Shown: one piece after another, positions 1 through 48,258 of the stretch | Layout: every line of letters begins with the position of its first letter | Numbering within the stretch: the stretch's first letter is position 1 | Assembly (NCBI GenBank): GCA_005239725.1 | Contig: SBBM01000058.1 | Coordinates: 1-48,258, forward strand | Direction: 5' to 3' | Source: Planctomycetales bacterium | GTDB taxonomy: Bacteria > Omnitrophota > Gorgyraeia > Gygaellales > Profunditerraquicolaceae | Length of the DNA: 48,258 bases | Notes under the pieces: model-generated | The model's input: the letters and a program-made list of their open reading frames with translations, nothing else | Told to the model about the DNA's origin: nothing | Databases searched by the model: none | Made by a program: the position numbers and the translations under genes

Positions 1-54
1 CAACATCGGCCAGAAGACATCTTTGTCTTTCCTACTACTCACTCATCAATTATA

Positions 55-83
55 AATATACCTTATAATTGACAAGTTGTCAA
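55..83 (-). promoter_or_regulatory. sigma70-like promoter with overlapping palindrome, reading out of the window
   Basis: On the minus strand TTGACA (78-83) is followed after 17 bases by TATATT (55-60). The -35 is one arm of a perfect 7-bp inverted repeat, TTGACAA-N-TTGTCAA (69-83), which could be an operator. It lies just after the nadE stop, so it should drive a gene to the left of the window. Seen directly; function is inferred. Confidence 0.55.
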
Positions 84-91
84 GTTTATTT

Positions 92-1816
92 TTACCCTTG
101 GTACTTATTGGTTATGGGCATGCGGCGGTCGCGGCCGAATGCCTTAGGCGTAATTTTAATACCGGGAGGGGACTGCCTGCGCTTATATTCGCTTTTATCT
201 ACCATCCCGGCAACGCGAATAACCGTCTCTTTATCAAAACCAAGGGCAATAATCTTATTCAAATCCTTATCTTCCTCTATATACTCCTTCAGGATAGGGT
301 CAAGCGTTTCGTAAACCGGGAGGGTATCGCTGTCTTTTTGGTTGGCTTTAAGTTCTGCGGTCGGTTCTTTTGTAAGTATTCTTTCCGGGATAACGGCGCC
401 GAAAGAATTCCTGTATTTAGAAAGCTTATATACCAGGGTTTTCGGCACGTCTTTAATCAACGCAAAACCCCCGGCCATATCTCCGTAGAGCGTAGCGTAA
501 CCTGTACTCATCTCGGATTTATTCCCAGTAGTCAAAACCAGCCAGCCGAATTTATTGGAAAGCGCCATCAGGATATTCCCCCTTATGCGCGCCTGAAGGT
601 TTTCCTCGGTAATATTTTTTTCTAAACCTGTAAAATTAGGCTCAAGGGTGTCAAGGTAAACTTTGTATATTTCTTCTATGGGGATACTCAGTAATTTTAT
701 GCCTAAATTCTGGGCCAATTCCCTGGCGTCTGCTTCCGATTCTTGGGAAGAATAGCGCGAAGGCATGAATACGCCGGTGACATTTTCTTTGCCTAAAGTA
801 TCTGTGGCTAAAGCCGCAACCAGCGCAGAATCAATCCCGCCGCTTATTCCCATGACTACTTTAGAAAAACCATTCTTTGAAACATAATCGTGCAGACCTA
901 AAGCCAGTGCCTGGTAAACTTCTTCAACAAGCTCAAGCGGCTTAGAAACCCAAGCCGGTAGCGGGATCCTGCTTTTAAACAGGGATTTATCAGTTAGAGT
1001 AATTATTTTTTTATTTACCTTAACCCTGGAAGGAGGAATTTTTATATCCACCAAGAGCAATTGCTCCTTAAAGGCTTTGGCCCTGGCAATCACCCTGCCC
1101 TTTTCGTCAACGGCCATACTCTGTCCGTCAAAAACAAGCTCGTCCTGTCCTCCAACTAAATTCACGTAGACAATTGCGACCTTATTGACCTTGGCCTGCT
1201 TGCATAGCACCGCTTCTCTTTCATGGATTTTTCCGGCATGATAAGGAGAAGAGTTAATATTGATGATGAATTTTGCCCCTCTTTTGGCCTGCGCTTCCGT
1301 TGGTCCGGCAAGGTGCCAGATATCCTCACAGATATTCACGCCAAAGATAATCTTTGCGTATTTTCCTCCTCCGGCGGATCCGCCAGAGGTAGAAAAAACC
1401 AGCGGTTCTTTTCCGGGATGGAAGTAGCGTTTTTCGTCAAATACACCGTAATTCGGAAGATGGGTCTTGCGGTAAATTCCTTTAACCTTACCGTTATAAA
1501 TTACTGCCGCGGCATTATATAATTCTTTACCTTGTCTGTCTACAAAACCAATTACGGCCGTAATATCTTTAGCAAAATCGGCGAGCTCTTTGAGTTTAAC
1601 TAAACTGTCCTGGACAAATTTCGGTTTAATCAGCAGGTCTTCGGGAGGATAACCTGTAACAGCTAGTTCCGGGAAACACACTATATCGGATTGGCTGCGG
1701 CGGGCCTGTCCGATGTATTCTTTGATCTTTGCAGCATTCCCCTCTAAATCGCCAACCGTGCAGTTAATCTGGGCAATGGCTATGCGTAGAAAATCGGGGT
1801 CAGAATTATTTTTCAT
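92..1816 (-). CDS. nadE: Glutamine-dependent NAD+ synthetase
   Basis: Makes NAD+ from deamido-NAD+, ATP and glutamine in the cytosol. The 574-residue protein has an N-terminal nitrilase-type amidase domain (about 8-265) with Glu50, Lys117 and Cys163 as the likely catalytic triad (FPELAVTGYPPEDL; NICEDIW), and a C-terminal synthetase domain (about 290-565) with the ATP-binding SGGIDS loop at 325-330. Length is normal for the two-domain glutamine-using class. The ATG start has GGAAG about 10 bases upstream and overlaps the end of the upstream transposase gene by 11 bases. A palindromic element in the amidase domain encodes a Gly/Ser-rich insertion (about 143-152) just before the catalytic Cys strand. 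Family assignment is secure. Confidence 0.96.
   Translation of the reverse strand: MKNNSDPDFLRIAIAQINCTVGDLEGNAAKIKEYIGQARRSQSDIVCFPELAVTGYPPEDLLIKPKFVQDSLVKLKELADFAKDITAVIGFVDRQGKELYNAAAVIYNGKVKGIYRKTHLPNYGVFDEKRYFHPGKEPLVFSTSGGSAGGGKYAKIIFGVNICEDIWHLAGPTEAQAKRGAKFIININSSPYHAGKIHEREAVLCKQAKVNKVAIVYVNLVGGQDELVFDGQSMAVDEKGRVIARAKAFKEQLLLVDIKIPPSRVKVNKKIITLTDKSLFKSRIPLPAWVSKPLELVEEVYQALALGLHDYVSKNGFSKVVMGISGGIDSALVAALATDTLGKENVTGVFMPSRYSSQESEADARELAQNLGIKLLSIPIEEIYKVYLDTLEPNFTGLEKNITEENLQARIRGNILMALSNKFGWLVLTTGNKSEMSTGYATLYGDMAGGFALIKDVPKTLVYKLSKYRNSFGAVIPERILTKEPTAELKANQKDSDTLPVYETLDPILKEYIEEDKDLNKIIALGFDKETVIRVAGMVDKSEYKRRQSPPGIKITPKAFGRDRRMPITNKYQG
1368..1389. repeat. 22-bp imperfect palindrome inside nadE
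   Basis: The two arms pair around a central GGATCC with a single mismatch (GGCGGATCCGCC core). It codes for a Ser/Gly-rich stretch that NadE amidase domains do not normally carry. It looks like a small palindromic repeat inserted in frame, but only this copy can be shown here. Confidence 0.5.
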
Positions 1817-2498
1817 TGATTCGCGGTCTTCCGGCAGGCCTAAGGTCTGTATCCTGACCGGTAATTTCTGCTATTTTTTCTCTAAACTCATCATTGCCCG
1901 CAATGCCATTTCTGTTAGTAAGTTCTCTTATTAATTTCCAGTTTCGGTCGAAACGCGACTCTTGAAATAAACGGCGATAAATAAGTTCCCGCTCTTGCTG
2001 GCTTGAACTTAAATTATTATACCATGAATCCAGAGTCAGAAACGAATTTTCTTCCCCGAACGCCCTCGCGCGATAGCTAGACCACTGATATAGCTCGGGA
2101 GAATTAACCAAGCCAGCTCTTACAGGATTCATCTCGATATAACGCAAACAGGATAAAAAATATGATTCTCGCTCAATCATGCAACACTTAAAACGCCCCT
2201 CCCAAAGCGTCCCTGTGCGTTTATAAGCTTTATTAACATACCGAACATATTTAGAACCTATTAATTTAACTAATAAACTTATGTTTTCTTTTTCCTTTGG
2301 CTCGATAAGCAAATGGAAATGATTTGTCATAAGGCAATAGCCATAGATTACACAGGGATGTTTCAACTTTGCTTCCTGAAGCACCTCCAAAAAGAAAAGA
2401 TAGTCTCGCGAAGAGAAAAATATAGGATTTTTGTTGTTGCCACGCTGGAGAACATGATAAGGTACATCTGATATGAATAAGCGGGGTCTTCTAGCCAT
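1806..2498 (-). CDS. REP-associated tyrosine transposase (RAYT, Y1/IS200-like)
   Basis: A 230-residue HUH-type single-strand nuclease family member. The metal-binding His-Phe-His is at 60-62 (TNHFHLLIEP), the probable catalytic Tyr lies at 84 or 87 in the segment after it, and the typical RTGTLWEGRFK follows. Such proteins act on REP-like palindromic hairpins and are usually single chromosomal genes, not insertion sequences with terminal repeats; no flanking repeats are seen here. The gene runs into nadE with an 11-base overlap. The protein appears intact and of usual length, so it may be active. GC-rich palindromes elsewhere in the window (1368, 4506, 11352) are candidate substrates, by inference only. 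Confidence 0.9.
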   Translation of the reverse strand: MARRPRLFISDVPYHVLQRGNNKNPIFFSSRDYLFFLEVLQEAKLKHPCVIYGYCLMTNHFHLLIEPKEKENISLLVKLIGSKYVRYVNKAYKRTGTLWEGRFKCCMIERESYFLSCLRYIEMNPVRAGLVNSPELYQWSSYRARAFGEENSFLTLDSWYNNLSSSQQERELIYRRLFQESRFDRNWKLIRELTNRNGIAGNDEFREKIAEITGQDTDLRPAGRPRINEK

Positions 2499-2573
2499 AA
2501 AAAATCCCTCCTCTTTACTTTAATAGACGTAAAAATGAGGGTAATCTAACGAAAAATAATTCTGACCCCGTTT
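2499..2573 (-). other. Leader of the transposase gene with a GGGGTCAG motif
   Basis: This 75-base gap upstream of the transposase holds, on the minus strand, AAAACGGGGTCAGAATTATT followed by a T-rich run. I recall similar GGGTCAGAATTATT sequences ahead of Y1-type transposase genes in other bacteria, so it may belong to the transposable unit. GGAGGG lies about 6 bases before the transposase ATG. Confidence 0.4.
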
Positions 2574-3302
2574 TTAAGACTTTTTTTCTTTTATATCCCT
2601 GGCTAAAATTATTGCCTCTGCTACTTCACGCATTGATTTGCGCGAGTCCATGCTTTGCTTTTGAATCAGCCGGTATGCCTCAGAGGGCAGGATGTTTGCT
2701 TCCTGGGAAAGGATGTCTTTTGCCCGCTCAACGAGTTTACGGGTAGTCAGGGCCTCTTCGGCGCTGCGCGCCCTTAAATCGAGTTCGGCGTTTTCAATGG
2801 CTACTGCCGCCTGGTTAGCCAAAGCAGTCAAAACATCCTGTTCGGATTTGCTAAATTTGTGTTTTTTAGAGGTATAACAGTTAAGCACGCCGACCATTCT
2901 CCCTTTCACAGCCATGGGCACGCTGGCCAGAGAACAAAGCCCTTCTTTTTTGGCGATATCCCGGTTTAAATAGCGCGCGTCATCCTTGACGTCTAAGACG
3001 TATATCGGTTTATTCTGTTGGGCGACTAATCCGGCGATGCCCTCGCCCAATTTTACATTGGGTTTTTTGTTGTATGCCTCGGAAATAGACTGCGTGGCCT
3101 TTACCACCAGTTCTTTTTTATCCGGGTCAAGGAGCATCAAAGAAGAAATCTTGGAATTCATTACTTCGGCAGTAACGTGCACGATTAAACGCAAAAGCTC
3201 TTCTAAGTACAAACCGGAAGTAATGAGGTTGGCGATCTTAGAAAGCGCCTCAATTTGTTTTACGTAAACACAGTAATTATCCTTTTTGGCAGCCTTAGCC
3301 AT
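2574..3302 (-). CDS. GAF-ANTAR domain regulator
   Basis: A 242-residue protein with a GAF sensor domain (about 20-175) and a C-terminal ANTAR domain (about 185-238, LVERAKDILSQ ... AYRLIQKQSMDSRKSMREVA). ANTAR domains bind paired hairpins in nascent RNA and prevent transcription termination, so this is probably an antiterminator responding to a ligand or redox cue through GAF. There is no phosphoacceptor receiver domain. Its start overlaps the end of the upstream aminotransferase gene by 8 bases, so the two are cotranscribed. Target RNAs are unknown. Domain calls are by motif reading; the ligand is not predictable. Confidence 0.82.
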   Translation of the reverse strand: MAKAAKKDNYCVYVKQIEALSKIANLITSGLYLEELLRLIVHVTAEVMNSKISSLMLLDPDKKELVVKATQSISEAYNKKPNVKLGEGIAGLVAQQNKPIYVLDVKDDARYLNRDIAKKEGLCSLASVPMAVKGRMVGVLNCYTSKKHKFSKSEQDVLTALANQAAVAIENAELDLRARSAEEALTTRKLVERAKDILSQEANILPSEAYRLIQKQSMDSRKSMREVAEAIILARDIKEKKS

Positions 3303-4455
3303 TTTTCTCTAAAAACCTTTCCATTCTTTTTAACGCCTCTTTTAAGTTATCAAAACTGGAAGCGTAGGATATGCGTATATAATCATCATATTCTTTTCCG
3401 AAAGCTGTCCCCGGAACAACTGCCACCTTTTCTTTTTTAAGCAGGCCCTGCGCAAATTCCATGGCCTTCATCCCGGTGGTTTTTATATTCGGGAAGGCAT
3501 AAAATGCGCCTTCCGGCATATGACAACCCAATCCCAGCTTACATAGGCCGCCGACTACGAGTTCCCTTCTCCTGTGGTATTCCCGCTTCATCTCTTCAAC
3601 CGACTTCCTGCCGCTATGCAAAGCCTCGCACGCCGCCATCTGCGAAGTTATGGAAACGCACATAATCGTATATTGATGGATTTTGGTCATTGCCGCGATG
3701 ATTTCTTTCGGGCCGCAGGCAAAACCCACGCGCCAGCCGGTCATAGCGTAACTCTTTGAGAAACCGTCCAGATAGAGCGTATTTTTCTTTGCCCCCGGCA
3801 AGACCGCGAAATGCGTATGCTCAAAGTCATAAGTCAGGTCTGCGTAGACCTCATCGGTAATACAAAATAAGGAGTGTTTTAAAAGTACCCTGTTTATCTC
3901 GGACAATTCTTTCTGCGCATAAGAAACCCCGGTAGGGTTAGCCGGATAATTAAGCAACAAGGCTTTAACCTTCTTATCAATATGTTTTTCTAATAATTCA
4001 GGCGTAAGCCTGAAGTTATTATCTTTTGTATCTATATATACCGGAGTCCCGCCTGCCAATTCTGCTACCGGCCCGTATGAGACATAGCTTGGGACGGGAA
4101 TCAGTATTTTATCCCCGGGGTTAATCAGCGAACGCAAGGCCAAATCCACGCCTTCGCTTACGCCTACGGTAATCAGGATTTCATCGTCAGGAGAATAATC
4201 CAGCCCGTATTTGTTTTTTAGGTAATGGCTTATGCTTAAGCGTAATTTATAAAGACCTTTATTGGAAGTGTAAGAAGTAAAGCCCTCTTCCAGCGAATAA
4301 ATGCCTTCCTCGCGGATCTGCCAGGGGGTGACAAAATCCGGCTCCCCTACGCCTAAAGATATAACATCCTTCATCCCGAGCACAAGGTCAAAGAATGCCC
4401 GTATCCCCGAAGGCTGCATCTGTTGAACCTTATTAGAAATTAAATTTTTTATCAT
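3295..4455 (-). CDS. Class I/II pyridoxal-phosphate aminotransferase
   Basis: A 386-residue fold-type I aminotransferase of the aspartate/alanine aminotransferase group. The PLP-binding Lys is Lys234 (DGFSKSYAMTGWRVG). The substrate-binding region NYPANPTG (169-176) and the cofactor-contacting DEVYADL (201-207) are present, and the C-terminal Arg segment YIRISYASS fits a carboxylate-binding arginine. Length is normal. It sits downstream of an Lrp/AsnC regulator, a pairing common for amino-acid metabolism genes, and overlaps the GAF-ANTAR gene. The exact substrate (aspartate, alanine or other) cannot be told from sequence alone. Confidence 0.9.
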   Translation of the reverse strand: MIKNLISNKVQQMQPSGIRAFFDLVLGMKDVISLGVGEPDFVTPWQIREEGIYSLEEGFTSYTSNKGLYKLRLSISHYLKNKYGLDYSPDDEILITVGVSEGVDLALRSLINPGDKILIPVPSYVSYGPVAELAGGTPVYIDTKDNNFRLTPELLEKHIDKKVKALLLNYPANPTGVSYAQKELSEINRVLLKHSLFCITDEVYADLTYDFEHTHFAVLPGAKKNTLYLDGFSKSYAMTGWRVGFACGPKEIIAAMTKIHQYTIMCVSITSQMAACEALHSGRKSVEEMKREYHRRRELVVGGLCKLGLGCHMPEGAFYAFPNIKTTGMKAMEFAQGLLKKEKVAVVPGTAFGKEYDDYIRISYASSFDNLKEALKRMERFLEKNG

Positions 4456-4569
4456 TTTTCAGCGTTTAGTGGGTAGCGTTTTCCCGCAATGCTATCTCTT
4501 AGCTTGCGGGATCCCGCCCTGCGGGAAGCGTATGGGATTTCCTATCCGCTATACGCTCTACGCTATGCG
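4456..4569. repeat. Intergenic GC-rich palindromic repeat cluster
   Basis: The gap between the Lrp gene and the aminotransferase contains TCCCGC-CCT-GCGGGA (about 4512-4526), a further TTCCCGCAA/TTGCGGGA pair, and iterated GCGTA/GCTATACGC-like units (4545-4569). No ORF is evident. It resembles a REP-type extragenic repeat. It separates the regulator from its likely target and may form a strong RNA hairpin in the transcript. Confidence 0.55.
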
Positions 4570-5067
4570 CTAATATGATATCGCTATCCTCTTATTCTCT
4601 TCTTTATGTTTCAGCATAACGCCGTTTTCTTTGTATTTTTTCATAAGGAAGTGCGTGGAAGTGCCTTTCACATGTTCCATAGGAGCCAGCTTCTCCGCCA
4701 CAAAATTCGATACCGTATGCATGTCTTTGCCTTCAACGATTAATAATAAATCGTAATCCCCGGAAACAAGGTAACAACTGGAAACCTCGGGGAATGAATA
4801 TATGCGTTCGGCAATCTTGTCAAAACCCACATCTTTCTGAGGCGCAATATCAACTTCAATCAGGGCCCGGACACTTGCATCCGTATCTTTAATCAATTCT
4901 TTATTGATAATCGTCTTGTATTTTAAGATTACCCCTTCTTTTTCATATTTGGCAATCGCCTGCTTTACTGTTTTTAAGCTCTTGCCGGTCATCCTGGCGA
5001 TGTCCTCCGGACTTACGCGCGCGTCTTTCTCCAATATTTCCAATATCTCATCCATAGTAACCCCCAT
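4570..5067 (-). CDS. Lrp/AsnC-family transcriptional regulator
   Basis: A 165-residue regulator with an N-terminal winged helix-turn-helix (about 5-60; SPEDIARMTGKSLKTVKQAI) and a C-terminal RAM ligand-binding domain (about 70-145; SSCYLVSGDYDLLLIVEG). Such proteins usually sense amino acids and control their metabolism; the adjacent aminotransferase is the obvious candidate target. The ATG used here is preceded by AAAGA; a second ATG four codons later follows GGGGG at very short spacing and cannot be excluded. The effector is unknown. Confidence 0.88.
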   Translation of the reverse strand: MGVTMDEILEILEKDARVSPEDIARMTGKSLKTVKQAIAKYEKEGVILKYKTIINKELIKDTDASVRALIEVDIAPQKDVGFDKIAERIYSFPEVSSCYLVSGDYDLLLIVEGKDMHTVSNFVAEKLAPMEHVKGTSTHFLMKKYKENGVMLKHKEENKRIAISY

Positions 5068-5157
5068 TCTTTATAGTAATGCAAATTTTTGTATTAGTCA
5101 AAAATTATATCACGTAAAAGCAGGCAGGTCAACCCCGGCTTTTGGTAACCGAGAGCG

Positions 5158-5904
5158 TTAGGCAGGCTTATAAGCGCGGATATTTGCGCAGATGGCAAAT
5201 TTGTGCCCGGTGCGGGCATTGCGGATTTTTGAGATGACTTCTACATTTTTGAATCCGGTTTTTTCCATCAACGCTACGAAGTCTTTTTCTACCAGGGCTC
5301 CGCCGATACACCTGAACCAGTCGCTGTGGCTTTTTCTTTCCTCGTCTGAAAGCGGCTCTTTCAAGACTATCTCACAGAAAACTGTCCTTGCGCCCGGCTT
5401 TAACACCCGATAAACCTCGCGCATTACCGCTTCTTTATCTGGAGAAAGGTTATATATCCCGTTTGAGGCTACTACATCAAAGAAATTATCGCCGAAAGGC
5501 AGGCGGTCGGATTCACCCATATTAATCTCTGCATTTTCTATGCCGACCTCATTCATATTTTCTTTTGCCTTGTTTACCATGTCTTGAGAAATATCCAGGC
5601 CGTAAACTTTGCCTTCAAGGCCTACTGCCTTGGCATAGAAATACAAATCCAGGCCCGCCCCGCAACCCAAATCCAGGACAACTTCGCCGCCCTTTAATTC
5701 TACGAAGGCTTGAGGGTTATTTGCGCCGGTAAAAGATTCGGTCAAAGACACAGGAAGTTTATCTAAAATTTCCTTCGGATAGCCTACCTTTAGCGCAAAG
5801 GCTTTACCGACGGGAAAATTAAACACCCCGCAGGGGTTAGTGGCAACCTCACTATATTTATCTTTGACCATTTTTTTAATTTCATCGGGGCTGATGTTTT
5901 GCAT
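5158..5904 (-). CDS. ArsM-like class I SAM-dependent methyltransferase
   Basis: A 248-residue methyltransferase with the SAM-binding motif VLDLGCGAG (76-84), acidic loop GLDIS (102-106) and the NLSPDK segment (152-157) typical of arsenite methyltransferases. A Cys equivalent to the second arsenic ligand is visible in FRCIGGAL (Cys199). The segment that normally reads GLGCGNP reads FTGANNP here, so the conserved first catalytic Cys is absent, and the C-terminal ligand Cys is also not obvious. It may therefore methylate another thiol- or metalloid-type substrate. It starts after a good GGGAGG ribosome site and is the last gene of an ArsR-led operon with a DsrE-like protein and a membrane polyferredoxin. 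Confidence 0.8.
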   Translation of the reverse strand: MQNISPDEIKKMVKDKYSEVATNPCGVFNFPVGKAFALKVGYPKEILDKLPVSLTESFTGANNPQAFVELKGGEVVLDLGCGAGLDLYFYAKAVGLEGKVYGLDISQDMVNKAKENMNEVGIENAEINMGESDRLPFGDNFFDVVASNGIYNLSPDKEAVMREVYRVLKPGARTVFCEIVLKEPLSDEERKSHSDWFRCIGGALVEKDFVALMEKTGFKNVEVISKIRNARTGHKFAICANIRAYKPA

Positions 5905-5916
5905 TTCGAACCTCCC

Positions 5917-6270
5917 TTAAAATACCAGTGTCTGCTTGCTGGTCTTTATGGAATTGGCAACGTCGGTTAAACAACAAATCTCAATGCCGTCAATCAATTC
6001 TTCTTTCGTCACTCCCCGAGCCTGGCAACAGCTGCCGCAGACCAAAACTTTAACCCCTATCTTAATCAAATCCGAGAGTTTCCGGGCAAGGTTTAAACCC
6101 TCTAAATCTTCCGGAGGATTCTGGCCTTTTTTGGCGCAAAAAACAGCTTCATCGAACAAGACTATCTCTGATTGCATATTAACGTCAAGAAGGCCGCCGG
6201 CAAGCCTGATTCCGTTCCAGGAACGCATGGTATTTGGCCCTTCGTTAAGTATAAGCGTTATCTTGTCCAT
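5917..6270 (-). CDS. DsrE/DsrF-like sulfur-carrier family protein
   Basis: A 117-residue small cytosolic protein with the DsrE fold pattern. A Cys-rich loop CGSCCQARG (Cys78, Cys81, Cys82) sits where DsrE-type proteins carry their sulfur-accepting cysteine; further cysteines lie at 45, 99 and 100. Family members handle protein-bound persulfide or act in thiol redox chemistry. GGAGG precedes the ATG. The neighbouring polyferredoxin and ArsM-like methyltransferase suggest a sulfur- or metalloid-related redox job; the exact role is not known. Confidence 0.78.
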   Translation of the reverse strand: MDKITLILNEGPNTMRSWNGIRLAGGLLDVNMQSEIVLFDEAVFCAKKGQNPPEDLEGLNLARKLSDLIKIGVKVLVCGSCCQARGVTKEELIDGIEICCLTDVANSIKTSKQTLVF

Positions 6271-6332
6271 TTTTTACCTCCTTGCCCGGAAAGGGCATAC
6301 TGGCGCAATTCCACTTAGCACCAGGTGTCCTT

Positions 6333-6968
6333 TTAAAACTCCAATGCCTTCTTAGGACACTCTGCCACGCAGGTCCTGCATTTAAGGCAATCCCGGTTTC
6401 TGACAACCCCGATTTTATCCTTTTTGAATTTATAGGGTTCAATCTGCATTGGACATATTTTCGCGCAAAGTTTACATTCTACGCAGGCGTTAGAATCTAT
6501 TTTTAAGGGATACCTGCCCCTTCCCGCTAAATTTGCCAGTAACCCTACCGGACAAAGATAACACCAGGTGCGCGGGTGAAAAAAGAAAGCCAGGATTATG
6601 CCTAAAGTCGTAGTCACCGTAAGCAATAGTACAAAAGATTTTCCGATTCTATAAGGATCCGGCCAGAAGGCAATCAGCCGTACCGTCATTACGGACATAA
6701 GGATGATAAGTACAATTATTCTAAACGGCAGCCCTTTAAATAATTCCGGGATTTGCTTCTTCGGGCTGACAGGTTTAACCAGTGTATCATAGAAACTTCC
6801 TCTCGGACAATACCAATCGCACCACTTCCTCCCCCTGAAAAAACCTATGCCTATGCCTAAAAGCATACAAAATGGTATGAAATACCCAAGAAGCGGATAG
6901 TTCCATCCCCCGATAAGAACACTAAGAAATACAGCCGCCATAAAAATCTGCTTTATATGTCTTTTCAT
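6333..6968 (-). CDS. Membrane polyferredoxin (NapH/CcoG-like 4Fe-4S protein)
   Basis: A 211-residue integral membrane protein with about four transmembrane segments (roughly 8-22, 28-45, 83-100, 112-130). Two CxxxCP/CxxCP motifs (Cys50-Cys54 and Cys136-Cys139) are followed by a cytosolic 2[4Fe-4S] domain (Cys162/165/168/172 and Cys194/197/200/204). This is the layout of NapH-type quinol or thiol electron-transfer proteins. It probably passes electrons across the membrane to the downstream DsrE-like protein or methyltransferase product. It overlaps the ArsR gene by one base, implying translational coupling. The physiological partner is inferred from context only. Confidence 0.85.
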   Translation of the reverse strand: MKRHIKQIFMAAVFLSVLIGGWNYPLLGYFIPFCMLLGIGIGFFRGRKWCDWYCPRGSFYDTLVKPVSPKKQIPELFKGLPFRIIVLIILMSVMTVRLIAFWPDPYRIGKSFVLLLTVTTTLGIILAFFFHPRTWCYLCPVGLLANLAGRGRYPLKIDSNACVECKLCAKICPMQIEPYKFKKDKIGVVRNRDCLKCRTCVAECPKKALEF

Positions 6969-7303
6969 TATGCCTTCTTAATTTTAAGCATATCCTGCGA
7001 TAGCTTCTCGGTCTGGGCTAATCTTTCAAGAAGCATCTCTCTTATTATGTCAAAGGCTTTAATAATTTTCGGATTGGCCAGGGAATAATAGATGCTTACG
7101 CCGGACCTGCGGGTTTTGACAATCCCTTTTTCTCTTAAGAGACTTAAATGCTGCGAAATATTTGCCTGCCGGATACCGGCAAGTTTGGCCAACTGACCTA
7201 CCGACAATTCTTTGTTCCGTAATAAATTCAATATCTCCAGCCTCTTTGGCGAAGTAAAAACCTTGCACATCCCGGCATGCATCTCATAAAGCCTCTGTTC
7301 CAT
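6968..7303 (-). CDS. ArsR/SmtB-family transcriptional repressor
   Basis: A 111-residue winged-helix protein; the recognition region is QLAKLAGIRQANISQHLSLLREKGIV (about 38-63). It lacks the CVC metal-binding motif of classical ArsR, having only Cys13 (MCKVF), so its signal may be redox or another ligand instead of arsenite. It heads an operon with the polyferredoxin, DsrE-like protein and methyltransferase and probably autoregulates it. GGAGG lies 7 bases before the ATG. Confidence 0.88.
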   Translation of the reverse strand: MEQRLYEMHAGMCKVFTSPKRLEILNLLRNKELSVGQLAKLAGIRQANISQHLSLLREKGIVKTRRSGVSIYYSLANPKIIKAFDIIREMLLERLAQTEKLSQDMLKIKKA

Positions 7304-7335
7304 CAGTTTCCTCCTCTCTGGCCGCCTGCGTATAT

Positions 7336-7380
7336 CTATTCATCTATTCAAATATTAGCATATAATAATACTTATGTCAA
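7336..7380 (-). promoter_or_regulatory. Promoter of the ArsR operon with direct repeat
   Basis: TTGACA (7375-7380), a 17-base spacer and TAATAT (7352-7357) on the minus strand. Just downstream, CTATTCAT/CTATTCA units repeat (7336-7351), a plausible ArsR-type binding site overlapping the transcription start. The promoter elements are visible; binding is inferred. Confidence 0.6.
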
Positions 7381-7410
7381 ATAAATAATATTAAATATTT
7401 AGGCCGGGTA

Positions 7411-8076
7411 TTATAATTCTTCCTTGTGGTGTTTGACGACCTTCGCCTCAACCATATATATTACGTCTTCGGCGATGTTGGTGGCGTGGTCGCAGATACG
7501 TTCCAGGTGACGGGCAATCAGTAAAAGCGGTACGGCACGGCTTGCCGTAGAAGGGTCTTTTGCCAGGTAGTCATTAACCAGTTCATCGGCGATAAAATTG
7601 CGCAGTTTATCCGCCTCGGCATCGGAAACAGCTACCTTTTTTGCCAGCGCAACGTCCCTGCTTACAAAGGCGTCAATGGCATCACGCACCATCTCCTGGC
7701 AAATCACGGCTAATTTAGGGGTGTCGATGAGGGGTTTAAGCAGAGGTTTATCTACGAGCTCTAAAACTCTCTGGCAGATATCCACTGCCAAATCCGCGAT
7801 ACGTTCAAGCTCAGCGTTTATTTTCATGCCGGTAGTAATAAACCTTAAATCGCTTGCCATGGGCTGGTGCCGGGCAATCAAATCAATGCAATGCTCGTCA
7901 ATGACAAGCTCAAGTTCGTCTATTTTATCGTCGGTAGTAATTACTTCCTGGGCCTGGTTTTTGTCGCGGTTCTTAAGCGACTCTATAGATTTATGGATTG
8001 CCTCCTGGACAAATGCGCCCATTTTAAGGATTTCTTTATGGAGTCCTTTTAGTTCCTCGTCAAAATGCCTCTGCAT
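7411..8076 (-). CDS. phoU: Phosphate signalling protein PhoU
   Basis: A 221-residue, all-helical protein with two PhoU repeats (about 10-100 and 115-205), each carrying the E/DxxxD-type metal-binding pattern (ELERIADLAVDI; HLERICDHATNIAEDV). It links the Pst transporter to the PhoR kinase so that signalling is off when phosphate is plentiful. It is the last gene of the pst operon, the usual position, with GGAGG before the start. Length is typical. Confidence 0.95.
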   Translation of the reverse strand: MQRHFDEELKGLHKEILKMGAFVQEAIHKSIESLKNRDKNQAQEVITTDDKIDELELVIDEHCIDLIARHQPMASDLRFITTGMKINAELERIADLAVDICQRVLELVDKPLLKPLIDTPKLAVICQEMVRDAIDAFVSRDVALAKKVAVSDAEADKLRNFIADELVNDYLAKDPSTASRAVPLLLIARHLERICDHATNIAEDVIYMVEAKVVKHHKEEL

Positions 8077-8097
8077 TTAAACCTCCTTCGCAGATGT

Positions 8098-8856
8098 TTA
8101 ACCGTATCTTCCGGTTATGTAATCTTCAGTGCGCTTATCTTTAGGCCTGGTGAAAATATCCTCAGTCCTTGCGAATTCTATGAGTTCGCCTAAAAGCATA
8201 AAACCCGTGTCATCCGAGATGCGCGCCGCCTGCTGCATATTATGCGTAACTATTATTATAGTATAATTATTCTTTAGTTCACGCATTAATTCTTCAACCC
8301 TGGCGGTTGCCTGGGGGTCCAGGGTAGAGCACGGCTCATCCATCAATAGTATATCAGGCTTTACCGCGATGAGCCTGGCAATGCACAGCCTTTGTTTCTG
8401 CTCCAAGGATAATGATAATGCGGATTTGTTAAGGTTATCTTTTAGTTCGTCCCATAACAACACTGATTTCAGGCTCTCTTCTACTATCCCGTCCAATTTA
8501 TCGCGCCTGGTTCCGGAATAATGTATTTTTTCCCCGAAAACAATGTTCTCATATATTGACAAGGGGAAAGGGTTCGGCCTCTGAAAGACCATGCCTACCT
8601 TTTTGCGTAAAGATACTAAATCCGTATCCGGGGCGATTATATTTTCCGCGTCAATCAGAACTTCCCCTGTTGTGCGCACCCCCTCAACCAGATCATTCAT
8701 CCGGTTAAATACGCGCAGCATTGTTGACTTGCCGCAGCCGGAAGGCCCGATAATCGCGGTAATCACCTTTTCCTTGAAAAGCGCGTTTATATTTTTAAGC
8801 GCCTGGAAATTACCGTACCAAAAGTCCAAATTATTAACTGTTATTTTTGGTATCAT
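8098..8856 (-). CDS. pstB: Phosphate ABC transporter ATPase, copy 1 (degenerate signature motif)
   Basis: A 252-residue PstB. Walker [10 protein letters not shown] (37-45), Q-loop Gln92 (VFQRPNPFP), Walker B with catalytic Glu174 ([11 protein letters not shown]) and H-loop His205 (VTHNMQQAA) are all intact. The ABC signature, LSGGQ in normal PstB, reads LSLEQ (149-153). The C-terminus EDYITGRYG is canonical. The preceding gene is a second PstB with the opposite pattern of defects (intact LSGGQ, lost Q-loop and H-loop), so I infer that the two form an obligate heterodimer with one good ATP site. The starts and stops overlap by 4 bases. Confidence 0.93.
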
Positions 8857-9605
8857 CCGAATTTTCCGCTGATATAATCATCAGTGCGCTTATCCTGTGG
8901 AGCAGTGAACATCTTGTCCGTCTTATCTACCTCGATCAACTCGCCGGAAAGAAAAAAGGCGGTCTTGCCCCCTACGCGCGCTGCTTGCTTTACGTTATTG
9001 GTAACCAGGACAATGGTATAATTTGCTTTCAGCTTAAGCATGGCCTCTTCCACTTTTGCGGTTGATATGGGGTCAAGACCCGAACAGGGCTCGTCAAATA
9101 AAATCACGTCCGGCTCAACCGCTAATGTCCTTGCAATACAAAGCCTCTGCTGCTGACCTCCTGACAATTTAAATGCTGATGTTTGCAGTCTGTCTTTAAC
9201 CTCATCCCACAAATAAGCCTGCTTTAAAGCCTTCTCTACAATTTCCTGCTGTTTTTTCCTGTTTTTTAAACCATACATTTTTACGCCATAGGCCACGTTA
9301 TCAAATATCGATAAAGGCAGCGGCAAAGGAAGCGCAAAAACCATGCCTATCTTTTTCCGCACCAATTCCGCGTCCATATCATTGATGTTTCGCCCGGCGA
9401 ATTTCACTTCCCCGCCCATCTTAAAATTTTCGCTTAATTCATTCAGCCGATTTAACATCCTCAGGAAACTCGTCTTTCCGCTGTTCGACGGCCCGATAAC
9501 ACTTAAAATCTCATTGGCGGTAATATCAATAGTCACGTCTTTTAACGCATGTATATGCCCGAACCAGATATTTAAATTTTTTATATTGAATTTAATCATA
9601 CGCAA
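8853..9605 (-). CDS. pstB: Phosphate ABC transporter ATPase, copy 2 (degenerate Q- and H-loops)
   Basis: A 250-residue PstB paralogue. Walker A is GPSNSGKTS (38-46), the signature LSGGQ (147-151) is intact and Walker B Glu172 is present, but the Q-loop glutamine is Ala91 (VFALPLPLP in place of VFQRPNPFP) and the H-loop histidine is Asn203 (VTNNVKQAA). Alone it would be a poor ATPase; paired with copy 1 it supplies the signature motif to the intact Walker/Q/H site. The start at 9605 is TTG with AGG 7 bases upstream; an ATG at 9599 two codons later is the alternative. It follows pstA directly. Confidence 0.9.
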
Positions 9606-9630
9606 AATAAACCTGCCGGGTTTATGAAGT

Positions 9631-10485
9631 TTACCATTTTTTCTTCTTCCTAAACTGATATCGTATAATTATCGCCACTAAATTCATAAAAAGGGCCAAC
9701 ACCAACAAAACCAGGGCTGTCCCATACCTTACCTTTTCATCCACGTTAGGAACCTGCGTGGAAATAACATAAAGATGGTATGGAAGGGCCATAGCCTGGT
9801 CAAAAATAGAAGCAGGCAACTGAGGAAGATAAAAGGCAGCCACAGTAAAAAGAATAGGCGCAGTTTCGCCGGTAGCCCTGCCTAACCCCAAAATCGTACC
9901 GGTAATTATTCCTGAAATTGCATTCGGTAAAACTATATGCCTGATAGTCTGCCATTTGCTTGCGCCGAGCGATCGACTTACTTCCCGGAATGAATACGGC
10001 ACACTCTCTAATGCTTCGCGGGACGCGGTAATGATTATAGGTAAAATCATAATCCCCAATGTAAGAGATCCGGAAAGAATGGATGCCCCGAATTTAAAAA
10101 ATACGACGAACAAAGCCAAACCAAAAAGACCGTAAACTACCGATGGCACGCCGGCGAGGTTTACAATCGCTAACTTTATAATCCTGGTAAGGTAATTATC
10201 TTTTGAATATTCGCTTAAGTATATGGCGGCTAACAATCCTATGGGAAGGGCAAATACAATCGCGCCTAATACCAGGTAAACTGTACCGACAATTGCCGGA
10301 AATATCCCCCCTGCCCTCATCCCCTGTCTGGGCACGTCAGAGAGAAACTGCCAGTTTATAGCCGGAATACCCTTCTGGATTATAATTATCACAATAAGGC
10401 CTACGGGGATAACGATTAAAAGGGTAGCCAGGGATAAAAGGCTAAAGGCTATTTTCTGCGTGCGCTGGGAATTCTTCTTGCTCAT
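9631..10485 (-). CDS. pstA: Phosphate ABC transporter permease PstA
   Basis: A 284-residue inner-membrane permease with six predicted membrane segments and the cytoplasmic EAA coupling loop EVSRSLGASKWQTIRHIVLP (about 168-187). With PstC it forms the phosphate channel energised by the PstB pair. It overlaps pstC by 4 bases and lies 25 bases before pstB2. Length and motifs are ordinary. Confidence 0.94.
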   Translation of the reverse strand: MSKKNSQRTQKIAFSLLSLATLLIVIPVGLIVIIIIQKGIPAINWQFLSDVPRQGMRAGGIFPAIVGTVYLVLGAIVFALPIGLLAAIYLSEYSKDNYLTRIIKLAIVNLAGVPSVVYGLFGLALFVVFFKFGASILSGSLTLGIMILPIIITASREALESVPYSFREVSRSLGASKWQTIRHIVLPNAISGIITGTILGLGRATGETAPILFTVAAFYLPQLPASIFDQAMALPYHLYVISTQVPNVDEKVRYGTALVLLVLALFMNLVAIIIRYQFRKKKKW

Positions 10486-11345
10486 CTTTTTTTATGCAAA
10501 AATAGGTCTGCGGTTACATTTATGGCAAAGCTTATGATAAATAAGACTATGCCTATAGCAAAAAGCGCAAAATAATGTTCGCTGCCTACCACAGCTTCCC
10601 CCATTTCCGCGGCGATTGTCGCGGTGAGAGTGCGCACAGGCTGCAGGATGCTATGCGGTATTACCGCGGAATTTCCGGTAATCATCATCACCGCCATAGT
10701 CTCGCCGATAACCCTGCCGATACCAAGCATCACTGCCGCGAGTATGCCTGAAGAAGCCGCCGGAAGCATTACCCGATGGATTGCCTGCCAATGCGTGGCA
10801 CCCAGGGCAAGCGCGCCTTCTTTGTAAGATTTAGGTACGGAATAAAGGGCGTCTTCGGCGATGGAAACAATCGTAGGCATAGCCATAAATGCCAGCATTA
10901 TCGAACCCGACAATGCGGATAAACCGGTAGGCAGATGGCATATATTTTTTACCCAAGGCACAATCGTAACCATACCGATAAAACCCAATACCACGCTAGG
11001 TATTGCCGCCAATAACTCAATTCCGCTTTTAAGTATTTCTTTCATATTCTGGGGAGCGACTTCCGCGATATAAATTGCGCAGGCGACGCCGATGGGGATA
11101 GAAATAACCGCAGCACCAAAAGTAACTAATAAAGAACCTAGGATCAAAGGCAAGATTCCCAACTGCGCAGGTTCGGAAATGGGATACCAGCTTTTGCCGA
11201 AAAGAAATTTAAAAGGGCTGACAGTTTGGAATACGTTCATCCCCTCTTTGAGCAGGAAAAGAAAAATCATGGCCACAAAAAATATGGAAGCCAGCCCGCA
11301 GACTAAAATTAGTTTTTCGATAATAAATTCCTTAATTTTCCGCAT
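10482..11345 (-). CDS. pstC: Phosphate ABC transporter permease PstC
   Basis: A 287-residue inner-membrane permease; first helix about 12-32, then five more, with the EAA loop EGALALGATHWQAIHRVMLP (about 178-197) and the conserved GRVIGETMAVMM helix. It partners PstA. The ATG lies 6 bases past a strong hairpin in the pstS-pstC gap, so translation may be limited by that structure; no clear Shine-Dalgarno sequence is free outside the stem. Confidence 0.94.
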   Translation of the reverse strand: MRKIKEFIIEKLILVCGLASIFFVAMIFLFLLKEGMNVFQTVSPFKFLFGKSWYPISEPAQLGILPLILGSLLVTFGAAVISIPIGVACAIYIAEVAPQNMKEILKSGIELLAAIPSVVLGFIGMVTIVPWVKNICHLPTGLSALSGSIMLAFMAMPTIVSIAEDALYSVPKSYKEGALALGATHWQAIHRVMLPAASSGILAAVMLGIGRVIGETMAVMMITGNSAVIPHSILQPVRTLTATIAAEMGEAVVGSEHYFALFAIGIVLFIISFAINVTADLFLHKKR

Positions 11346-11351
11346 TATAAG

Positions 11352-11387
11352 AGGGACACCCTGCCGATTGGCTAGCTGGGTGTCCCT
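11352..11387 (-). terminator. Hairpin between pstS and pstC
   Basis: A perfect 10-bp inverted repeat AGGGACACCC / GGGTGTCCCT with a 16-base loop that contains a small GCC/GGC helix. There is no U-run, so it is more likely a partial attenuator or a 3-prime mRNA stabiliser for pstS than a full terminator. The right arm ends 6 bases before the pstC ATG. It may also be a REP-like repeat. Confidence 0.6.
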
Positions 11388-11391
11388 ATAT

Positions 11392-12243
11392 TTATTTTAC
11401 GGGGACGAAATCCGTTTTTAAAACAATCTCCTGGCCTTCTTTGGACAGGCAAAAATCAACAAATTTCTTTACTAAACCAGAAGGCTCCCCATTAGTATAT
11501 AGGAATAACGGCCGGGATATTGGGTATTTACCGCTGGCCACATTCTCTATTGTCGGAGGGACGTATTCTGCGTTTTCATCTTTGGCAATCATAACGGCTT
11601 TCTGCTTATTTGAAATATAGCCCATGCCGTAATAACCTATTGTCCCCGTATTCTGCGCTACCTCATCGGCAATCGCCTGCGAAGAAGGGAGAAGCAAAGC
11701 ACCCGGAGCAAATTCTTCTTTTGAGTTAGGGTCTCCTTTACGCAATACATACTCTTTAAAATAAACATGCGTGCCGGAGTTAACTTCGCGGGAAAGAAGG
11801 ACAATCTTTAAATCCTGGTTGCCTAATTCTTTCCAATTGGTAATTTTACCGGTGAAAATATCTGAGAGCTGGTCAAGAGTCAACTCGCTTACGGGATTAT
11901 TCGGATTCACTACAACCGCCAAACCATCCAGGGCTGCCTTAATCTCAAAGGGAATTATTCCTTTCTCTTTTGCCAGGCTGATTTCTTTGCCCTTGATATC
12001 CCTTGAACTCATAGCGATATCGCAGGTGCCGCTAATTAAGGCGGCTATCCCTGTACCTGACCCCCCTCCGGTAACCGCCACAAAATCCTGCGGGTTCACT
12101 TCCATATATTTCTCCGCCCATGCTTGAGCCAGGTTTACCATTGTATCCGAGCCTTTAATCTGTATTGAACTCTTGCCTTTTGCTGCAAACACAGGGCTAA
12201 AAAACAGTAACATAATTAAAACTAACCCAAACCTTCTTAACAT
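11392..12243 (-). CDS. pstS: Phosphate-binding periplasmic protein PstS
   Basis: A 283-residue exported binding protein. A signal peptide covers about 1-20 (FGLVLIMLLFFSPVFA). Phosphate-contacting motifs are visible: GSDTM (34-38), TGGGSGTG (59-66) and SSRDIK. It delivers phosphate to PstCA. The signal peptide has no lipobox Cys, so the protein is soluble in the periplasm, which together with the neighbouring outer-membrane protein points to a diderm cell. The start follows AAGGAG. Confidence 0.94.
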   Translation of the reverse strand: MLRRFGLVLIMLLFFSPVFAAKGKSSIQIKGSDTMVNLAQAWAEKYMEVNPQDFVAVTGGGSGTGIAALISGTCDIAMSSRDIKGKEISLAKEKGIIPFEIKAALDGLAVVVNPNNPVSELTLDQLSDIFTGKITNWKELGNQDLKIVLLSREVNSGTHVYFKEYVLRKGDPNSKEEFAPGALLLPSSQAIADEVAQNTGTIGYYGMGYISNKQKAVMIAKDENAEYVPPTIENVASGKYPISRPLFLYTNGEPSGLVKKFVDFCLSKEGQEIVLKTDFVPVK

Positions 12244-12259
12244 CGCAACTCCTTTTTTA

Positions 12260-12913
12260 TTAGAATACTAATTTTAATTTAGTACCGAACACGTTGGTAT
12301 TTGACCACTTCCCTGAGCTTTTACCCCTTTGTAAAAGGTAAAAGACTTCCCCTCTGATATTACTGGTTAATTTCATCCCCGCGCCCGCATAATACCTGTT
12401 ACGGTTTACTTCGCCGTCATTTAAGGTTACAAAAATCTCATCAGCCAAATAAGGCTGGATTTCAAGATTTGTAAGCTTCCAGGGGAACTTCACCGTAAAT
12501 TTATTTCGGTACTGCCAATATTCCTCCTGATAATCAAAATTCCTGTACTGGAAGCGGCTGCGGTCTTCAAATTTCAGGCCGAACAACTCCCATTTTGGCG
12601 TGATATTTATATGCGGGCGGTTTTCTCGCCTTAATTTTCCCCTTATCTTTTCATAAGCCCGGCGGAAATTTAGGCCAATATCTAAATTCTTATTTAACGC
12701 ATACACTAAACCCCCATCGTAATGGTGGTAAAAGAACGCATTGGCATTGTCGCCGAAACGGAACTCTTCCTCCAAAGTTAATTTCAAATCTTTGTTAATT
12801 TTCATTTCCTGCCCTTCGGTATGCCAGATTTGGAAATCTCCGTCATCATAAGCGTAACATTTAGAGACACACATCAAAAGCAGACCAAACAACACAAAAC
12901 TTATTCTTTTCAT
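12260..12913 (-). CDS. DUF2490-like outer-membrane beta-barrel protein
   Basis: A 217-residue exported protein. The ATG at 12913 is chosen because GGAGGG lies 4 bases upstream and a signal peptide follows at once (MKRISFVLFGLLLMC ... AYA). The mature part shows alternating, aromatic-ended beta strands and ends in Phe (KLKLVF), the usual signature of an outer-membrane barrel. Similarity in layout to DUF2490 proteins is my reading. It lies between phoR and pstS, so it could be a phosphate-starvation porin or surface protein. Function is not established. Confidence 0.72.
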   Translation of the reverse strand: MKRISFVLFGLLLMCVSKCYAYDDGDFQIWHTEGQEMKINKDLKLTLEEEFRFGDNANAFFYHHYDGGLVYALNKNLDIGLNFRRAYEKIRGKLRRENRPHINITPKWELFGLKFEDRSRFQYRNFDYQEEYWQYRNKFTVKFPWKLTNLEIQPYLADEIFVTLNDGEVNRNRYYAGAGMKLTSNIRGEVFYLLQRGKSSGKWSNTNVFGTKLKLVF

Positions 12914-12952
12914 CTTCCCTCCGTCCTTTTGTTTTTTTATTTTCCGGAAAGA

Positions 12953-13007
12953 AGTATAAAACAAAGACATTAAATCCATTTGAAAGAAATGTAAAATATG
13001 CGTAAAA
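12953..13007 (-). promoter_or_regulatory. Possible Pho box and promoter ahead of the pst genes
   Basis: On the minus strand TTTTAC occurs twice with an 11-base period (13002-13007 and 12991-12996), the spacing used by PhoB/PhoP direct-repeat sites. TATACT (12953-12958) or TTTAAT (12970-12975) could serve as the -10. Site identity is inferred from spacing and from the phosphate genes that follow. Confidence 0.45.
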
Positions 13008-14114
13008 TTATTTCGGGAGGATAAACCAAAATTTGGAACCTAAGCCTTCGGTGCTTTCCACGCCGACAGTGCCGCCGTGTAAATCCACGATGTGCCTAAC
13101 GATAGAAAGCCCCAGGCCCGTTCCGCCGAGTTCACGCGAGCGCGCCCTGTCTACGCGGTAGAACCTTTCAAATATGCGGGGGGTATCTTTTGCGGGAATG
13201 CCTATGCCTGAATCTTCAACGACAATCTTATACTTGTCACCCGATTCTTCTTTATAAATTTTGATAAGCCCTTTTTCTTTGTTAAACTTGATGGCATTAT
13301 CAATCAGATTTGTAAAGACCTGCCTCATCTTATTTATGTCTGCATTAACAAAAACTCCCGGAGGTATCTCGTTTATCCCCTGAATATCCTTCTTTTTTAA
13401 CTGCGCTTTAAAACCTGCCAATGCCTCGTCCGCCAGGATTTTTAAATCAACTTTCTCCGCTTCCAGTTTTATCTCTTTGGACTCAAGACAAGAAAGGTCT
13501 AATAAATCACTGGTTAGGCTGTCTAACCTATCGGCATGCTCCTGGATAATCTTCAGGAAATCCCGGCTGTTTTCCTTGTCATCCAGGGCGCCTTCCAATA
13601 AAGTCTCAATAAACCCCTTAATAGAGGTAAGCGGTGTTTTTAATTCATGGGAAACATTGGCCACAAAATCCCGGCGCATGACTTCCAATTTCCTCATCTC
13701 GGTTATATCGTGAATAACCAGTACGCATCCGCTTACGCTGTTGTCCTGCAGTATGGGGGAGGCATTGACTTGGAAAACCTTATGTACCGGCCAGACAAGG
13801 TGTAATTCCCGCGAAATAAATTCCACTTTTTTCAAGGCCTCATCAATGACGGAGGCAATATCATTATTACGGATTACCTCCAGAAAAAATTTTCCCTCGG
13901 CCTCTTTTGCAGAAATTTCAAACATCTTTTCAACGGACGGATTTACGGAAAGGATTTTCGTATCCTTATCAACCGCAACGACTCCCTCTACCATACTGGC
14001 GATAATCGCCTGTACGGTGGCGCGCTGCTTTTCCAATTCGGAGATTTTTGCGGAAAGATTAGTCAGACACTCGTTTAATTCACGGATGCGCTTTTTATTT
14101 TTAAAAAACTGCAT
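13008..14114 (-). CDS. phoR: PhoR-type sensor histidine kinase without membrane segments
   Basis: A 368-residue kinase: N-terminal coiled coil (about 5-32), PAS domain (about 33-140), HisKA with phospho-acceptor His156 (VSHELKTPLTSIKGF), and an HATPase domain with N box NLIDNAIKFN, G1 DSGIGIP and G2 GGTGLGLS. It pairs with the PhoB-type regulator 5 bases upstream. Classical PhoR is anchored by transmembrane helices; none is visible here, and the protein begins directly with a charged coiled coil. It is probably cytosolic and recruited to the Pst-PhoU complex by PAS or PhoU contacts (inference). Confidence 0.9.
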   Translation of the reverse strand: MQFFKNKKRIRELNECLTNLSAKISELEKQRATVQAIIASMVEGVVAVDKDTKILSVNPSVEKMFEISAKEAEGKFFLEVIRNNDIASVIDEALKKVEFISRELHLVWPVHKVFQVNASPILQDNSVSGCVLVIHDITEMRKLEVMRRDFVANVSHELKTPLTSIKGFIETLLEGALDDKENSRDFLKIIQEHADRLDSLTSDLLDLSCLESKEIKLEAEKVDLKILADEALAGFKAQLKKKDIQGINEIPPGVFVNADINKMRQVFTNLIDNAIKFNKEKGLIKIYKEESGDKYKIVVEDSGIGIPAKDTPRIFERFYRVDRARSRELGGTGLGLSIVRHIVDLHGGTVGVESTEGLGSKFWFILPK

Positions 14115-14119
14115 TGATT

Positions 14120-14812
14120 TTATTCCCCGGCTGCAAACCTGTACCCGTAGTTCTTTATGGTAATGATACGCTTGGCTTCAGCCTTTAATTTCTTGCGTAA
14201 AGTCCTGATGTGCACATCCACTGTGCGGGTCTGGATGGACATGGCCTGGTCAAAACCCCAGACGTTATCAAGAAGGTAATCCCTGGAAAGCACCCTGCCC
14301 TTGGCTTTTATCAGGGTAGTCAATAATTCAAATTCCTTTGCGGTGAGTTCAAGCGGCTTATTATTGAGAGTTACTGAGATTTTAGAAAAATCTATTGTTA
14401 AATTACCTACATGCAATAATTCAGGCAGATTTTCTTTTTCTTTTGCCCGGCGCAAGACCGCTTTTATCCGCGCAAGCAATTCCTTGATGCTAAAAGGCTT
14501 AGTTACATAATCATCCGCGCCTAATTCCAACCCTACGACCTTATCTGCCTCTTGAGCTTTAGCGGTGAGCATTATTATCGGCAGAGATGAAGTCTTTTCT
14601 TCTTTTTTTAAAGCCTTGCACACCTCTAAACCGTCAATTCCCGGAAGCATCAAATCAAGCAGGATAATATCCGGGTGCTCCCGCCTTGCCAAATTCAGCG
14701 CATCCTCCCCATCATAGGCAACTAAAATCCGGTATCCCTCTTTTTTAAGGTTATAATCGAGCATCTTAACTATGTCTTTTTCGTCATCCACAATCAGGAT
14801 TTTCTCTTTCAT
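14120..14812 (-). CDS. phoB: PhoB/PhoP-type response regulator (OmpR family)
   Basis: A 230-residue regulator with receiver domain (1-118; phospho-acceptor Asp53 in LLDLMLPG, acidic pocket Asp9-Asp10, Lys in VTKPFS) and an OmpR-type winged helix (about 130-228; RTVDVHIRTLRKKL recognition helix). It should bind Pho boxes in the pst region once phosphorylated by the neighbouring kinase. Start and length are standard. Confidence 0.93.
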   Translation of the reverse strand: MKEKILIVDDEKDIVKMLDYNLKKEGYRILVAYDGEDALNLARREHPDIILLDLMLPGIDGLEVCKALKKEEKTSSLPIIMLTAKAQEADKVVGLELGADDYVTKPFSIKELLARIKAVLRRAKEKENLPELLHVGNLTIDFSKISVTLNNKPLELTAKEFELLTTLIKAKGRVLSRDYLLDNVWGFDQAMSIQTRTVDVHIRTLRKKLKAEAKRIITIKNYGYRFAAGE

Positions 14813-14816
14813 TATT

Positions 14817-15206
14817 TTACCAGATACCTTTCTCTACCATAAAACAGGCGTTATGCGCTACGGATATCCCGTATTCTTTCGCCTTTTGAATGGCAAGCGC
14901 CGACTCCGAACCCGGCTGCATCCAGAGCTCCTTTATCCCTAATTCCCGGCATTCCTCCACGAGGCGTTCAGTAACTTCATGCGGGACAACTGTAATCACT
15001 AAATCCGGGACATTCGGAAGTTCTTTCAAGCTCTTGTAGATTTTTCTGCCTAAAACGCTAACCCCGCGGGGGTTTATTCCTTCCACTTTAAAACCGCTCT
15101 TAATCAAGTCGCGAAAAATCTTAAAGCCATATTTTTCTTCCCGCTCGGACACGCCGACAAGCGCGATTTGTTTTTCTTTAATATTTTGGGAGTCCATAAA
15201 TAACAT
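14817..15206 (-). CDS. CoA-binding (YccU-like) protein
   Basis: A 129-residue single-domain Rossmann protein of the CoA_binding_2 family, with the nucleotide-binding turn ALVGVSEREEKYG (about 15-27), GINPRG (44-49) and LWMQPGSES (93-101). Family members bind CoA or nucleotide; the physiological role is not known. It lies 4 bases upstream of phoB, so it may be cotranscribed. A second ATG at codon 4 is possible; neither start has a clear ribosome site. Confidence 0.8.
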   Translation of the reverse strand: MLFMDSQNIKEKQIALVGVSEREEKYGFKIFRDLIKSGFKVEGINPRGVSVLGRKIYKSLKELPNVPDLVITVVPHEVTERLVEECRELGIKELWMQPGSESALAIQKAKEYGISVAHNACFMVEKGIW

Positions 15207-15254
15207 TATATTACGGGTTAGGTTAAAAGCAATTTATTCTTGAAGCTAATTTAG

Positions 15255-15279
15255 AACTTACCACAATTCGTGATAAGTT
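15255..15279. other. Intergenic hairpin or operator
   Basis: AACTTACCAC and GTGATAAGTT pair over 10 bp with one mismatch around a 5-base loop. It lies in the 209-base gap between the hydrolase and the CoA-binding gene. There is no U-run, so it could be an operator or a weak attenuator. The rest of the gap shows no gene with a normal start. Confidence 0.4.
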
Positions 15280-15415
15280 CATGATTTTCCAGGACGTAGG
15301 AGATACTGGAATCTAAGAGAATCTTTTTCAGGATATAATTACGGAGAGTCTCGCCGCAGGCAGGGGCACTTCCCTCACAACTTATTGTATCGCAAAGAGT
15401 TAGGAAGAAACGGTT

Positions 15416-16072
15416 CTAAATTAAGTACTCCCGAAACCAATCTCTTGCTAAAACTGCAACATATTCCAGCGCTCCGGGTTCTTCAAAAAGATGTGTTGCC
15501 CCGGGGACAATAACCAGTTTATTTTTGCACGTCAACATTTTTAATGCCTTTTGATTAAGGGTAATAACCACATCGTCATTCTCACCCACGATAAAAAGCG
15601 TAGGCGCCTTTATATTGCTTAATGCCTCCTGTGCCAGGTCAACCCTGCCCCCGCGGGAAACAACCGCGCGTATGCCTTCAACGATTTTTGCCGCTGTAAC
15701 AAGGGCTGCTGCCGCGCCGGTGCTCGCGCCGAAATAGCCGATTGATAACCCTTGCGTTTCCTTATTCTGTTTAACCCATCTGGTTACGGCAAGGAGCCTC
15801 TGCGTAAGCAAATCAATATTAAACCTCAATTCCCTGGTAACCGAATCGATTTTTTCTTCTCCGGGAGAAAAGAGGTCAAAAAGTAGAGTAGCAATCCCGG
15901 CTTTCTGCAGCACTTTGGCAACATAGCGGTTGCGGGAACTGAAACGGCTGCTTCCGCTTCCGTGCGCAAAGAGGACAATACCCTTAGCGCCTTTAGGAAT
16001 ATAAAGGTTGCCCTCAAGATGGATTTTATTTATAGGAATTCTGACGTCTTTTCCGTTATTAGTCGTTTCCAT
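15416..16072 (-). CDS. Dienelactone-hydrolase-like alpha/beta hydrolase
   Basis: A 218-residue serine hydrolase fold: oxyanion region FAHGSGSS (35-42), nucleophile Ser117 in GASTG, acid Asp166 or Asp167 (GENDDVV) and His194 (GATHLFEE). Its start overlaps the phosphoribosyltransferase gene by one base; the two families often occur side by side or fused, so they likely act together, though the substrate is unknown. It ends with a TAG codon after which the same frame stays open for 54 more codons. Confidence 0.87.
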   Translation of the reverse strand: METTNNGKDVRIPINKIHLEGNLYIPKGAKGIVLFAHGSGSSRFSSRNRYVAKVLQKAGIATLLFDLFSPGEEKIDSVTRELRFNIDLLTQRLLAVTRWVKQNKETQGLSIGYFGASTGAAAALVTAAKIVEGIRAVVSRGGRVDLAQEALSNIKAPTLFIVGENDDVVITLNQKALKMLTCKNKLVIVPGATHLFEEPGALEYVAVLARDWFREYLI

Positions 16073-16788
16073 TATTCAGTATCAGTGTGAGGGCCATACT
16101 TGAATTTGTTGCCCGATTTTTTCTTCTTTAGAATGTCCAGCACTTCTTCATCCGTAACCTGGGGAAATTTCATATAGAATTGTCCGACTGCGCTGAAAAA
16201 AGGGGGAACAGCCAGGCACACCACTTCATCTGCCTCTTTAGTTAACTGTTTCAGGGCTGAATCAGGCGCTACCGGCAAAGCCACGATAATCTTAAACGGG
16301 TCTTCCTGGCGCGCAGATAATAAGGCTATCTCTACGGTGGCGCCGGTAGCTACGCCGTCATCAGTTATAATCACTGTTTTTCCTTTTAAGGGGAGTCGTA
16401 GCTGTATCTGGCGGTACTTTTCCATGCGCCGCCTGATTTCCTGCCACTGCGCCTGCCTTTCCTCTTGGATGTATTGCTCATTAGCGCCTACTTCCTGGGC
16501 AATCTCCTTATTGAGATAAACCTGCCCATCTTCGGAAATCGCGCCAATAGCAAGTTCCGGGCTGAAAGGCGCACCAAGTTTATGCGCAAGTAAAATATCC
16601 AAATCCGCGCCTAAAATGTTTGCAAGGTGCTCGGCAATAATTATCCCGCCGCGGGGGATCCCCAAGACTAAATCCGCTTCAATCCCCAATTTCTTAAGTT
16701 CCTGCCCAAGCAAAATCCCTGCCTGTTTGCGGTCCGTAAAGGATACCTGCTCCTCGGACAAAATATGCAGTTTCTCTTCGTCTTTCAT
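16072..16788 (-). CDS. Phosphoribosyltransferase-family protein
   Basis: A 238-residue type I PRTase with the PRPP loop VIITDDGVATGAT (about 144-156) and an N-terminal segment FTDRKQAGILLGQEL typical of this uncharacterised group, which contains inserted helices (about 90-130). The product of the reaction is not known. Coupled by overlap to the hydrolase and placed 6 bases after the ribonucleotide reductase gene. Confidence 0.87.
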   Translation of the reverse strand: MKDEEKLHILSEEQVSFTDRKQAGILLGQELKKLGIEADLVLGIPRGGIIIAEHLANILGADLDILLAHKLGAPFSPELAIGAISEDGQVYLNKEIAQEVGANEQYIQEERQAQWQEIRRRMEKYRQIQLRLPLKGKTVIITDDGVATGATVEIALLSARQEDPFKIIVALPVAPDSALKQLTKEADEVVCLAVPPFFSAVGQFYMKFPQVTDEEVLDILKKKKSGNKFKYGPHTDTE

Positions 16789-16794
16789 AGTTTC

Positions 16795-18576
16795 CTAAAA
16801 TGGGCATACGCCGGAAGCGCAGCCGCCCGAGTATTCTGATTCAGCCGTGACAAAATCGCTGACAGGTATCTGCAACACCTGCTCAAGCTTGCTCCCATAA
16901 CGGTAAATGGTTATGCCTTTACATTTTAATTTGTAAGCAGTCAGATATATGTCCTTGATATCATCTACCTTTGCCTGAGGCGCAAGGTTTATAGTTTTAG
17001 AAACTGCGTTATCGGTGTGCCTTTGGAATGCCGCCTGGATCCTTAAATGCTCTTGCGGCTTCACATCAAAGGCAGTAATAAATATTCTTTTTAAATCCTC
17101 TGAGATGCCTTTTATATTTTTTAAAGACCCGGACCTGGCAATCGCATTAAGGATTCTTTTATTATAAAGGCCCCCTTCCTTAGCAATCCTTTCAAAAACA
17201 GGGTTAATCTCAAACAGCCTGGAACCGGACAAGACATGGCGGACAAAACTTATGGCAAATATGGGCTCAATCCCGGAAGAACATCCGGAAATAATACTGA
17301 TTGTCCCTGTGGGCGCGATGGTGTTAACCGTGGCATTACGCAGCCTGAGACCGGCTTTGGCGTAAACCGAATTCCGAAAATTGGGGAATACCCCTCTTTC
17401 CTTTGCCAATTTCGCCGATACCCTTAATGATTCTTTATGAATGAAACTCATTAATCTTTTGGCAAAGGTGACCGCCGCTTGTGAATTATACGGAATGCCT
17501 AATTCAATGAGCATATCGGCAAAGCCCATAACGCCTAAACCGATCTTCCGGTTGGCAAAGGTAATATCCTTTATTTCAGGGAGCGGGAATTTATTTACCT
17601 CAATCACGTCGTCCAAAAATCTTATCCCCCATTGTATGCGGTTTTTAAGTTTTTCCCAGTCCACGCCCCGGACTTTTATCATTTTTGCCAGGTTTATGGA
17701 GGCAAGATTGCAACTCTCATAAGCCAAAAGCGGCAACTCGCCGCAGGGATTAGTGGCTTCAATCCTGCCGATTTTTGGCGTAGGGTTATGCCGGTTTATT
17801 TCATCCAAAAATATCAGTCCCGGGTCTCCGGTCTGCCAGGCTACGCTACAAATAAGATCAAATAAAAATCTTGCTTTAATGCTCCCGGCCTTTCGTTTCG
17901 TTCGGGGGTTTATCAGGCTAATGGCTTTATTTTTTACCACCGCCTGCATAAATGCGTCGCTTGCCCCCACAGAAAGATTAAAATTGGAAAAAGACTTTCG
18001 GTCGAGCTTTGCGCTTACGAACTCTACGATGTCCGGGTGGTCGCACCTTAAAATCCCCATGTTAGCGCCCCTGCGCCTGCCTCCCTGGACAATAACACCG
18101 GTTGCCTCATCAAATATCTTCATGAATGAAACCGGGCCGGAGGCCTGGCCCTTTGTGGAGTAAACAAGGTCTCCTTTGGGCCTTAAGTGGGAAAAATCAA
18201 AACCTGTGCCCCCTCCGGTTTGATGAATTTTAGCCATATTGCGCAAAGAATTAAAAATCTCATCAATGGAATCCCCCACGGGAAGGACAAAACAGGCGGA
18301 TAACTGAGCGAAGAAAGTCCCGGCGTTCATCAAGGTCGGGGAATTAGGCATAAATTCTAAAGTGCGCATCATCTGATAGAATTTTTCCTCGGCTTCCCTG
18401 ACTGCATGCGCCGGCTTAAAATTGCTTTCCGCCCTGGCAACAGAAAAAGCGACCCTCCTGAACAATTCCGAAGTGGTTTCAATGATATTCTGTTTATCGT
18501 CCTTTAAAAGATACCTTTTTTTAAGGATCTCGACGCTGTTCACCGGCAATTTCAGTTCATCTTCAAAATGTTTCAT
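16795..18576 (-). CDS. nrdJ: Adenosylcobalamin-dependent ribonucleotide reductase (class II)
   Basis: Reduces ribonucleotides to deoxyribonucleotides with a B12-derived radical, without needing oxygen. In 593 residues it holds the first redox Cys95 (QLSACFVLPV), the active-site NPCGE (276-280; thiyl Cys278, Glu280), second redox Cys289, the phosphate-binding TIAPTGTISIISG loop, and a C-terminal redox pair Cys586/Cys591 ending GVCPF. It starts directly at the catalytic barrel, so it lacks an N-terminal ATP-cone, and is shorter than many family members. Overall allosteric activity control is therefore probably absent. Head gene of a three-gene unit with the PRTase and hydrolase. Confidence 0.95.
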   Translation of the reverse strand: MKHFEDELKLPVNSVEILKKRYLLKDDKQNIIETTSELFRRVAFSVARAESNFKPAHAVREAEEKFYQMMRTLEFMPNSPTLMNAGTFFAQLSACFVLPVGDSIDEIFNSLRNMAKIHQTGGGTGFDFSHLRPKGDLVYSTKGQASGPVSFMKIFDEATGVIVQGGRRRGANMGILRCDHPDIVEFVSAKLDRKSFSNFNLSVGASDAFMQAVVKNKAISLINPRTKRKAGSIKARFLFDLICSVAWQTGDPGLIFLDEINRHNPTPKIGRIEATNPCGELPLLAYESCNLASINLAKMIKVRGVDWEKLKNRIQWGIRFLDDVIEVNKFPLPEIKDITFANRKIGLGVMGFADMLIELGIPYNSQAAVTFAKRLMSFIHKESLRVSAKLAKERGVFPNFRNSVYAKAGLRLRNATVNTIAPTGTISIISGCSSGIEPIFAISFVRHVLSGSRLFEINPVFERIAKEGGLYNKRILNAIARSGSLKNIKGISEDLKRIFITAFDVKPQEHLRIQAAFQRHTDNAVSKTINLAPQAKVDDIKDIYLTAYKLKCKGITIYRYGSKLEQVLQIPVSDFVTAESEYSGGCASGVCPF

Positions 18577-18592
18577 ATATTTAGGTAATGTG

Positions 18593-18629
18593 TGTCATTG
18601 CGAGGAACCAGCGACAAAGCAATCCCATC
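18593..18629. repeat. Interspersed CATTGCGAGGA...GCAATCCC repeat
   Basis: TGTCATTGCGAGGAACC followed by AGCGACAAAGCAATCCC, with CATTGC/GCAATC as short inverted arms. I recognise this as a member of a repeat found between genes in many bacterial genomes. It lies in the 179-base gap between korB and nrdJ; the rest of that gap has no supported feature. Confidence 0.6.
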
Positions 18630-18755
18630 TTAGAAAGGTATTTTCTACGATGTCCTCGGCGTCTTTTTCATTGCGGGATATGCTTAAGCTCAAACCGTAA
18701 ACCTTTTTTTATATTCTTTGAATATCTTTTCGATATTAAAGGCTTGGGGCATGTT

Positions 18756-19610
18756 TTAGGCGGATTCTTCCAGTATCTTTTTTATCCGCGTTTCCCTCTC
18801 CTGAGGGGAGAGCCCGGAAACTTTCAGGAATTTGTCTTCAAAAGCAGACATTTCTTTTTTATAGAATACCCCCAGGCCAATGGGCGCATCACGATTATAA
18901 TCCCATTCCCGGATTTTATTTAAAGCCGCATCAAAGTTCTGGGGGTCATGCCCGGACAATTCATAAACTTTACTGGTATAATAATCATACATATTAAAAT
19001 AGGTAACGCACACCTGCAAAACATCAACCAGGGAAAACCCTTTATGCAGGATTGCCTCTTTAAACAGGCGTTTTAAAAGTTCAATACCGTGCGTATAGCC
19101 TCTGGCCAAGAAAGTTGCCCCGCTAGCAAGCATTAACTCCAGGGGGTTTATAGGAAGTTCTTTTGTCCCTTCGGGCGTAGAGCGACCCTTAAAACCCAAA
19201 GGGGATGTCGGCGTGTATTGTCCAGTAGTAAGGCCGTAGACTCTGTTATTATGAATTATCATGGTGATATCTATATTTCTTTTAGCGGCAAATATCAGAT
19301 GCTCTATGCCTTCGCCGTAGGCATCCCCGTCTCCAGCAAAACAGATTACTTTTATTTCGGGATTGGCAAGCTTTATGGCCTCGGCTACAGGCGGGACCCT
19401 CCCGTGTATGGAATAAAAACTGTTGGCATTTATATAATCTACGATTTTAGCGTGGCAACCAATGCCCGAAACTAAAACCGTCTTTTCCAAAGGATGCCCT
19501 TCGGAATTTAACTCGGCAAGTACGGCTTTAATAGCATTTAAAATCGCAAAATCCCCGCAGCCGGGGCACCAGGTATTTGACGCATAAGTGCCTAAGTTCA
19601 ACTGGTTCAC
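18756..19610 (-). CDS. korB: 2-oxoacid:ferredoxin oxidoreductase, beta subunit
   Basis: A 284-residue thiamine-diphosphate subunit of the 2-oxoglutarate-type (Kor/Oor) family. Cluster cysteines lie at Cys15, Cys18 and Cys52 (TWCPGCGDF; GIGCHAKI), with a fourth in QVCVTYFN; the TPP/Mg motif is GDGDAYGEG (93-101) followed by NNRVYGLT. It oxidatively decarboxylates a 2-oxoacid with CoA and reduces ferredoxin. Overlaps korA by 4 bases. Which 2-oxoacid is used cannot be fixed by eye. Confidence 0.92.
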   Translation of the reverse strand: MNQLNLGTYASNTWCPGCGDFAILNAIKAVLAELNSEGHPLEKTVLVSGIGCHAKIVDYINANSFYSIHGRVPPVAEAIKLANPEIKVICFAGDGDAYGEGIEHLIFAAKRNIDITMIIHNNRVYGLTTGQYTPTSPLGFKGRSTPEGTKELPINPLELMLASGATFLARGYTHGIELLKRLFKEAILHKGFSLVDVLQVCVTYFNMYDYYTSKVYELSGHDPQNFDAALNKIREWDYNRDAPIGLGVFYKKEMSAFEDKFLKVSGLSPQERETRIKKILEESA

Positions 19611-21280
19611 CTAAGCACCTCCTTTACTGCCTGCTCCAATTCGTCGGCGCTAAAAGGCCTGCCGTCATATTTTAATATCTTATCGTCAGTATTAAATCCG
19701 TGGACTTTTAACAGCCGGCTTAACTGACCAGTAGCGTTATTTTCTACGCAGATTAATCTTTTAACTCCGATAAGCGCCTCTTTAAACTGCTTTACCGGAA
19801 ACGGCGAAAGCACAAGCGGCTGAATGACTTTCAGGCCTAAATTTTGTGCTACCTCAAGGCAGGGGCCTTTGTTTGAGCCCCAGCAGAGAAGTGCCCCGGA
19901 TGGATTCTTGTCATTGTAGACTTTAACTCCCTCGTATTGTTCTAAATCTTGCGCTAAATATTTCTCTTTGCGCAGGCGTTTGTCCTGCATCATCTTAGTT
20001 GCCTTGGGGTCTTCCGTAGTAATTCCGGATTCATCATGTTCGTAGCTATTCGCTTTTATGACCGTATCTTTTTCAGGCACAAAAGCCAGAGGGGAAACCC
20101 CCTTCTCGGCATTAAGGTATCTTTTATAAGGGCTCTGCCTGTCCCAAAGAAGAGGAGTTTCTTCTTTTATTTCTTTAATCAGGGTTGCGTCAAAATTATA
20201 AATACCTTCTGCCAGAGTTTTATCCAGGAGGATAATCGCGGGAATCTGGTATTTCCAGGACATGTTCATGGCAAACCCTGACCAATAATACGCCTCCTCG
20301 GCATCGCCTGGCGCAACTACAAAACGCACAAATTCTCCCTGCCCGGCATTTAAGACAAAATGTAAATCTGTCTGGGCGGTATAAGTAGGCAGGCCTGTAC
20401 TTGGCCCCGGCCTTTGCCCAACCACGATTACTATCGGCAGTTCAGCCATCCCGCTCAAACTTAAAGTCTCGGTCATTAAGCAAAACCCTCCGCCGGATGT
20501 GCCTACTGCTGCCCTCTGCCCCATATAAGAAAACCCCAGCCCCATCAGGATAACCCCGATTTCGCTTTCCGGGTGGATTACCTTTAAGGCGAACTCCGAG
20601 GCAACATCAGCTAAGAAATGTAAAAGCGGCGAAGAGGGAGTCATTGGATAGGCCAAATAAGATTTAAGCCCGGCATTGATAAGGCCAAGACCGGCAGCAA
20701 CGCTTCCGGAGAGTAAAGGAAGGGCCTTTTGTGTTAACGGCTCAACTTTTGCAATCTCTTGCGCCGCGTCAAATCCCCGGCGGCAAACTTTGAGGTTAAT
20801 ATCTATTTCTTTGCTAATCTCTTTTCTCAAAATGCCTTCCAACGTATCCCACCCCATCCCCGCAGCTTTGCAGAAAGCGCCGATAATACAGGTATTGCGC
20901 ATTATCTCTTGCGCATTTTCTTCTTTCATTATCTTTCCGAGGGCGACTGCAATGGTTTTACCTGCGGACGGCAAACCTTCTGCCTTAACCGAATCAGAAT
21001 CATAAATGACTACGGAATTATTCTTTAACCTGTCTTTATGTAAATCAAGCGTATCCTGGTTTAAGGCAAGGATAAAATCTACCTTGTTACGGTGGGTTAA
21101 AATCCTCTCATTGGCAGCCCGGATAATGGAAAAGGTATGCCCTCCCCTTATGAGGGAGGGATAGTCGCGGTAAATATATATTCGATAATTTAAGCGGTTT
21201 AGAAGACGGCCAATAATAAACCCTGATTTGTCTATGCCGAAACCGGCCTTGCCGCCGATAAGGACAGAAACGCTATCCAC
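19607..21280 (-). CDS. korA: 2-oxoacid:ferredoxin oxidoreductase, fused gamma-alpha subunit
   Basis: A 557-residue fusion: gamma domain (about 1-185; IGGKAGFGIDKSGFIIGR, YRDYPSLIRGGHT) and alpha/pyrimidine-binding domain (about 195-557; AYPMTPSSPLLHFLA, GTSGGGFCLMTETLSLSGMA). This gamma-alpha arrangement is typical of KorA/OorA. With KorB it forms the enzyme that supplies reduced ferredoxin, which the group 4 hydrogenase further along could consume. It starts immediately after the PEBP gene with no spacer. Confidence 0.92.
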   Translation of the reverse strand: MDSVSVLIGGKAGFGIDKSGFIIGRLLNRLNYRIYIYRDYPSLIRGGHTFSIIRAANERILTHRNKVDFILALNQDTLDLHKDRLKNNSVVIYDSDSVKAEGLPSAGKTIAVALGKIMKEENAQEIMRNTCIIGAFCKAAGMGWDTLEGILRKEISKEIDINLKVCRRGFDAAQEIAKVEPLTQKALPLLSGSVAAGLGLINAGLKSYLAYPMTPSSPLLHFLADVASEFALKVIHPESEIGVILMGLGFSYMGQRAAVGTSGGGFCLMTETLSLSGMAELPIVIVVGQRPGPSTGLPTYTAQTDLHFVLNAGQGEFVRFVVAPGDAEEAYYWSGFAMNMSWKYQIPAIILLDKTLAEGIYNFDATLIKEIKEETPLLWDRQSPYKRYLNAEKGVSPLAFVPEKDTVIKANSYEHDESGITTEDPKATKMMQDKRLRKEKYLAQDLEQYEGVKVYNDKNPSGALLCWGSNKGPCLEVAQNLGLKVIQPLVLSPFPVKQFKEALIGVKRLICVENNATGQLSRLLKVHGFNTDDKILKYDGRPFSADELEQAVKEVLR

Positions 21281-21805
21281 CTATTTCCTTCTGTAGAGGC
21301 CGATTAATTCAGCCTTAGCCAAAATATGGCCCTGCATGGCTTTTTCTAATTCTTGCTTGGTTACTCCCGGCTTTAAATTCAAAACCGTATCCAGGGCGTA
21401 TATTTTAAAAAAATACCGATGGGTTCCGGAGGGTGGACACGGCCCATGGTAATCGGGCGCGCCGGAATTGGTAATCCCTAACTTCCCCGGAACGCTGTTT
21501 TCGGCTATCTTATCTATTACCGGGATATCAAAAACAACCCAGTGCACCCAGGTGCCCATGGGCGCATCCGGGTCATCCATTATCAGGCTTAGGCTTTTTG
21601 CCCCGGAAGGGATACCCTCAATAATAAGCTCCGGGTTTATGTCACTGCCCTCACAGGTGAACCTTGAAGGGATAAGCTCATTATGGACAAATGCGCTACT
21701 GGTCAATTTCATACCCACCTCCTTATATTTTCCTCCCTCCTCTGCCCAGGTAAAATTTATCGGGATTAAAATACTGATTAATAAAATAACGATTAATCTT
21801 GTCAT
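21281..21805 (-). CDS. YbhB/YbcL-type PEBP-family exported protein
   Basis: A 174-residue phosphatidylethanolamine-binding-protein homologue with an N-terminal signal peptide (about 1-21, RLIVILLISILIPINFTWA). Characteristic DDPDAPMGTWVHWVV (about 77-91) and GTHRYFFKIYALD (about 127-139) form the ligand pocket. The role of bacterial PEBPs is largely unknown. It directly abuts korA, which may reflect only shared transcription. Confidence 0.88.
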   Translation of the reverse strand: MTRLIVILLISILIPINFTWAEEGGKYKEVGMKLTSSAFVHNELIPSRFTCEGSDINPELIIEGIPSGAKSLSLIMDDPDAPMGTWVHWVVFDIPVIDKIAENSVPGKLGITNSGAPDYHGPCPPSGTHRYFFKIYALDTVLNLKPGVTKQELEKAMQGHILAKAELIGLYRRK

Positions 21806-21897
21806 CGCTTACCTTTCCTTTCGGATATTTTAGCAACAGCCCTTTAATTCTTCAAGGATTTCTTCCAGGCCCGCGGGGCTTACTTTAATAATGGCTT

Positions 21898-22500
21898 CTA
21901 ATTGCCTTTTAACAAACGTAAATCATTAAATGTATCCACATTAAGCTGCGGCGGAAGAAAGAAAAAATCCAGGCCTAATTTTTCCAGTATGCCTGGGGTC
22001 TTTTTTAAGACATTGCCGCTTGACCAGGTTATCTCTTTGAATATACCTGCGCAGAGAGAGTCCATCCCCATAAGATAATGCCCGCAAATGCCGGGCCTAA
22101 AACACAGGAGGTTTTCTTAAGCCTCTCAAATGCCTCTAAGATAATATTCCTATCTAAGGCAGGCGAGTCCGTTCTAATGACAACTGCTCTTTTTGCCCCT
22201 CCCGCAAAAATAAATTTGAAGGCATGCAGCATCTTCTCTCCCAAGTCACTGCCTTTTTGGGGGAAAAATATGCAGGCCCGGCCAACCCAATCCCTGACTT
22301 TTTTCTCTTTCCGCAGGGTGAGAAAATATAACCCGGGAGAACCTGTTGTCTTTTGTGCGCCAGAGAACCGCCTCGGCAAAGGGGCGGCAGAGTTTGGCTG
22401 CTTTGTCATTATCAATTTTGCCGGCAAGGCGCGTCTTAACGAACCCGGCTTGAGGGTATTTCAGAAAAACAACAACACATTTTCTAACAACATTGCACAC
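21898..22500 (-). pseudogene. Frameshifted DUF2064 (TIGR04282-like) glycosyltransferase
   Basis: The reading moves through three frames. Frame one (22500 down to about 22260) carries the family start VVVFLKYPQAGFVKTRL. Frame two (about 22260 to 22085) carries PQKGSDLGEKMLHAF and RTDSPALDRNIILEAF. Frame three (about 22080 to the stop at 21898) carries GHYLMGMDSLCAGIF and LPPQLNVDTFNDLRLL. Together they give a nearly full nucleotide-diphospho-sugar transferase-like protein broken by at least two indels; a further shift may extend it to 21830 (LEEILEELKGCC). Decay or assembly error are both possible. Confidence 0.8.
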
Positions 22501-22507
22501 CTATTAT

Positions 22508-22903
22508 TTATTCTACCTCGATTTCGCAGGAATTCTGCCACAGGCCGTGGATATTGCAATAAGCAGACGCAAAAATAGTTCCTGACTTATCAGTTTTAAA
22601 ATTTAAGGCAACCCGGGAATCCGTATAGACACTGCTTGTATCAGCCCCTAAAGTCGATTCCCCATGAGAGGCAAATTCAAACCTGCCTAACTGATAAGGG
22701 AATTTTTCTCCCCGCGGCAGGAAATAAACTTCTATCCAGCGTATATGGTGAGCTGTCGTATTGGGATGGGGTATTTCCTTGCCTACGCTTACCTTAATAG
22801 AAGCCGGCGCGCCCTTCTTTGCCTTACCCTCAACCTCAATCACCGGCACGTGTTTTTCTCTTTTCCAGTCCTCGCTCTTAAATAAATCTTTAAATTCCGC
22901 CAT
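22508..22903 (-). CDS. Superoxide reductase (neelaredoxin/class II desulfoferrodoxin)
   Basis: A 131-residue one-iron superoxide reductase. The Fe(His)4Cys ligands are visible: His18 (REKHVP, with the catalytic Glu16-Lys17), His46 (PHPNTT), His52, Cys116 and His119 (YCNIHGLW). It lacks the N-terminal desulforedoxin domain. It reduces superoxide to peroxide with electrons usually from rubredoxin, which is encoded about 1 kb away. GGAGG before the start. Typical of anaerobes. Confidence 0.95.
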   Translation of the reverse strand: MAEFKDLFKSEDWKREKHVPVIEVEGKAKKGAPASIKVSVGKEIPHPNTTAHHIRWIEVYFLPRGEKFPYQLGRFEFASHGESTLGADTSSVYTDSRVALNFKTDKSGTIFASAYCNIHGLWQNSCEIEVE

Positions 22904-22910
22904 CTTATCC

Positions 22911-23330
22911 TCCTAACTATGTTTATTAATATCGTGCCCTCCCAAAGCCTCCCCTATCTGAGTTATTACATCCAGCGGATGAAATGGTTCTTGCCGGGGA
23001 AAAAATCCGGCGTACGGCCGTCTATCTGCGCATCGGCCTCATTTACGCGGATAAAATTGGATGCTTTGTCCATATAGGCAATCAAACGCAAATGCAGGGA
23101 TAGAAAAAATCATGCCCAGGGCCTTCTCCAGTATCTCTTCAATGCCCACTTCTTCAGGTGACAGCCGCAAAAAGGTATTCTGGGAGTGGATACGCCGCTC
23201 TATTTTTTCGCGCTCGGATATTTCCACCCCAACTTCTTGTTGGTGTTTTGTAATTCCGCCGTGCGCTTGGCCACTTTAAGTTCCAGCTCATTAAAAGTAT
23301 CCGCTATCACCGCTGGTAGCAGTTAACAGG
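22911..23330 (-). pseudogene. Decayed signal-transduction gene remnants
   Basis: No intact gene is seen in this stretch of the 460-base gap. Reading across frames, 23300-23100 gives LELKVAKRTAELQNTNKKL, EISEREKIERRI and VGIEEILEKALGMIFSIPAF, which looks like the coiled-coil-to-GAF part of a sensor histidine kinase. A second coding-like piece (about 23080-22965) reads YMDKASNFIRVNEADAQIDG in another frame and ends FFPGKNHFIRWM. Multiple frameshifts and missing kinase domains mark it as debris. Identity is uncertain. Confidence 0.5.
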
Positions 23331-23363
23331 CAGCATTTAGGGTCACTATCTATTATATGCTAA

Positions 23364-23873
23364 CTACTTGCTTTTTAAGCTTGTTAGAATTTCCCGGCAG
23401 AATGCCGGCAGGTCATAGGGATTGCGCGAAGTAATCAGATTGCCATCCACAACCACCTCTTTATCCAGAAACTTTGCTCCCGCATTTATAATATCATCTT
23501 TTATGGCGGAGAAACTTGTCGCCTCTCTGCCTTTTAATACCCCTGCCGACACAAGCACCCATCCGGCGTGGCATATCGCTGCCACTACTTTTCCTTGCTC
23601 AAAGATTTCTTTTACGAAATTATTTACTTCCGGATACCTCCTTAATATATCCGGGGCATACCCTCCGGGGATAACCACACCCGCAAAATCATCTGAGTTA
23701 GCCTGTTTAATAGGGATTTCTTCTTCGGCAGGATAACCTTCCTTACTTTTGTACGCCTTTTTTCCCGTTCCCACAAGAACCGTCTGTATCCCTTCTTCCC
23801 TCAGGCGTAAATATGGATACCAGACTTCCAAAACCTGATAATTGTCCTCAACCAAAACCGCCACCTTCTTCAT
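23364..23873 (-). CDS. DJ-1/PfpI-family protein
   Basis: A 169-residue cytosolic protein with the family nucleophile elbow AICHAGW (Cys101-His102) and the acidic residue near the N-terminus (VEDNYQ). Members act as intracellular proteases, glyoxalases or deglycases and stress proteins. The ATG at 23873 is preferred over one seven codons upstream because GGAG lies 7 bases before it. It sits among redox-stress genes, consistent with a protein-repair role (inference). Confidence 0.9.
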   Translation of the reverse strand: MKKVAVLVEDNYQVLEVWYPYLRLREEGIQTVLVGTGKKAYKSKEGYPAEEEIPIKQANSDDFAGVVIPGGYAPDILRRYPEVNNFVKEIFEQGKVVAAICHAGWVLVSAGVLKGREATSFSAIKDDIINAGAKFLDKEVVVDGNLITSRNPYDLPAFCREILTSLKSK

Positions 23874-23966
23874 TTTAAATCTCCATAGAATCAATAATCT
23901 TTGCCATTATAAAATCCTTTTCCCTGAGGACTCCTGCGGCGTGGGTCGTAAATATGGGGGCGGCCC

Positions 23967-24125
23967 TCAAATCTTTTCAAACTGGCTCTTATCCACCCCG
24001 CATTCAGGGCATACCCAGGAATCCGGTAGGCTCTCAAATGCAGTCCCGGGATTTATTCCGTTTACCGGATCGCCCTTCTCCGGGTCATAAATATAACCGC
24101 AGACAGTGCAACGATATTTGTTCAC
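23967..24125 (-). CDS. Rubredoxin
   Basis: A 52-residue one-iron electron carrier beginning with GTG (24123-24125) after AGGAGGTGGCT. The two iron-binding pairs are CTVCG (6-10) and CPECG near the C-terminus, with the conserved [10 protein letters not shown] and PDSWVC between. It ends QFEKI. It lies 9 bases after the flavodiiron gene and would deliver electrons to that enzyme and to the superoxide reductase. Confidence 0.95.
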
Positions 24126-24134
24126 AGCCACCTC

Positions 24135-25322
24135 CTATTTAATCTTTGCCGCGAACTCTTTTCCGTATTCATAGCACCGCCTGATTTCATTCTCATCAGG
24201 GACGTATTTTGCGGAAAGTGAAGGCTGGGCAATTTCAATCCCTGTTTCTTTAAGGATGGCCTCGATAGAATCCACTGCCCCGCCTGCCCAGCCATAAGAG
24301 CCGAATGCCGCAGCAATCCTGTTTTTCGGCTTTAGGCCCTTGAGGAAATCCAGGAAACCCGCAATATTGGTAAGCATGCCATTGCCATGGGTAGAAGAAC
24401 CTATGACATAGCCTTTAGCATCAAGCATTTCTTTAACCACTTCACTGCGGTCGGATTTGGCGATGTCAAAGAGTTTGACGGCTATCCCGGAATCGGTTAA
24501 ACCCTGGACGATATTCTTTGCCATCTTTTCGGTTGCCCCCCACATCGTCTCATAAACCACAACAACCCTGGGCTTTGTCGCATTTTTTGCCCAGGACACA
24601 TAAGCATTTATAATCTTTGCCGGTTCTTTGCGCCAGATAATCCCGTGGCTGGGGGCAATCATTTTTATAGGGATATTCAAATTCTTTATTTCTTCTATTT
24701 TCTTTAAAATTATCGAGCCCAGAGGGATAAGGATATTGGCATAATATTTTTGCGCCTCATCCATAAGCGCACACATATCAACCTCATCATCAAACCTCTC
24801 GGAGGTAGCGTAGTGCTGGCCAAAGGCGTCATTAGGCAGAAGCAATTCTTCCTCCGGGCAATAGGTGAACATGCTGTCCGGCCAATGAATCATCGGCGCT
24901 TCGATAAAGGCCAAAGACCTTTTGCCTAAACTTAATTTATCCCCTGTCTTTACTACATGGAAATCCCAGTTCTGGTAATAATGCCTGAACAGGCCTTCCT
25001 TGCATTTTGCCGTGCAAAAGACTTTCGCGTTAGGCAAAAGTTTCATAATCTCAGGCATTGCACCCGAATGGTCTATCTCCACGTGGTTGGCAACAATATA
25101 ATCTATTTTTCCCGGGGGAACGATATCCCTTATTTTTTGAATCAACTCTCCGGCAAAAGGTCCATAGACAGTATCCACTAAAGCAATTTTTTCATCTAAA
25201 ATCAGGTAGGCGTTATAGGTGGTCCCTCTTTTTGTGCTATAGGTGTGGCCGTGGAACTCGCGGACATTCCAATCCACCGCGCCTACCCAGAATATGTCTT
25301 TTTTAACTTCTATTTTATTCAT
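24135..25322 (-). CDS. Flavodiiron protein (rubredoxin:O2/NO oxidoreductase)
   Basis: A 395-residue two-domain enzyme. The metallo-beta-lactamase-like domain (about 1-245) carries the diiron ligands His80, Glu82, Asp84, His85 (NHVEIDHSG), His146 and Asp165, plus a later His (APSHGI). The flavodoxin domain (about 250-395) begins VVVVYETMWGATEKMA. It reduces O2 to water or NO to N2O using rubredoxin, encoded next. The ATG at 25322 is chosen over an in-frame ATG five codons upstream because GGAGG sits 8 bases before it. Confidence 0.95.
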   Translation of the reverse strand: MNKIEVKKDIFWVGAVDWNVREFHGHTYSTKRGTTYNAYLILDEKIALVDTVYGPFAGELIQKIRDIVPPGKIDYIVANHVEIDHSGAMPEIMKLLPNAKVFCTAKCKEGLFRHYYQNWDFHVVKTGDKLSLGKRSLAFIEAPMIHWPDSMFTYCPEEELLLPNDAFGQHYATSERFDDEVDMCALMDEAQKYYANILIPLGSIILKKIEEIKNLNIPIKMIAPSHGIIWRKEPAKIINAYVSWAKNATKPRVVVVYETMWGATEKMAKNIVQGLTDSGIAVKLFDIAKSDRSEVVKEMLDAKGYVIGSSTHGNGMLTNIAGFLDFLKGLKPKNRIAAAFGSYGWAGGAVDSIEAILKETGIEIAQPSLSAKYVPDENEIRRCYEYGKEFAAKIK

Positions 25323-26545
25323 TTCTTCAACCTCCATTTATTGCTATACAAGAGGCGCAAAGCTACTCTTATAATTAACGGGTCAAATTGCGACCAGGAG
25401 CCTTTCTTTAATTCATCTATGGCTTTTTCTAGGCTTAATGCCTTCCTGTAGGAACGGTCAGACAACATTGCGTCTATGGCATCGGCAACCGCGATTATCC
25501 TTGCCCCAAGCGGAATATCCTGGCCTTTCAAACCTCCGGGATACCCCATCCCATCCCAGAATTCCTGCGCTGCCCCCACAAGCGGAGCCAGGTCTTTTAG
25601 CGCCTCCACGGAATCCGCAATTTCATACGAAATAAATGCGTGCCTCTTTATTATTTTCCACTCTTCCCCGCTCAAGGGGCCCGGTTTATCCAGGATATAA
25701 TTGGGTATCGCTACCTTGCCAAGGTCATGCAGATAGCCGGAGAATTTTATCTTTCGTACTTCTATCTTATCAATACCCATCGCCTCGGCTATATCATGCG
25801 CGTAAAGCGCAACCCGTTGGGAGTGCTGGTGCGTATAATGGTGTTTACCGTCGATTATGCGGCTGAAAATCTTTAATATTGTCTCGAGCGAATCCCAGGA
25901 AATATTGGCTTTCGGCTCAGGCACGGATTTAATCACTCCGCTAAAAACGGATTTTACTTTTTCATCCTCATCTATAGCCAAAAGGAATTCTCCGCCATCT
26001 CTCTTATAGGCATCCGAAAAAATATCGTATATTTTCTGCGAAAACTCTTTTCCTTTCTGCTCGCGGCAATATTGCGCGATACCTTCCTTATCAGGCTTGG
26101 GCCTGCGGCGCATTAATAGGTCTATGCTGTCGGCGAGCCTTATAATCTGGGCATTAAATAAAATCTTATTTTCTTTTTTGCCCTGGGGATAACCTGAACC
26201 GTCATAACGTTCATGATGCTCCAGAATAAAATCCGCGCCCCTGGCCAGTCCGGGGATTTCTTTTACAATATCGGCGCCGATAGCAGGGTGTATTTTTATA
26301 GCCGGGGTTTCTTTTTGTATGCTAAGGTCGGGGTAATTTATAATGTGTTCCCCCACTCCGAAAATACCTACGTCGTGCAAAAGCGCGCTGTAAAAAATAA
26401 CCCCATTTTTATCTAATCCGGATGCCCCTGTCAGATAACGCGAAACCAGGGCCACCCTCCAGGCATGGTAAATATTCCCCTTTTCCTGGTAATCTATTAC
26501 TAAAGAAAGGGCAGGCAGCATATCGCATAAAAGGCATTTCAGCAT
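25319..26545 (-). CDS. Tandem HD-GYP protein (cyclic-di-GMP phosphodiesterase family)
   Basis: A 408-residue protein with two HD modules. The first (about 20-150) has HD at 57-58 and a full HHERYDGSGYP (110-120). The second (about 230-400) has HSQRV, HD at 273-274 (LHDLGKVAIP) but its GYP motif reads AAQEFWDGMGYP, so the HHE metal/substrate ligands are lost. I infer that one half is catalytic and the other regulatory. No sensor domain is attached. The start overlaps the upstream flavin-reductase fragment (ATGCTGA) and has GGAG. Confidence 0.87.
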   Translation of the reverse strand: MLKCLLCDMLPALSLVIDYQEKGNIYHAWRVALVSRYLTGASGLDKNGVIFYSALLHDVGIFGVGEHIINYPDLSIQKETPAIKIHPAIGADIVKEIPGLARGADFILEHHERYDGSGYPQGKKENKILFNAQIIRLADSIDLLMRRRPKPDKEGIAQYCREQKGKEFSQKIYDIFSDAYKRDGGEFLLAIDEDEKVKSVFSGVIKSVPEPKANISWDSLETILKIFSRIIDGKHHYTHQHSQRVALYAHDIAEAMGIDKIEVRKIKFSGYLHDLGKVAIPNYILDKPGPLSGEEWKIIKRHAFISYEIADSVEALKDLAPLVGAAQEFWDGMGYPGGLKGQDIPLGARIIAVADAIDAMLSDRSYRKALSLEKAIDELKKGSWSQFDPLIIRVALRLLYSNKWRLKK

Positions 26546-26760
26546 ATCTTCTCCTTTGCTAAAATTGAGATAGCAAAAGAAGAACTGAACTCAATAAATT
26601 CATGAGTAAGGTTAAGTTTATTGATGCTTATTGCGATAGTTACGGGCTGGCTGGTAACTTGAAATGCGGTATTTACGATTTGGGCATTAAATGACTTATC
26701 CTTATAGGAGGAAACAAGATACATCCCATAACTTATATTGTGCAGCACATTTATGTCCAT
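26539..26760 (-). pseudogene. N-terminal fragment of a flavin reductase/flavoredoxin-like protein
   Basis: Only 73 residues remain of a domain that is usually about 160. ALHxISYG-like NVLHNISYGMYLVSS (5-19), QIVNTAFQVTSQPVTIAISI (27-46) and NLTHEFI (50-56) match the start of FMN-binding flavin reductases that feed flavodiiron proteins or rubredoxin. It stops within the FMN domain at KEKIC, fused at the stop to the HD-GYP start. A deletion most likely removed the rest. Confidence 0.65.
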
Positions 26761-26832
26761 GGCGCACCTTTTTTGCCGGCAAAAATTAAAATTACCACAA
26801 AAAAACAGGGATTACAAGCATTTTTGGAGAAT

Positions 26833-27675
26833 TTATCCTGCCTTTTCGCCTTTAATGGTGATAACGGTTTCCTTAAAAGGTATTTTTTTACCCGAAGCGG
26901 AAATCGCCGACTGAATAACGCCTACCAAACCGAAACAACAAGGCACTTCCATATGGGCGTAGGTTATGGATTTAATATTATTTACTTTGAATATTTCCTT
27001 AAATTTCTCTTCATAGAAAGCCGCATCATCAAGCTTGGGGCAACCCACAAGCAGGGTCTTGCCCTTAAGTAAATCCCGGTGGAAATCAGGATAGGCAAAA
27101 GGCACGCAGTCCGCGGCAATCAACAAGTCCGCATTATTCAGGTAAGGGGCATTAGGCGAAACAAGGGTAATCTGAACCGGCCACTGCCGCAATTGCGATA
27201 CGCCTTTTGTTGCCGGGCCTTCTTCCTTGACCTCTGCCTCCTGCCTAAAATCCATTATCCGCGAACCCGGGCATCCTGAAAGCCCATGTTCATGTTTATG
27301 CCTCAGGGCCTCGGAATCTTCCAGGGGGACCCTTACTTTCTTTTCTTTAAGGTAACCCACTGCTTGCTTGAGGTATTCATCCTGATTATGGCCTTTTAAA
27401 TGCTCGAGGTGAGCCTTTATCACGCCGGGGCCCTGCTTTACGATGTTAGCCATAACTTTTCTCTCATCATACTCTTCTGCCTCTCTCTCTTCAATTGTAA
27501 TTGCGCCTTTAGGGCAGTGGCCAAGGCAGGCGCCTAATCCGTCGCAGAATAAATCGCTGATAAGCCGGGCCTTCTTGTCTATAATCTGTATCGCGCCCTC
27601 AGGGCAATTCGGGATGCATAAACCGCAACCGTTACATTTCTTTTCGTCAATCTTTATAATCTTTCGTTTTGCCAT
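26833..27675 (-). CDS. 2[4Fe-4S] ferredoxin-domain protein of an anaerobe-specific family
   Basis: A 280-residue protein. The N-terminus holds two clusters (CNGCGLCIPNCPEGA at 14-28; a second CxxxxxCxxxCP at about 44-55). The rest (about 130-280) carries cysteines GLSGCPGSR, ADCVPFA, VGCPKLD and VPCCFG, so further metal or thiol chemistry is possible. Similar proteins occur near redox-stress and hydrogenase genes in anaerobes; the function is not established. It follows the hemerythrin-like gene and could be an electron donor to the nearby reductases. Confidence 0.8.
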   Translation of the reverse strand: MAKRKIIKIDEKKCNGCGLCIPNCPEGAIQIIDKKARLISDLFCDGLGACLGHCPKGAITIEEREAEEYDERKVMANIVKQGPGVIKAHLEHLKGHNQDEYLKQAVGYLKEKKVRVPLEDSEALRHKHEHGLSGCPGSRIMDFRQEAEVKEEGPATKGVSQLRQWPVQITLVSPNAPYLNNADLLIAADCVPFAYPDFHRDLLKGKTLLVGCPKLDDAAFYEEKFKEIFKVNNIKSITYAHMEVPCCFGLVGVIQSAISASGKKIPFKETVITIKGEKAG

Positions 27676-27704
27676 GGCAGTTATCTCCTTTTAAATACAC
27701 CTTA

Positions 27705-28124
27705 TCATTCGGATTTATCGACAAGGTAATATAATTCATTATCCTCTTTTATGATTCTCGCTGAAAGGGCATCGAATATAGCCGTAGTCTCTTTAATAAA
27801 CCATTCAGGATTTTCTCTAATGAAGGTTGGTCCCGCCCATCTGTCAGTGTATGCCGCGAATGCTTTCTTTATCCCACCCATCTCATCAATAAATTTCTGA
27901 GCCGTCTGGCGGACAGACTCATTTCTGCTTTTAAGGAGACTCGGATATAACACATCATCTTCCATGGTCAGATGGACACTGAGTTTCCCCGCCAATGTCG
28001 CTAAAAGCGTACGCACTCCTTCGGCATCCCTTAGAAGATCGTTTTTATTCAACGAGGCTGTTATCTGTTTAACCAACCCGACTAATCCTTTGTGCTGTTC
28101 TCTGAACCTGTCTGTGCGCTTCAT
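27705..28124 (-). CDS. Hemerythrin-HHE-like protein with reduced ligand set
   Basis: A 139-residue four-helix protein of the hemerythrin type. The ligands that can be seen are His11 (EQHKGL), His51 and Glu55 (VHLTMEDDVLYP) and a C-terminal Glu (IIKEDNELYYL). Only two histidines occur in the whole protein, so the usual diiron site of five histidines is incomplete. It may bind metal differently or act as a helper. Located between an Rrf2 regulator and a ferredoxin, probably under that regulator. Confidence 0.8.
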   Translation of the reverse strand: MKRTDRFREQHKGLVGLVKQITASLNKNDLLRDAEGVRTLLATLAGKLSVHLTMEDDVLYPSLLKSRNESVRQTAQKFIDEMGGIKKAFAAYTDRWAGPTFIRENPEWFIKETTAIFDALSARIIKEDNELYYLVDKSE

Positions 28125-28138
28125 TTTTCCCCCCTCTC

Positions 28139-28549
28139 TTATCTGCCGTTAAACGAAGCTAACGACTTTACGGTAATCGGCTTCAACTGTTCAACTACCT
28201 TTTCTTCAACTACGCTCAAACTGTTTCTTAATGCGCATGTACCGGTGTTGGGGCATATCTTCCTCCTGAATAAACACTCGGCTAAAGTAAATTGTCCCTG
28301 AAATATTTCGATTAAATCAACCAGAGATATTTCTTCAGCGGCCCGGGCCAATTCAAAGCCTCCGGATTTTCCTTTATAAGACTTGAGCACGCCCTTCTTG
28401 TTCAAAATCTGCAGTATCTTCCTTAAGAAAGGCCTGGGCACCACTAATGCATCAATAAGTTCGCTTGCCGGGACTATCCTTTTCCCCGACCGTGATATGT
28501 ATATAAGTGCCCTTACTGCGTAATCCGTATTTTTCGTTATTAGTTTCAT
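28139..28549 (-). CDS. Rrf2-family iron-sulfur regulator (IscR/NsrR-like)
   Basis: A 136-residue winged-helix repressor. HTH residues are in SELIDALVVPRPFLRKILQI (29-48). Cys92, Cys99 and Cys105 (CX6CX5C) match the cluster-binding loop of IscR/NsrR proteins, so it likely senses NO, oxygen or Fe-S status. The ATG at 28549 is chosen because GGAGGG sits 4 bases before it and the family start MKLITKNTDYAVRAL begins here; an upstream in-frame ATG falls within the promoter. It heads the hemerythrin/ferredoxin group and faces away from the hydrogenase operon end. Confidence 0.92.
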   Translation of the reverse strand: MKLITKNTDYAVRALIYISRSGKRIVPASELIDALVVPRPFLRKILQILNKKGVLKSYKGKSGGFELARAAEEISLVDLIEIFQGQFTLAECLFRRKICPNTGTCALRNSLSVVEEKVVEQLKPITVKSLASFNGR

Positions 28550-28567
28550 TTGCCCTCCACTAATAAA

Positions 28568-28596
28568 ATGATACCATATTAGTATCATTTTGTCAA
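28568..28596 (-). promoter_or_regulatory. Rrf2 promoter with internal palindrome
   Basis: TTGACA (28591-28596), 17-base spacer, TATCAT (28568-28573). Between and over these lies a perfect 7-bp inverted repeat ATGATAC-N7-GTATCAT (28568-28588), well placed for autorepression by the Rrf2 protein. Promoter parts are visible; the binding is inferred. Confidence 0.7.
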
Positions 28597-28605
28597 GAAA
28601 AAAAT

Positions 28606-29787
28606 TTACGCTCCCAGGTCGGTAGGGGCGCGGCCGATGGATTGCAGCAACTGAAGTATTGAGTTGATTCTTTTTTCCGGCGGGGTATCTATGCCTGCCC
28701 TATCCGGATAAATCTCATAAAGGCGGCGGTATTTTTCCGGGGTAACATTTATCATCAGGGAATTTGCCCCTGCCATAAGCCCAAGCCTGAGCGCATTATC
28801 CTTATCCAGTGTTTCCAGGGCAGTAGTGACCAGAATCCTTGCCTGAGGAACGCTCATGCGCGCTTCGGCGATGGTATTTAGAACCGATTCCAACGCGGGT
28901 CTGGGATGAGCGGCTAAAGGCGTTTCGGGATGGGGAATAAATGGCCCGAAAGAAAACATCTCTGCGCCTAAAGAATGGGTCAATTTAATATCGTTCAACA
29001 CATCTTCTTTTGTTTGCCCGGGTAAACCGAGGATAAACCCGCTCATGATAATGTAGCCCTTTTGGCGCAAGCGCTTAATCAAATCAATGCGGCTTTCCAA
29101 AGAGTGGCCGGGCTTGACTTGTGAATATATTTTGGGATTACTGGTTTCAAAACGGAGAAGGGCGCTGCGCGCCCCGGCATCATAAAGCTTTTCATAAGTC
29201 GCAAACGGACGCTCCCCGATACTTAAGGTAATTAAACATGGGCTTTTTTCTCTTATCTTATTTACAATTTCAAGCAGCCGCTCCTCGCTATACCAGGCGT
29301 CCTCACCGGATTGAAAAACTAATGCCTTGAAATTAAGCTTATTTACCGCATAATCCGTGGCCGCCAATATCTCATTTATACTCATGCGGTAGCGGGTAAG
29401 TTTCTTATTATCCGGGCGTAAACCGCAATAAAGGCAGCTGCTGGTGCAATAATTGGAGAATTCGATTATCCCGTGGATGCAGCAGGAGTTCCCGTGGTAT
29501 TTCTGGCGCAGGGCATTGGCGGATTCATAAAGATCAGTAGGTTTTTTTGAGGCGAGCTTCTCGTCAATCTCCTGGAGTTTAAAAAATAACTCCTTCCAGG
29601 TTTCCAATATGGAAAGCGCCTCGGCTTCGGATACTTTCTGGACTACGAACCCGCCCTGGGCATAAATGTAGTCGCCCAGGGAAAGCGCAAAAAATTCATT
29701 CCGGGCTTTCCGCTTCTCTCCGAAGTAGTCAACGGTAATATTATTGTCTTTTATCTCCAGGATTTTACCCGGGATTGCGTAGCACAT
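28606..29787 (-). CDS. HypC-HydE fusion: [NiFe] chaperone joined to [FeFe] radical-SAM maturase
   Basis: A 393-residue protein. Residues 1-72 are a HypC/HupF chaperone: MCYAIPGKI with the essential Cys2, VDYFGEKRKA, LGDYIYAQGGFVVQKV; the usual His of the VHxGFA segment is Gln44. Residues from about 85 on are HydE: radical-SAM cluster Cys114/118/121 (NYCTSSCLYCGLR), RYRMSINEI, QSGEDAWY, LRFETSNP, GLPGQT, GPFIPHP. Total length equals one HypC plus one HydE. It is the last gene of the group 4 [NiFe] hydrogenase operon, directly after HydG with no gap. HypC carries Fe(CN)2CO for [NiFe] sites, HydE processes the HydG-made Fe(CO)2(CN) unit for [FeFe] sites. The fusion suggests transfer of a HydG/HydE product to a [NiFe] enzyme (inference). 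Confidence 0.92.
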   Translation of the reverse strand: MCYAIPGKILEIKDNNITVDYFGEKRKARNEFFALSLGDYIYAQGGFVVQKVSEAEALSILETWKELFFKLQEIDEKLASKKPTDLYESANALRQKYHGNSCCIHGIIEFSNYCTSSCLYCGLRPDNKKLTRYRMSINEILAATDYAVNKLNFKALVFQSGEDAWYSEERLLEIVNKIREKSPCLITLSIGERPFATYEKLYDAGARSALLRFETSNPKIYSQVKPGHSLESRIDLIKRLRQKGYIIMSGFILGLPGQTKEDVLNDIKLTHSLGAEMFSFGPFIPHPETPLAAHPRPALESVLNTIAEARMSVPQARILVTTALETLDKDNALRLGLMAGANSLMINVTPEKYRRLYEIYPDRAGIDTPPEKRINSILQLLQSIGRAPTDLGA

Positions 29788-31161
29788 TTAAAAATAAAGG
29801 TCTCTTTTGCCTTTTGCGATTTTGCGCAAACGCTCCTGCGTCTGGCGCTGCAATTCCTTGTCTTCTATTTTATCCAGATAAAAATTAATCAAATCGCCGT
29901 ATCTCCTGCGCGCGCCATTATGGACAAAATCCTCTATATATTCGGCAAAGGTGAGAATTCCGTTTGCACGGCAGAACTTATGTATCTCTCCGGGCTTAGA
30001 AAGCCCCATAAATGCTTCTCCGGTGCGGCCGCGGCGGTAACAGGCAGTACAAAAACTCGGCAGGAATCCATCTTCAACCACACCCTTGATAACCTCCCCG
30101 AGTTGCCTTTCGTCCTGGATATTAAATTGCGGCTGGCTGTCGCTTTTTCCGTAACCGCCGGTTGTGGGACAGGAAGCAGCCGAAGCCTGGGAAATACCAA
30201 TTCTAAATGCCTTCTTTCGCATTTCAGGCGTCTCGCGCGTGGAGATAATCATGCCGGTATAAGGCACAGCGATTCTTAAGACGGCAATAAGTTTTAGAAA
30301 ATCCTCATCGCTTACCAGGTATTTGGATTTTAAATCAACCGAAGGCGCCGGCTGCAGGCGCGGCACGGAAATGGTATGCGGCCCGACTTTATAAGTTTTG
30401 TCCAGATACTGCGCGTGGGCAATCACGGACAAAACCTCAAAACGCCAATCGTATAAGCCGAATAAGACACCCAGGCCAATATCGTCTAATCCTGCTTCAA
30501 GCGCCCGGGAAGGCGCGTTAATCTGCCTTATGTAATCCGCCTTAGGCCCGCTATGCAACTTTTCATAAGTCGGGCGGTGATAGGTTTCCTGGAATAACTG
30601 GTAAGTGCCTACATTTGCTTTCCTTAATTTAGAGTAATCCTCTTTCGTAGTTGCGGCGATGTTTACGTTTATCCTGCGGATATTCCCTTTATCAGTCTTT
30701 ACCGAGTAAATCTTCTTTATAGCCTTTACGACGTAATCAATATTATTTTTTAGGGGGTCTTCTCCGCATTCAACCAACACCCGCTTATGCCCCATATTTA
30801 TCAGGATTTTAACCTGCCCTTCTATTTCTTTTAAGGAAAGTTTCTTGCGTTTTAATTCCTTGTTTCTGGCGTGGAAATTACAGTAGGCGCAGTCATTAAC
30901 GCAATAATCCGAAAGGTAAAGAGGCGCAAAAAATACCAGCCTTTCCCCGTAAATCTCATTCTTTACCCATCCGGCAGTATTAAAGAGCTCCTGAATGAGG
31001 GCCGGTTCTTTAAGATTAACCAGGGCCCCTGCCTCTTTAATGCTCAGGCCTTTTTTATTTCTGGCCTTTTTTAGTATGCGCCGGATATCCCGCTTAGACG
31101 GATTTTTTGTCCCGGCTAAAGCTTCTTCTATCTTTTTCTCGTCAATCATCTGCCCTGCCAT
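29788..31161 (-). CDS. hydG: HydG, radical-SAM tyrosine lyase making the CO/CN-iron unit
   Basis: A 457-residue enzyme that cleaves tyrosine to CO and cyanide on iron. Radical-SAM Cys87/91/94 (YCVNDCAYC), the dangler-iron His262 (GPHTISVPRL) and the C-terminal auxiliary-cluster cysteines Cys371, Cys374 and Cys397 (CTACYRRGRTGEAFM; KFCRANGILTF) are all present, which separates it from ThiH-type tyrosine lyases. It overlaps the protease gene by 20 bases and abuts the HypC-HydE gene. No HydF or [FeFe] hydrogenase gene is in the window. An ATG four codons in, after GGCAGGG, is a possible alternative start. Confidence 0.93.
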   Translation of the reverse strand: MAGQMIDEKKIEEALAGTKNPSKRDIRRILKKARNKKGLSIKEAGALVNLKEPALIQELFNTAGWVKNEIYGERLVFFAPLYLSDYCVNDCAYCNFHARNKELKRKKLSLKEIEGQVKILINMGHKRVLVECGEDPLKNNIDYVVKAIKKIYSVKTDKGNIRRINVNIAATTKEDYSKLRKANVGTYQLFQETYHRPTYEKLHSGPKADYIRQINAPSRALEAGLDDIGLGVLFGLYDWRFEVLSVIAHAQYLDKTYKVGPHTISVPRLQPAPSVDLKSKYLVSDEDFLKLIAVLRIAVPYTGMIISTRETPEMRKKAFRIGISQASAASCPTTGGYGKSDSQPQFNIQDERQLGEVIKGVVEDGFLPSFCTACYRRGRTGEAFMGLSKPGEIHKFCRANGILTFAEYIEDFVHNGARRRYGDLINFYLDKIEDKELQRQTQERLRKIAKGKRDLYF

Positions 31162-31624
31162 AAATCTTATATTTTTCCAGAAACCATGCGCTTAATTCCG
31201 CAAGCGCCCTTTCCACTTCCGGGCTTAATTTTTCGCCCAGGCTAATATCTTTCGGCTGCACCGCCAATAGATACATTCTGGCAAAGGTATTTTCTTTCAG
31301 GAAACCCACCAGCATCTGCGGCGAGGGGTTATGCGTAAAAAACAAATTCCCCGTTTCTATCTTTTCTAAATCCCGGAGCCGGAGCTGGCCGGGCTGAGCG
31401 CCGGAATCAAGCGCATCTACAAACAGGATAGTATCGGGTTGTTCGCGGATAATCCTGCCCAGGAAGTTCTCCGGGGCATTTGCAACTTCTTCCACTGCAA
31501 GGGTAATTCTGTTCTTCAGCCTCTTGGCCAAAAGGCAACCAAAGGCATCGTCGCTGCGCAAAAGATTACCTACCCCCACAATAACTACCTTACCCTGCAG
31601 GGCCTGAGTTAATTTCTCTAACAT
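31142..31624 (-). CDS. [NiFe] hydrogenase maturation protease (HycI/HyaD family)
   Basis: A 160-residue endopeptidase that removes the C-terminal tail of a [NiFe] large subunit after Ni insertion. Visible: GVGNLLRSDDAFG (metal Asp), FVDALDSG (second Asp) and FTHNPSPQML (His). Being in the group 4 operon it should cut that large subunit after Arg360 (CTER). The ATG at 31624 is used; a TTG at 31645 would add seven residues. The start codon region overlaps nothing; the 3-prime end overlaps hydG. Confidence 0.88.
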   Translation of the reverse strand: MLEKLTQALQGKVVIVGVGNLLRSDDAFGCLLAKRLKNRITLAVEEVANAPENFLGRIIREQPDTILFVDALDSGAQPGQLRLRDLEKIETGNLFFTHNPSPQMLVGFLKENTFARMYLLAVQPKDISLGEKLSPEVERALAELSAWFLEKYKIYGRADD

Positions 31625-31648
31625 CAATCTGCGGCCTGTTTTCAATGC

Positions 31649-32257
31649 TCAAGACTTAAGGACTGCCTGCCTGCGGCATCTGGGACAGAGTATCTGGAAG
31701 CGGTCGCTACGCAGAACTGGGGGCATTTTCGAGGGTTGCGGAGCAATCTCAGCTAAAGACTTTTCTCCGAAGAAATACAGCATTAAAGAGGTATTCGCAA
31801 ATGCCAGCGGCCCTAATTTCCTGGCTACCCAATCTATCTGGTCCCGGGGAGCAATAATTTCCTGGCAACCGCCGCATAAAAACAGTTCTTTTTCTATTGA
31901 CTGCTGCAGGACATCCCTTTTTTCGGTAGTGGCTAAATCAAACTCATTGCTTAAAATAATCCCTTTTTCCGTGGGGCAATTAAGCTGGCACTGTCCGCAA
32001 CAGATACACATATCCAGCCTGATTTTTAAGGTGCGCTTAGGAGTAGCGCCCTCTGCTTTATCCTCAAAACTTAAGCATTTTGCCGGACAAACCTCCACGC
32101 AGGCAGCGCAGCCGATACAGTCTTTCTCGTAGAAATATGGCCTGCCCCGGAAAGCCTTCGCAGGGACATGCGGCTCATAGGGAAATTTTGCCGTGTAAGG
32201 GCCTTTGATGAGCGCTCTTATAGCTTCTTTTAATTCGCGCAGTTTAGGATACCTCAT
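31649..32257 (-). CDS. NuoI/MbhN/HycF-like 2[4Fe-4S] subunit with extra Cys pairs
   Basis: A 202-residue electron-entry subunit. Two ferredoxin clusters (Cys47/50/53 with Cys94; Cys84 or 86/87/90 with Cys57) carry electrons to the hydrogenase small subunit. A C-terminal part adds CGGC (128-131) and CPRC (191-194), a likely zinc or additional cluster site absent from NuoI. Overlaps mrpG by 4 bases. In Mbh-type complexes this subunit takes electrons from ferredoxin. Confidence 0.87.
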   Translation of the reverse strand: MRYPKLRELKEAIRALIKGPYTAKFPYEPHVPAKAFRGRPYFYEKDCIGCAACVEVCPAKCLSFEDKAEGATPKRTLKIRLDMCICCGQCQLNCPTEKGIILSNEFDLATTEKRDVLQQSIEKELFLCGGCQEIIAPRDQIDWVARKLGPLAFANTSLMLYFFGEKSLAEIAPQPSKMPPVLRSDRFQILCPRCRRQAVLKS

Positions 32258-32583
32258 TTTTTATCTTCCTCGTATTTATCGCAGACAGAGCCCTTGCAGA
32301 GCTTTACCCCCGATTTATGCGCCCCCCGGGCTAAGGCATGCGCGGCCACCGGAGAAGTCAAAAGTAAAAATATAATACAAAGGACCGCCTTAATGCCCGC
32401 GGGGCCAAAGCCTTTATACAAGATTAAGCCAAAAAGTATGCTGCAGGTGCCTAAAGTAACGCATTTTGTGGCTGCCTGCAGGCGGTTATAGACATCGGGC
32501 AGCCTGAGCAAGCCCAGGCAACCAAAGAAATCAAACCCTACGCCGATGACAATAAAAATAACCCCCAATGTCTCATTCATCAA
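32254..32583 (-). CDS. mrpG: Mrp antiporter subunit G / MbhC-like
   Basis: A 109-residue membrane protein with three helices (about 5-25, 38-60, 65-88) and the family signature FFGCLGLLRLPDVYNRLQAATK (split over 18-39). Part of the cation/proton antiporter module. Overlaps mrpF by 11 bases. A hydrophilic 20-residue C-terminal tail follows. Confidence 0.9.
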   Translation of the reverse strand: MMNETLGVIFIVIGVGFDFFGCLGLLRLPDVYNRLQAATKCVTLGTCSILFGLILYKGFGPAGIKAVLCIIFLLLTSPVAAHALARGAHKSGVKLCKGSVCDKYEEDKK

Positions 32584-32932
32584 AGCCTCTCCCCTCTAAA
32601 TACTTTGCCAAAGCCAGAGTAGAGATAAAACTCTGCAAGGCCCAGGCAATACCGATATCCAGATACCAGTCTCTGCCCGTGGGTATTTCTAAAACTGCGC
32701 AGAAACCTAAAATTAATATACCCAGGATATCTACCGCTACTGCCCTGTCCGCGGTGGTCGGGCCCCGCGCAATCCGCCACAGGCAAAACAAGGCGCAAAG
32801 GAAGAAAACCGTAAAACAGTGCTTCAGAAGCGGCGACTGCCACTCCATTAAAGAAGGAAGGGGATAAAAGAGAATTGCCCCTAAAACCGCAGTAATTGCC
32901 AATAACCCGATTAGCCAGCGTAGCCTTTTCAT
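32573..32932 (-). CDS. mrpF: Mrp antiporter subunit F / MbhB-like
   Basis: A 119-residue, three-helix membrane subunit with the conserved ARGPTTADRAVAVDILG segment (55-71). Works with subunits E and G in the antiporter. It has an additional N-terminal helix (about 7-28) compared with the usual 90-residue MrpF, so the start may be internal, but no better ribosome site is seen. Confidence 0.88.
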   Translation of the reverse strand: MKRLRWLIGLLAITAVLGAILFYPLPSLMEWQSPLLKHCFTVFFLCALFCLWRIARGPTTADRAVAVDILGILILGFCAVLEIPTGRDWYLDIGIAWALQSFISTLALAKYLEGRGFDE

Positions 32933-32938
32933 ATCTTC

Positions 32939-33433
32939 CTATTCAAATATGCGCGCTAAAATGCGCTCGAATTTTCCCGCAATAATTTCCGTTGCCTTCC
33001 GGATATCCTGGTCCTGCACATTAATCCAGTGAATATACAAAATACCCTCATCCTCATCTATATCCACGCTCATTGTCCCCGGCGTAAGGGTAATGGAATT
33101 TGCCAGAAAGGTCAGGGCCGTATCGGATTTGAGCTTCGTCTTTATCTTGATAATCCCCGGCTTAATCGGCAAATCCGGATGGATAACGCGGTAAGCCACA
33201 TCAATATTTGCCTTAATGCATTCCCAGATAAATAAAGGCGTATAATAAAGGAACCAGAGGTAACGGCTGGCTTGTTTAAAGGCGTGCGGCCTTTTTACAA
33301 ACATGTCGCCGGTAATAAAGGCCGCCAGCCCGCAGACAAAAATCCCCACTGCCAAATGCTGAGGGTCTACAGGCCAGGTTAATAACACCCAGACTAAAAA
33401 GGCCAGGCAAAATAAGATTATCCTGCTTTTCAT
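32939..33433 (-). CDS. mrpE: Mrp antiporter subunit E / MbhA-like
   Basis: A 164-residue protein with two or three N-terminal helices (about 5-42, 60-80) and a soluble C-terminal domain with NSITLTPGTMSVDID (about 112-126), the family hallmark. Sits 2 bases from the MrpD gene. Part of the ion-translocating module of the hydrogenase. Confidence 0.9.
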   Translation of the reverse strand: MKSRIILFCLAFLVWVLLTWPVDPQHLAVGIFVCGLAAFITGDMFVKRPHAFKQASRYLWFLYYTPLFIWECIKANIDVAYRVIHPDLPIKPGIIKIKTKLKSDTALTFLANSITLTPGTMSVDIDEDEGILYIHWINVQDQDIRKATEIIAGKFERILARIFE

Positions 33434-33434
33434 T

Positions 33435-34934
33435 TTATCTTATCGCACTAAAAACTCTTTCGGCGTAGCCGGTGCCTAACAATAAACAGTCGCTTGCGGA
33501 TTGAAGCAGCGACTTAAATAAAGGAGCGACGAGTAAACCGCTGGCTAAACAGGCTACGGCCAGAATGAGCATAGCTAAGCGCATTGCTAACGGGACTTCT
33601 TTTATTTTGGCCAAACCTTCGGGTAACTTACCCAGAAAGGCAAACCCGATGAATTTTAGATAATATGCCAGAGTCAAAATACTCACCAGAGCCGCTGCCA
33701 ACCCTAACCATAAATATCCGGCCTGGACCGCGGCCAGAATAATAATTAACTTGCTAAAAAATCCTCCTAAGGGGGGGAGCCCGGAAATCGCCAAAGACCC
33801 CACTATCCCCGTCGCTGCCGTAAAGGGCATCCCTTCTTTTAAACCGCCCAATTTTTTCAAGTCACGGCTTTCCGCAGAATACTCAATGGCGCCGGAATTC
33901 AAAAAGAGCAGGGATTTGAAAAAGGCGTGGTTAATGAGATGGAACAGGCCGCCAAAAATAGCTAAAGGGCTGCCTATCCCAAAAGCAAGAATAATGTAGC
34001 CTATCTGGCTCACGCTGGAATAAGCAAACATCCTTTTTATATCGCTCTGCCCTATTGCCAGAAATGCGCCCGCAACCATTGATACCGTGCCTAAGATAAG
34101 CAGGATAAAAAGCACCCCCTGCGAAACACCCAGGATATTAAAGAAGACCCGCGAGAGCGCGTAAACTCCCAGGACCTTGATAAATACTCCGGAGAGCATT
34201 GCCGAGATAGGCGCCGGCGCAGAAGGATGGGCATCCGGAAGCCAGGCATGGAATGGAACCAGGGCTGCCTTTAAGCCGAAGCCCGCCAGGAATAACACGG
34301 CCACAAAATTTAGCAGGAGCCCTGCGGGATGAGCGGCTAAAGTCCGACCGATATCCGCCATATTCAAAGTAGAAGTATAACTATATAAAAGGGCGATCCC
34401 CAAAAGGACAAAACTGGAAGCCAGCGAACCCATTACCGCATATTTAAAAGAGGCCTCTAATTCCTCCGCCTCAGTGCCAAAGGCAACCAGGGCATAAGAA
34501 GAAATGGAGGCAATCTCTAAGAAGACAAACAGATTGAATAAATCCCCGGTCACCATTATGCCGTTCATCCCTGCCAGCATCAGCATAAATAAGGTATAAA
34601 ATTTCCATTTATCCGTATACTTTTCCATATAGCTCAGGGAATAAAGAAGGACTAAGAAACTTACCGTATTCACCGTGCTCAACATAAGAGAACTAAGGTT
34701 GTCCACAGCCATGCAAATTCCTATCGGCGGAACCCACCCTCCCACTTTATAGACTAAGACGACCCCGGCCCGGGAGTTAAGAATCCAGAGGGTGAAAAAT
34801 GACAATGCCAGAAGCCCGAAACCCCCTGAAGTGGCAAGAAAATCCGCAAGGCGCCTGGATAGTTTTCCCACCAGAGAAATAAGAAAGGCTGCGCCTAAAG
34901 GGATAATCACAAAAAAGGGTATAAAATTATTCAT
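33435..34934 (-). CDS. mrpD: Mrp antiporter subunit D / MbhH-like proton-conducting subunit
   Basis: A 499-residue membrane protein with about 14 helices, of the NuoL/M/N-MrpD superfamily. The conserved helix-5 Glu (FVFLEIASISSYALVAFGTE, about 134-153) and Lys-bearing helix 7 region (FGLKAALVPFHAWLPDAHP, about 219-237) are present, as is the FGGLFHLINHAFFKSLLFL His-Lys helix. It is one of two such antiporter subunits in this operon. Confidence 0.92.
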   Translation of the reverse strand: MNNFIPFFVIIPLGAAFLISLVGKLSRRLADFLATSGGFGLLALSFFTLWILNSRAGVVLVYKVGGWVPPIGICMAVDNLSSLMLSTVNTVSFLVLLYSLSYMEKYTDKWKFYTLFMLMLAGMNGIMVTGDLFNLFVFLEIASISSYALVAFGTEAEELEASFKYAVMGSLASSFVLLGIALLYSYTSTLNMADIGRTLAAHPAGLLLNFVAVLFLAGFGLKAALVPFHAWLPDAHPSAPAPISAMLSGVFIKVLGVYALSRVFFNILGVSQGVLFILLILGTVSMVAGAFLAIGQSDIKRMFAYSSVSQIGYIILAFGIGSPLAIFGGLFHLINHAFFKSLLFLNSGAIEYSAESRDLKKLGGLKEGMPFTAATGIVGSLAISGLPPLGGFFSKLIIILAAVQAGYLWLGLAAALVSILTLAYYLKFIGFAFLGKLPEGLAKIKEVPLAMRLAMLILAVACLASGLLVAPLFKSLLQSASDCLLLGTGYAERVFSAIR

Positions 34935-34936
34935 CG

Positions 34937-35275
34937 CTATCCGTGCAACCTCTTAATCTTGGTGATATCAAAAGTCCCGTATTTCTCGTAAATCCTGAGG
35001 GCAATGGCTACGATTAAAGCCGTGACTGCCAGGCCGATAACTATCGCCGTGAGCACCAGGGCCTGCGGGATGGGGTCAACCATATTCTCTATTGCCTGAT
35101 TGGGGCTAAGTATGGGCGAACGGCCGGCCATTTTATAACCGACGAGGACAAAAAATAAATTCACCGCATATTCAATAATACCTAAGCCGATGACAATCTT
35201 GATGATATTTCTCTTACGCAGGGTGCAATAAAGCCCGATGGAGAATAAAACTAAGCACAAGAAATAAACGCTCAC
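34937..35275 (-). CDS. mrpC: Mrp antiporter subunit C / NuoK-like
   Basis: A 112-residue protein with three helices and the NuoK/MrpC signature IGLGIIEYAVNLFFVLVGY (29-47) containing the membrane-embedded Glu, and DPIPQALVLTAIVIG (67-81). Overlaps mrpB by 4 bases. Length is typical. Confidence 0.92.
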   Translation of the reverse strand: MSVYFLCLVLFSIGLYCTLRKRNIIKIVIGLGIIEYAVNLFFVLVGYKMAGRSPILSPNQAIENMVDPIPQALVLTAIVIGLAVTALIVAIALRIYEKYGTFDITKIKRLHG

Positions 35276-35718
35276 TTTTTCCTTCCCGTATTATTTAAAA
35301 TTAGCAGGGTAACAAAAATGCTAAACAGCCCTGCCCCTACCTTAAGGCAGATGGCGATATTGCACAAAGGGATAATCCCGGCGCTCAAAAGATGAAAAGG
35401 CATGCCCTTTTTGATGAAATTATAGAAAAAATACCCCCCGGAAAAACCCAATGCCGCGACGGATAAAAACATCAGCGCCCCTAAATTTTCTAAAAAAGCC
35501 GCCTTGGCCTGCGATAATTTCTTCAAGGCAGTTTCCTTGCCAAAGGCAATCATCAAGTGAATAAAAGCCAGGGCCATAATCACCCCCCCGGCAAAACCTC
35601 CGCCAGGGGTAAGGTGGCCGTGCAAGACGATATAAATGCCATAAAGAAAAATAAGCCCTACGGTAAGCCGGGTTATCGTCTTGACAATTATCGTCATCCC
35701 CTGCCTGGTCTCTTTCAC
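35272..35718 (-). CDS. mrpB: Mrp antiporter subunit B
   Basis: A 148-residue membrane subunit with four helices and the MnhB motif LHGHLTPGGGFAGGVIMAL (about 28-46). Overlaps the preceding and following genes by 4 bases each, as expected in a tightly packed complex operon. Confidence 0.92.
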   Translation of the reverse strand: MKETRQGMTIIVKTITRLTVGLIFLYGIYIVLHGHLTPGGGFAGGVIMALAFIHLMIAFGKETALKKLSQAKAAFLENLGALMFLSVAALGFSGGYFFYNFIKKGMPFHLLSAGIIPLCNIAICLKVGAGLFSIFVTLLILNNTGRKK

Positions 35719-36236
35719 TTTCTAATCCTTCCTACTTTGCGCATCACTGCCATTACGCCGATGACCGCGGTAAAAAGCACTGTGGCTTCCCCCAAGGTAT
35801 CGTAACCGCGGAAATCCAGGATTATTGCCGCCACTAAATTAGCCGCGCCGGTTTTGGCCAGGCCTTCTTTCAAATAAACCTCGGCTATGCGCATTATCGG
35901 CTTGCCGAATACCGGAAGGCTCTTCAGGGCAAAATAGGCAAAAAGCAAAAATACCGCCAGGAAAGAGAGAGTGGAAAGCGTGTTAAAAAACCACCTCCCA
36001 TCCTTGACTAACGGCAGGTCCTTATTGATGGTGGCGCGGATGAGAATAATCAAACACAATATCTCTACCACCAACTGGGTAATGGCCAGGTCCGGGGCTT
36101 TTAAGAGCAAGAATGACAGGGAAACCCCCAGGCCCACCGCGCCTACGGCAATCACGCTGGAAAGCAGGTCTTTTATTTCCACTGCCACAACTGCCGCCAC
36201 AATCATAAATAATAAAAGCAAGTGCAACTCTAGCAT
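35715..36236 (-). CDS. MrpA C-terminal / MbhD-MbhE-like subunit
   Basis: A 173-residue protein that joins a DUF4040/MbhD-like half (about 1-75; APDLAITQLVVEILCLIILI) to an MbhE-like half (about 80-173; LDFRGYDTLGEATVLFTAVIG). These correspond to the C-terminal part of MrpA, which in true Mrp is fused to the large antiporter domain; here that domain is the separate upstream protein. It links the antiporter to the hydrogenase module. Confidence 0.85.
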   Translation of the reverse strand: MLELHLLLLFMIVAAVVAVEIKDLLSSVIAVGAVGLGVSLSFLLLKAPDLAITQLVVEILCLIILIRATINKDLPLVKDGRWFFNTLSTLSFLAVFLLFAYFALKSLPVFGKPIMRIAEVYLKEGLAKTGAANLVAAIILDFRGYDTLGEATVLFTAVIGVMAVMRKVGRIRK

Positions 36237-36237
36237 T

Positions 36238-37914
36238 TTATTTTAGAAATAGGTAAAAAATCCCCATCATCCCCAGAAGGCACCAGACCAGGTAAGTCGG
36301 CAGCACCCCATTGTGCAAATAGCGCAAAAAATTAGTTACCCCAAAAATGAGGTCTTTGGCCTGATGATAAATATCAAAGGCGCCGGCCTCCGCCTTTCGG
36401 TAAATACCCCTGAGCACCCCCAATTCTTCTTTAACCGTGCGGTAAAATTCTGTGCCTGTCGGCCGGGCCTCTGCCGGGATATCTTCCGTGCCCACGTAAG
36501 GCTTATCCCTCCGGCTGAGCTGTTTAATGTTGCCGGAGCAGTAAATCAATAAGCCTGCCAGCATCCCGACGAAGAGCAAAATAGCGGCTAGGGCCGGTGC
36601 CCATAAGCCGAAGAATTCTATATTATTGCCTACTGCCGGCCCGATAAAATATTTCAAGGGCACCTGATAAGCAAATATGCCAAAGACAATACACAAAAGA
36701 GCCAGGACAAGCTGCGGGAACCACATCCATGCCGATACTTCTCTGACCTGCCTTTTGCTTAAAACTTCGCCCTGACCTAAAAATACTGCATGCAATAATT
36801 TTAAGAAAGAGGCCAGGGTCAGGGCGCTGCCGAATACCGCCGCTACCAGGCAAAGCAAATATACGGACATCTCCCATTTGCCGTTTGCCAATCGCCAATT
36901 GCCAATCAGACCCTGATAGACCATCCATTTAGAAATAAAACCGTTAAAAGGCGGAACCCCGGAAATGGATAAACTTGCTATCAGCGAGGATATATAGGTA
37001 AGCGGCATTAACCTGCTTAAGCCTCCCAGGGCATCCAGCTGGCTGGTTTTTGCGCGCTGCTCTACGCTGCCGGCAGTCAAAAATAAACAAGACTTATATA
37101 CGGCATTATTAAGCATATGGAAGATTCCGCCGGCAACACCCACAGGAATTCCCGTGCCTATCCCTAAAACCATATAACCTACCTGGGAAACAGCATGATA
37201 GCCTAATAGCCTCTTCATATTATGTTGAATTAAAGCCATCATTACCGCGGCCACGATGGTAAATGCGCCCGCCAGCATCAAAAACATATTCATCGTCCGG
37301 CTCATTACAAACATATCCAGAGAGACCCTCGCCAGCAAATAGATTCCCAGCAGTTTATCCAAAGAAGCCGGTAAGAATGCGGTTACCGGGAGAGGGGCAT
37401 TCTCGGCGCAATCGGGAATCCAGGTATGCAGCGGCATTGCCCCGGCCTTGGCAAAACAGGCCAGGGCTAAACAGAGGTAAGCCAGAACAGGCAGCAGAGA
37501 GGAAGCAGAGAGGGAAATTCTTATCTTATCCATCTCTAAAGTGCCGGTGAGACAATAAATAATAGCCGCGGCCAAAACCATCAGGGCATCTGCGCCGCCC
37601 ACAATAATCAAGGTTTTTTTCGCTGCCTCCCGCGCCTGAGGCCCGGCCAGGGCAATTAAAAGGTATAAGGTAATCCCTAAAAATCCCCAGGCTACCAATA
37701 GAAAAACTAAATTATTCGTCAGACAAACTGCCAGAGAAGCCAGGGACGTAAGTATAATATAGGTATAATACTGCCCTCGGCCGGGCTTGCCTCGCATAAA
37801 TCCTATAGAATATAGCAAGATAAGCACGGTAAAAAATATTACGCCTAATAAAACAAGACTGCTCAAGACATCTATTTTAAAAAGTCCGCTGTTAAATAAT
37901 ATCCGCTGTATCAT
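36238..37914 (-). CDS. NuoL/MrpA-N-like proton-conducting membrane subunit
   Basis: A 558-residue antiporter-like protein with about 14-16 helices. Conserved features: KAGAMPLHTWIPDCAENAP (about 162-180) and GGIFHMLNNAVYKSCLFL (about 262-279). A hydrophilic loop (about 455-520) precedes a final helix and recalls the lateral arm of NuoL in reduced form. It sits between the large hydrogenase subunit and the MbhDE-like protein and provides a second ion channel beside MrpD. Confidence 0.88.
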   Translation of the reverse strand: MIQRILFNSGLFKIDVLSSLVLLGVIFFTVLILLYSIGFMRGKPGRGQYYTYIILTSLASLAVCLTNNLVFLLVAWGFLGITLYLLIALAGPQAREAAKKTLIIVGGADALMVLAAAIIYCLTGTLEMDKIRISLSASSLLPVLAYLCLALACFAKAGAMPLHTWIPDCAENAPLPVTAFLPASLDKLLGIYLLARVSLDMFVMSRTMNMFLMLAGAFTIVAAVMMALIQHNMKRLLGYHAVSQVGYMVLGIGTGIPVGVAGGIFHMLNNAVYKSCLFLTAGSVEQRAKTSQLDALGGLSRLMPLTYISSLIASLSISGVPPFNGFISKWMVYQGLIGNWRLANGKWEMSVYLLCLVAAVFGSALTLASFLKLLHAVFLGQGEVLSKRQVREVSAWMWFPQLVLALLCIVFGIFAYQVPLKYFIGPAVGNNIEFFGLWAPALAAILLFVGMLAGLLIYCSGNIKQLSRRDKPYVGTEDIPAEARPTGTEFYRTVKEELGVLRGIYRKAEAGAFDIYHQAKDLIFGVTNFLRYLHNGVLPTYLVWCLLGMMGIFYLFLK

Positions 37915-39098
37915 CCTGACTTTTGCCCTTTAATTTCTTCTGTTTTCTTGCGGGAAAGCTCAACCAGATCCCAGCCGTTAAAAAGTTTACGCTCCGTCTG
38001 CCTATCTATGACTATGGTCCTTTCGGTGCAGCAATAACAGGGGTCTACGGCAGCCAAAGTAATGGCCGCATCAGAGATGGTCTGGCCTACTGCCGCCACT
38101 TTGTTGGAAGGCACGTTCATATAACTGGGCGCCCTGATTTTATGCCGGATGGGCGAATTTGTTCCGTCGGAACGCACATAGTGGAAGCACTCTCCGCGCG
38201 GGGCCTCTACGCGGCCTATGCCTTCGCCTGCAGGGATATCTTTTAGGTCCAGGTCTATCGGGCCTTTAGGCATCTTCTCCAGGCATTGGTTGATGATCTT
38301 GATAGACTCATACATCTCTAAAACTCTGACTACTAACTTGGCAAAGATATCTCCTTCCTTCCGCACAACCACATCCCACTCCACCCTATCGTAGACGCCG
38401 TAGGGGTCGTCTCTCCTGACGTCCATAGCCAGGCCTGATGCCCGCGCCGTCGGACCCACCACCGAATAATTAACCGCCTCTTCTTTGCTTAAAATGCCCA
38501 CTCCCTTTGTCCTGGCCTGGATTACCGGGTCATCCATTACCGCGCCCTTAAACATATTCAATACCGGGATAAGGTCATCGTTCATCTTTCTTACCCCGGG
38601 GATGTCTTCCTCTTTAATATCCCTCCTTACCCCGCCCACCTTCATCATCCCGTAGTTCTGCCTGTTTCCGGTAATCGCCTCTAAGATATCCAGCACCGGC
38701 TCGCGGTATTTCCAGGACCACATCCACACCGTATTATACCCGATAAAATGCCCGGCCAGGCCTAACCACAAAAGATGGCTGTGCAGGCGTTCCAGCTCCG
38801 CAATAATTGTGCGGATATAAAGGGCCCGCTCCGGGACCTCTATTTTTGCCAGGTCCTCCATCGCATTTACGTAGGCAAAAGGATGGGCGTTGGAACAAAT
38901 CCCGCAGATGCGCTCTACCAGATAAGGCGTCTGGTCATAGTGTTTGGATTCGGAAAGTTTCTCTATCCCCCGGTGCATATAGCCGATGACGATATCTATA
39001 TCCACCACTTTCTCCCCTTCGGTATATAGCCTGAAAAATTCCGGCTCTTCCTGCAAAGGGTGGTAAGGTCCTATGGGGATAACTACTTTATGGCTCAT
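37911..39098 (-). CDS. Group 4 [NiFe] hydrogenase large subunit
   Basis: A 395-residue catalytic subunit. All four nickel-iron cysteines are present: Cys65/Cys68 (RICGICSNAH) and Cys354/Cys357 (DPCYCCTER), so this is a real hydrogenase, not a Complex I NuoD. A 35-residue tail after Arg360 (TIVIDRQTER...) fits removal by a HycI-type protease, as for HycE. The ATG at 39098 follows GGAGAG; the in-frame ATG seven codons upstream has no such site. Overlaps both neighbours. The closest functional group is Mbh/Ech type by subunit company. Confidence 0.93.
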   Translation of the reverse strand: MSHKVVIPIGPYHPLQEEPEFFRLYTEGEKVVDIDIVIGYMHRGIEKLSESKHYDQTPYLVERICGICSNAHPFAYVNAMEDLAKIEVPERALYIRTIIAELERLHSHLLWLGLAGHFIGYNTVWMWSWKYREPVLDILEAITGNRQNYGMMKVGGVRRDIKEEDIPGVRKMNDDLIPVLNMFKGAVMDDPVIQARTKGVGILSKEEAVNYSVVGPTARASGLAMDVRRDDPYGVYDRVEWDVVVRKEGDIFAKLVVRVLEMYESIKIINQCLEKMPKGPIDLDLKDIPAGEGIGRVEAPRGECFHYVRSDGTNSPIRHKIRAPSYMNVPSNKVAAVGQTISDAAITLAAVDPCYCCTERTIVIDRQTERKLFNGWDLVELSRKKTEEIKGQKSG

Positions 39099-39540
39099 TT
39101 CTCTCCTTATCCTGGTCATGCCTTAAAGGATGGAAATCCTCCGGCAGGTCCTCTGCCAAGAGCAACCTCTTCAAATTAGGGTGATGGTCAAAATGAACGC
39201 CTAACATCTCCCACATCTCCCTTTCAATCCATTCCGCTGCCTTGATAAAGGGAGTAATGGATTCAATATGCGGGTCCTCTTTATCCCTAATCAGGGTCTT
39301 GAGCGTAAATATTTTCCCGCTGAGGTCATGGGAGAAATGATAAAGGATCTCTATGCCTCCGGGCGTATCCAGGCCAGAGGCAGTGGCTAACCTGCAGCTT
39401 AAATCCCGGAATATAAATTTAGCCGCTGCCGGGATATCCTGGGGCGCAAGTTCAATATAAAATCGCCGGGGGTTATGCTCTACGAAATTTAAAATTTGTT
39501 TGGCGAATTTTTCTTTAATGGTATTTTGCGGCTCGCTCAT
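39088..39540 (-). CDS. NuoC/EchD-like 30-kDa-type subunit
   Basis: A 150-residue soluble subunit with the Complex I 30-kDa family region IEREMWEMLGVHFDHHPNLK (105-124) and LLAEDLPEDFHPLR (126-139). It braces the large subunit. Overlaps the large-subunit start by 11 bases. Confidence 0.88.
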   Translation of the reverse strand: MSEPQNTIKEKFAKQILNFVEHNPRRFYIELAPQDIPAAAKFIFRDLSCRLATASGLDTPGGIEILYHFSHDLSGKIFTLKTLIRDKEDPHIESITPFIKAAEWIEREMWEMLGVHFDHHPNLKRLLLAEDLPEDFHPLRHDQDKERNEP

Positions 39541-39541
39541 T

Positions 39542-39961
39542 TTATTTCCCCAGTGATTTTAATAGCTTTACCACTCCCATAATAATTGCCTCGGGCTTTG
39601 GCGGACAACCCGGGACATAGGCAGCCACGGGGACAATCTCGTCTACCGGCTTGATATAATTGTAGGAGGGGGTAAACATGCACCCTCCGCCGGCGCACTG
39701 GCCTATGGCTACCACTAAACAAGGCTTAGCAGCCTGGGCATAGAGCGCCTTTAATCTTTCTGCGGTCTTGCGGTTAGGCACTCCGGTAACTAAAAGCACA
39801 TCCGCATGCCGCACGCTCCCCACCAGTTGGATTCCGAAACGCTCCACGTCATAACGCGGGGTAAGCACATCCAGTATCTCAATATCGCAGTTGTTGCAGG
39901 GAGAACAGGCCGCGTGAAATACCCAGATGGATTTAGTTAAAGCCTTAAGTTTAAGGTTCAT
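39542..39961 (-). CDS. Group 4 hydrogenase small subunit (NuoB/EchC-like)
   Basis: A 139-residue Fe-S protein that holds the proximal [4Fe-4S] cluster: CSPCNNCDIEI (19-29), GQCAGGGC (88-95) and VPGCPPKPE (115-123). The CxxC pair, in place of the Cys-Cys of NuoB, is the hydrogenase pattern. Overlaps the NuoH-like gene by one base. Confidence 0.92.
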   Translation of the reverse strand: MNLKLKALTKSIWVFHAACSPCNNCDIEILDVLTPRYDVERFGIQLVGSVRHADVLLVTGVPNRKTAERLKALYAQAAKPCLVVAIGQCAGGGCMFTPSYNYIKPVDEIVPVAAYVPGCPPKPEAIIMGVVKLLKSLGK

Positions 39962-40884
39962 TATTTGCCAAATAACGCCAATGTCACGGCTACGGCTGCC
40001 AATAAAGTAACCGGCCCCCAGAAGAATTTCATTGCCTGGTCAATACGCAAGCGGGGGTTGGTATTCCTGATTAAGACCGTCAAGAGCACAACGGCTAAAT
40101 ATTTCAAGATAAGCAAGAGGAACGCACCCGGGCCTGCCGCCACATTGCCCAGAAAAAGCCCAACCAGGAACAAGGGCGCTGCCACCAGCATCATAAATTT
40201 AGTCAGCCGGAAAACTGCCAATAGCGGCCCGGAAAACTCAATATACGCCCCGGCCATAATTTCCGTTTCTGCCTCCGCCATATCAAAAGGCACTAATCCC
40301 AATTTTGCCTGGCTGCAGAGCAATGCCACGATAAAGGCAATAGCGCCGGAAAAAGAGCCGATGCCCAAGCCGTTTACCGCCTGATAAAAAATCAACCCGC
40401 CTAATTTTATGGACTGGGCCTTGATTAAAACTACGAGGGCCGCTAAGATAAAGGGGAGCTCATAACTTAAGAGTAATTTTATCTCCCGCGATGCGCCTTG
40501 AGAAGCCAGGGGGTTTGCCGAGGCAAAACTGGCCACAATCAGGCTGATTGCCGGCAGGCCCATCAGGTATATTACCACAAATACATCTCCCACAAAACCC
40601 TTTTCCGGAAAAAGAAAAGCCAGCCAGATAATACTGGAAGCCAGAGCGCTGGCTGCCAGCCCGACTATAGGAAATACCAGGAACGTCCATAAAGAAGAAT
40701 TTGCCGGCAGTATCAGTTCTTTGCCTAAAAGCTTGATTAGGTCATACAAAGGCTGTAGAAGCGGGGGGCCTTTGCGCCACTGCACCCGCGCCGTAATTTT
40801 ACGGTCAAACCAGGAGGCGAATATCCCCAGGGCGCCTGTAAATAAAAACCCCGGAAAGATTAAATAATAAAATAGGTCTTTCAT
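39961..40884 (-). CDS. NuoH/EchB-like membrane anchor subunit
   Basis: A 307-residue protein with about eight helices and family motifs RKITARVQWRKGPPLLQPLYD (about 28-48) and LVPFDMAEAETEIMAGAYIE (about 193-212), including the acidic residues of the quinone/ion pathway. It attaches the hydrogenase arm to the antiporter arm. Confidence 0.92.
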   Translation of the reverse strand: MKDLFYYLIFPGFLFTGALGIFASWFDRKITARVQWRKGPPLLQPLYDLIKLLGKELILPANSSLWTFLVFPIVGLAASALASSIIWLAFLFPEKGFVGDVFVVIYLMGLPAISLIVASFASANPLASQGASREIKLLLSYELPFILAALVVLIKAQSIKLGGLIFYQAVNGLGIGSFSGAIAFIVALLCSQAKLGLVPFDMAEAETEIMAGAYIEFSGPLLAVFRLTKFMMLVAAPLFLVGLFLGNVAAGPGAFLLLILKYLAVVLLTVLIRNTNPRLRIDQAMKFFWGPVTLLAAVAVTLALFGK

Positions 40885-41372
40885 TTTTTCAAGAAACGGT
40901 CAATTTTGCCCCACTTTAACGAATGCACTGCCAGGTTATCCCCTACCAGGAAGATATTTTTTTCTTTGTCTTCGGCTACTTCCTTTAACTCAACCGCCTT
41001 ATAGAAACAGGAGGAAACGCAGAGGGGCATTTTTTGTTTGCCTAAACTTAAGCAATAGTCGCAACGCGAATTAATATAAGGTATCAGCTCAGGGAATATC
41101 ACTCCAAAAGGACAGGCAATAGCGCAGGATTTACAACTCGTGCAGCGCATGGAATATCTTTTCAACAGCCCGTCCGCCTGCTTCTCCAGGGCATTATGGT
41201 AGCAGGAATTTACACAAGGCGCCTCTGCGCACTGCCGGCAGATAGTAGCAAAGGTGGCGTATTCGCGCAAAGAGTCAATGCCGTTATTCTGCGGATGATA
41301 AAAATATGCGCAGGCAACCTTGCACTCCCGGCATTTATCGCACAGCTCCAGGTCAATGAATAAACGCTTCAT
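40881..41372 (-). CDS. HycB/CooF-like four-cluster ferredoxin
   Basis: A 163-residue protein with four [4Fe-4S] motifs: CDKCRECKVAC (11-21), CRQCAEAPCVNSC (45-57), CTSCKSCAIACP (77-88) and CDYCLSLGKQKMPLCVSSC (104-122). Such proteins wire partner dehydrogenases to hydrogenases. Located between the FAD/NAD(P)-binding protein and the membrane subunits, it probably connects the HydBG-like pair to the hydrogenase (inference). Confidence 0.9.
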   Translation of the reverse strand: MKRLFIDLELCDKCRECKVACAYFYHPQNNGIDSLREYATFATICRQCAEAPCVNSCYHNALEKQADGLLKRYSMRCTSCKSCAIACPFGVIFPELIPYINSRCDYCLSLGKQKMPLCVSSCFYKAVELKEVAEDKEKNIFLVGDNLAVHSLKWGKIDRFLKK

Positions 41373-41374
41373 TT

Positions 41375-42187
41375 TCAGTCCCAGATATCAGGAATCCCCT
41401 GCAGCTGGGCGTAATTAAAAACCGGGCCGTCCTTACAGACATAGTATTTGCCTACCCGGCAGTGCCCGCACTTTCCCAGGCCGCAGGACATATTTTTTTC
41501 CATAGAGAGGTAAATATTCTCCGGCGGAAATCCCAATTCCCTTAATTTCAAAGTGGCAAATTTCATCATTACCGGGGGACCGCAGACAATACTTACCGTA
41601 TTATTCAAATCTTCTTTAAAATTCTCCAATAGCATAGTCACCACTCCTACGCGGCCCTTCCAGCCGCTATCCCCCTTATCCACGCTTAACTCGATGTCTA
41701 TATGTTCCTGCCAATGGCTAAACTGGTCTTTATAGATAATATCTCCCGGGGTTTTGGCCCCGTAGCGCAGGTATATTTTTTTATAATCGTTAACCTGACT
41801 CAGCAAGGCAAATATCAGCGACCTTAAAGGGGCAAGCCCTACCCCGCCGCCCACGATGAGGATATTTTTGCCCTTAAATTCATTTAAGGGGTACCCCTTG
41901 CCATAAGGCCCCCTTATCCCCACCGCCTGGCCCTTCTTTATCTCATGTAGCCCGGCAGTAACACTGCCTACATTCATTGCGGTAATCTCAATCCTCTCTT
42001 TGTTATTAGGGTCAGAGGAAGGAGTAAAAGGCGCCTCTCCTATGCCGTCAACGGACAATTCGATAAACTGGCCGGTAGCAAAGGGTATTTCTTCTCTTGG
42101 CCGCAAAGCAAAGGTTTTAATAACCGGGCTTTCCGCAATTATCTCTTCTACATCCGCCTCAACGGGCTGATAGGGATTTTTCCTCAT
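41375..42187 (-). CDS. HydG-gamma-like FAD/NAD(P)-binding oxidoreductase, second copy
   Basis: A 270-residue ferredoxin-NADP-reductase-type flavoprotein like the sulfhydrogenase gamma subunit. FAD region (about 15-95), NAD(P) region GGGVGLAPLRSLI (114-126), and C-terminal [2Fe-2S] cysteines CGLGKCGHC ... YYVCKDGPVF. It overlaps the beta-like gene by 29 bases. It is paralogous to the gamma subunit of the group 3b enzyme but sits in the group 4 operon, suggesting that the membrane enzyme can exchange electrons with NAD(P)H. Confidence 0.88.
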   Translation of the reverse strand: MRKNPYQPVEADVEEIIAESPVIKTFALRPREEIPFATGQFIELSVDGIGEAPFTPSSDPNNKERIEITAMNVGSVTAGLHEIKKGQAVGIRGPYGKGYPLNEFKGKNILIVGGGVGLAPLRSLIFALLSQVNDYKKIYLRYGAKTPGDIIYKDQFSHWQEHIDIELSVDKGDSGWKGRVGVVTMLLENFKEDLNNTVSIVCGPPVMMKFATLKLRELGFPPENIYLSMEKNMSCGLGKCGHCRVGKYYVCKDGPVFNYAQLQGIPDIWD

Positions 42188-43229
42188 TCAATTTCCTTAA
42201 TACGGAGCGTATATCTATTTTCGCCGGGCAGGCCTCGATACACCTGCCGCAGCCTGCGCAGGCACTTATGGCGAAATTCTCGGGGAAAAAGTCAAATTTC
42301 TTCAGGTAGCGGTTGCGCACTCTCTGATAGCGCAATTTCAAGGGGTTTGCCCCGCCGGCAACTCTGGCAAAATTTGCATACGAGCAGCAATCCCAGAGCC
42401 GCACCCGTTCATGAGCATTTCCAAACCTGTCTTCTGCCAGGAGAAAACAATGGCAGGTGCCGCAGACAAAATTGCAGGCGCCGCACTCTACGCATTTTTC
42501 CGCCTCGGCCTGCCAAATATCCGATTCATAACCTGCTTTGACAATCTCTTGAAGCACGTCTTTAGAGGGTATTTTATGCCTCTCTAAATGCCCGGAAAGG
42601 TTTCTTGCCAGGGCATTTCTCTTCTCTTCCCGCTGGGCTAATGCTTGAGAGGTCGCCGGCGCAAACAGCGCGGCGCTGGCTTTAATCGCCTCCTCTCCCT
42701 TATCTGAACCCACATCCACCACAAAACCGTTTTCCAGAACAGAGAAATTCAGGTCAAATCCTTCGCCAGGATAAGGGTTTATCTCTAAAGCCAAACAGAA
42801 GCAGGCCTCTTTAAAAGAAAGGCAATCCCCGGAAATTAAAAGCGCAGAGGCGCGCCTTCTTTCATAAAAGGGGTCTTTGATTTCTCCGCCTGAAAATACA
42901 AAATCCTGGATTTTCAGACAGAATAAATCACAGGCCTTTACGCCGAAGACCGCTATCTTATTTTCGTTATCGGATAAAACCAGCTTTTCCTTAGAGCGGG
43001 TAAAAAATGCGCGCAGCGACTCAATACTGCGATAGTCGTTAAATGCCAGGTCTTCTTTTTTTACGGCTGAGAGTTTTTCCCAGAGGTAATCGTGGGTAGG
43101 CAATTTGAAACCAAAGTCGCAGGGCAACCCTTTTCCTTTAATTTTAGAAGGGACATAAACGCTGTATTCTTTGCTTAAATTATTTAAAAAATCAGGCAGG
43201 TCTTTTGTGTTTAAGAAAAGGGTGCGCAT
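42159..43229 (-). CDS. HydB-beta-like 4Fe-4S electron-transfer subunit, second copy
   Basis: A 356-residue protein with two ferredoxin-type clusters near the C-terminus: CVECGACNFVCGTCHCF (about 246-262) and CAGCGRCIEACP (about 331-342), as in sulfhydrogenase beta and AsrA. First gene of the group 4 operon, 34 bases from a consensus promoter. There is no Shine-Dalgarno sequence before the ATG; a CRP-like palindrome occupies that space. Forms a module with the gamma-like protein. Confidence 0.88.
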   Translation of the reverse strand: MRTLFLNTKDLPDFLNNLSKEYSVYVPSKIKGKGLPCDFGFKLPTHDYLWEKLSAVKKEDLAFNDYRSIESLRAFFTRSKEKLVLSDNENKIAVFGVKACDLFCLKIQDFVFSGGEIKDPFYERRRASALLISGDCLSFKEACFCLALEINPYPGEGFDLNFSVLENGFVVDVGSDKGEEAIKASAALFAPATSQALAQREEKRNALARNLSGHLERHKIPSKDVLQEIVKAGYESDIWQAEAEKCVECGACNFVCGTCHCFLLAEDRFGNAHERVRLWDCCSYANFARVAGGANPLKLRYQRVRNRYLKKFDFFPENFAISACAGCGRCIEACPAKIDIRSVLRKLNEEKSLSAR

Positions 43230-43232
43230 TAT

Positions 43233-43250
43233 TTGTGAAATTTATCACAA
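43233..43250. promoter_or_regulatory. CRP/FNR-family-like palindrome
   Basis: TTGTGA-AATTTA-TCACAA is an 18-bp site with perfect 6-bp arms, identical in core layout to TGTGA-N6-TCACA sites. It lies between the -10 and the start codon of the group 4 operon, where binding would repress or occlude translation start. The regulator is not in the window. Confidence 0.6.
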
Positions 43251-43263
43251 TCAGTATAGCCTG

Positions 43264-43291
43264 ATTATAATACTTTCTGTTGCCTTGTCAA
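43264..43291 (-). promoter_or_regulatory. Consensus promoter of the group 4 hydrogenase operon
   Basis: TTGACA (43286-43291), 16-base spacer and TATAAT (43264-43269): both hexamers match the sigma70 consensus fully. It lies 34 bases upstream of the first gene and near the end of the group 3b protease gene. Confidence 0.8.
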
Positions 43292-43300
43292 GAACTTTAA

Positions 43301-43774
43301 TTAAAATTCCTTTAACAGCCTATCATCAACGAATGCGCCGACTTCTTTTACGATATCCTCCTTTTTATTTCTCAATCCGCCGGTCAGACCTTCTCCGTAA
43401 GAAACGTCCGCGACCTGAATGCCGGCCACGTAAATCTTGGTATGGACGCCCATTTTTCTAAAAAACTCGATTACCGCCCTTAAATCAATCTCATGCGAAG
43501 AAGAGATAGAACCCTTAAAATCATATTCTATTTTATCTAATTCAAATATTTTCAGTTCACCCAGAGGCAGGCCAGCGTTTATCCCATCAATTAAAAGGAC
43601 AATATCGTAATCCTTAATCCGGTGCAAAAGGCTAAAACCGGCTATCCCGAAATTAAGGTAATCAATCCCTTCCCGCTTATAAGAATTGGCGAGGGACTCA
43701 AGGACAAATATACCTATGCCGTCGTCCTTTCTTAAGGTATTGCCGAGCCCGATTACTGCTTTTTTCTTAGACAC
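43301..43774 (-). CDS. [NiFe] hydrogenase maturation protease for the group 3b enzyme
   Basis: A 157-residue HyaD/HycI-family endopeptidase: IGLGNTLRKDDGIG (8-21), LLIDGINAG (55-63) and SSSHEIDLR (91-99). Expected to cut the group 3b large subunit after His444. The start is GTG at 43774; it comes from the inverted-repeat element that fills the gap after the alpha-subunit gene, and no stronger start is available because a stop codon lies five codons upstream. Confidence 0.88.
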   Translation of the reverse strand: MSKKKAVIGLGNTLRKDDGIGIFVLESLANSYKREGIDYLNFGIAGFSLLHRIKDYDIVLLIDGINAGLPLGELKIFELDKIEYDFKGSISSSHEIDLRAVIEFFRKMGVHTKIYVAGIQVADVSYGEGLTGGLRNKKEDIVKEVGAFVDDRLLKEF

Positions 43775-43826
43775 TTCGACTAAGGCTTAAAGTGTCTAAT
43801 GGTGAGCTTAGTCGAACCATTAGACA
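43767..43826. repeat. Interlocking inverted repeats between hydA and the protease gene
   Basis: Three pairings share this segment: TTAGACAC (43767-43774) with GTGTCTAA (43792-43799); TTCGACTAAG (43775-43784) with CTTAGTCGAA (43807-43816); and an 11-bp TGTCTAATGGT (43793-43803) with ACCATTAGACA (43816-43826). The pairings exclude one another in part, so alternative hairpins can form. The units TTCGACTAAGCTCA recall an interspersed repeat known from other bacteria. It overlaps the hydA stop and the protease GTG start. Confidence 0.65.
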
Positions 43827-45175
43827 AATTTTACGTCCAAAAGGTGCGTTGAACAGGATATGCAGGGGTCATAAGACCTGGCCAGCATCTCAAGGTCAAG
43901 GGTTATCTCCTCTTGCGTCCTCCTGCCCAGGAGCTCAGGGACAATCTTACGCATGTCATCCTCAAGATTGCCCATGTTCTGGTTCGTGGGGATTACGCAG
44001 TTTGCGTAAACTATATGGCCGGTATCATCTATAGTGTATTCATGGAATAACGAACCCCTGGGGACTTCAACGCACCCTATGCCTGTATTGGGTTTATATT
44101 TTATTTTGCCGATTTCACTCCTCTTCGGCCAGGATGCCACGACTATCTTTTCTCTGCTTAATCCGTCTTTGAGAATCTTTTCCATTAGGGCAATGGATTC
44201 CTCAAGACAATGCACCCATTCCACCATCTGGGCAAGAGTATTCAGGTAAGGGTTATGGCATGGCGCCTTAAGCCCTAATTCCTTTGCCACGCTTTTGGCC
44301 TTTTTGTTCAGTTTATCGCCATTGTTATTAAACCTGGACAAGGCACCCACGGCATAGGATTTCCCGCCGATAGTAGCTATTTTTGCCCGGGAATAATCCA
44401 CTATGGTTTCGCTGAATACCTCTTTATATTTCTTGTCGGAAACCCTGTCCTTTCCATCAACTACCAAATCTCCGTCGTACATCGCGTATTCTCCGTCATT
44501 GGTAAGCGACATATACCGGGTAGGCCTCTGGAATTCCGGGAATTTAAAGGTCCTTAATATCTTAACCGTCTCATCCCCGTCAGCGCGGGCGTCACACATC
44601 ATTTTGTATAATTTTTCCAAACCCTCTCTTGAAGGAAGCTGGGTAAAACCGCCGATTACGCAAGTTATAGGGTGGATGTGCCTGCCAGCAAGCACTTCTC
44701 CGCCGTAATCGCTCATCTTTTTCATTCTTAAAGCCATCTCGATAACCGGCCTGTGCGTCTTGATTAAAGGCATAACGCTCGGGACACCTAAAAGGTCAGG
44801 CGCAACCAGGAAATAAATATGCAGTATATGGCTATCCAGTATCTCTGTATATAAAAGGAGTTTCCTGAGCATTATTGTTTCATCCGCAGGCTTTATTCCC
44901 AGGGCATCTTCTCCGGCCTTGATGCTGGCTAAACTGTGTCCGCAGGCGCATATGCCGCAGATGCGGCTGGTCAAATGCTGCGCCTCCCAGATAGACCTCC
45001 CGACGAGCATGGACTCAAAAAAACGGGGGGATTCGATTACCTGGAATTCGCACTTGGTGAGCCTCCCACCCTTAACATCCACGACGATATTGCCGTGGCC
45101 TTCGACGCGGGTCAAATAACGCACATCAACTTTAACGTTCCTGGAATTTATTTTATCTGGCGAATTCTTGGTCAT
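43820..45175 (-). CDS. hydA: Group 3b [NiFe] hydrogenase alpha (large) subunit
   Basis: A 451-residue catalytic subunit of the cytosolic NAD(P)-linked (sulf)hydrogenase. Ni-Fe cysteines Cys73/Cys76 (RICGICACGH) and Cys438/Cys441 (DPCISCSTH) are present. A 7-residue tail (LLDVKFV) follows His444 and is the protease substrate. The ATG at 45175 is chosen because GGGAGAG lies 7 bases before it; the in-frame ATG seven codons upstream has none. Overlaps the delta-subunit gene by 23 bases. Confidence 0.93.
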   Translation of the reverse strand: MTKNSPDKINSRNVKVDVRYLTRVEGHGNIVVDVKGGRLTKCEFQVIESPRFFESMLVGRSIWEAQHLTSRICGICACGHSLASIKAGEDALGIKPADETIMLRKLLLYTEILDSHILHIYFLVAPDLLGVPSVMPLIKTHRPVIEMALRMKKMSDYGGEVLAGRHIHPITCVIGGFTQLPSREGLEKLYKMMCDARADGDETVKILRTFKFPEFQRPTRYMSLTNDGEYAMYDGDLVVDGKDRVSDKKYKEVFSETIVDYSRAKIATIGGKSYAVGALSRFNNNGDKLNKKAKSVAKELGLKAPCHNPYLNTLAQMVEWVHCLEESIALMEKILKDGLSREKIVVASWPKRSEIGKIKYKPNTGIGCVEVPRGSLFHEYTIDDTGHIVYANCVIPTNQNMGNLEDDMRKIVPELLGRRTQEEITLDLEMLARSYDPCISCSTHLLDVKFV

Positions 45176-45920
45176 ATTTCTCTCCCTGGGGGTCATTATA
45201 AAGAGTGAAATGGTTTAATATATCCTCCACTTTTAAGCCGTATTTTTCCAGTATCTCTTTTGCGCCGTCTGCGGCGGGATTTTCAAGCAGGCCCCGGCAG
45301 GCATAGCACCTGTTCCCGTTATTAATGCACCAGGAGTTACATCCTGCCCGGGTTAGCGGACCCATACACTCCTGGTCCTTTTCATAGCGGCAGACATTTT
45401 CATTCATCTTGCATTCCACGCACACCGGGTAATTGGGAAGCGGATAAGGTTTGCCCATAAGGATACTCTTAAAGACAGCGATTATTTCCGGGATATACGG
45501 GGGGCAGTTAAGGATATAATAATCAACCTTGACTACCCTGTCCAGAGGCATCACCTTAATGGTATTTATGGTGTGCGCCTTGTCTGCATAAACCCTCTCC
45601 TTGGCAACTTCCAGGGAGGTGCGGTTTTTAATGCCGTTTACCCCGGCGATAGCGGCACAGGAGCCAAAGGCAACCAGGATCTTCGCCTTGGCCCTTATCT
45701 CTTTTATGCGCTTCACATCGTTATCCGTGGAGATACTCCCTTCGACAACCGCGATATCGTAATCCTCCCCCTTTTCCGACATTATCTCGCGGAAGTTCAC
45801 TATATCAATCAACTCCGTCAACTCAAGAAAGGTATTGCCCATGTTGGCAAGCTGAAGCTGGCACCCTTCGCAATCGGTAAAGTCAAAAAAGGCTACCTTT
45901 GGTTTAGGCTGCTTTTTCAT
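45153..45920 (-). CDS. hydD: Group 3b hydrogenase delta (small) subunit
   Basis: A 255-residue Fe-S subunit. Proximal-cluster ligands begin at DCEGCQLQ (Cys17, Cys20) with GSCAA and LNCPPYIPE; further clusters are served by CVECKMNENVC, CMGPLTRAGC and CYACRG. It transfers electrons between the alpha subunit and the beta-gamma module. Overlaps the gamma-subunit gene by 17 bases. Confidence 0.92.
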   Translation of the reverse strand: MKKQPKPKVAFFDFTDCEGCQLQLANMGNTFLELTELIDIVNFREIMSEKGEDYDIAVVEGSISTDNDVKRIKEIRAKAKILVAFGSCAAIAGVNGIKNRTSLEVAKERVYADKAHTINTIKVMPLDRVVKVDYYILNCPPYIPEIIAVFKSILMGKPYPLPNYPVCVECKMNENVCRYEKDQECMGPLTRAGCNSWCINNGNRCYACRGLLENPAADGAKEILEKYGLKVEDILNHFTLYNDPQGEKYDQEFAR

Positions 45921-46770
45921 GACACTCTCCTTTAAAGTCTTTCAACTGGGCATAATTAAAAACCGGCCCGCTCTGGCAGACATATTTGCCTTCAATCTGA
46001 CAGTGCCCGCATTTGCCCAGGCCGCACTTCATCCTTCTCTCCAGGGAAACAATAATCTGATGGTCGGGGATAATCTTGTTAAGGAGTTCCCCGATTACGA
46101 ATTTATACATTATCGGAGGCCCCACTACTACGGCGTAAGTCCTCATGGGATTAATATCCACTCCCGGGATTAAAGTAGTGATAAGCCCGACATTGCCTTG
46201 CCAGTCGGGGTCTGCCTTATCCACGGTGCAATTAAACTTAACCTCTGCCCTTCTCTTCCATTCCTTTACCTCTTCCCGGAAAAGCAGGTCTTTCGGGCTC
46301 TTGCAGCCGAGAAGCAGCTGGACATTCCCGAAATCATTCCGGTTATGCATAATATATCTCATCAATGAACGTAAAGGCACGATACCTAATCCCCCGGCGA
46401 CAATAACCAAATCGTAACCAAACATGTTGTCAATGGGAAACCCTTTGCCAAAAGGGCCGCGTATCCCCAGGGTATCGCCTTCTCCCAATTGGTGCAACCG
46501 GGAAGTAAGCGTGCCGACGTTGCGCACAGTCAGGTCAAAATACCCTTTGTCTGTCGGCGAAGAACAAATAGATATCGGGGCTTCGCCGTATCCGAATATG
46601 GAAACCATGACAAACTGCCCGGGCTCATGCGCCAGGTTGACTTTATCCTCCAGCTCAATGCGGAAAAACTTCTCTTTCTCGGTAAGCATCTCGGCTTTGA
46701 TTATCCTGCCCTTCATCGGCTTGTAGGGAGAAGTCTTCACCTTTTCTAAAAGTATCTCTCGGTCAATCAT
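45904..46770 (-). CDS. hydG: Group 3b hydrogenase gamma subunit (FAD/NAD(P)-binding)
   Basis: A 288-residue diaphorase subunit: FAD part (about 20-115; APISICSSP), NAD(P) part AGGLGIVPLRSLM (about 131-143), and [2Fe-2S] loop CGLGKCGHC ... KYVCQSGPVF near the C-terminus. Not to be confused with the radical-SAM HydG elsewhere in the window, which shares only the name. Overlaps hydB by 4 bases. Confidence 0.91.
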   Translation of the reverse strand: MIDREILLEKVKTSPYKPMKGRIIKAEMLTEKEKFFRIELEDKVNLAHEPGQFVMVSIFGYGEAPISICSSPTDKGYFDLTVRNVGTLTSRLHQLGEGDTLGIRGPFGKGFPIDNMFGYDLVIVAGGLGIVPLRSLMRYIMHNRNDFGNVQLLLGCKSPKDLLFREEVKEWKRRAEVKFNCTVDKADPDWQGNVGLITTLIPGVDINPMRTYAVVVGPPIMYKFVIGELLNKIIPDHQIIVSLERRMKCGLGKCGHCQIEGKYVCQSGPVFNYAQLKDFKGECHEKAA

Positions 46771-47849
46771 TTTACCTCCGGTCTATTTTTTACCGACCCC
46801 ACGTAGCTTGCCGCGTTTTCCGGGTCAAGGAGCGCGTTTACCGTTTCAATCAGGATTATATCGGCCATACACGTCCTGGAGCACCTTCCGCAGCCAACAC
46901 AGAAGTACCGGTTATATTTATCAACCGGATACTTGAACTTCCGGTAATACCTGTGCCTCTGGCGAGCGGGGCGGCCCTTACGGAAATCCTCCCCCCCGGC
47001 AACCCTGGCAAAATCATCCATCTGGCAGTAATTCCAGATGCGGAACCTGGTTCCTTCATTAAACGATAACTCCATTTCATCCGCCACGTCAAAGCAATAG
47101 CAGGTAGGGCATACCGCGGTACAGTTTCCGCAGGCAACGCACCTCCTGCCTACCTCATCCCAGAGCGGAGAATCAAAAGACCCCTGGCTTGAAAAGGCTT
47201 CGTAAACTTTAGGAAGGGGGGCATTTAATTCTTCCTTGAATATTTTTTTCTTCTCTTGCCTTTTCTCTTCAAGTTTGCGCATATCATTTTCATTTGCCCC
47301 TTTGATATAACTTAAGTCGGCAATAAGCCTTTCCCCCTTCTGGGAATTTATATGGATGATAAAAGACTTGCCTATGTCTACCATCATCAGGTCATACCCG
47401 CCCCTGGGCACGTGGTTGCCCATAGAGACGCAGTTTGCGTATTTATCGCAGGGTTTAAAGCATTCCATGCCTACAATTGTCATCTTTTCCTTCCGGTTCA
47501 GATAATTCGGATCTTCCGGACCCTCCCTGAATATTACATCCATACACTGGATGCCGGCGATATCGCAGGTATGCACCGCAAAAAGTATATATTCTTCAAA
47601 TTCCGCGATGGCCTTTGCGGTCTTAAAGGGATTTACGGTAAATTTAAGCAGTTTTTCTTTCTGGGGAAAATAATATTTCTTAGGGGGAAGTATCGTTGGC
47701 ATGTATTCCAGGCAGACATCCTTTACGTTTTTAACCGGACGGAATACAAAAAGATTTTCTTTCTTTCTCGGCGCGTAAAGCCTGGCCTTTTTCTTTAAAT
47801 GCTCGAGCCATTTATTCAAGTCTTCTTTTTTTAAACTGGCGTATTTCAC
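46767..47849 (-). CDS. hydB: Group 3b hydrogenase beta subunit (4Fe-4S)
   Basis: A 360-residue electron-transfer subunit with CVACGNCTAVCPTCYCF (about 239-255) and CVGCGRCSRTC (about 318-328). With gamma it forms the NAD(P)H module, and it can support sulfur reduction in sulfhydrogenases. Lies 22 bases after the small hypA-like gene. Confidence 0.91.
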   Translation of the reverse strand: MKYASLKKEDLNKWLEHLKKKARLYAPRKKENLFVFRPVKNVKDVCLEYMPTILPPKKYYFPQKEKLLKFTVNPFKTAKAIAEFEEYILFAVHTCDIAGIQCMDVIFREGPEDPNYLNRKEKMTIVGMECFKPCDKYANCVSMGNHVPRGGYDLMMVDIGKSFIIHINSQKGERLIADLSYIKGANENDMRKLEEKRQEKKKIFKEELNAPLPKVYEAFSSQGSFDSPLWDEVGRRCVACGNCTAVCPTCYCFDVADEMELSFNEGTRFRIWNYCQMDDFARVAGGEDFRKGRPARQRHRYYRKFKYPVDKYNRYFCVGCGRCSRTCMADIILIETVNALLDPENAASYVGSVKNRPEVK

Positions 47850-47871
47850 GTATAACCCCTTTCAATGTTTT

Positions 47872-48114
47872 TTAAACAAAATCTATTTTTGTAATTTCAA
47901 GCTCCGGGCCGTAGGGCGCCTTGGTAAATTCAATATCCAGAGATTCCCATTTTGTCCCTTTGGAAACCTGGTTAAAATGCTCCCTAAAATGCCTGTCTGT
48001 TAATCCTGCAAACTCCGAAAGGGTAACATTTATTTTTTTGATTTTCTTTTGGGAAGAAGATTCTTCACGCTCGAGGTAATTCAAAAGTTTTCTAAAAAGG
48101 CCTGTTTCGTGCAT
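47872..48114 (-). CDS. hypA: Miniature HypA-like nickel chaperone lacking the zinc domain
   Basis: An 80-residue protein. The HypA start MHETGLFRKLLNYL keeps the nickel-binding His2-Glu3; the helix-strand core VTLSEFAGLTDRHFREHF matches the family. Normal HypA is about 115-140 residues with two CxxC pairs forming a zinc ribbon; here there is no Cys at all, and the core runs straight into the family's last strand (GPELEITKIDF). It seems the zinc loop has been excised cleanly. First gene of the group 3b operon. Nickel delivery function is inferred. Confidence 0.8.
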   Translation of the reverse strand: MHETGLFRKLLNYLEREESSSQKKIKKINVTLSEFAGLTDRHFREHFNQVSKGTKWESLDIEFTKAPYGPELEITKIDFV

Positions 48115-48213
48115 TTTAAGAGTATTCTGCTATTGATTCCTCAAAGATTATCGGGTTTGATTAAATTCCGGGGAATCTTCTCGAATTTAGCGGGCTTTAG
48201 TTTACTTGTTAAA

Positions 48214-48242
48214 TCATTAACATACTACCCAATGCTTGTCAA
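48214..48242 (-). promoter_or_regulatory. Possible promoter of the group 3b operon
   Basis: TTGACA (48237-48242) preceded by a T-rich run, as at the Rrf2 promoter, with a poor -10 (TAATGA, 48214-48219) after 17 bases. A weak -10 may mean that an activator is needed. The 48115-48213 leader has no gene. Confidence 0.45.
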
Positions 48243-48258
48243 GAAAAAAATATGGCGA

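Follow-up and report, generated by a model that had tools for sequence, protein, structure and literature searches.

A HypC-HydE fusion encoded beside HydG and [NiFe] hydrogenases suggests a third route of hydrogenase maturation without HypD, HypE and HypF

The locus

The window (the whole stretch of DNA that was analysed, 48,258 nucleotides of a contig from an Omnitrophota genome) carries at 28606..29787, on the minus strand, an open reading frame of 393 codons that starts with ATG, runs in a single unbroken frame, and encodes a protein of 393 amino acids identified as a HypC-HydE fusion by profile matches, PDB matches and an AlphaFold2 model. The HypC domain occupies residues 1-64 (29596..29787, minus strand), which align to the HypC structures 2z1c and 3vyr and match the Pfam family HupF_HypC (PF01455) at 51.6 bits against a cut-off of 28.5; four further fusions (L024, L065, L108 and L195) also pass this cut-off. 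The stricter NCBIfam HypC model, TIGR00074, is narrowly missed (46.4 bits for a curated cut-off of 48). The radical-SAM domain of the HydE type covers residues 72-385 (28633..29574, minus strand), with Pfam Radical_SAM at residues 108-269 and BATS at 283-385; residues 82-388 find Thermotoga maritima HydE in the PDB, with which the domain has residues in common. Its score with the NCBIfam HydE model TIGR03956 is 253.1 bits, that is, 1.5 below the curated cut-off of 254.6, and the domain is thus HydE-like, the equivalog line being missed. The CX3CX2C motif of the radical-SAM [4Fe-4S] cluster (Cys114, Cys118 and Cys121; 29425..29448, minus strand) was read from the sequence and is conserved in all the fusions compared. 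The AlphaFold2 model, computed from 24 sequences, covers the whole two-domain chain with a pLDDT of 93.2 and a pTM of 0.92, and the structures closest to it are those of T. maritima HydE (PDB 7o1o, 8qmk and 3ciw; Foldseek target-normalised TM-scores of 0.82-0.88).

An earlier note, made from the sequence alone, had read this frame (without giving its strand) as a HypC domain at residues 1-72 followed by a full HydE, and this reading held, the profiles only setting the domain limits more closely. The note had named two results that would refute it, a failure of the first 72 residues to match a HypC profile and a stop codon or frameshift between the domains. Neither was obtained, given the match to PF01455, the unbroken frame, and the existence of 81 distinct fusions of the same layout in independent assemblies, which rules out a frameshift or assembly artefact. 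The fusion is thus genuine.

Upstream of the fusion, on the same strand, lie HydG, a HycI-type protease, a group 4 hydrogenase, and then a group 3 hydrogenase with a HypA-like gene. HydG, which as a tyrosine lyase produces CO and CN- (29788..31161, minus strand), scores 529 bits with TIGR03955 (cut-off 312) and retains both the CX3CX2C motif and the C-terminal CX2CX22C motif (residues 371-397), as required of a HydG. The [NiFe]-hydrogenase maturation protease of the HycI type (31142..31645, minus strand) matches TIGR00072 at 98.3 bits, as well as PF01750. The group 4 hydrogenase is Mbh-like and looks complete: its large subunit (37911..39119, minus strand; PF00374 and PF00346) has the ligand motifs RICGIC and DPCYCC and the APRG and APS of the CN pocket, and the other membrane hydrogenase subunits (31649..40884, minus strand) comprise a ferredoxin subunit (NCBIfam), Mrp/NuoL/NuoN antiporter-like proteins, NuoC, a small subunit and NuoH (read from sequence). 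The group 3 soluble [NiFe] hydrogenase (43820..47849, minus strand; PF00374 at 119.5 bits) consists of large, small, FNR-like and Fe-S subunits, and has its own protease at 43301-43774. Both large subunits possess the four cysteine ligands, the arginine and serine or threonine of the CN pocket, and a C-terminal extension past the last cysteine motif, and so qualify as [NiFe] clients.

The HypA-like nickel metallochaperone (47914..48114, minus strand; PF01155 over the cut-off at 31.4-33.8 bits) corresponds only to the N-terminal half of HypA. Such short proteins, of about 67-85 amino acids (another lies at 9756-9995 of locus L097), match the nickel-binding half and end before the zinc-finger part; their genes adjoin the fusion in many loci. 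Just downstream of the fusion, we read from the sequence a regulator resembling Rrf2, with a cluster of cysteines (28139-28588, minus strand), and a hemerythrin-like protein (27705-28124, minus strand), and, farther downstream, a flavodiiron-like protein (24135-25337, minus strand). These three genes might point to some control by O2 or Fe-S, but this is inferred from sequence only.

A widespread family

The search for proteins with both domains, and for the hydrogenase genes that accompany them, which the earlier note had proposed, reveals a widespread family that occurs with [NiFe] hydrogenases and HydG in the absence of HypD, HypE and HypF. The fusion is present in 60 of the 384 genomes of the phylum, in two length classes of about 393 and about 432 amino acids, the longer one having an extra insertion of about 40 residues between the two domains (assignment to the fusion class relied on inspection of the N-terminus for fetched loci, and on score and frame length for the remainder). 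Among named genome contigs, 203 relatives were recovered overall, including at least 80 fusion loci. According to the titles given by the submitters of the MAGs, the bacterial fusion loci belong to Omnitrophota, Elusimicrobia, Saganbacteria/WOR-1, WOR-3, Firestonebacteria, Lentisphaerae, Scalindua/Brocadiaceae, Brevinematales and other Spirochaetes, a Bdellovibrio bin and Patescibacteria bins, and the archaeal ones to the DPANN groups Micrarchaeota, Woesearchaeota, Nanoarchaeota and Aenigmatarchaeota. A maximum-likelihood tree places all fusions apart from stand-alone HydE, across a branch supported at 100/100, and the nearest named relatives of the window fusion are Omnitrophota.

The gene order is also conserved. 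HydG is found within 10 kb of the fusion in 59 of the 80 named loci, typically adjoining it, and a [NiFe] large subunit is near the fusion in about half of them (group 3 in 29, group 4 in 10), mostly upstream; in many of the loci without a detected large subunit, the contig is short or the hydrogenase has diverged beyond the reach of the marker set used. A maturation protease, often accompanied by a HypA-like gene, sits just before the fusion. When these named loci were searched for further conserved partners of the fusion, two genes came up repeatedly, one HypA-like and the other for a Rex-type regulator; the remaining neighbour clusters were discarded, as they correspond to known hydrogenase/antiporter genes, to a widespread histidine-kinase-like domain, or to frames overlying known genes. 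The Rex-type redox-sensing repressor was seen near the fusion in L055, L063, L069, L071, L074-L076, L087, L091, L096, L099, L106 and L107.

Each maturation factor was searched for in 68 genomes, 57 with the fusion and 11 controls. HypD, HypE and HypF over their cut-offs were each found in none of the 57 fusion genomes, 56 of which have a [NiFe] large subunit and 55 a HydG. The [FeFe] hydrogenase HydA is present in 10 of the 57 (it is missing from 47, the window genome among them) and HydF over its cut-off in eight; in the window genome neither HydA nor HydF was found, the best match to HydF scoring 103 bits, against a cut-off of 325.6, and covering no more than profile positions 8-168. The exceptions are two genomes without a HydG match, G029 (96% complete, with no HydG in the 20 kb around its fusion) and G286 (86%), and one, G390, without a [NiFe] large subunit. 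The controls follow the textbook expectation: six that have a stand-alone HydE but not the fusion possess HydA and HydF, without [NiFe] hydrogenase or HypD/E/F; HypD/E/F occur in three that lack HydE, and a [NiFe] large subunit was detected in two of these (G102 and G108); G136 has the two sets in full and G089 neither. HypB does not discriminate between pathways, being missing from most of the 68 genomes whatever the pathway, including three with HypD/E/F; it is conceivable that nickel insertion in these genomes does not need the usual GTPase.

All these genomes are MAGs, so that single absences are weak evidence, and the case rests on the overall pattern. At the level of the whole phylum, 138 of the 384 genomes have HypD and 60 have the fusion, and none has both (Fisher p = 1.6e-13, phylogeny-naive); likewise, HypD occurs in 107 genera and the fusion in 43, with none shared. 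Nine families contain both HypD genomes and fusion genomes, in separate genera, which indicates that this exclusion spans repeated switches and is not the accident of one clade. In addition, HypD is lacking in all 20 genomes reached via the named-genome loci, and Ca. Scalindua (L098/G398) has the fusion and HydG without HypD/E/F or HydA.

A few fusion genomes contain HypE-like proteins scoring 87-120 bits. We rejected them as HypE, all scores being low and the strongest ones examined lacking the C-terminal PRIC cysteine of control HypE; those at L120-L123, from Scalindua, WOR-3 and some Omnitrophota, are probably other members of the superfamily. HypF matches in G394 and G396 (125-128 bits) are under the cut-off and cover the C-terminal half only.

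Conserved residues

In the HypC domain, Cys2 (MCYAIPG), Tyr3 and Gln44 are invariant in the 81 fusions compared. Cys2 corresponds to the iron-carrying residue of HypC, although iron binding in the fusions is only inferred. Gln44 aligns with the histidine of VHTGF in 2z1c, the HypC residue that contacts HypD (H51 in E. coli, H44 in T. kodakarensis; PMC9002611); its replacement in 81/81 fusions would be in keeping with a HypC domain that has given up contact with HypD, as far as can be inferred from residue conservation.

In the HydE domain, the CX3CX2C motif and the residues E161, T268, T269, M291, Y303 and Y306 (T. maritima numbering) are kept as in stand-alone HydE. What is specific to the fusions is a Cys102-Cys103-Ile-His105 motif (29473..29484, minus strand) on the first barrel strand (strand 101-111 of the AlphaFold2 model), in the place of Val51, His52 and Arg54 of T. 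maritima HydE. The two cysteines and the histidine are present in 81/81 fusions, and none of the nine stand-alone HydE compared has a histidine at the position of Arg54. To judge from residue conservation, the active site is otherwise intact.

HydG and its clients

We found no residue signature that would divide, at the thresholds used, the HydG of fusion systems from that of [FeFe] systems. Two types of HydG C-terminus exist (for examples, see the window, L024 and L177), CTACYR...C (CX2CX22C) and CTAGYRC...C, in which the second cysteine is shifted, and both occur with either class of hydrogenase. Moreover, eight of the ten genomes having both the fusion and an [FeFe] hydrogenase contain a single detected HydG (G094, G338, G099, G050, G385, G394, G396 and G399). 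The absence of a separating position, together with the single HydG of these dual genomes, suggests that the HydG product is probably a shared intermediate, one HydG feeding two pathways that diverge at HydE.

The large subunits served by the two types of pathway are also alike. Both kinds retain the cysteine ligand motifs together with the PRG arginine and the APS/IPT residue, and the group 4 large subunit encoded by the control genome G108, which has HypD/E/F, shares 75% identity with that of the window. In solved [NiFe] structures, the PRG arginine and the APS/IPT residue hold the cyanides. With the same ligand and CN-pocket motifs on both sides, the same NiFe(CN)2CO site is the simplest expectation.

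A proposed third maturation route

We think that these data most probably reflect a third route of hydrogenase maturation, in which, without HypD, HypE and HypF, HydG and the HypC-HydE fusion assemble the iron unit and supply it to [NiFe] hydrogenases. The genomic case for such a pathway is strong, but there is no biochemistry for any member of the family: the analysis shows that the fusion exists, which genes surround it, how widely it is distributed, that HypD/E/F are absent while [NiFe] hydrogenases and HydG are present, and which residues are conserved. That the fusion builds or delivers Fe(CN)2CO, in which direction the iron moves, and that CO and CN both derive from tyrosine are inferences.

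In the [FeFe] pathway, the Fe(Cys)(CO)2(CN) made by HydG passes directly to HydE; this enzyme reduces the synthon by radical adenosylation and has been proposed to build [Fe2(SH)2(CO)4(CN)2] (PMC12752695). In the Hyp pathway, the HypCD complex holds Fe(CN)2CO between Cys2 of HypC and Cys41 of HypD, whose thiols C69 and C72 have been proposed to act in cyanide transfer (PMC12134894). In the route proposed here, HydG would cleave tyrosine to CO and CN- and build the iron-CO-CN-cysteine synthon, and the HydE domain of the fusion would take up this synthon through its known radical-SAM chemistry. Rather than forming a di-iron product for HydF, the domain would then transfer a mononuclear Fe-CO-CN unit, with its ligands adjusted to Fe(CN)2CO, to Cys2 of the tethered HypC, which would load it into the apo large subunit; the short HypA-like protein would help in the addition of nickel, and the HycI-type protease would close the site. 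The main argument against this scheme is one of stoichiometry: HydG gives CO and CN in a 1:1 ratio, and the product known for it is Fe(CO)2(CN), whereas [NiFe] sites need Fe(CN)2CO (CO:CN 1:2), and HydE is not known to have any ligand-exchange activity. One may speculate that the second CN for one CO comes from a redistribution of ligands between two synthons, and that the invariant Cys102-Cys103 pair acts as thiol or redox partners, by comparison with the role proposed for C69 and C72 of HypD.

The earlier note had already suggested that an iron-CO-CN species derived from HydG and HydE is passed to HypC and on to a [NiFe] hydrogenase; gene neighbourhood, co-occurrence and residue conservation now support this idea, the transfer itself remaining an inference. 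Its view of the fusion as a source of CO for [NiFe] maturation has to be corrected. Since HypD/E/F are absent as well, in every fusion genome tested, cyanide must also come from elsewhere, and there is more here than CO added to the Hyp pathway; docking of the fusion to HypD, which the note also suggested, is for the same reason not a relevant test. As for its hope that the origin of CO in anaerobic [NiFe] maturation might be explained in this way, the answer is at best partial, and limited, if the route is real, to the lineages that carry the system: among 14 control genomes HydG was found only in T. maritima, and the route does not apply to ordinary anaerobes such as E. coli, which have no HydG.

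By its defining features, the system falls into neither known pathway, yet it is assembled from parts of both. It resembles the HypABCDEF pathway in its HypC-type Cys2 carrier, HypA-like nickel protein, HycI-type C-terminal protease and client large subunits, but has neither the HypD scaffold nor HypE and HypF (which obtain cyanide from carbamoyl phosphate), and its HypC is joined to HydE, with glutamine for the HypD-contact histidine. With the HydE/HydF/HydG pathway of the [FeFe] H-cluster it shares a HydG with both cluster motifs and the radical-SAM core and pocket residues of HydE; it differs in mostly lacking HydF and HydA, in its [NiFe] client, and in a HydE that bears a HypC domain and the CC-x-H motif. 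T. maritima HydE, for which synthon-bound structures exist, is about 37% identical to the fusion, without a HypC domain and with Val51/His52/Arg54 where the fusion has Cys102/Cys103/His105. Finally, HypX, the formyl-THF decarbonylase that supplies CO for [NiFe] sites under O2, is likewise an alternative source of ligand for the same cofactor, but gives CO only and works with HypC/D/E/F.

Alternative explanations

One could argue that the fusion is an ordinary [FeFe] maturase with an accidental HypC domain, as its HydE domain keeps the conserved residues and HydG is encoded next to it. We consider this hypothesis largely refuted, and very unlikely, because HydA and HydF were not found in the window genome, 47 of the 57 fusion genomes have no HydA, the fusion sits in [NiFe] operons on a 100/100 branch apart from stand-alone HydE, and Omnitrophota dual genomes hold a separate stand-alone HydE as well (G094, G125, G338, G099 and G050). 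Even less room is left for the idea that HypD/E/F are missing merely through incomplete or badly binned MAGs. The window genome is indeed only 80% complete, but HypD is found in 0/60 fusion genomes, against 138 of the 324 other genomes of the phylum, many of the genomes being more than 90% complete, and again in 0/20 from the named loci; this possibility can be all but excluded.

The two other alternatives concern the chemistry. HydG and the fusion might provide only CO (or one ligand), with an unrecognised analogue of HypD/E/F, encoded elsewhere, giving the cyanide or the scaffold. This would solve the problem of the CO:CN ratio, and the HypE-like proteins of a few fusion genomes (87-120 bits) and the HypF-C-like carbamoyltransferase of two (125-128 bits) could be invoked in its favour. 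We nevertheless regard it as unlikely, since those HypE-like proteins examined have no PRIC cysteine and are found in few genomes, and beside the fusion only the HypA-like gene and the Rex-type regulator recur. The large subunits might, on the other hand, receive Fe(CO)2(CN) straight from the HydG synthon, without any exchange of ligands. No new ligand chemistry would then be needed, Fe(CO)2(CN) being the known product of HydG (PMC12752695), and one HydG does seem to serve both pathways in dual genomes. If true, [NiFe] active sites with another set of diatomic ligands, two CO and one CN, would exist in nature. This hypothesis seems very improbable to us, given that the PRG and APS/IPT motifs of the CN pocket are unchanged and that a 75% identical large subunit is found together with HypD/E/F in a sister genome. 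We prefer a route in which HydG and the fusion deliver Fe(CN)2CO.

Implications

In the open-licence literature searched (subscription papers and preprints were outside the scope), we found no HypC-HydE fusion, no link between HydG/HydE and [NiFe] maturation, and no [NiFe] maturation free of HypD/E/F; searching by lineage brought up none either. A review of 2025 still regards six Hyp proteins as necessary under anaerobic conditions and the origin of CO as the most pressing question (PMC12134894). If the route is confirmed, it will represent a second independent solution for building the same [NiFe] sites, without HypD/E/F and from tyrosine-derived CO and CN, and will join two pathways thought to be separate; the question of the CO source would become testable by isotope labelling. 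The presence of hydE and hydG in a genome does not imply an [FeFe] hydrogenase, a point that bears on metagenomic annotation. In practice, hydG, hypC-hydE, the hypA-like gene and the protease would offer a compact gene set for heterologous production of [NiFe] hydrogenases. One genome (G079; L024 1129-3873) even encodes HypC, HydE and HydG as a single protein of 915 amino acids, and this triple fusion is a ready construct for studying channelling from HydG to HydE to HypC.

Follow-up and report, generated by a model that had tools for sequence, protein, structure and literature searches.

A [NiFe] hydrogenase operon that closes with HydG and a HydE-type protein raises the question of which enzymes make the iron-carbonyl-cyanide part of the hydrogenase in the organism that carries it. 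The origin of CO in anaerobic maturation is a known gap (PMC12134894), and a 2025 review has described the anaerobic CO source as the most pressing open question. The stretch of DNA analysed here (the window) comprises 48,258 nucleotides, positions 1-48,258 of the forward strand of contig SBBM01000058.1 (GCA_005239725.1), and originates from a Planctomycetales bacterium placed by GTDB in Omnitrophota; Gorgyraeia; Gygaellales; Profunditerraquicolaceae. The source genome is 1.46 Mb in size and 79.9% complete.

Organization of the Operon

All features in this region lie on the minus strand. The 3' end of a group 4 [NiFe]/Mrp operon is formed by a HycI-type large-subunit maturation protease (31142..31645; PF01750 and TIGR00072 above cut-off, TTG start), HydG (29788..31161, 457 aa) and a HypC-HydE fusion (28606..29787, 393 aa). 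These three genes had been described as packed by overlap, which applies to the protease and HydG (20 bp), while HydG and HypC-HydE abut with neither gap nor overlap. Upstream on the same strand are 16 group 4 hydrogenase/Mrp genes (31649-43229). The operon starts with a CooF/HycB-like ferredoxin, FNR-like and Fe-S subunits (40881..43229, assigned from sequence), followed by NuoC-like, small (NuoB-like) and NuoH-like subunits (39088..40884; NuoC and NuoH by Pfam, the small subunit from its sequence and from homologues found in relatives), the large subunit (37911..39119; PF00346, PF00374, motif positions) and a NuoL/Mrp-type proton-pump subunit (36238..37914; PF00361, 7e-55). Mrp/Mbh-like antiporter subunits (MrpG, F, E, D, C, B and MbhD/E-like; 32254..36236) come next, where the MrpD-like protein (33435-34934) matches Proton_antipo_M and the others are named from size, order and membrane character, and a HycF/NuoI-type polyferredoxin (31649..32257; Pfam/NCBIfam) precedes the protease. 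As previously proposed, a single promoter appears to serve the operon, with a 12/12 sigma-70-like site at 43291-43264 and the next strong site past the operon end (28596-28568), both as consensus matches only. Directly upstream lies a second, group 3b-like [NiFe] operon (43301..48114; NCBIfam, sequence), encoding a protease, large and small subunits, FNR, an Fe-S subunit and a short HypA.

HydG scores 529 bits against TIGR03955 (cut-off 312) and matches PDB 4wcx with E=2.5e-155. Both the SAM-cluster motif CX3CX2C and the auxiliary-cluster motif CX2CX22C are present, in agreement with the earlier observation that the cluster residues are kept, and a degenerate HydG was ruled out on these intact motifs. 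The protein is thus a predicted tyrosine lyase making an Fe(CO)2(CN) unit, the reported HydG product being 2 CO : 1 CN (PMC12752695). Among fusion-linked HydG proteins, CX3CX2C is found in 60/62 and CX2CX22C in 58/62, and HydG lies within 500 bp of HypC-HydE on a common strand in 57/80 loci.

Absence of HydA, HydF and the HypDEF Proteins

The preliminary description had noted HydG and HydE-type genes at the end of a [NiFe] operon with no HydA or HydF in the window; profile searches match this assignment, and searches of the source genome as a whole (79.9% complete) detected neither HydA nor any HydF above cut-off. A role of HydG in serving an [FeFe] enzyme was ruled out on the absence of both. 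The pair could still be remnants of an [FeFe] system that has been lost, or act for an [FeFe] enzyme that escaped an assembly just 80% complete. This is extremely improbable, given that HydA is absent from 19/20 fusion-bearing relatives, near-complete genomes among them, that the [FeFe] loci of relatives hold unfused HydE together with HydF, and that the fusions form a conserved, separate clade.

HypD, HypE and HypF had been expected elsewhere in the genome, an expectation that was overturned: none was found over cut-off in the source genome (79.9% complete), and their being encoded elsewhere in it was ruled out. Across 117 relatives, HypC-HydE occurs in 20 genomes and HypD in 59, with no overlap, and among the 86 that encode a [NiFe] large subunit the exclusion has p = 1.2e-11, a value that overstates independence since most of these are mutually related MAGs. 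The 20 fusion genomes (the source and 19 relatives) all carry a [NiFe] large subunit, 18 carry HydG, and neither HypE nor HypF reached its cut-off in any of the 20. A further set of 50 genomes with HypC-HydE was searched, among them anammox planctomycetes, DPANN archaea and Patescibacteria; HypD was found in none, the [NiFe] large subunit in 45 and HydG in 48, which brings the HypD count in the HypC-HydE genomes searched to 0/70. Four of these genomes have no detectable HydG: G093 (96% complete), G162, G117 and G003. Relatives keeping the operon without HydG and HydE had been named beforehand as the case that would speak against the proposal. No such case was found in that form, fusion-less relatives carrying HypD; 12 relatives with a large-subunit match have neither HypC-HydE nor HypD, and most of them are incomplete assemblies.

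The absence of HypD, HypE and HypF argues that the pair replaces the HypCDEF line as opposed to merely supplying ligands to it. A narrower contribution, in which HydG and HypC-HydE give CO only while cyanide and assembly come from HypD, HypE and HypF elsewhere in the genome, would suit the presence of a HypC domain and the gap concerning anaerobic CO (PMC12134894). Taking into account the 0/70 count for HypD and the 0/20 count for HypE and HypF, there is very little probability left for it. As a control, relatives with both HydG and HypD were considered, and 12/12 of these also carry HydA; the sampled [FeFe] loci of relatives contain unfused HydE, with HydF. This indicates that ordinary HydG and HydE are no substitute for HypD.

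The HypC-HydE Fusion

The fusion comprises an N-terminal HypC domain (residues 1-70; Pfam HupF_HypC match 1-64), a long helix and a HydE radical-SAM barrel (Pfam Radical_SAM and BATS). The HypC domain reaches 51.6 bits against PF01455 (cut-off 28.5) and falls narrowly below the TIGR00074 cut-off (46.4 vs 48), and the protein is likewise narrowly below the NCBIfam HydE cut-off (TIGR03956, 253.1 bits vs 254.6). In an AlphaFold2 model (pLDDT 94.9, pTM 0.93), the barrel superimposes on TmHydE (3iiz) with Z 43 and rmsd 1.8 over 308 aligned residues; structure matches scarcely reach residues 1-81, and the HypC domain is assigned by Pfam and PDB sequence matches. In one genome (G076) a triple HypC-HydE-HydG fusion occurs.

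Published ligands of the iron during maturation are HypC C2, HypD C41 and possibly HypC H51 (PMC12134894). Cys2 is retained in 99% of aligned fusions, while the position of the E. coli His51 is occupied by Gln in 85/85 (Gln44 here) versus His in 30/30 free HypC proteins. In the HydE part, the SAM-cluster CX3CX2C is found in 85/85, and the position of Arg54 (T. maritima numbering) is His in 85/85 fusions versus Arg in 20/20 [FeFe]-type HydE. Cys103 is also present in 85/85, as part of a clade-specific Cys-Cys-x-His (C102/C103/H105).

In the HydE tree, the proteins bearing HypC constitute a single clade across many phyla (SH-aLRT 100). The HydG tree requires nine context changes between [FeFe] and [NiFe] settings, and this repeated switching suggests that HydG is interchangeable with its [FeFe]-linked counterparts and that its product is probably common to both contexts. 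The key feature of the system is the HypC-HydE fusion and not HydG, on which the preliminary description had centred.

Client Enzymes

Operons link the cassette to large subunits of both group 3b and group 4. Since it also ends group 3b operons in relatives, a group 4-specific role was ruled out, and with it the dedication to the group 4 enzyme that had been suggested. HydDB subgroup 4g has been reported for Omnitrophota (PMC10066038). The group 4 large subunit in the window contains RICGIC and DPCYCC motifs, the APRG arginine, the APS serine and a C-terminal tail past the last CxxC for the protease.

In G075, G084 and G085, HydG and HypC-HydE adjoin a molybdopterin/NrfD operon and not a hydrogenase. 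These loci, together with the 5/50 distant genomes without a large subunit over cut-off, could be accommodated if the pair matured an unrecognised organometallic enzyme, the [NiFe] large subunits having no diatomic ligands or being supplied otherwise. This is very unlikely when set against the large subunit being found in 20/20 and 45/50 genomes with direct operon linkage in many, the retention of its cysteines and APRG arginine (and in group 4 of the C-terminal tail), and the identity of HypC as a [NiFe] chaperone family.

A Proposed Maturation Route

Taken together, HydG and HypC-HydE very likely stand in for HypCDEF, producing the Fe-diatomic half of the [NiFe] cofactor and bringing it to the enzyme. 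The genes, their fusion, their operon linkage, the absence of HypD, HypE and HypF and the conserved residues are read directly from the sequences, and the chemistry is predicted from them. HydG would split tyrosine into CO and cyanide and build an Fe(CO)(CN) unit, which the HydE barrel of the fusion would receive; instead of dimerising it for HydF, the barrel would convert it into Fe(CN)2CO. Cys2 of the fused HypC domain would accept the reworked unit, and C102, C103 and H105, which are specific to the fusion, are candidates for the part that Cys41 plays as a ligand in HypD. HypC would then bind the large subunit in its apo form (group 3b or 4) and hand over the iron, and the last steps would proceed as usual, with nickel insertion followed by the HycI protease.

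Points against this best explanation are the HypC-HydE genomes without detectable HydG, the 12 relatives that have a large-subunit match but neither HypC-HydE nor HypD, the 80% completeness of the source genome, and the stoichiometry: the unit made by HydG carries two CO with one cyanide, while the [NiFe] iron has one CO and two cyanides, so that a CO-for-CN exchange would be needed. The exchange would be avoided by a variant NiFe(CO)2(CN) active site, in which the HydG synthon is used as made (2 CO : 1 CN; PMC12752695). This seems unlikely, as no fixed residue difference separates 13 fusion-type from 15 HypD-type group 4 large subunits, including the cyanide-contacting Arg and Ser/Thr positions; the group 3 comparison involved just seven HypD-type sequences.

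In its fullest form, the HydG/HypC-HydE route would be a second, independent path to Fe(CN)2CO in many bacterial phyla and DPANN archaea, with all CO and cyanide drawn from tyrosine by HydG, HypC-HydE acting as a single-polypeptide radical-SAM scaffold-chaperone that converts the synthon and passes it to the apo-enzyme, and HypC as the sole part of HypCDEF kept. This fuller account is considered probable.

Relation to Known Systems and Significance

With HypCDEF (with HypAB), the system shares a HypC domain with N-terminal Cys2, the client enzymes, the proteases and a HypA-like protein, but HypD, HypE and HypF are absent and HypC, its His replaced by Gln, forms one protein with a radical-SAM HydE. 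Shared with the HydEFG maturation of the [FeFe] H-cluster are a HydG with both cluster motifs and the HydE fold (Z 43 to TmHydE), whereas HydF and HydA are missing in 19/20, HydE has an N-terminal HypC and Cys-Cys-x-His but no Arg54, and the client is a [NiFe] enzyme. The CO made by HypX derives from a formyl-group donor. In aerobic maturation, HypX resembles the present system in being an enzyme dedicated to supplying CO for the [NiFe] iron (PMC6802093), but it partners HypCDEF under oxic conditions, whereas the HydG route lacks HypDEF and is predicted to start from tyrosine. The initial proposals that HydG and HydE belong to the [NiFe] and not an [FeFe] enzyme, and that the route is distinct from HypX, are upheld.

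Searches of the open literature, which did not extend to a 2024 paper on archaeal hydrogenases, gave no description of this route. A HypC-like family beside CPR [NiFe] hydrogenases has been noted, with no mention of HydE, HydG or a maturation route (PMC7304191), and it is possibly the HypC-HydE fusion.

In many uncultivated bacteria and archaea, enzymes of the [FeFe] class thus seem to replace HypD, HypE and HypF for the iron-carbonyl-cyanide part of [NiFe] hydrogenases, joining two maturation systems regarded as separate, and this suggests tyrosine as the CO source in oxygen-free cells. With HypD missing (and HypE and HypF wherever tested) and a CO- and cyanide-making enzyme in the operon, the anaerobic CO question becomes testable through tyrosine labelling. 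The compact two-protein cassette may also serve heterologous [NiFe] production. A maturation route would now be at hand for DPANN archaea, Patescibacteria, Omnitrophota and anammox bacteria, and surveys that take hypD as the marker gene would miss [NiFe] hydrogenases that are likely working.

Organization of the operon

On the minus strand of the window, 16 group 4 [NiFe]/Mrp genes form a block (43229 to 31649), behind which lie genes for a HycI-type protease (31142-31645), HydG (29788-31161; profile score 529 bits) and a 393-residue protein, HypC-HydE (28606-29787), in which residues 1-64 form a HypC domain and the remainder is a HydE-type radical-SAM protein. The last three genes lie where the preliminary description placed them. 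The protease and HydG genes overlap by 20 bp, while those of HydG and HypC-HydE directly abut. A perfect match to a sigma-70-like site lies in front of the operon (43291-43264, minus strand) and the next strong one is found past its end, ahead of an Rrf2 gene, both being consensus matches only. The large subunit carries both CxxC motifs and the C-terminal tail, and HydG aligns over almost its full length with a solved HydG (4wcx). The closest relatives of this HydE and HydG belong to Candidatus Omnitrophota, with one locus (L103) coming from the window's own family.

Downstream of the operon (24135-28588), an A-type flavoprotein, an HD-domain protein, a ferredoxin-like protein, a hemerythrin and the Rrf2 regulator are encoded, which suggests oxygen or nitric oxide protection beside the hydrogenases. 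An 80-residue HypA-like reading frame (47872-48114, minus strand) covers only the first 68 of 112 HypA positions and is missing the CxxC zinc part; comparably short forms occur in related operons.

Mutual exclusion of HypC-HydE and HypD

HydG and HypC-HydE very probably stand in for the classical HypCDEF proteins. The earlier proposal tying HydG and HydE to the [NiFe] enzyme has held in that respect, but its model, restricted to the group 4 enzyme and predicting HypD, HypE and HypF elsewhere in the genome, gives way to this broader replacement. In the window genome (1.46 Mb, 79.9% complete, the window being one contig), neither HypD nor HydA was detected, and HydF, HypE and HypF were not found over the cut-off.

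Among 117 relatives, the HypC family comprises two kinds: free HypC in 56 genomes (67-111 residues, at least 80 bits) and HypC fused to HydE in 20 (289-917 residues, 42-67 bits). HypD exceeds the cut-off in 59 of the 117, never together with the fusion. Within the 86 genomes having a [NiFe] large subunit, HypD occurs in 0/20 fusion genomes vs. 54/66 others (p = 1.2e-11) and HypE follows the same exclusion pattern (p = 3e-11), values that overstate independence, as the genomes compared are kin. HypF is not over the cut-off in any of the 20 fusion genomes. All 20 encode a [NiFe] large subunit and 18 encode HydG; HydA and HydF occur in one, the fragmentary G003, in which no HydG was detected. As the 20 genomes carry nine family labels, and families f1 and f8 each hold both HypC kinds, this distribution is not the loss of a single clade. 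A large-subunit match with neither system was seen in 12 relatives, mostly incomplete assemblies.

HydG and HypD occur together in 12 relatives, all of which encode HydA, and the sampled [FeFe] loci of relatives have a conventional unfused HydE, mostly alongside HydF. Ordinary HydG and HydE therefore leave HypD needed, and it is apparently the HypC-HydE fusion that makes it dispensable. Two genomes, G093 (L101; 96% complete) and G162 (L173), have HypC-HydE and a [NiFe] large subunit with no HydG over the cut-off, which may reflect an assembly gap or another source of CO and cyanide; G117 has HypC-HydE with neither HydG nor a large subunit.

Distribution and origin

A fusion-alignment scan of 84,980 species genomes confirmed 102 loci, and all 80 listed match from residue 1. 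Their bacterial titles include Omnitrophota, Elusimicrobia, Lentisphaerae, Brocadiia, Scalindua, WOR-3, Firestonebacteria, Desantisbacteria, Saganbacteria, Spirochaetes, Chlamydiae, Atribacteria and Patescibacteria, and the archaeal ones Micrarchaeota, Woesearchaeota, Nanoarchaeota and Aenigmatarchaeota, most of these genomes being metagenome-assembled, so that single cases may be binning errors. In 50 further HypC-HydE genomes drawn from these loci, none among the 117 relatives, HypD was found in 0/50, with a [NiFe] large subunit over the cut-off in 45 and HydG in 48. HydG lies within 500 bp of the fusion on the same strand in 57 of the 80 listed loci, and the cassette ends both group 3b operons (e.g., L085, L093, L099, L130) and group 4 operons (the window, L086, L100, L102, L107, L180). 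HypC, HydE and HydG are joined in a single 915-residue reading frame at L092:13651-16398 (G076).

Other neighborhoods have also been recorded. At L087:4194-6026 (G062), a group 3b large subunit and its maturation protease form one 610-residue protein, raising the question of tail cleavage. At L096 (G084), HydG and HypC-HydE adjoin an operon encoding a molybdopterin oxidoreductase, NrfD, an Fe-S protein and a 483-residue protein without a Pfam match; their neighbors at L091 (G075) and L097 (G085) are the same in size and order.

In an unrooted tree, a branch with SH-aLRT 100 separates HypC-carrying HydE from the remaining HydE (85 rows vs. 19), and a single origin of the fusion is therefore likely. 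HydG of the same loci shows no such division: it needs nine context changes, four or more of them imposed by branches with good support, and the fusion-linked sequences are nested within the [FeFe]-linked ones. The simplest reading would be that the HydG product is the same in both systems and that what happens to the iron unit afterwards depends on HydE. A HydG class of about 500 residues, found in both [FeFe]- and fusion-linked loci (L231, L232, L236-L239, L241, L242, L092, L139, L179), has CTAGYRC...C instead of CTACYR...C at the C-terminus, the second Cys being shifted by three, and different auxiliary-cluster ligation is possible.

Proposed maturation route

The Arg and Ser/Thr beside the cyanides, positions that we take from solved [NiFe] structures to contact these ligands, are kept in every group 4 sequence of both genome kinds. 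No fixed residue difference was found between large subunits of fusion-type and HypD-type genomes, either for group 4 (13 vs. 15) or group 3 (49 vs. 7). Taken together, these sequence comparisons lead us to expect the usual [NiFe] cofactor in fusion genomes.

In classical maturation, iron is held by HypC Cys2 and HypD Cys41, possibly also by HypC His51 (PMC12134894; PMC11565642). Fusion HypC keeps Cys2 in 99%, while the histidine is Gln in 85/85 fusions vs. His in 30/30 free HypC. On the strand just ahead of the SAM-cluster loop, the HydE half has invariant Cys103 and His105, and Cys102 in 96%, whereas [FeFe]-type HydE shows a mix at the position matching 103, an invariant Arg at that matching 105 and Val or Ile at that matching 102. 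The C-terminal CX7CX2C occurs in 11/19 [FeFe]-linked HydE and in 0/85 fusions. From these alignments, the new Cys and His residues are candidates to replace the HypD ligand. The HypC-HydE structure model is confident throughout (pLDDT 94.9, pTM 0.93), and its barrel matches TmHydE (3iiz, 7o1o, 8qmk) with Z 42-43; 7o1o and 8qmk contain complex-B. Since HydF and HydA are missing and HypC is attached, the iron unit would likely pass from HydG through the HydE barrel to HypC Cys2 and on to the apo large subunit, along which a ligand ratio of 2 CO : 1 CN would have to become 1 CO : 2 CN.

HydG and HydE are both unmentioned in a 2025 review (PMC12134894), and a 2020 CPR survey that recorded a family resembling HypC next to [NiFe] hydrogenases makes no mention of HydE (PMC7304191). 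No account of HydG or HydE in connection with Hyp proteins, Omnitrophota, DPANN or anammox, or of a HypC-HydE fusion, was found in the open-licence published papers searched. Within that literature, both the joining of these parts and the loss of HypDEF are new. The system is a variant of [NiFe] maturation, since each of its parts is a member of a known family or borders on one.
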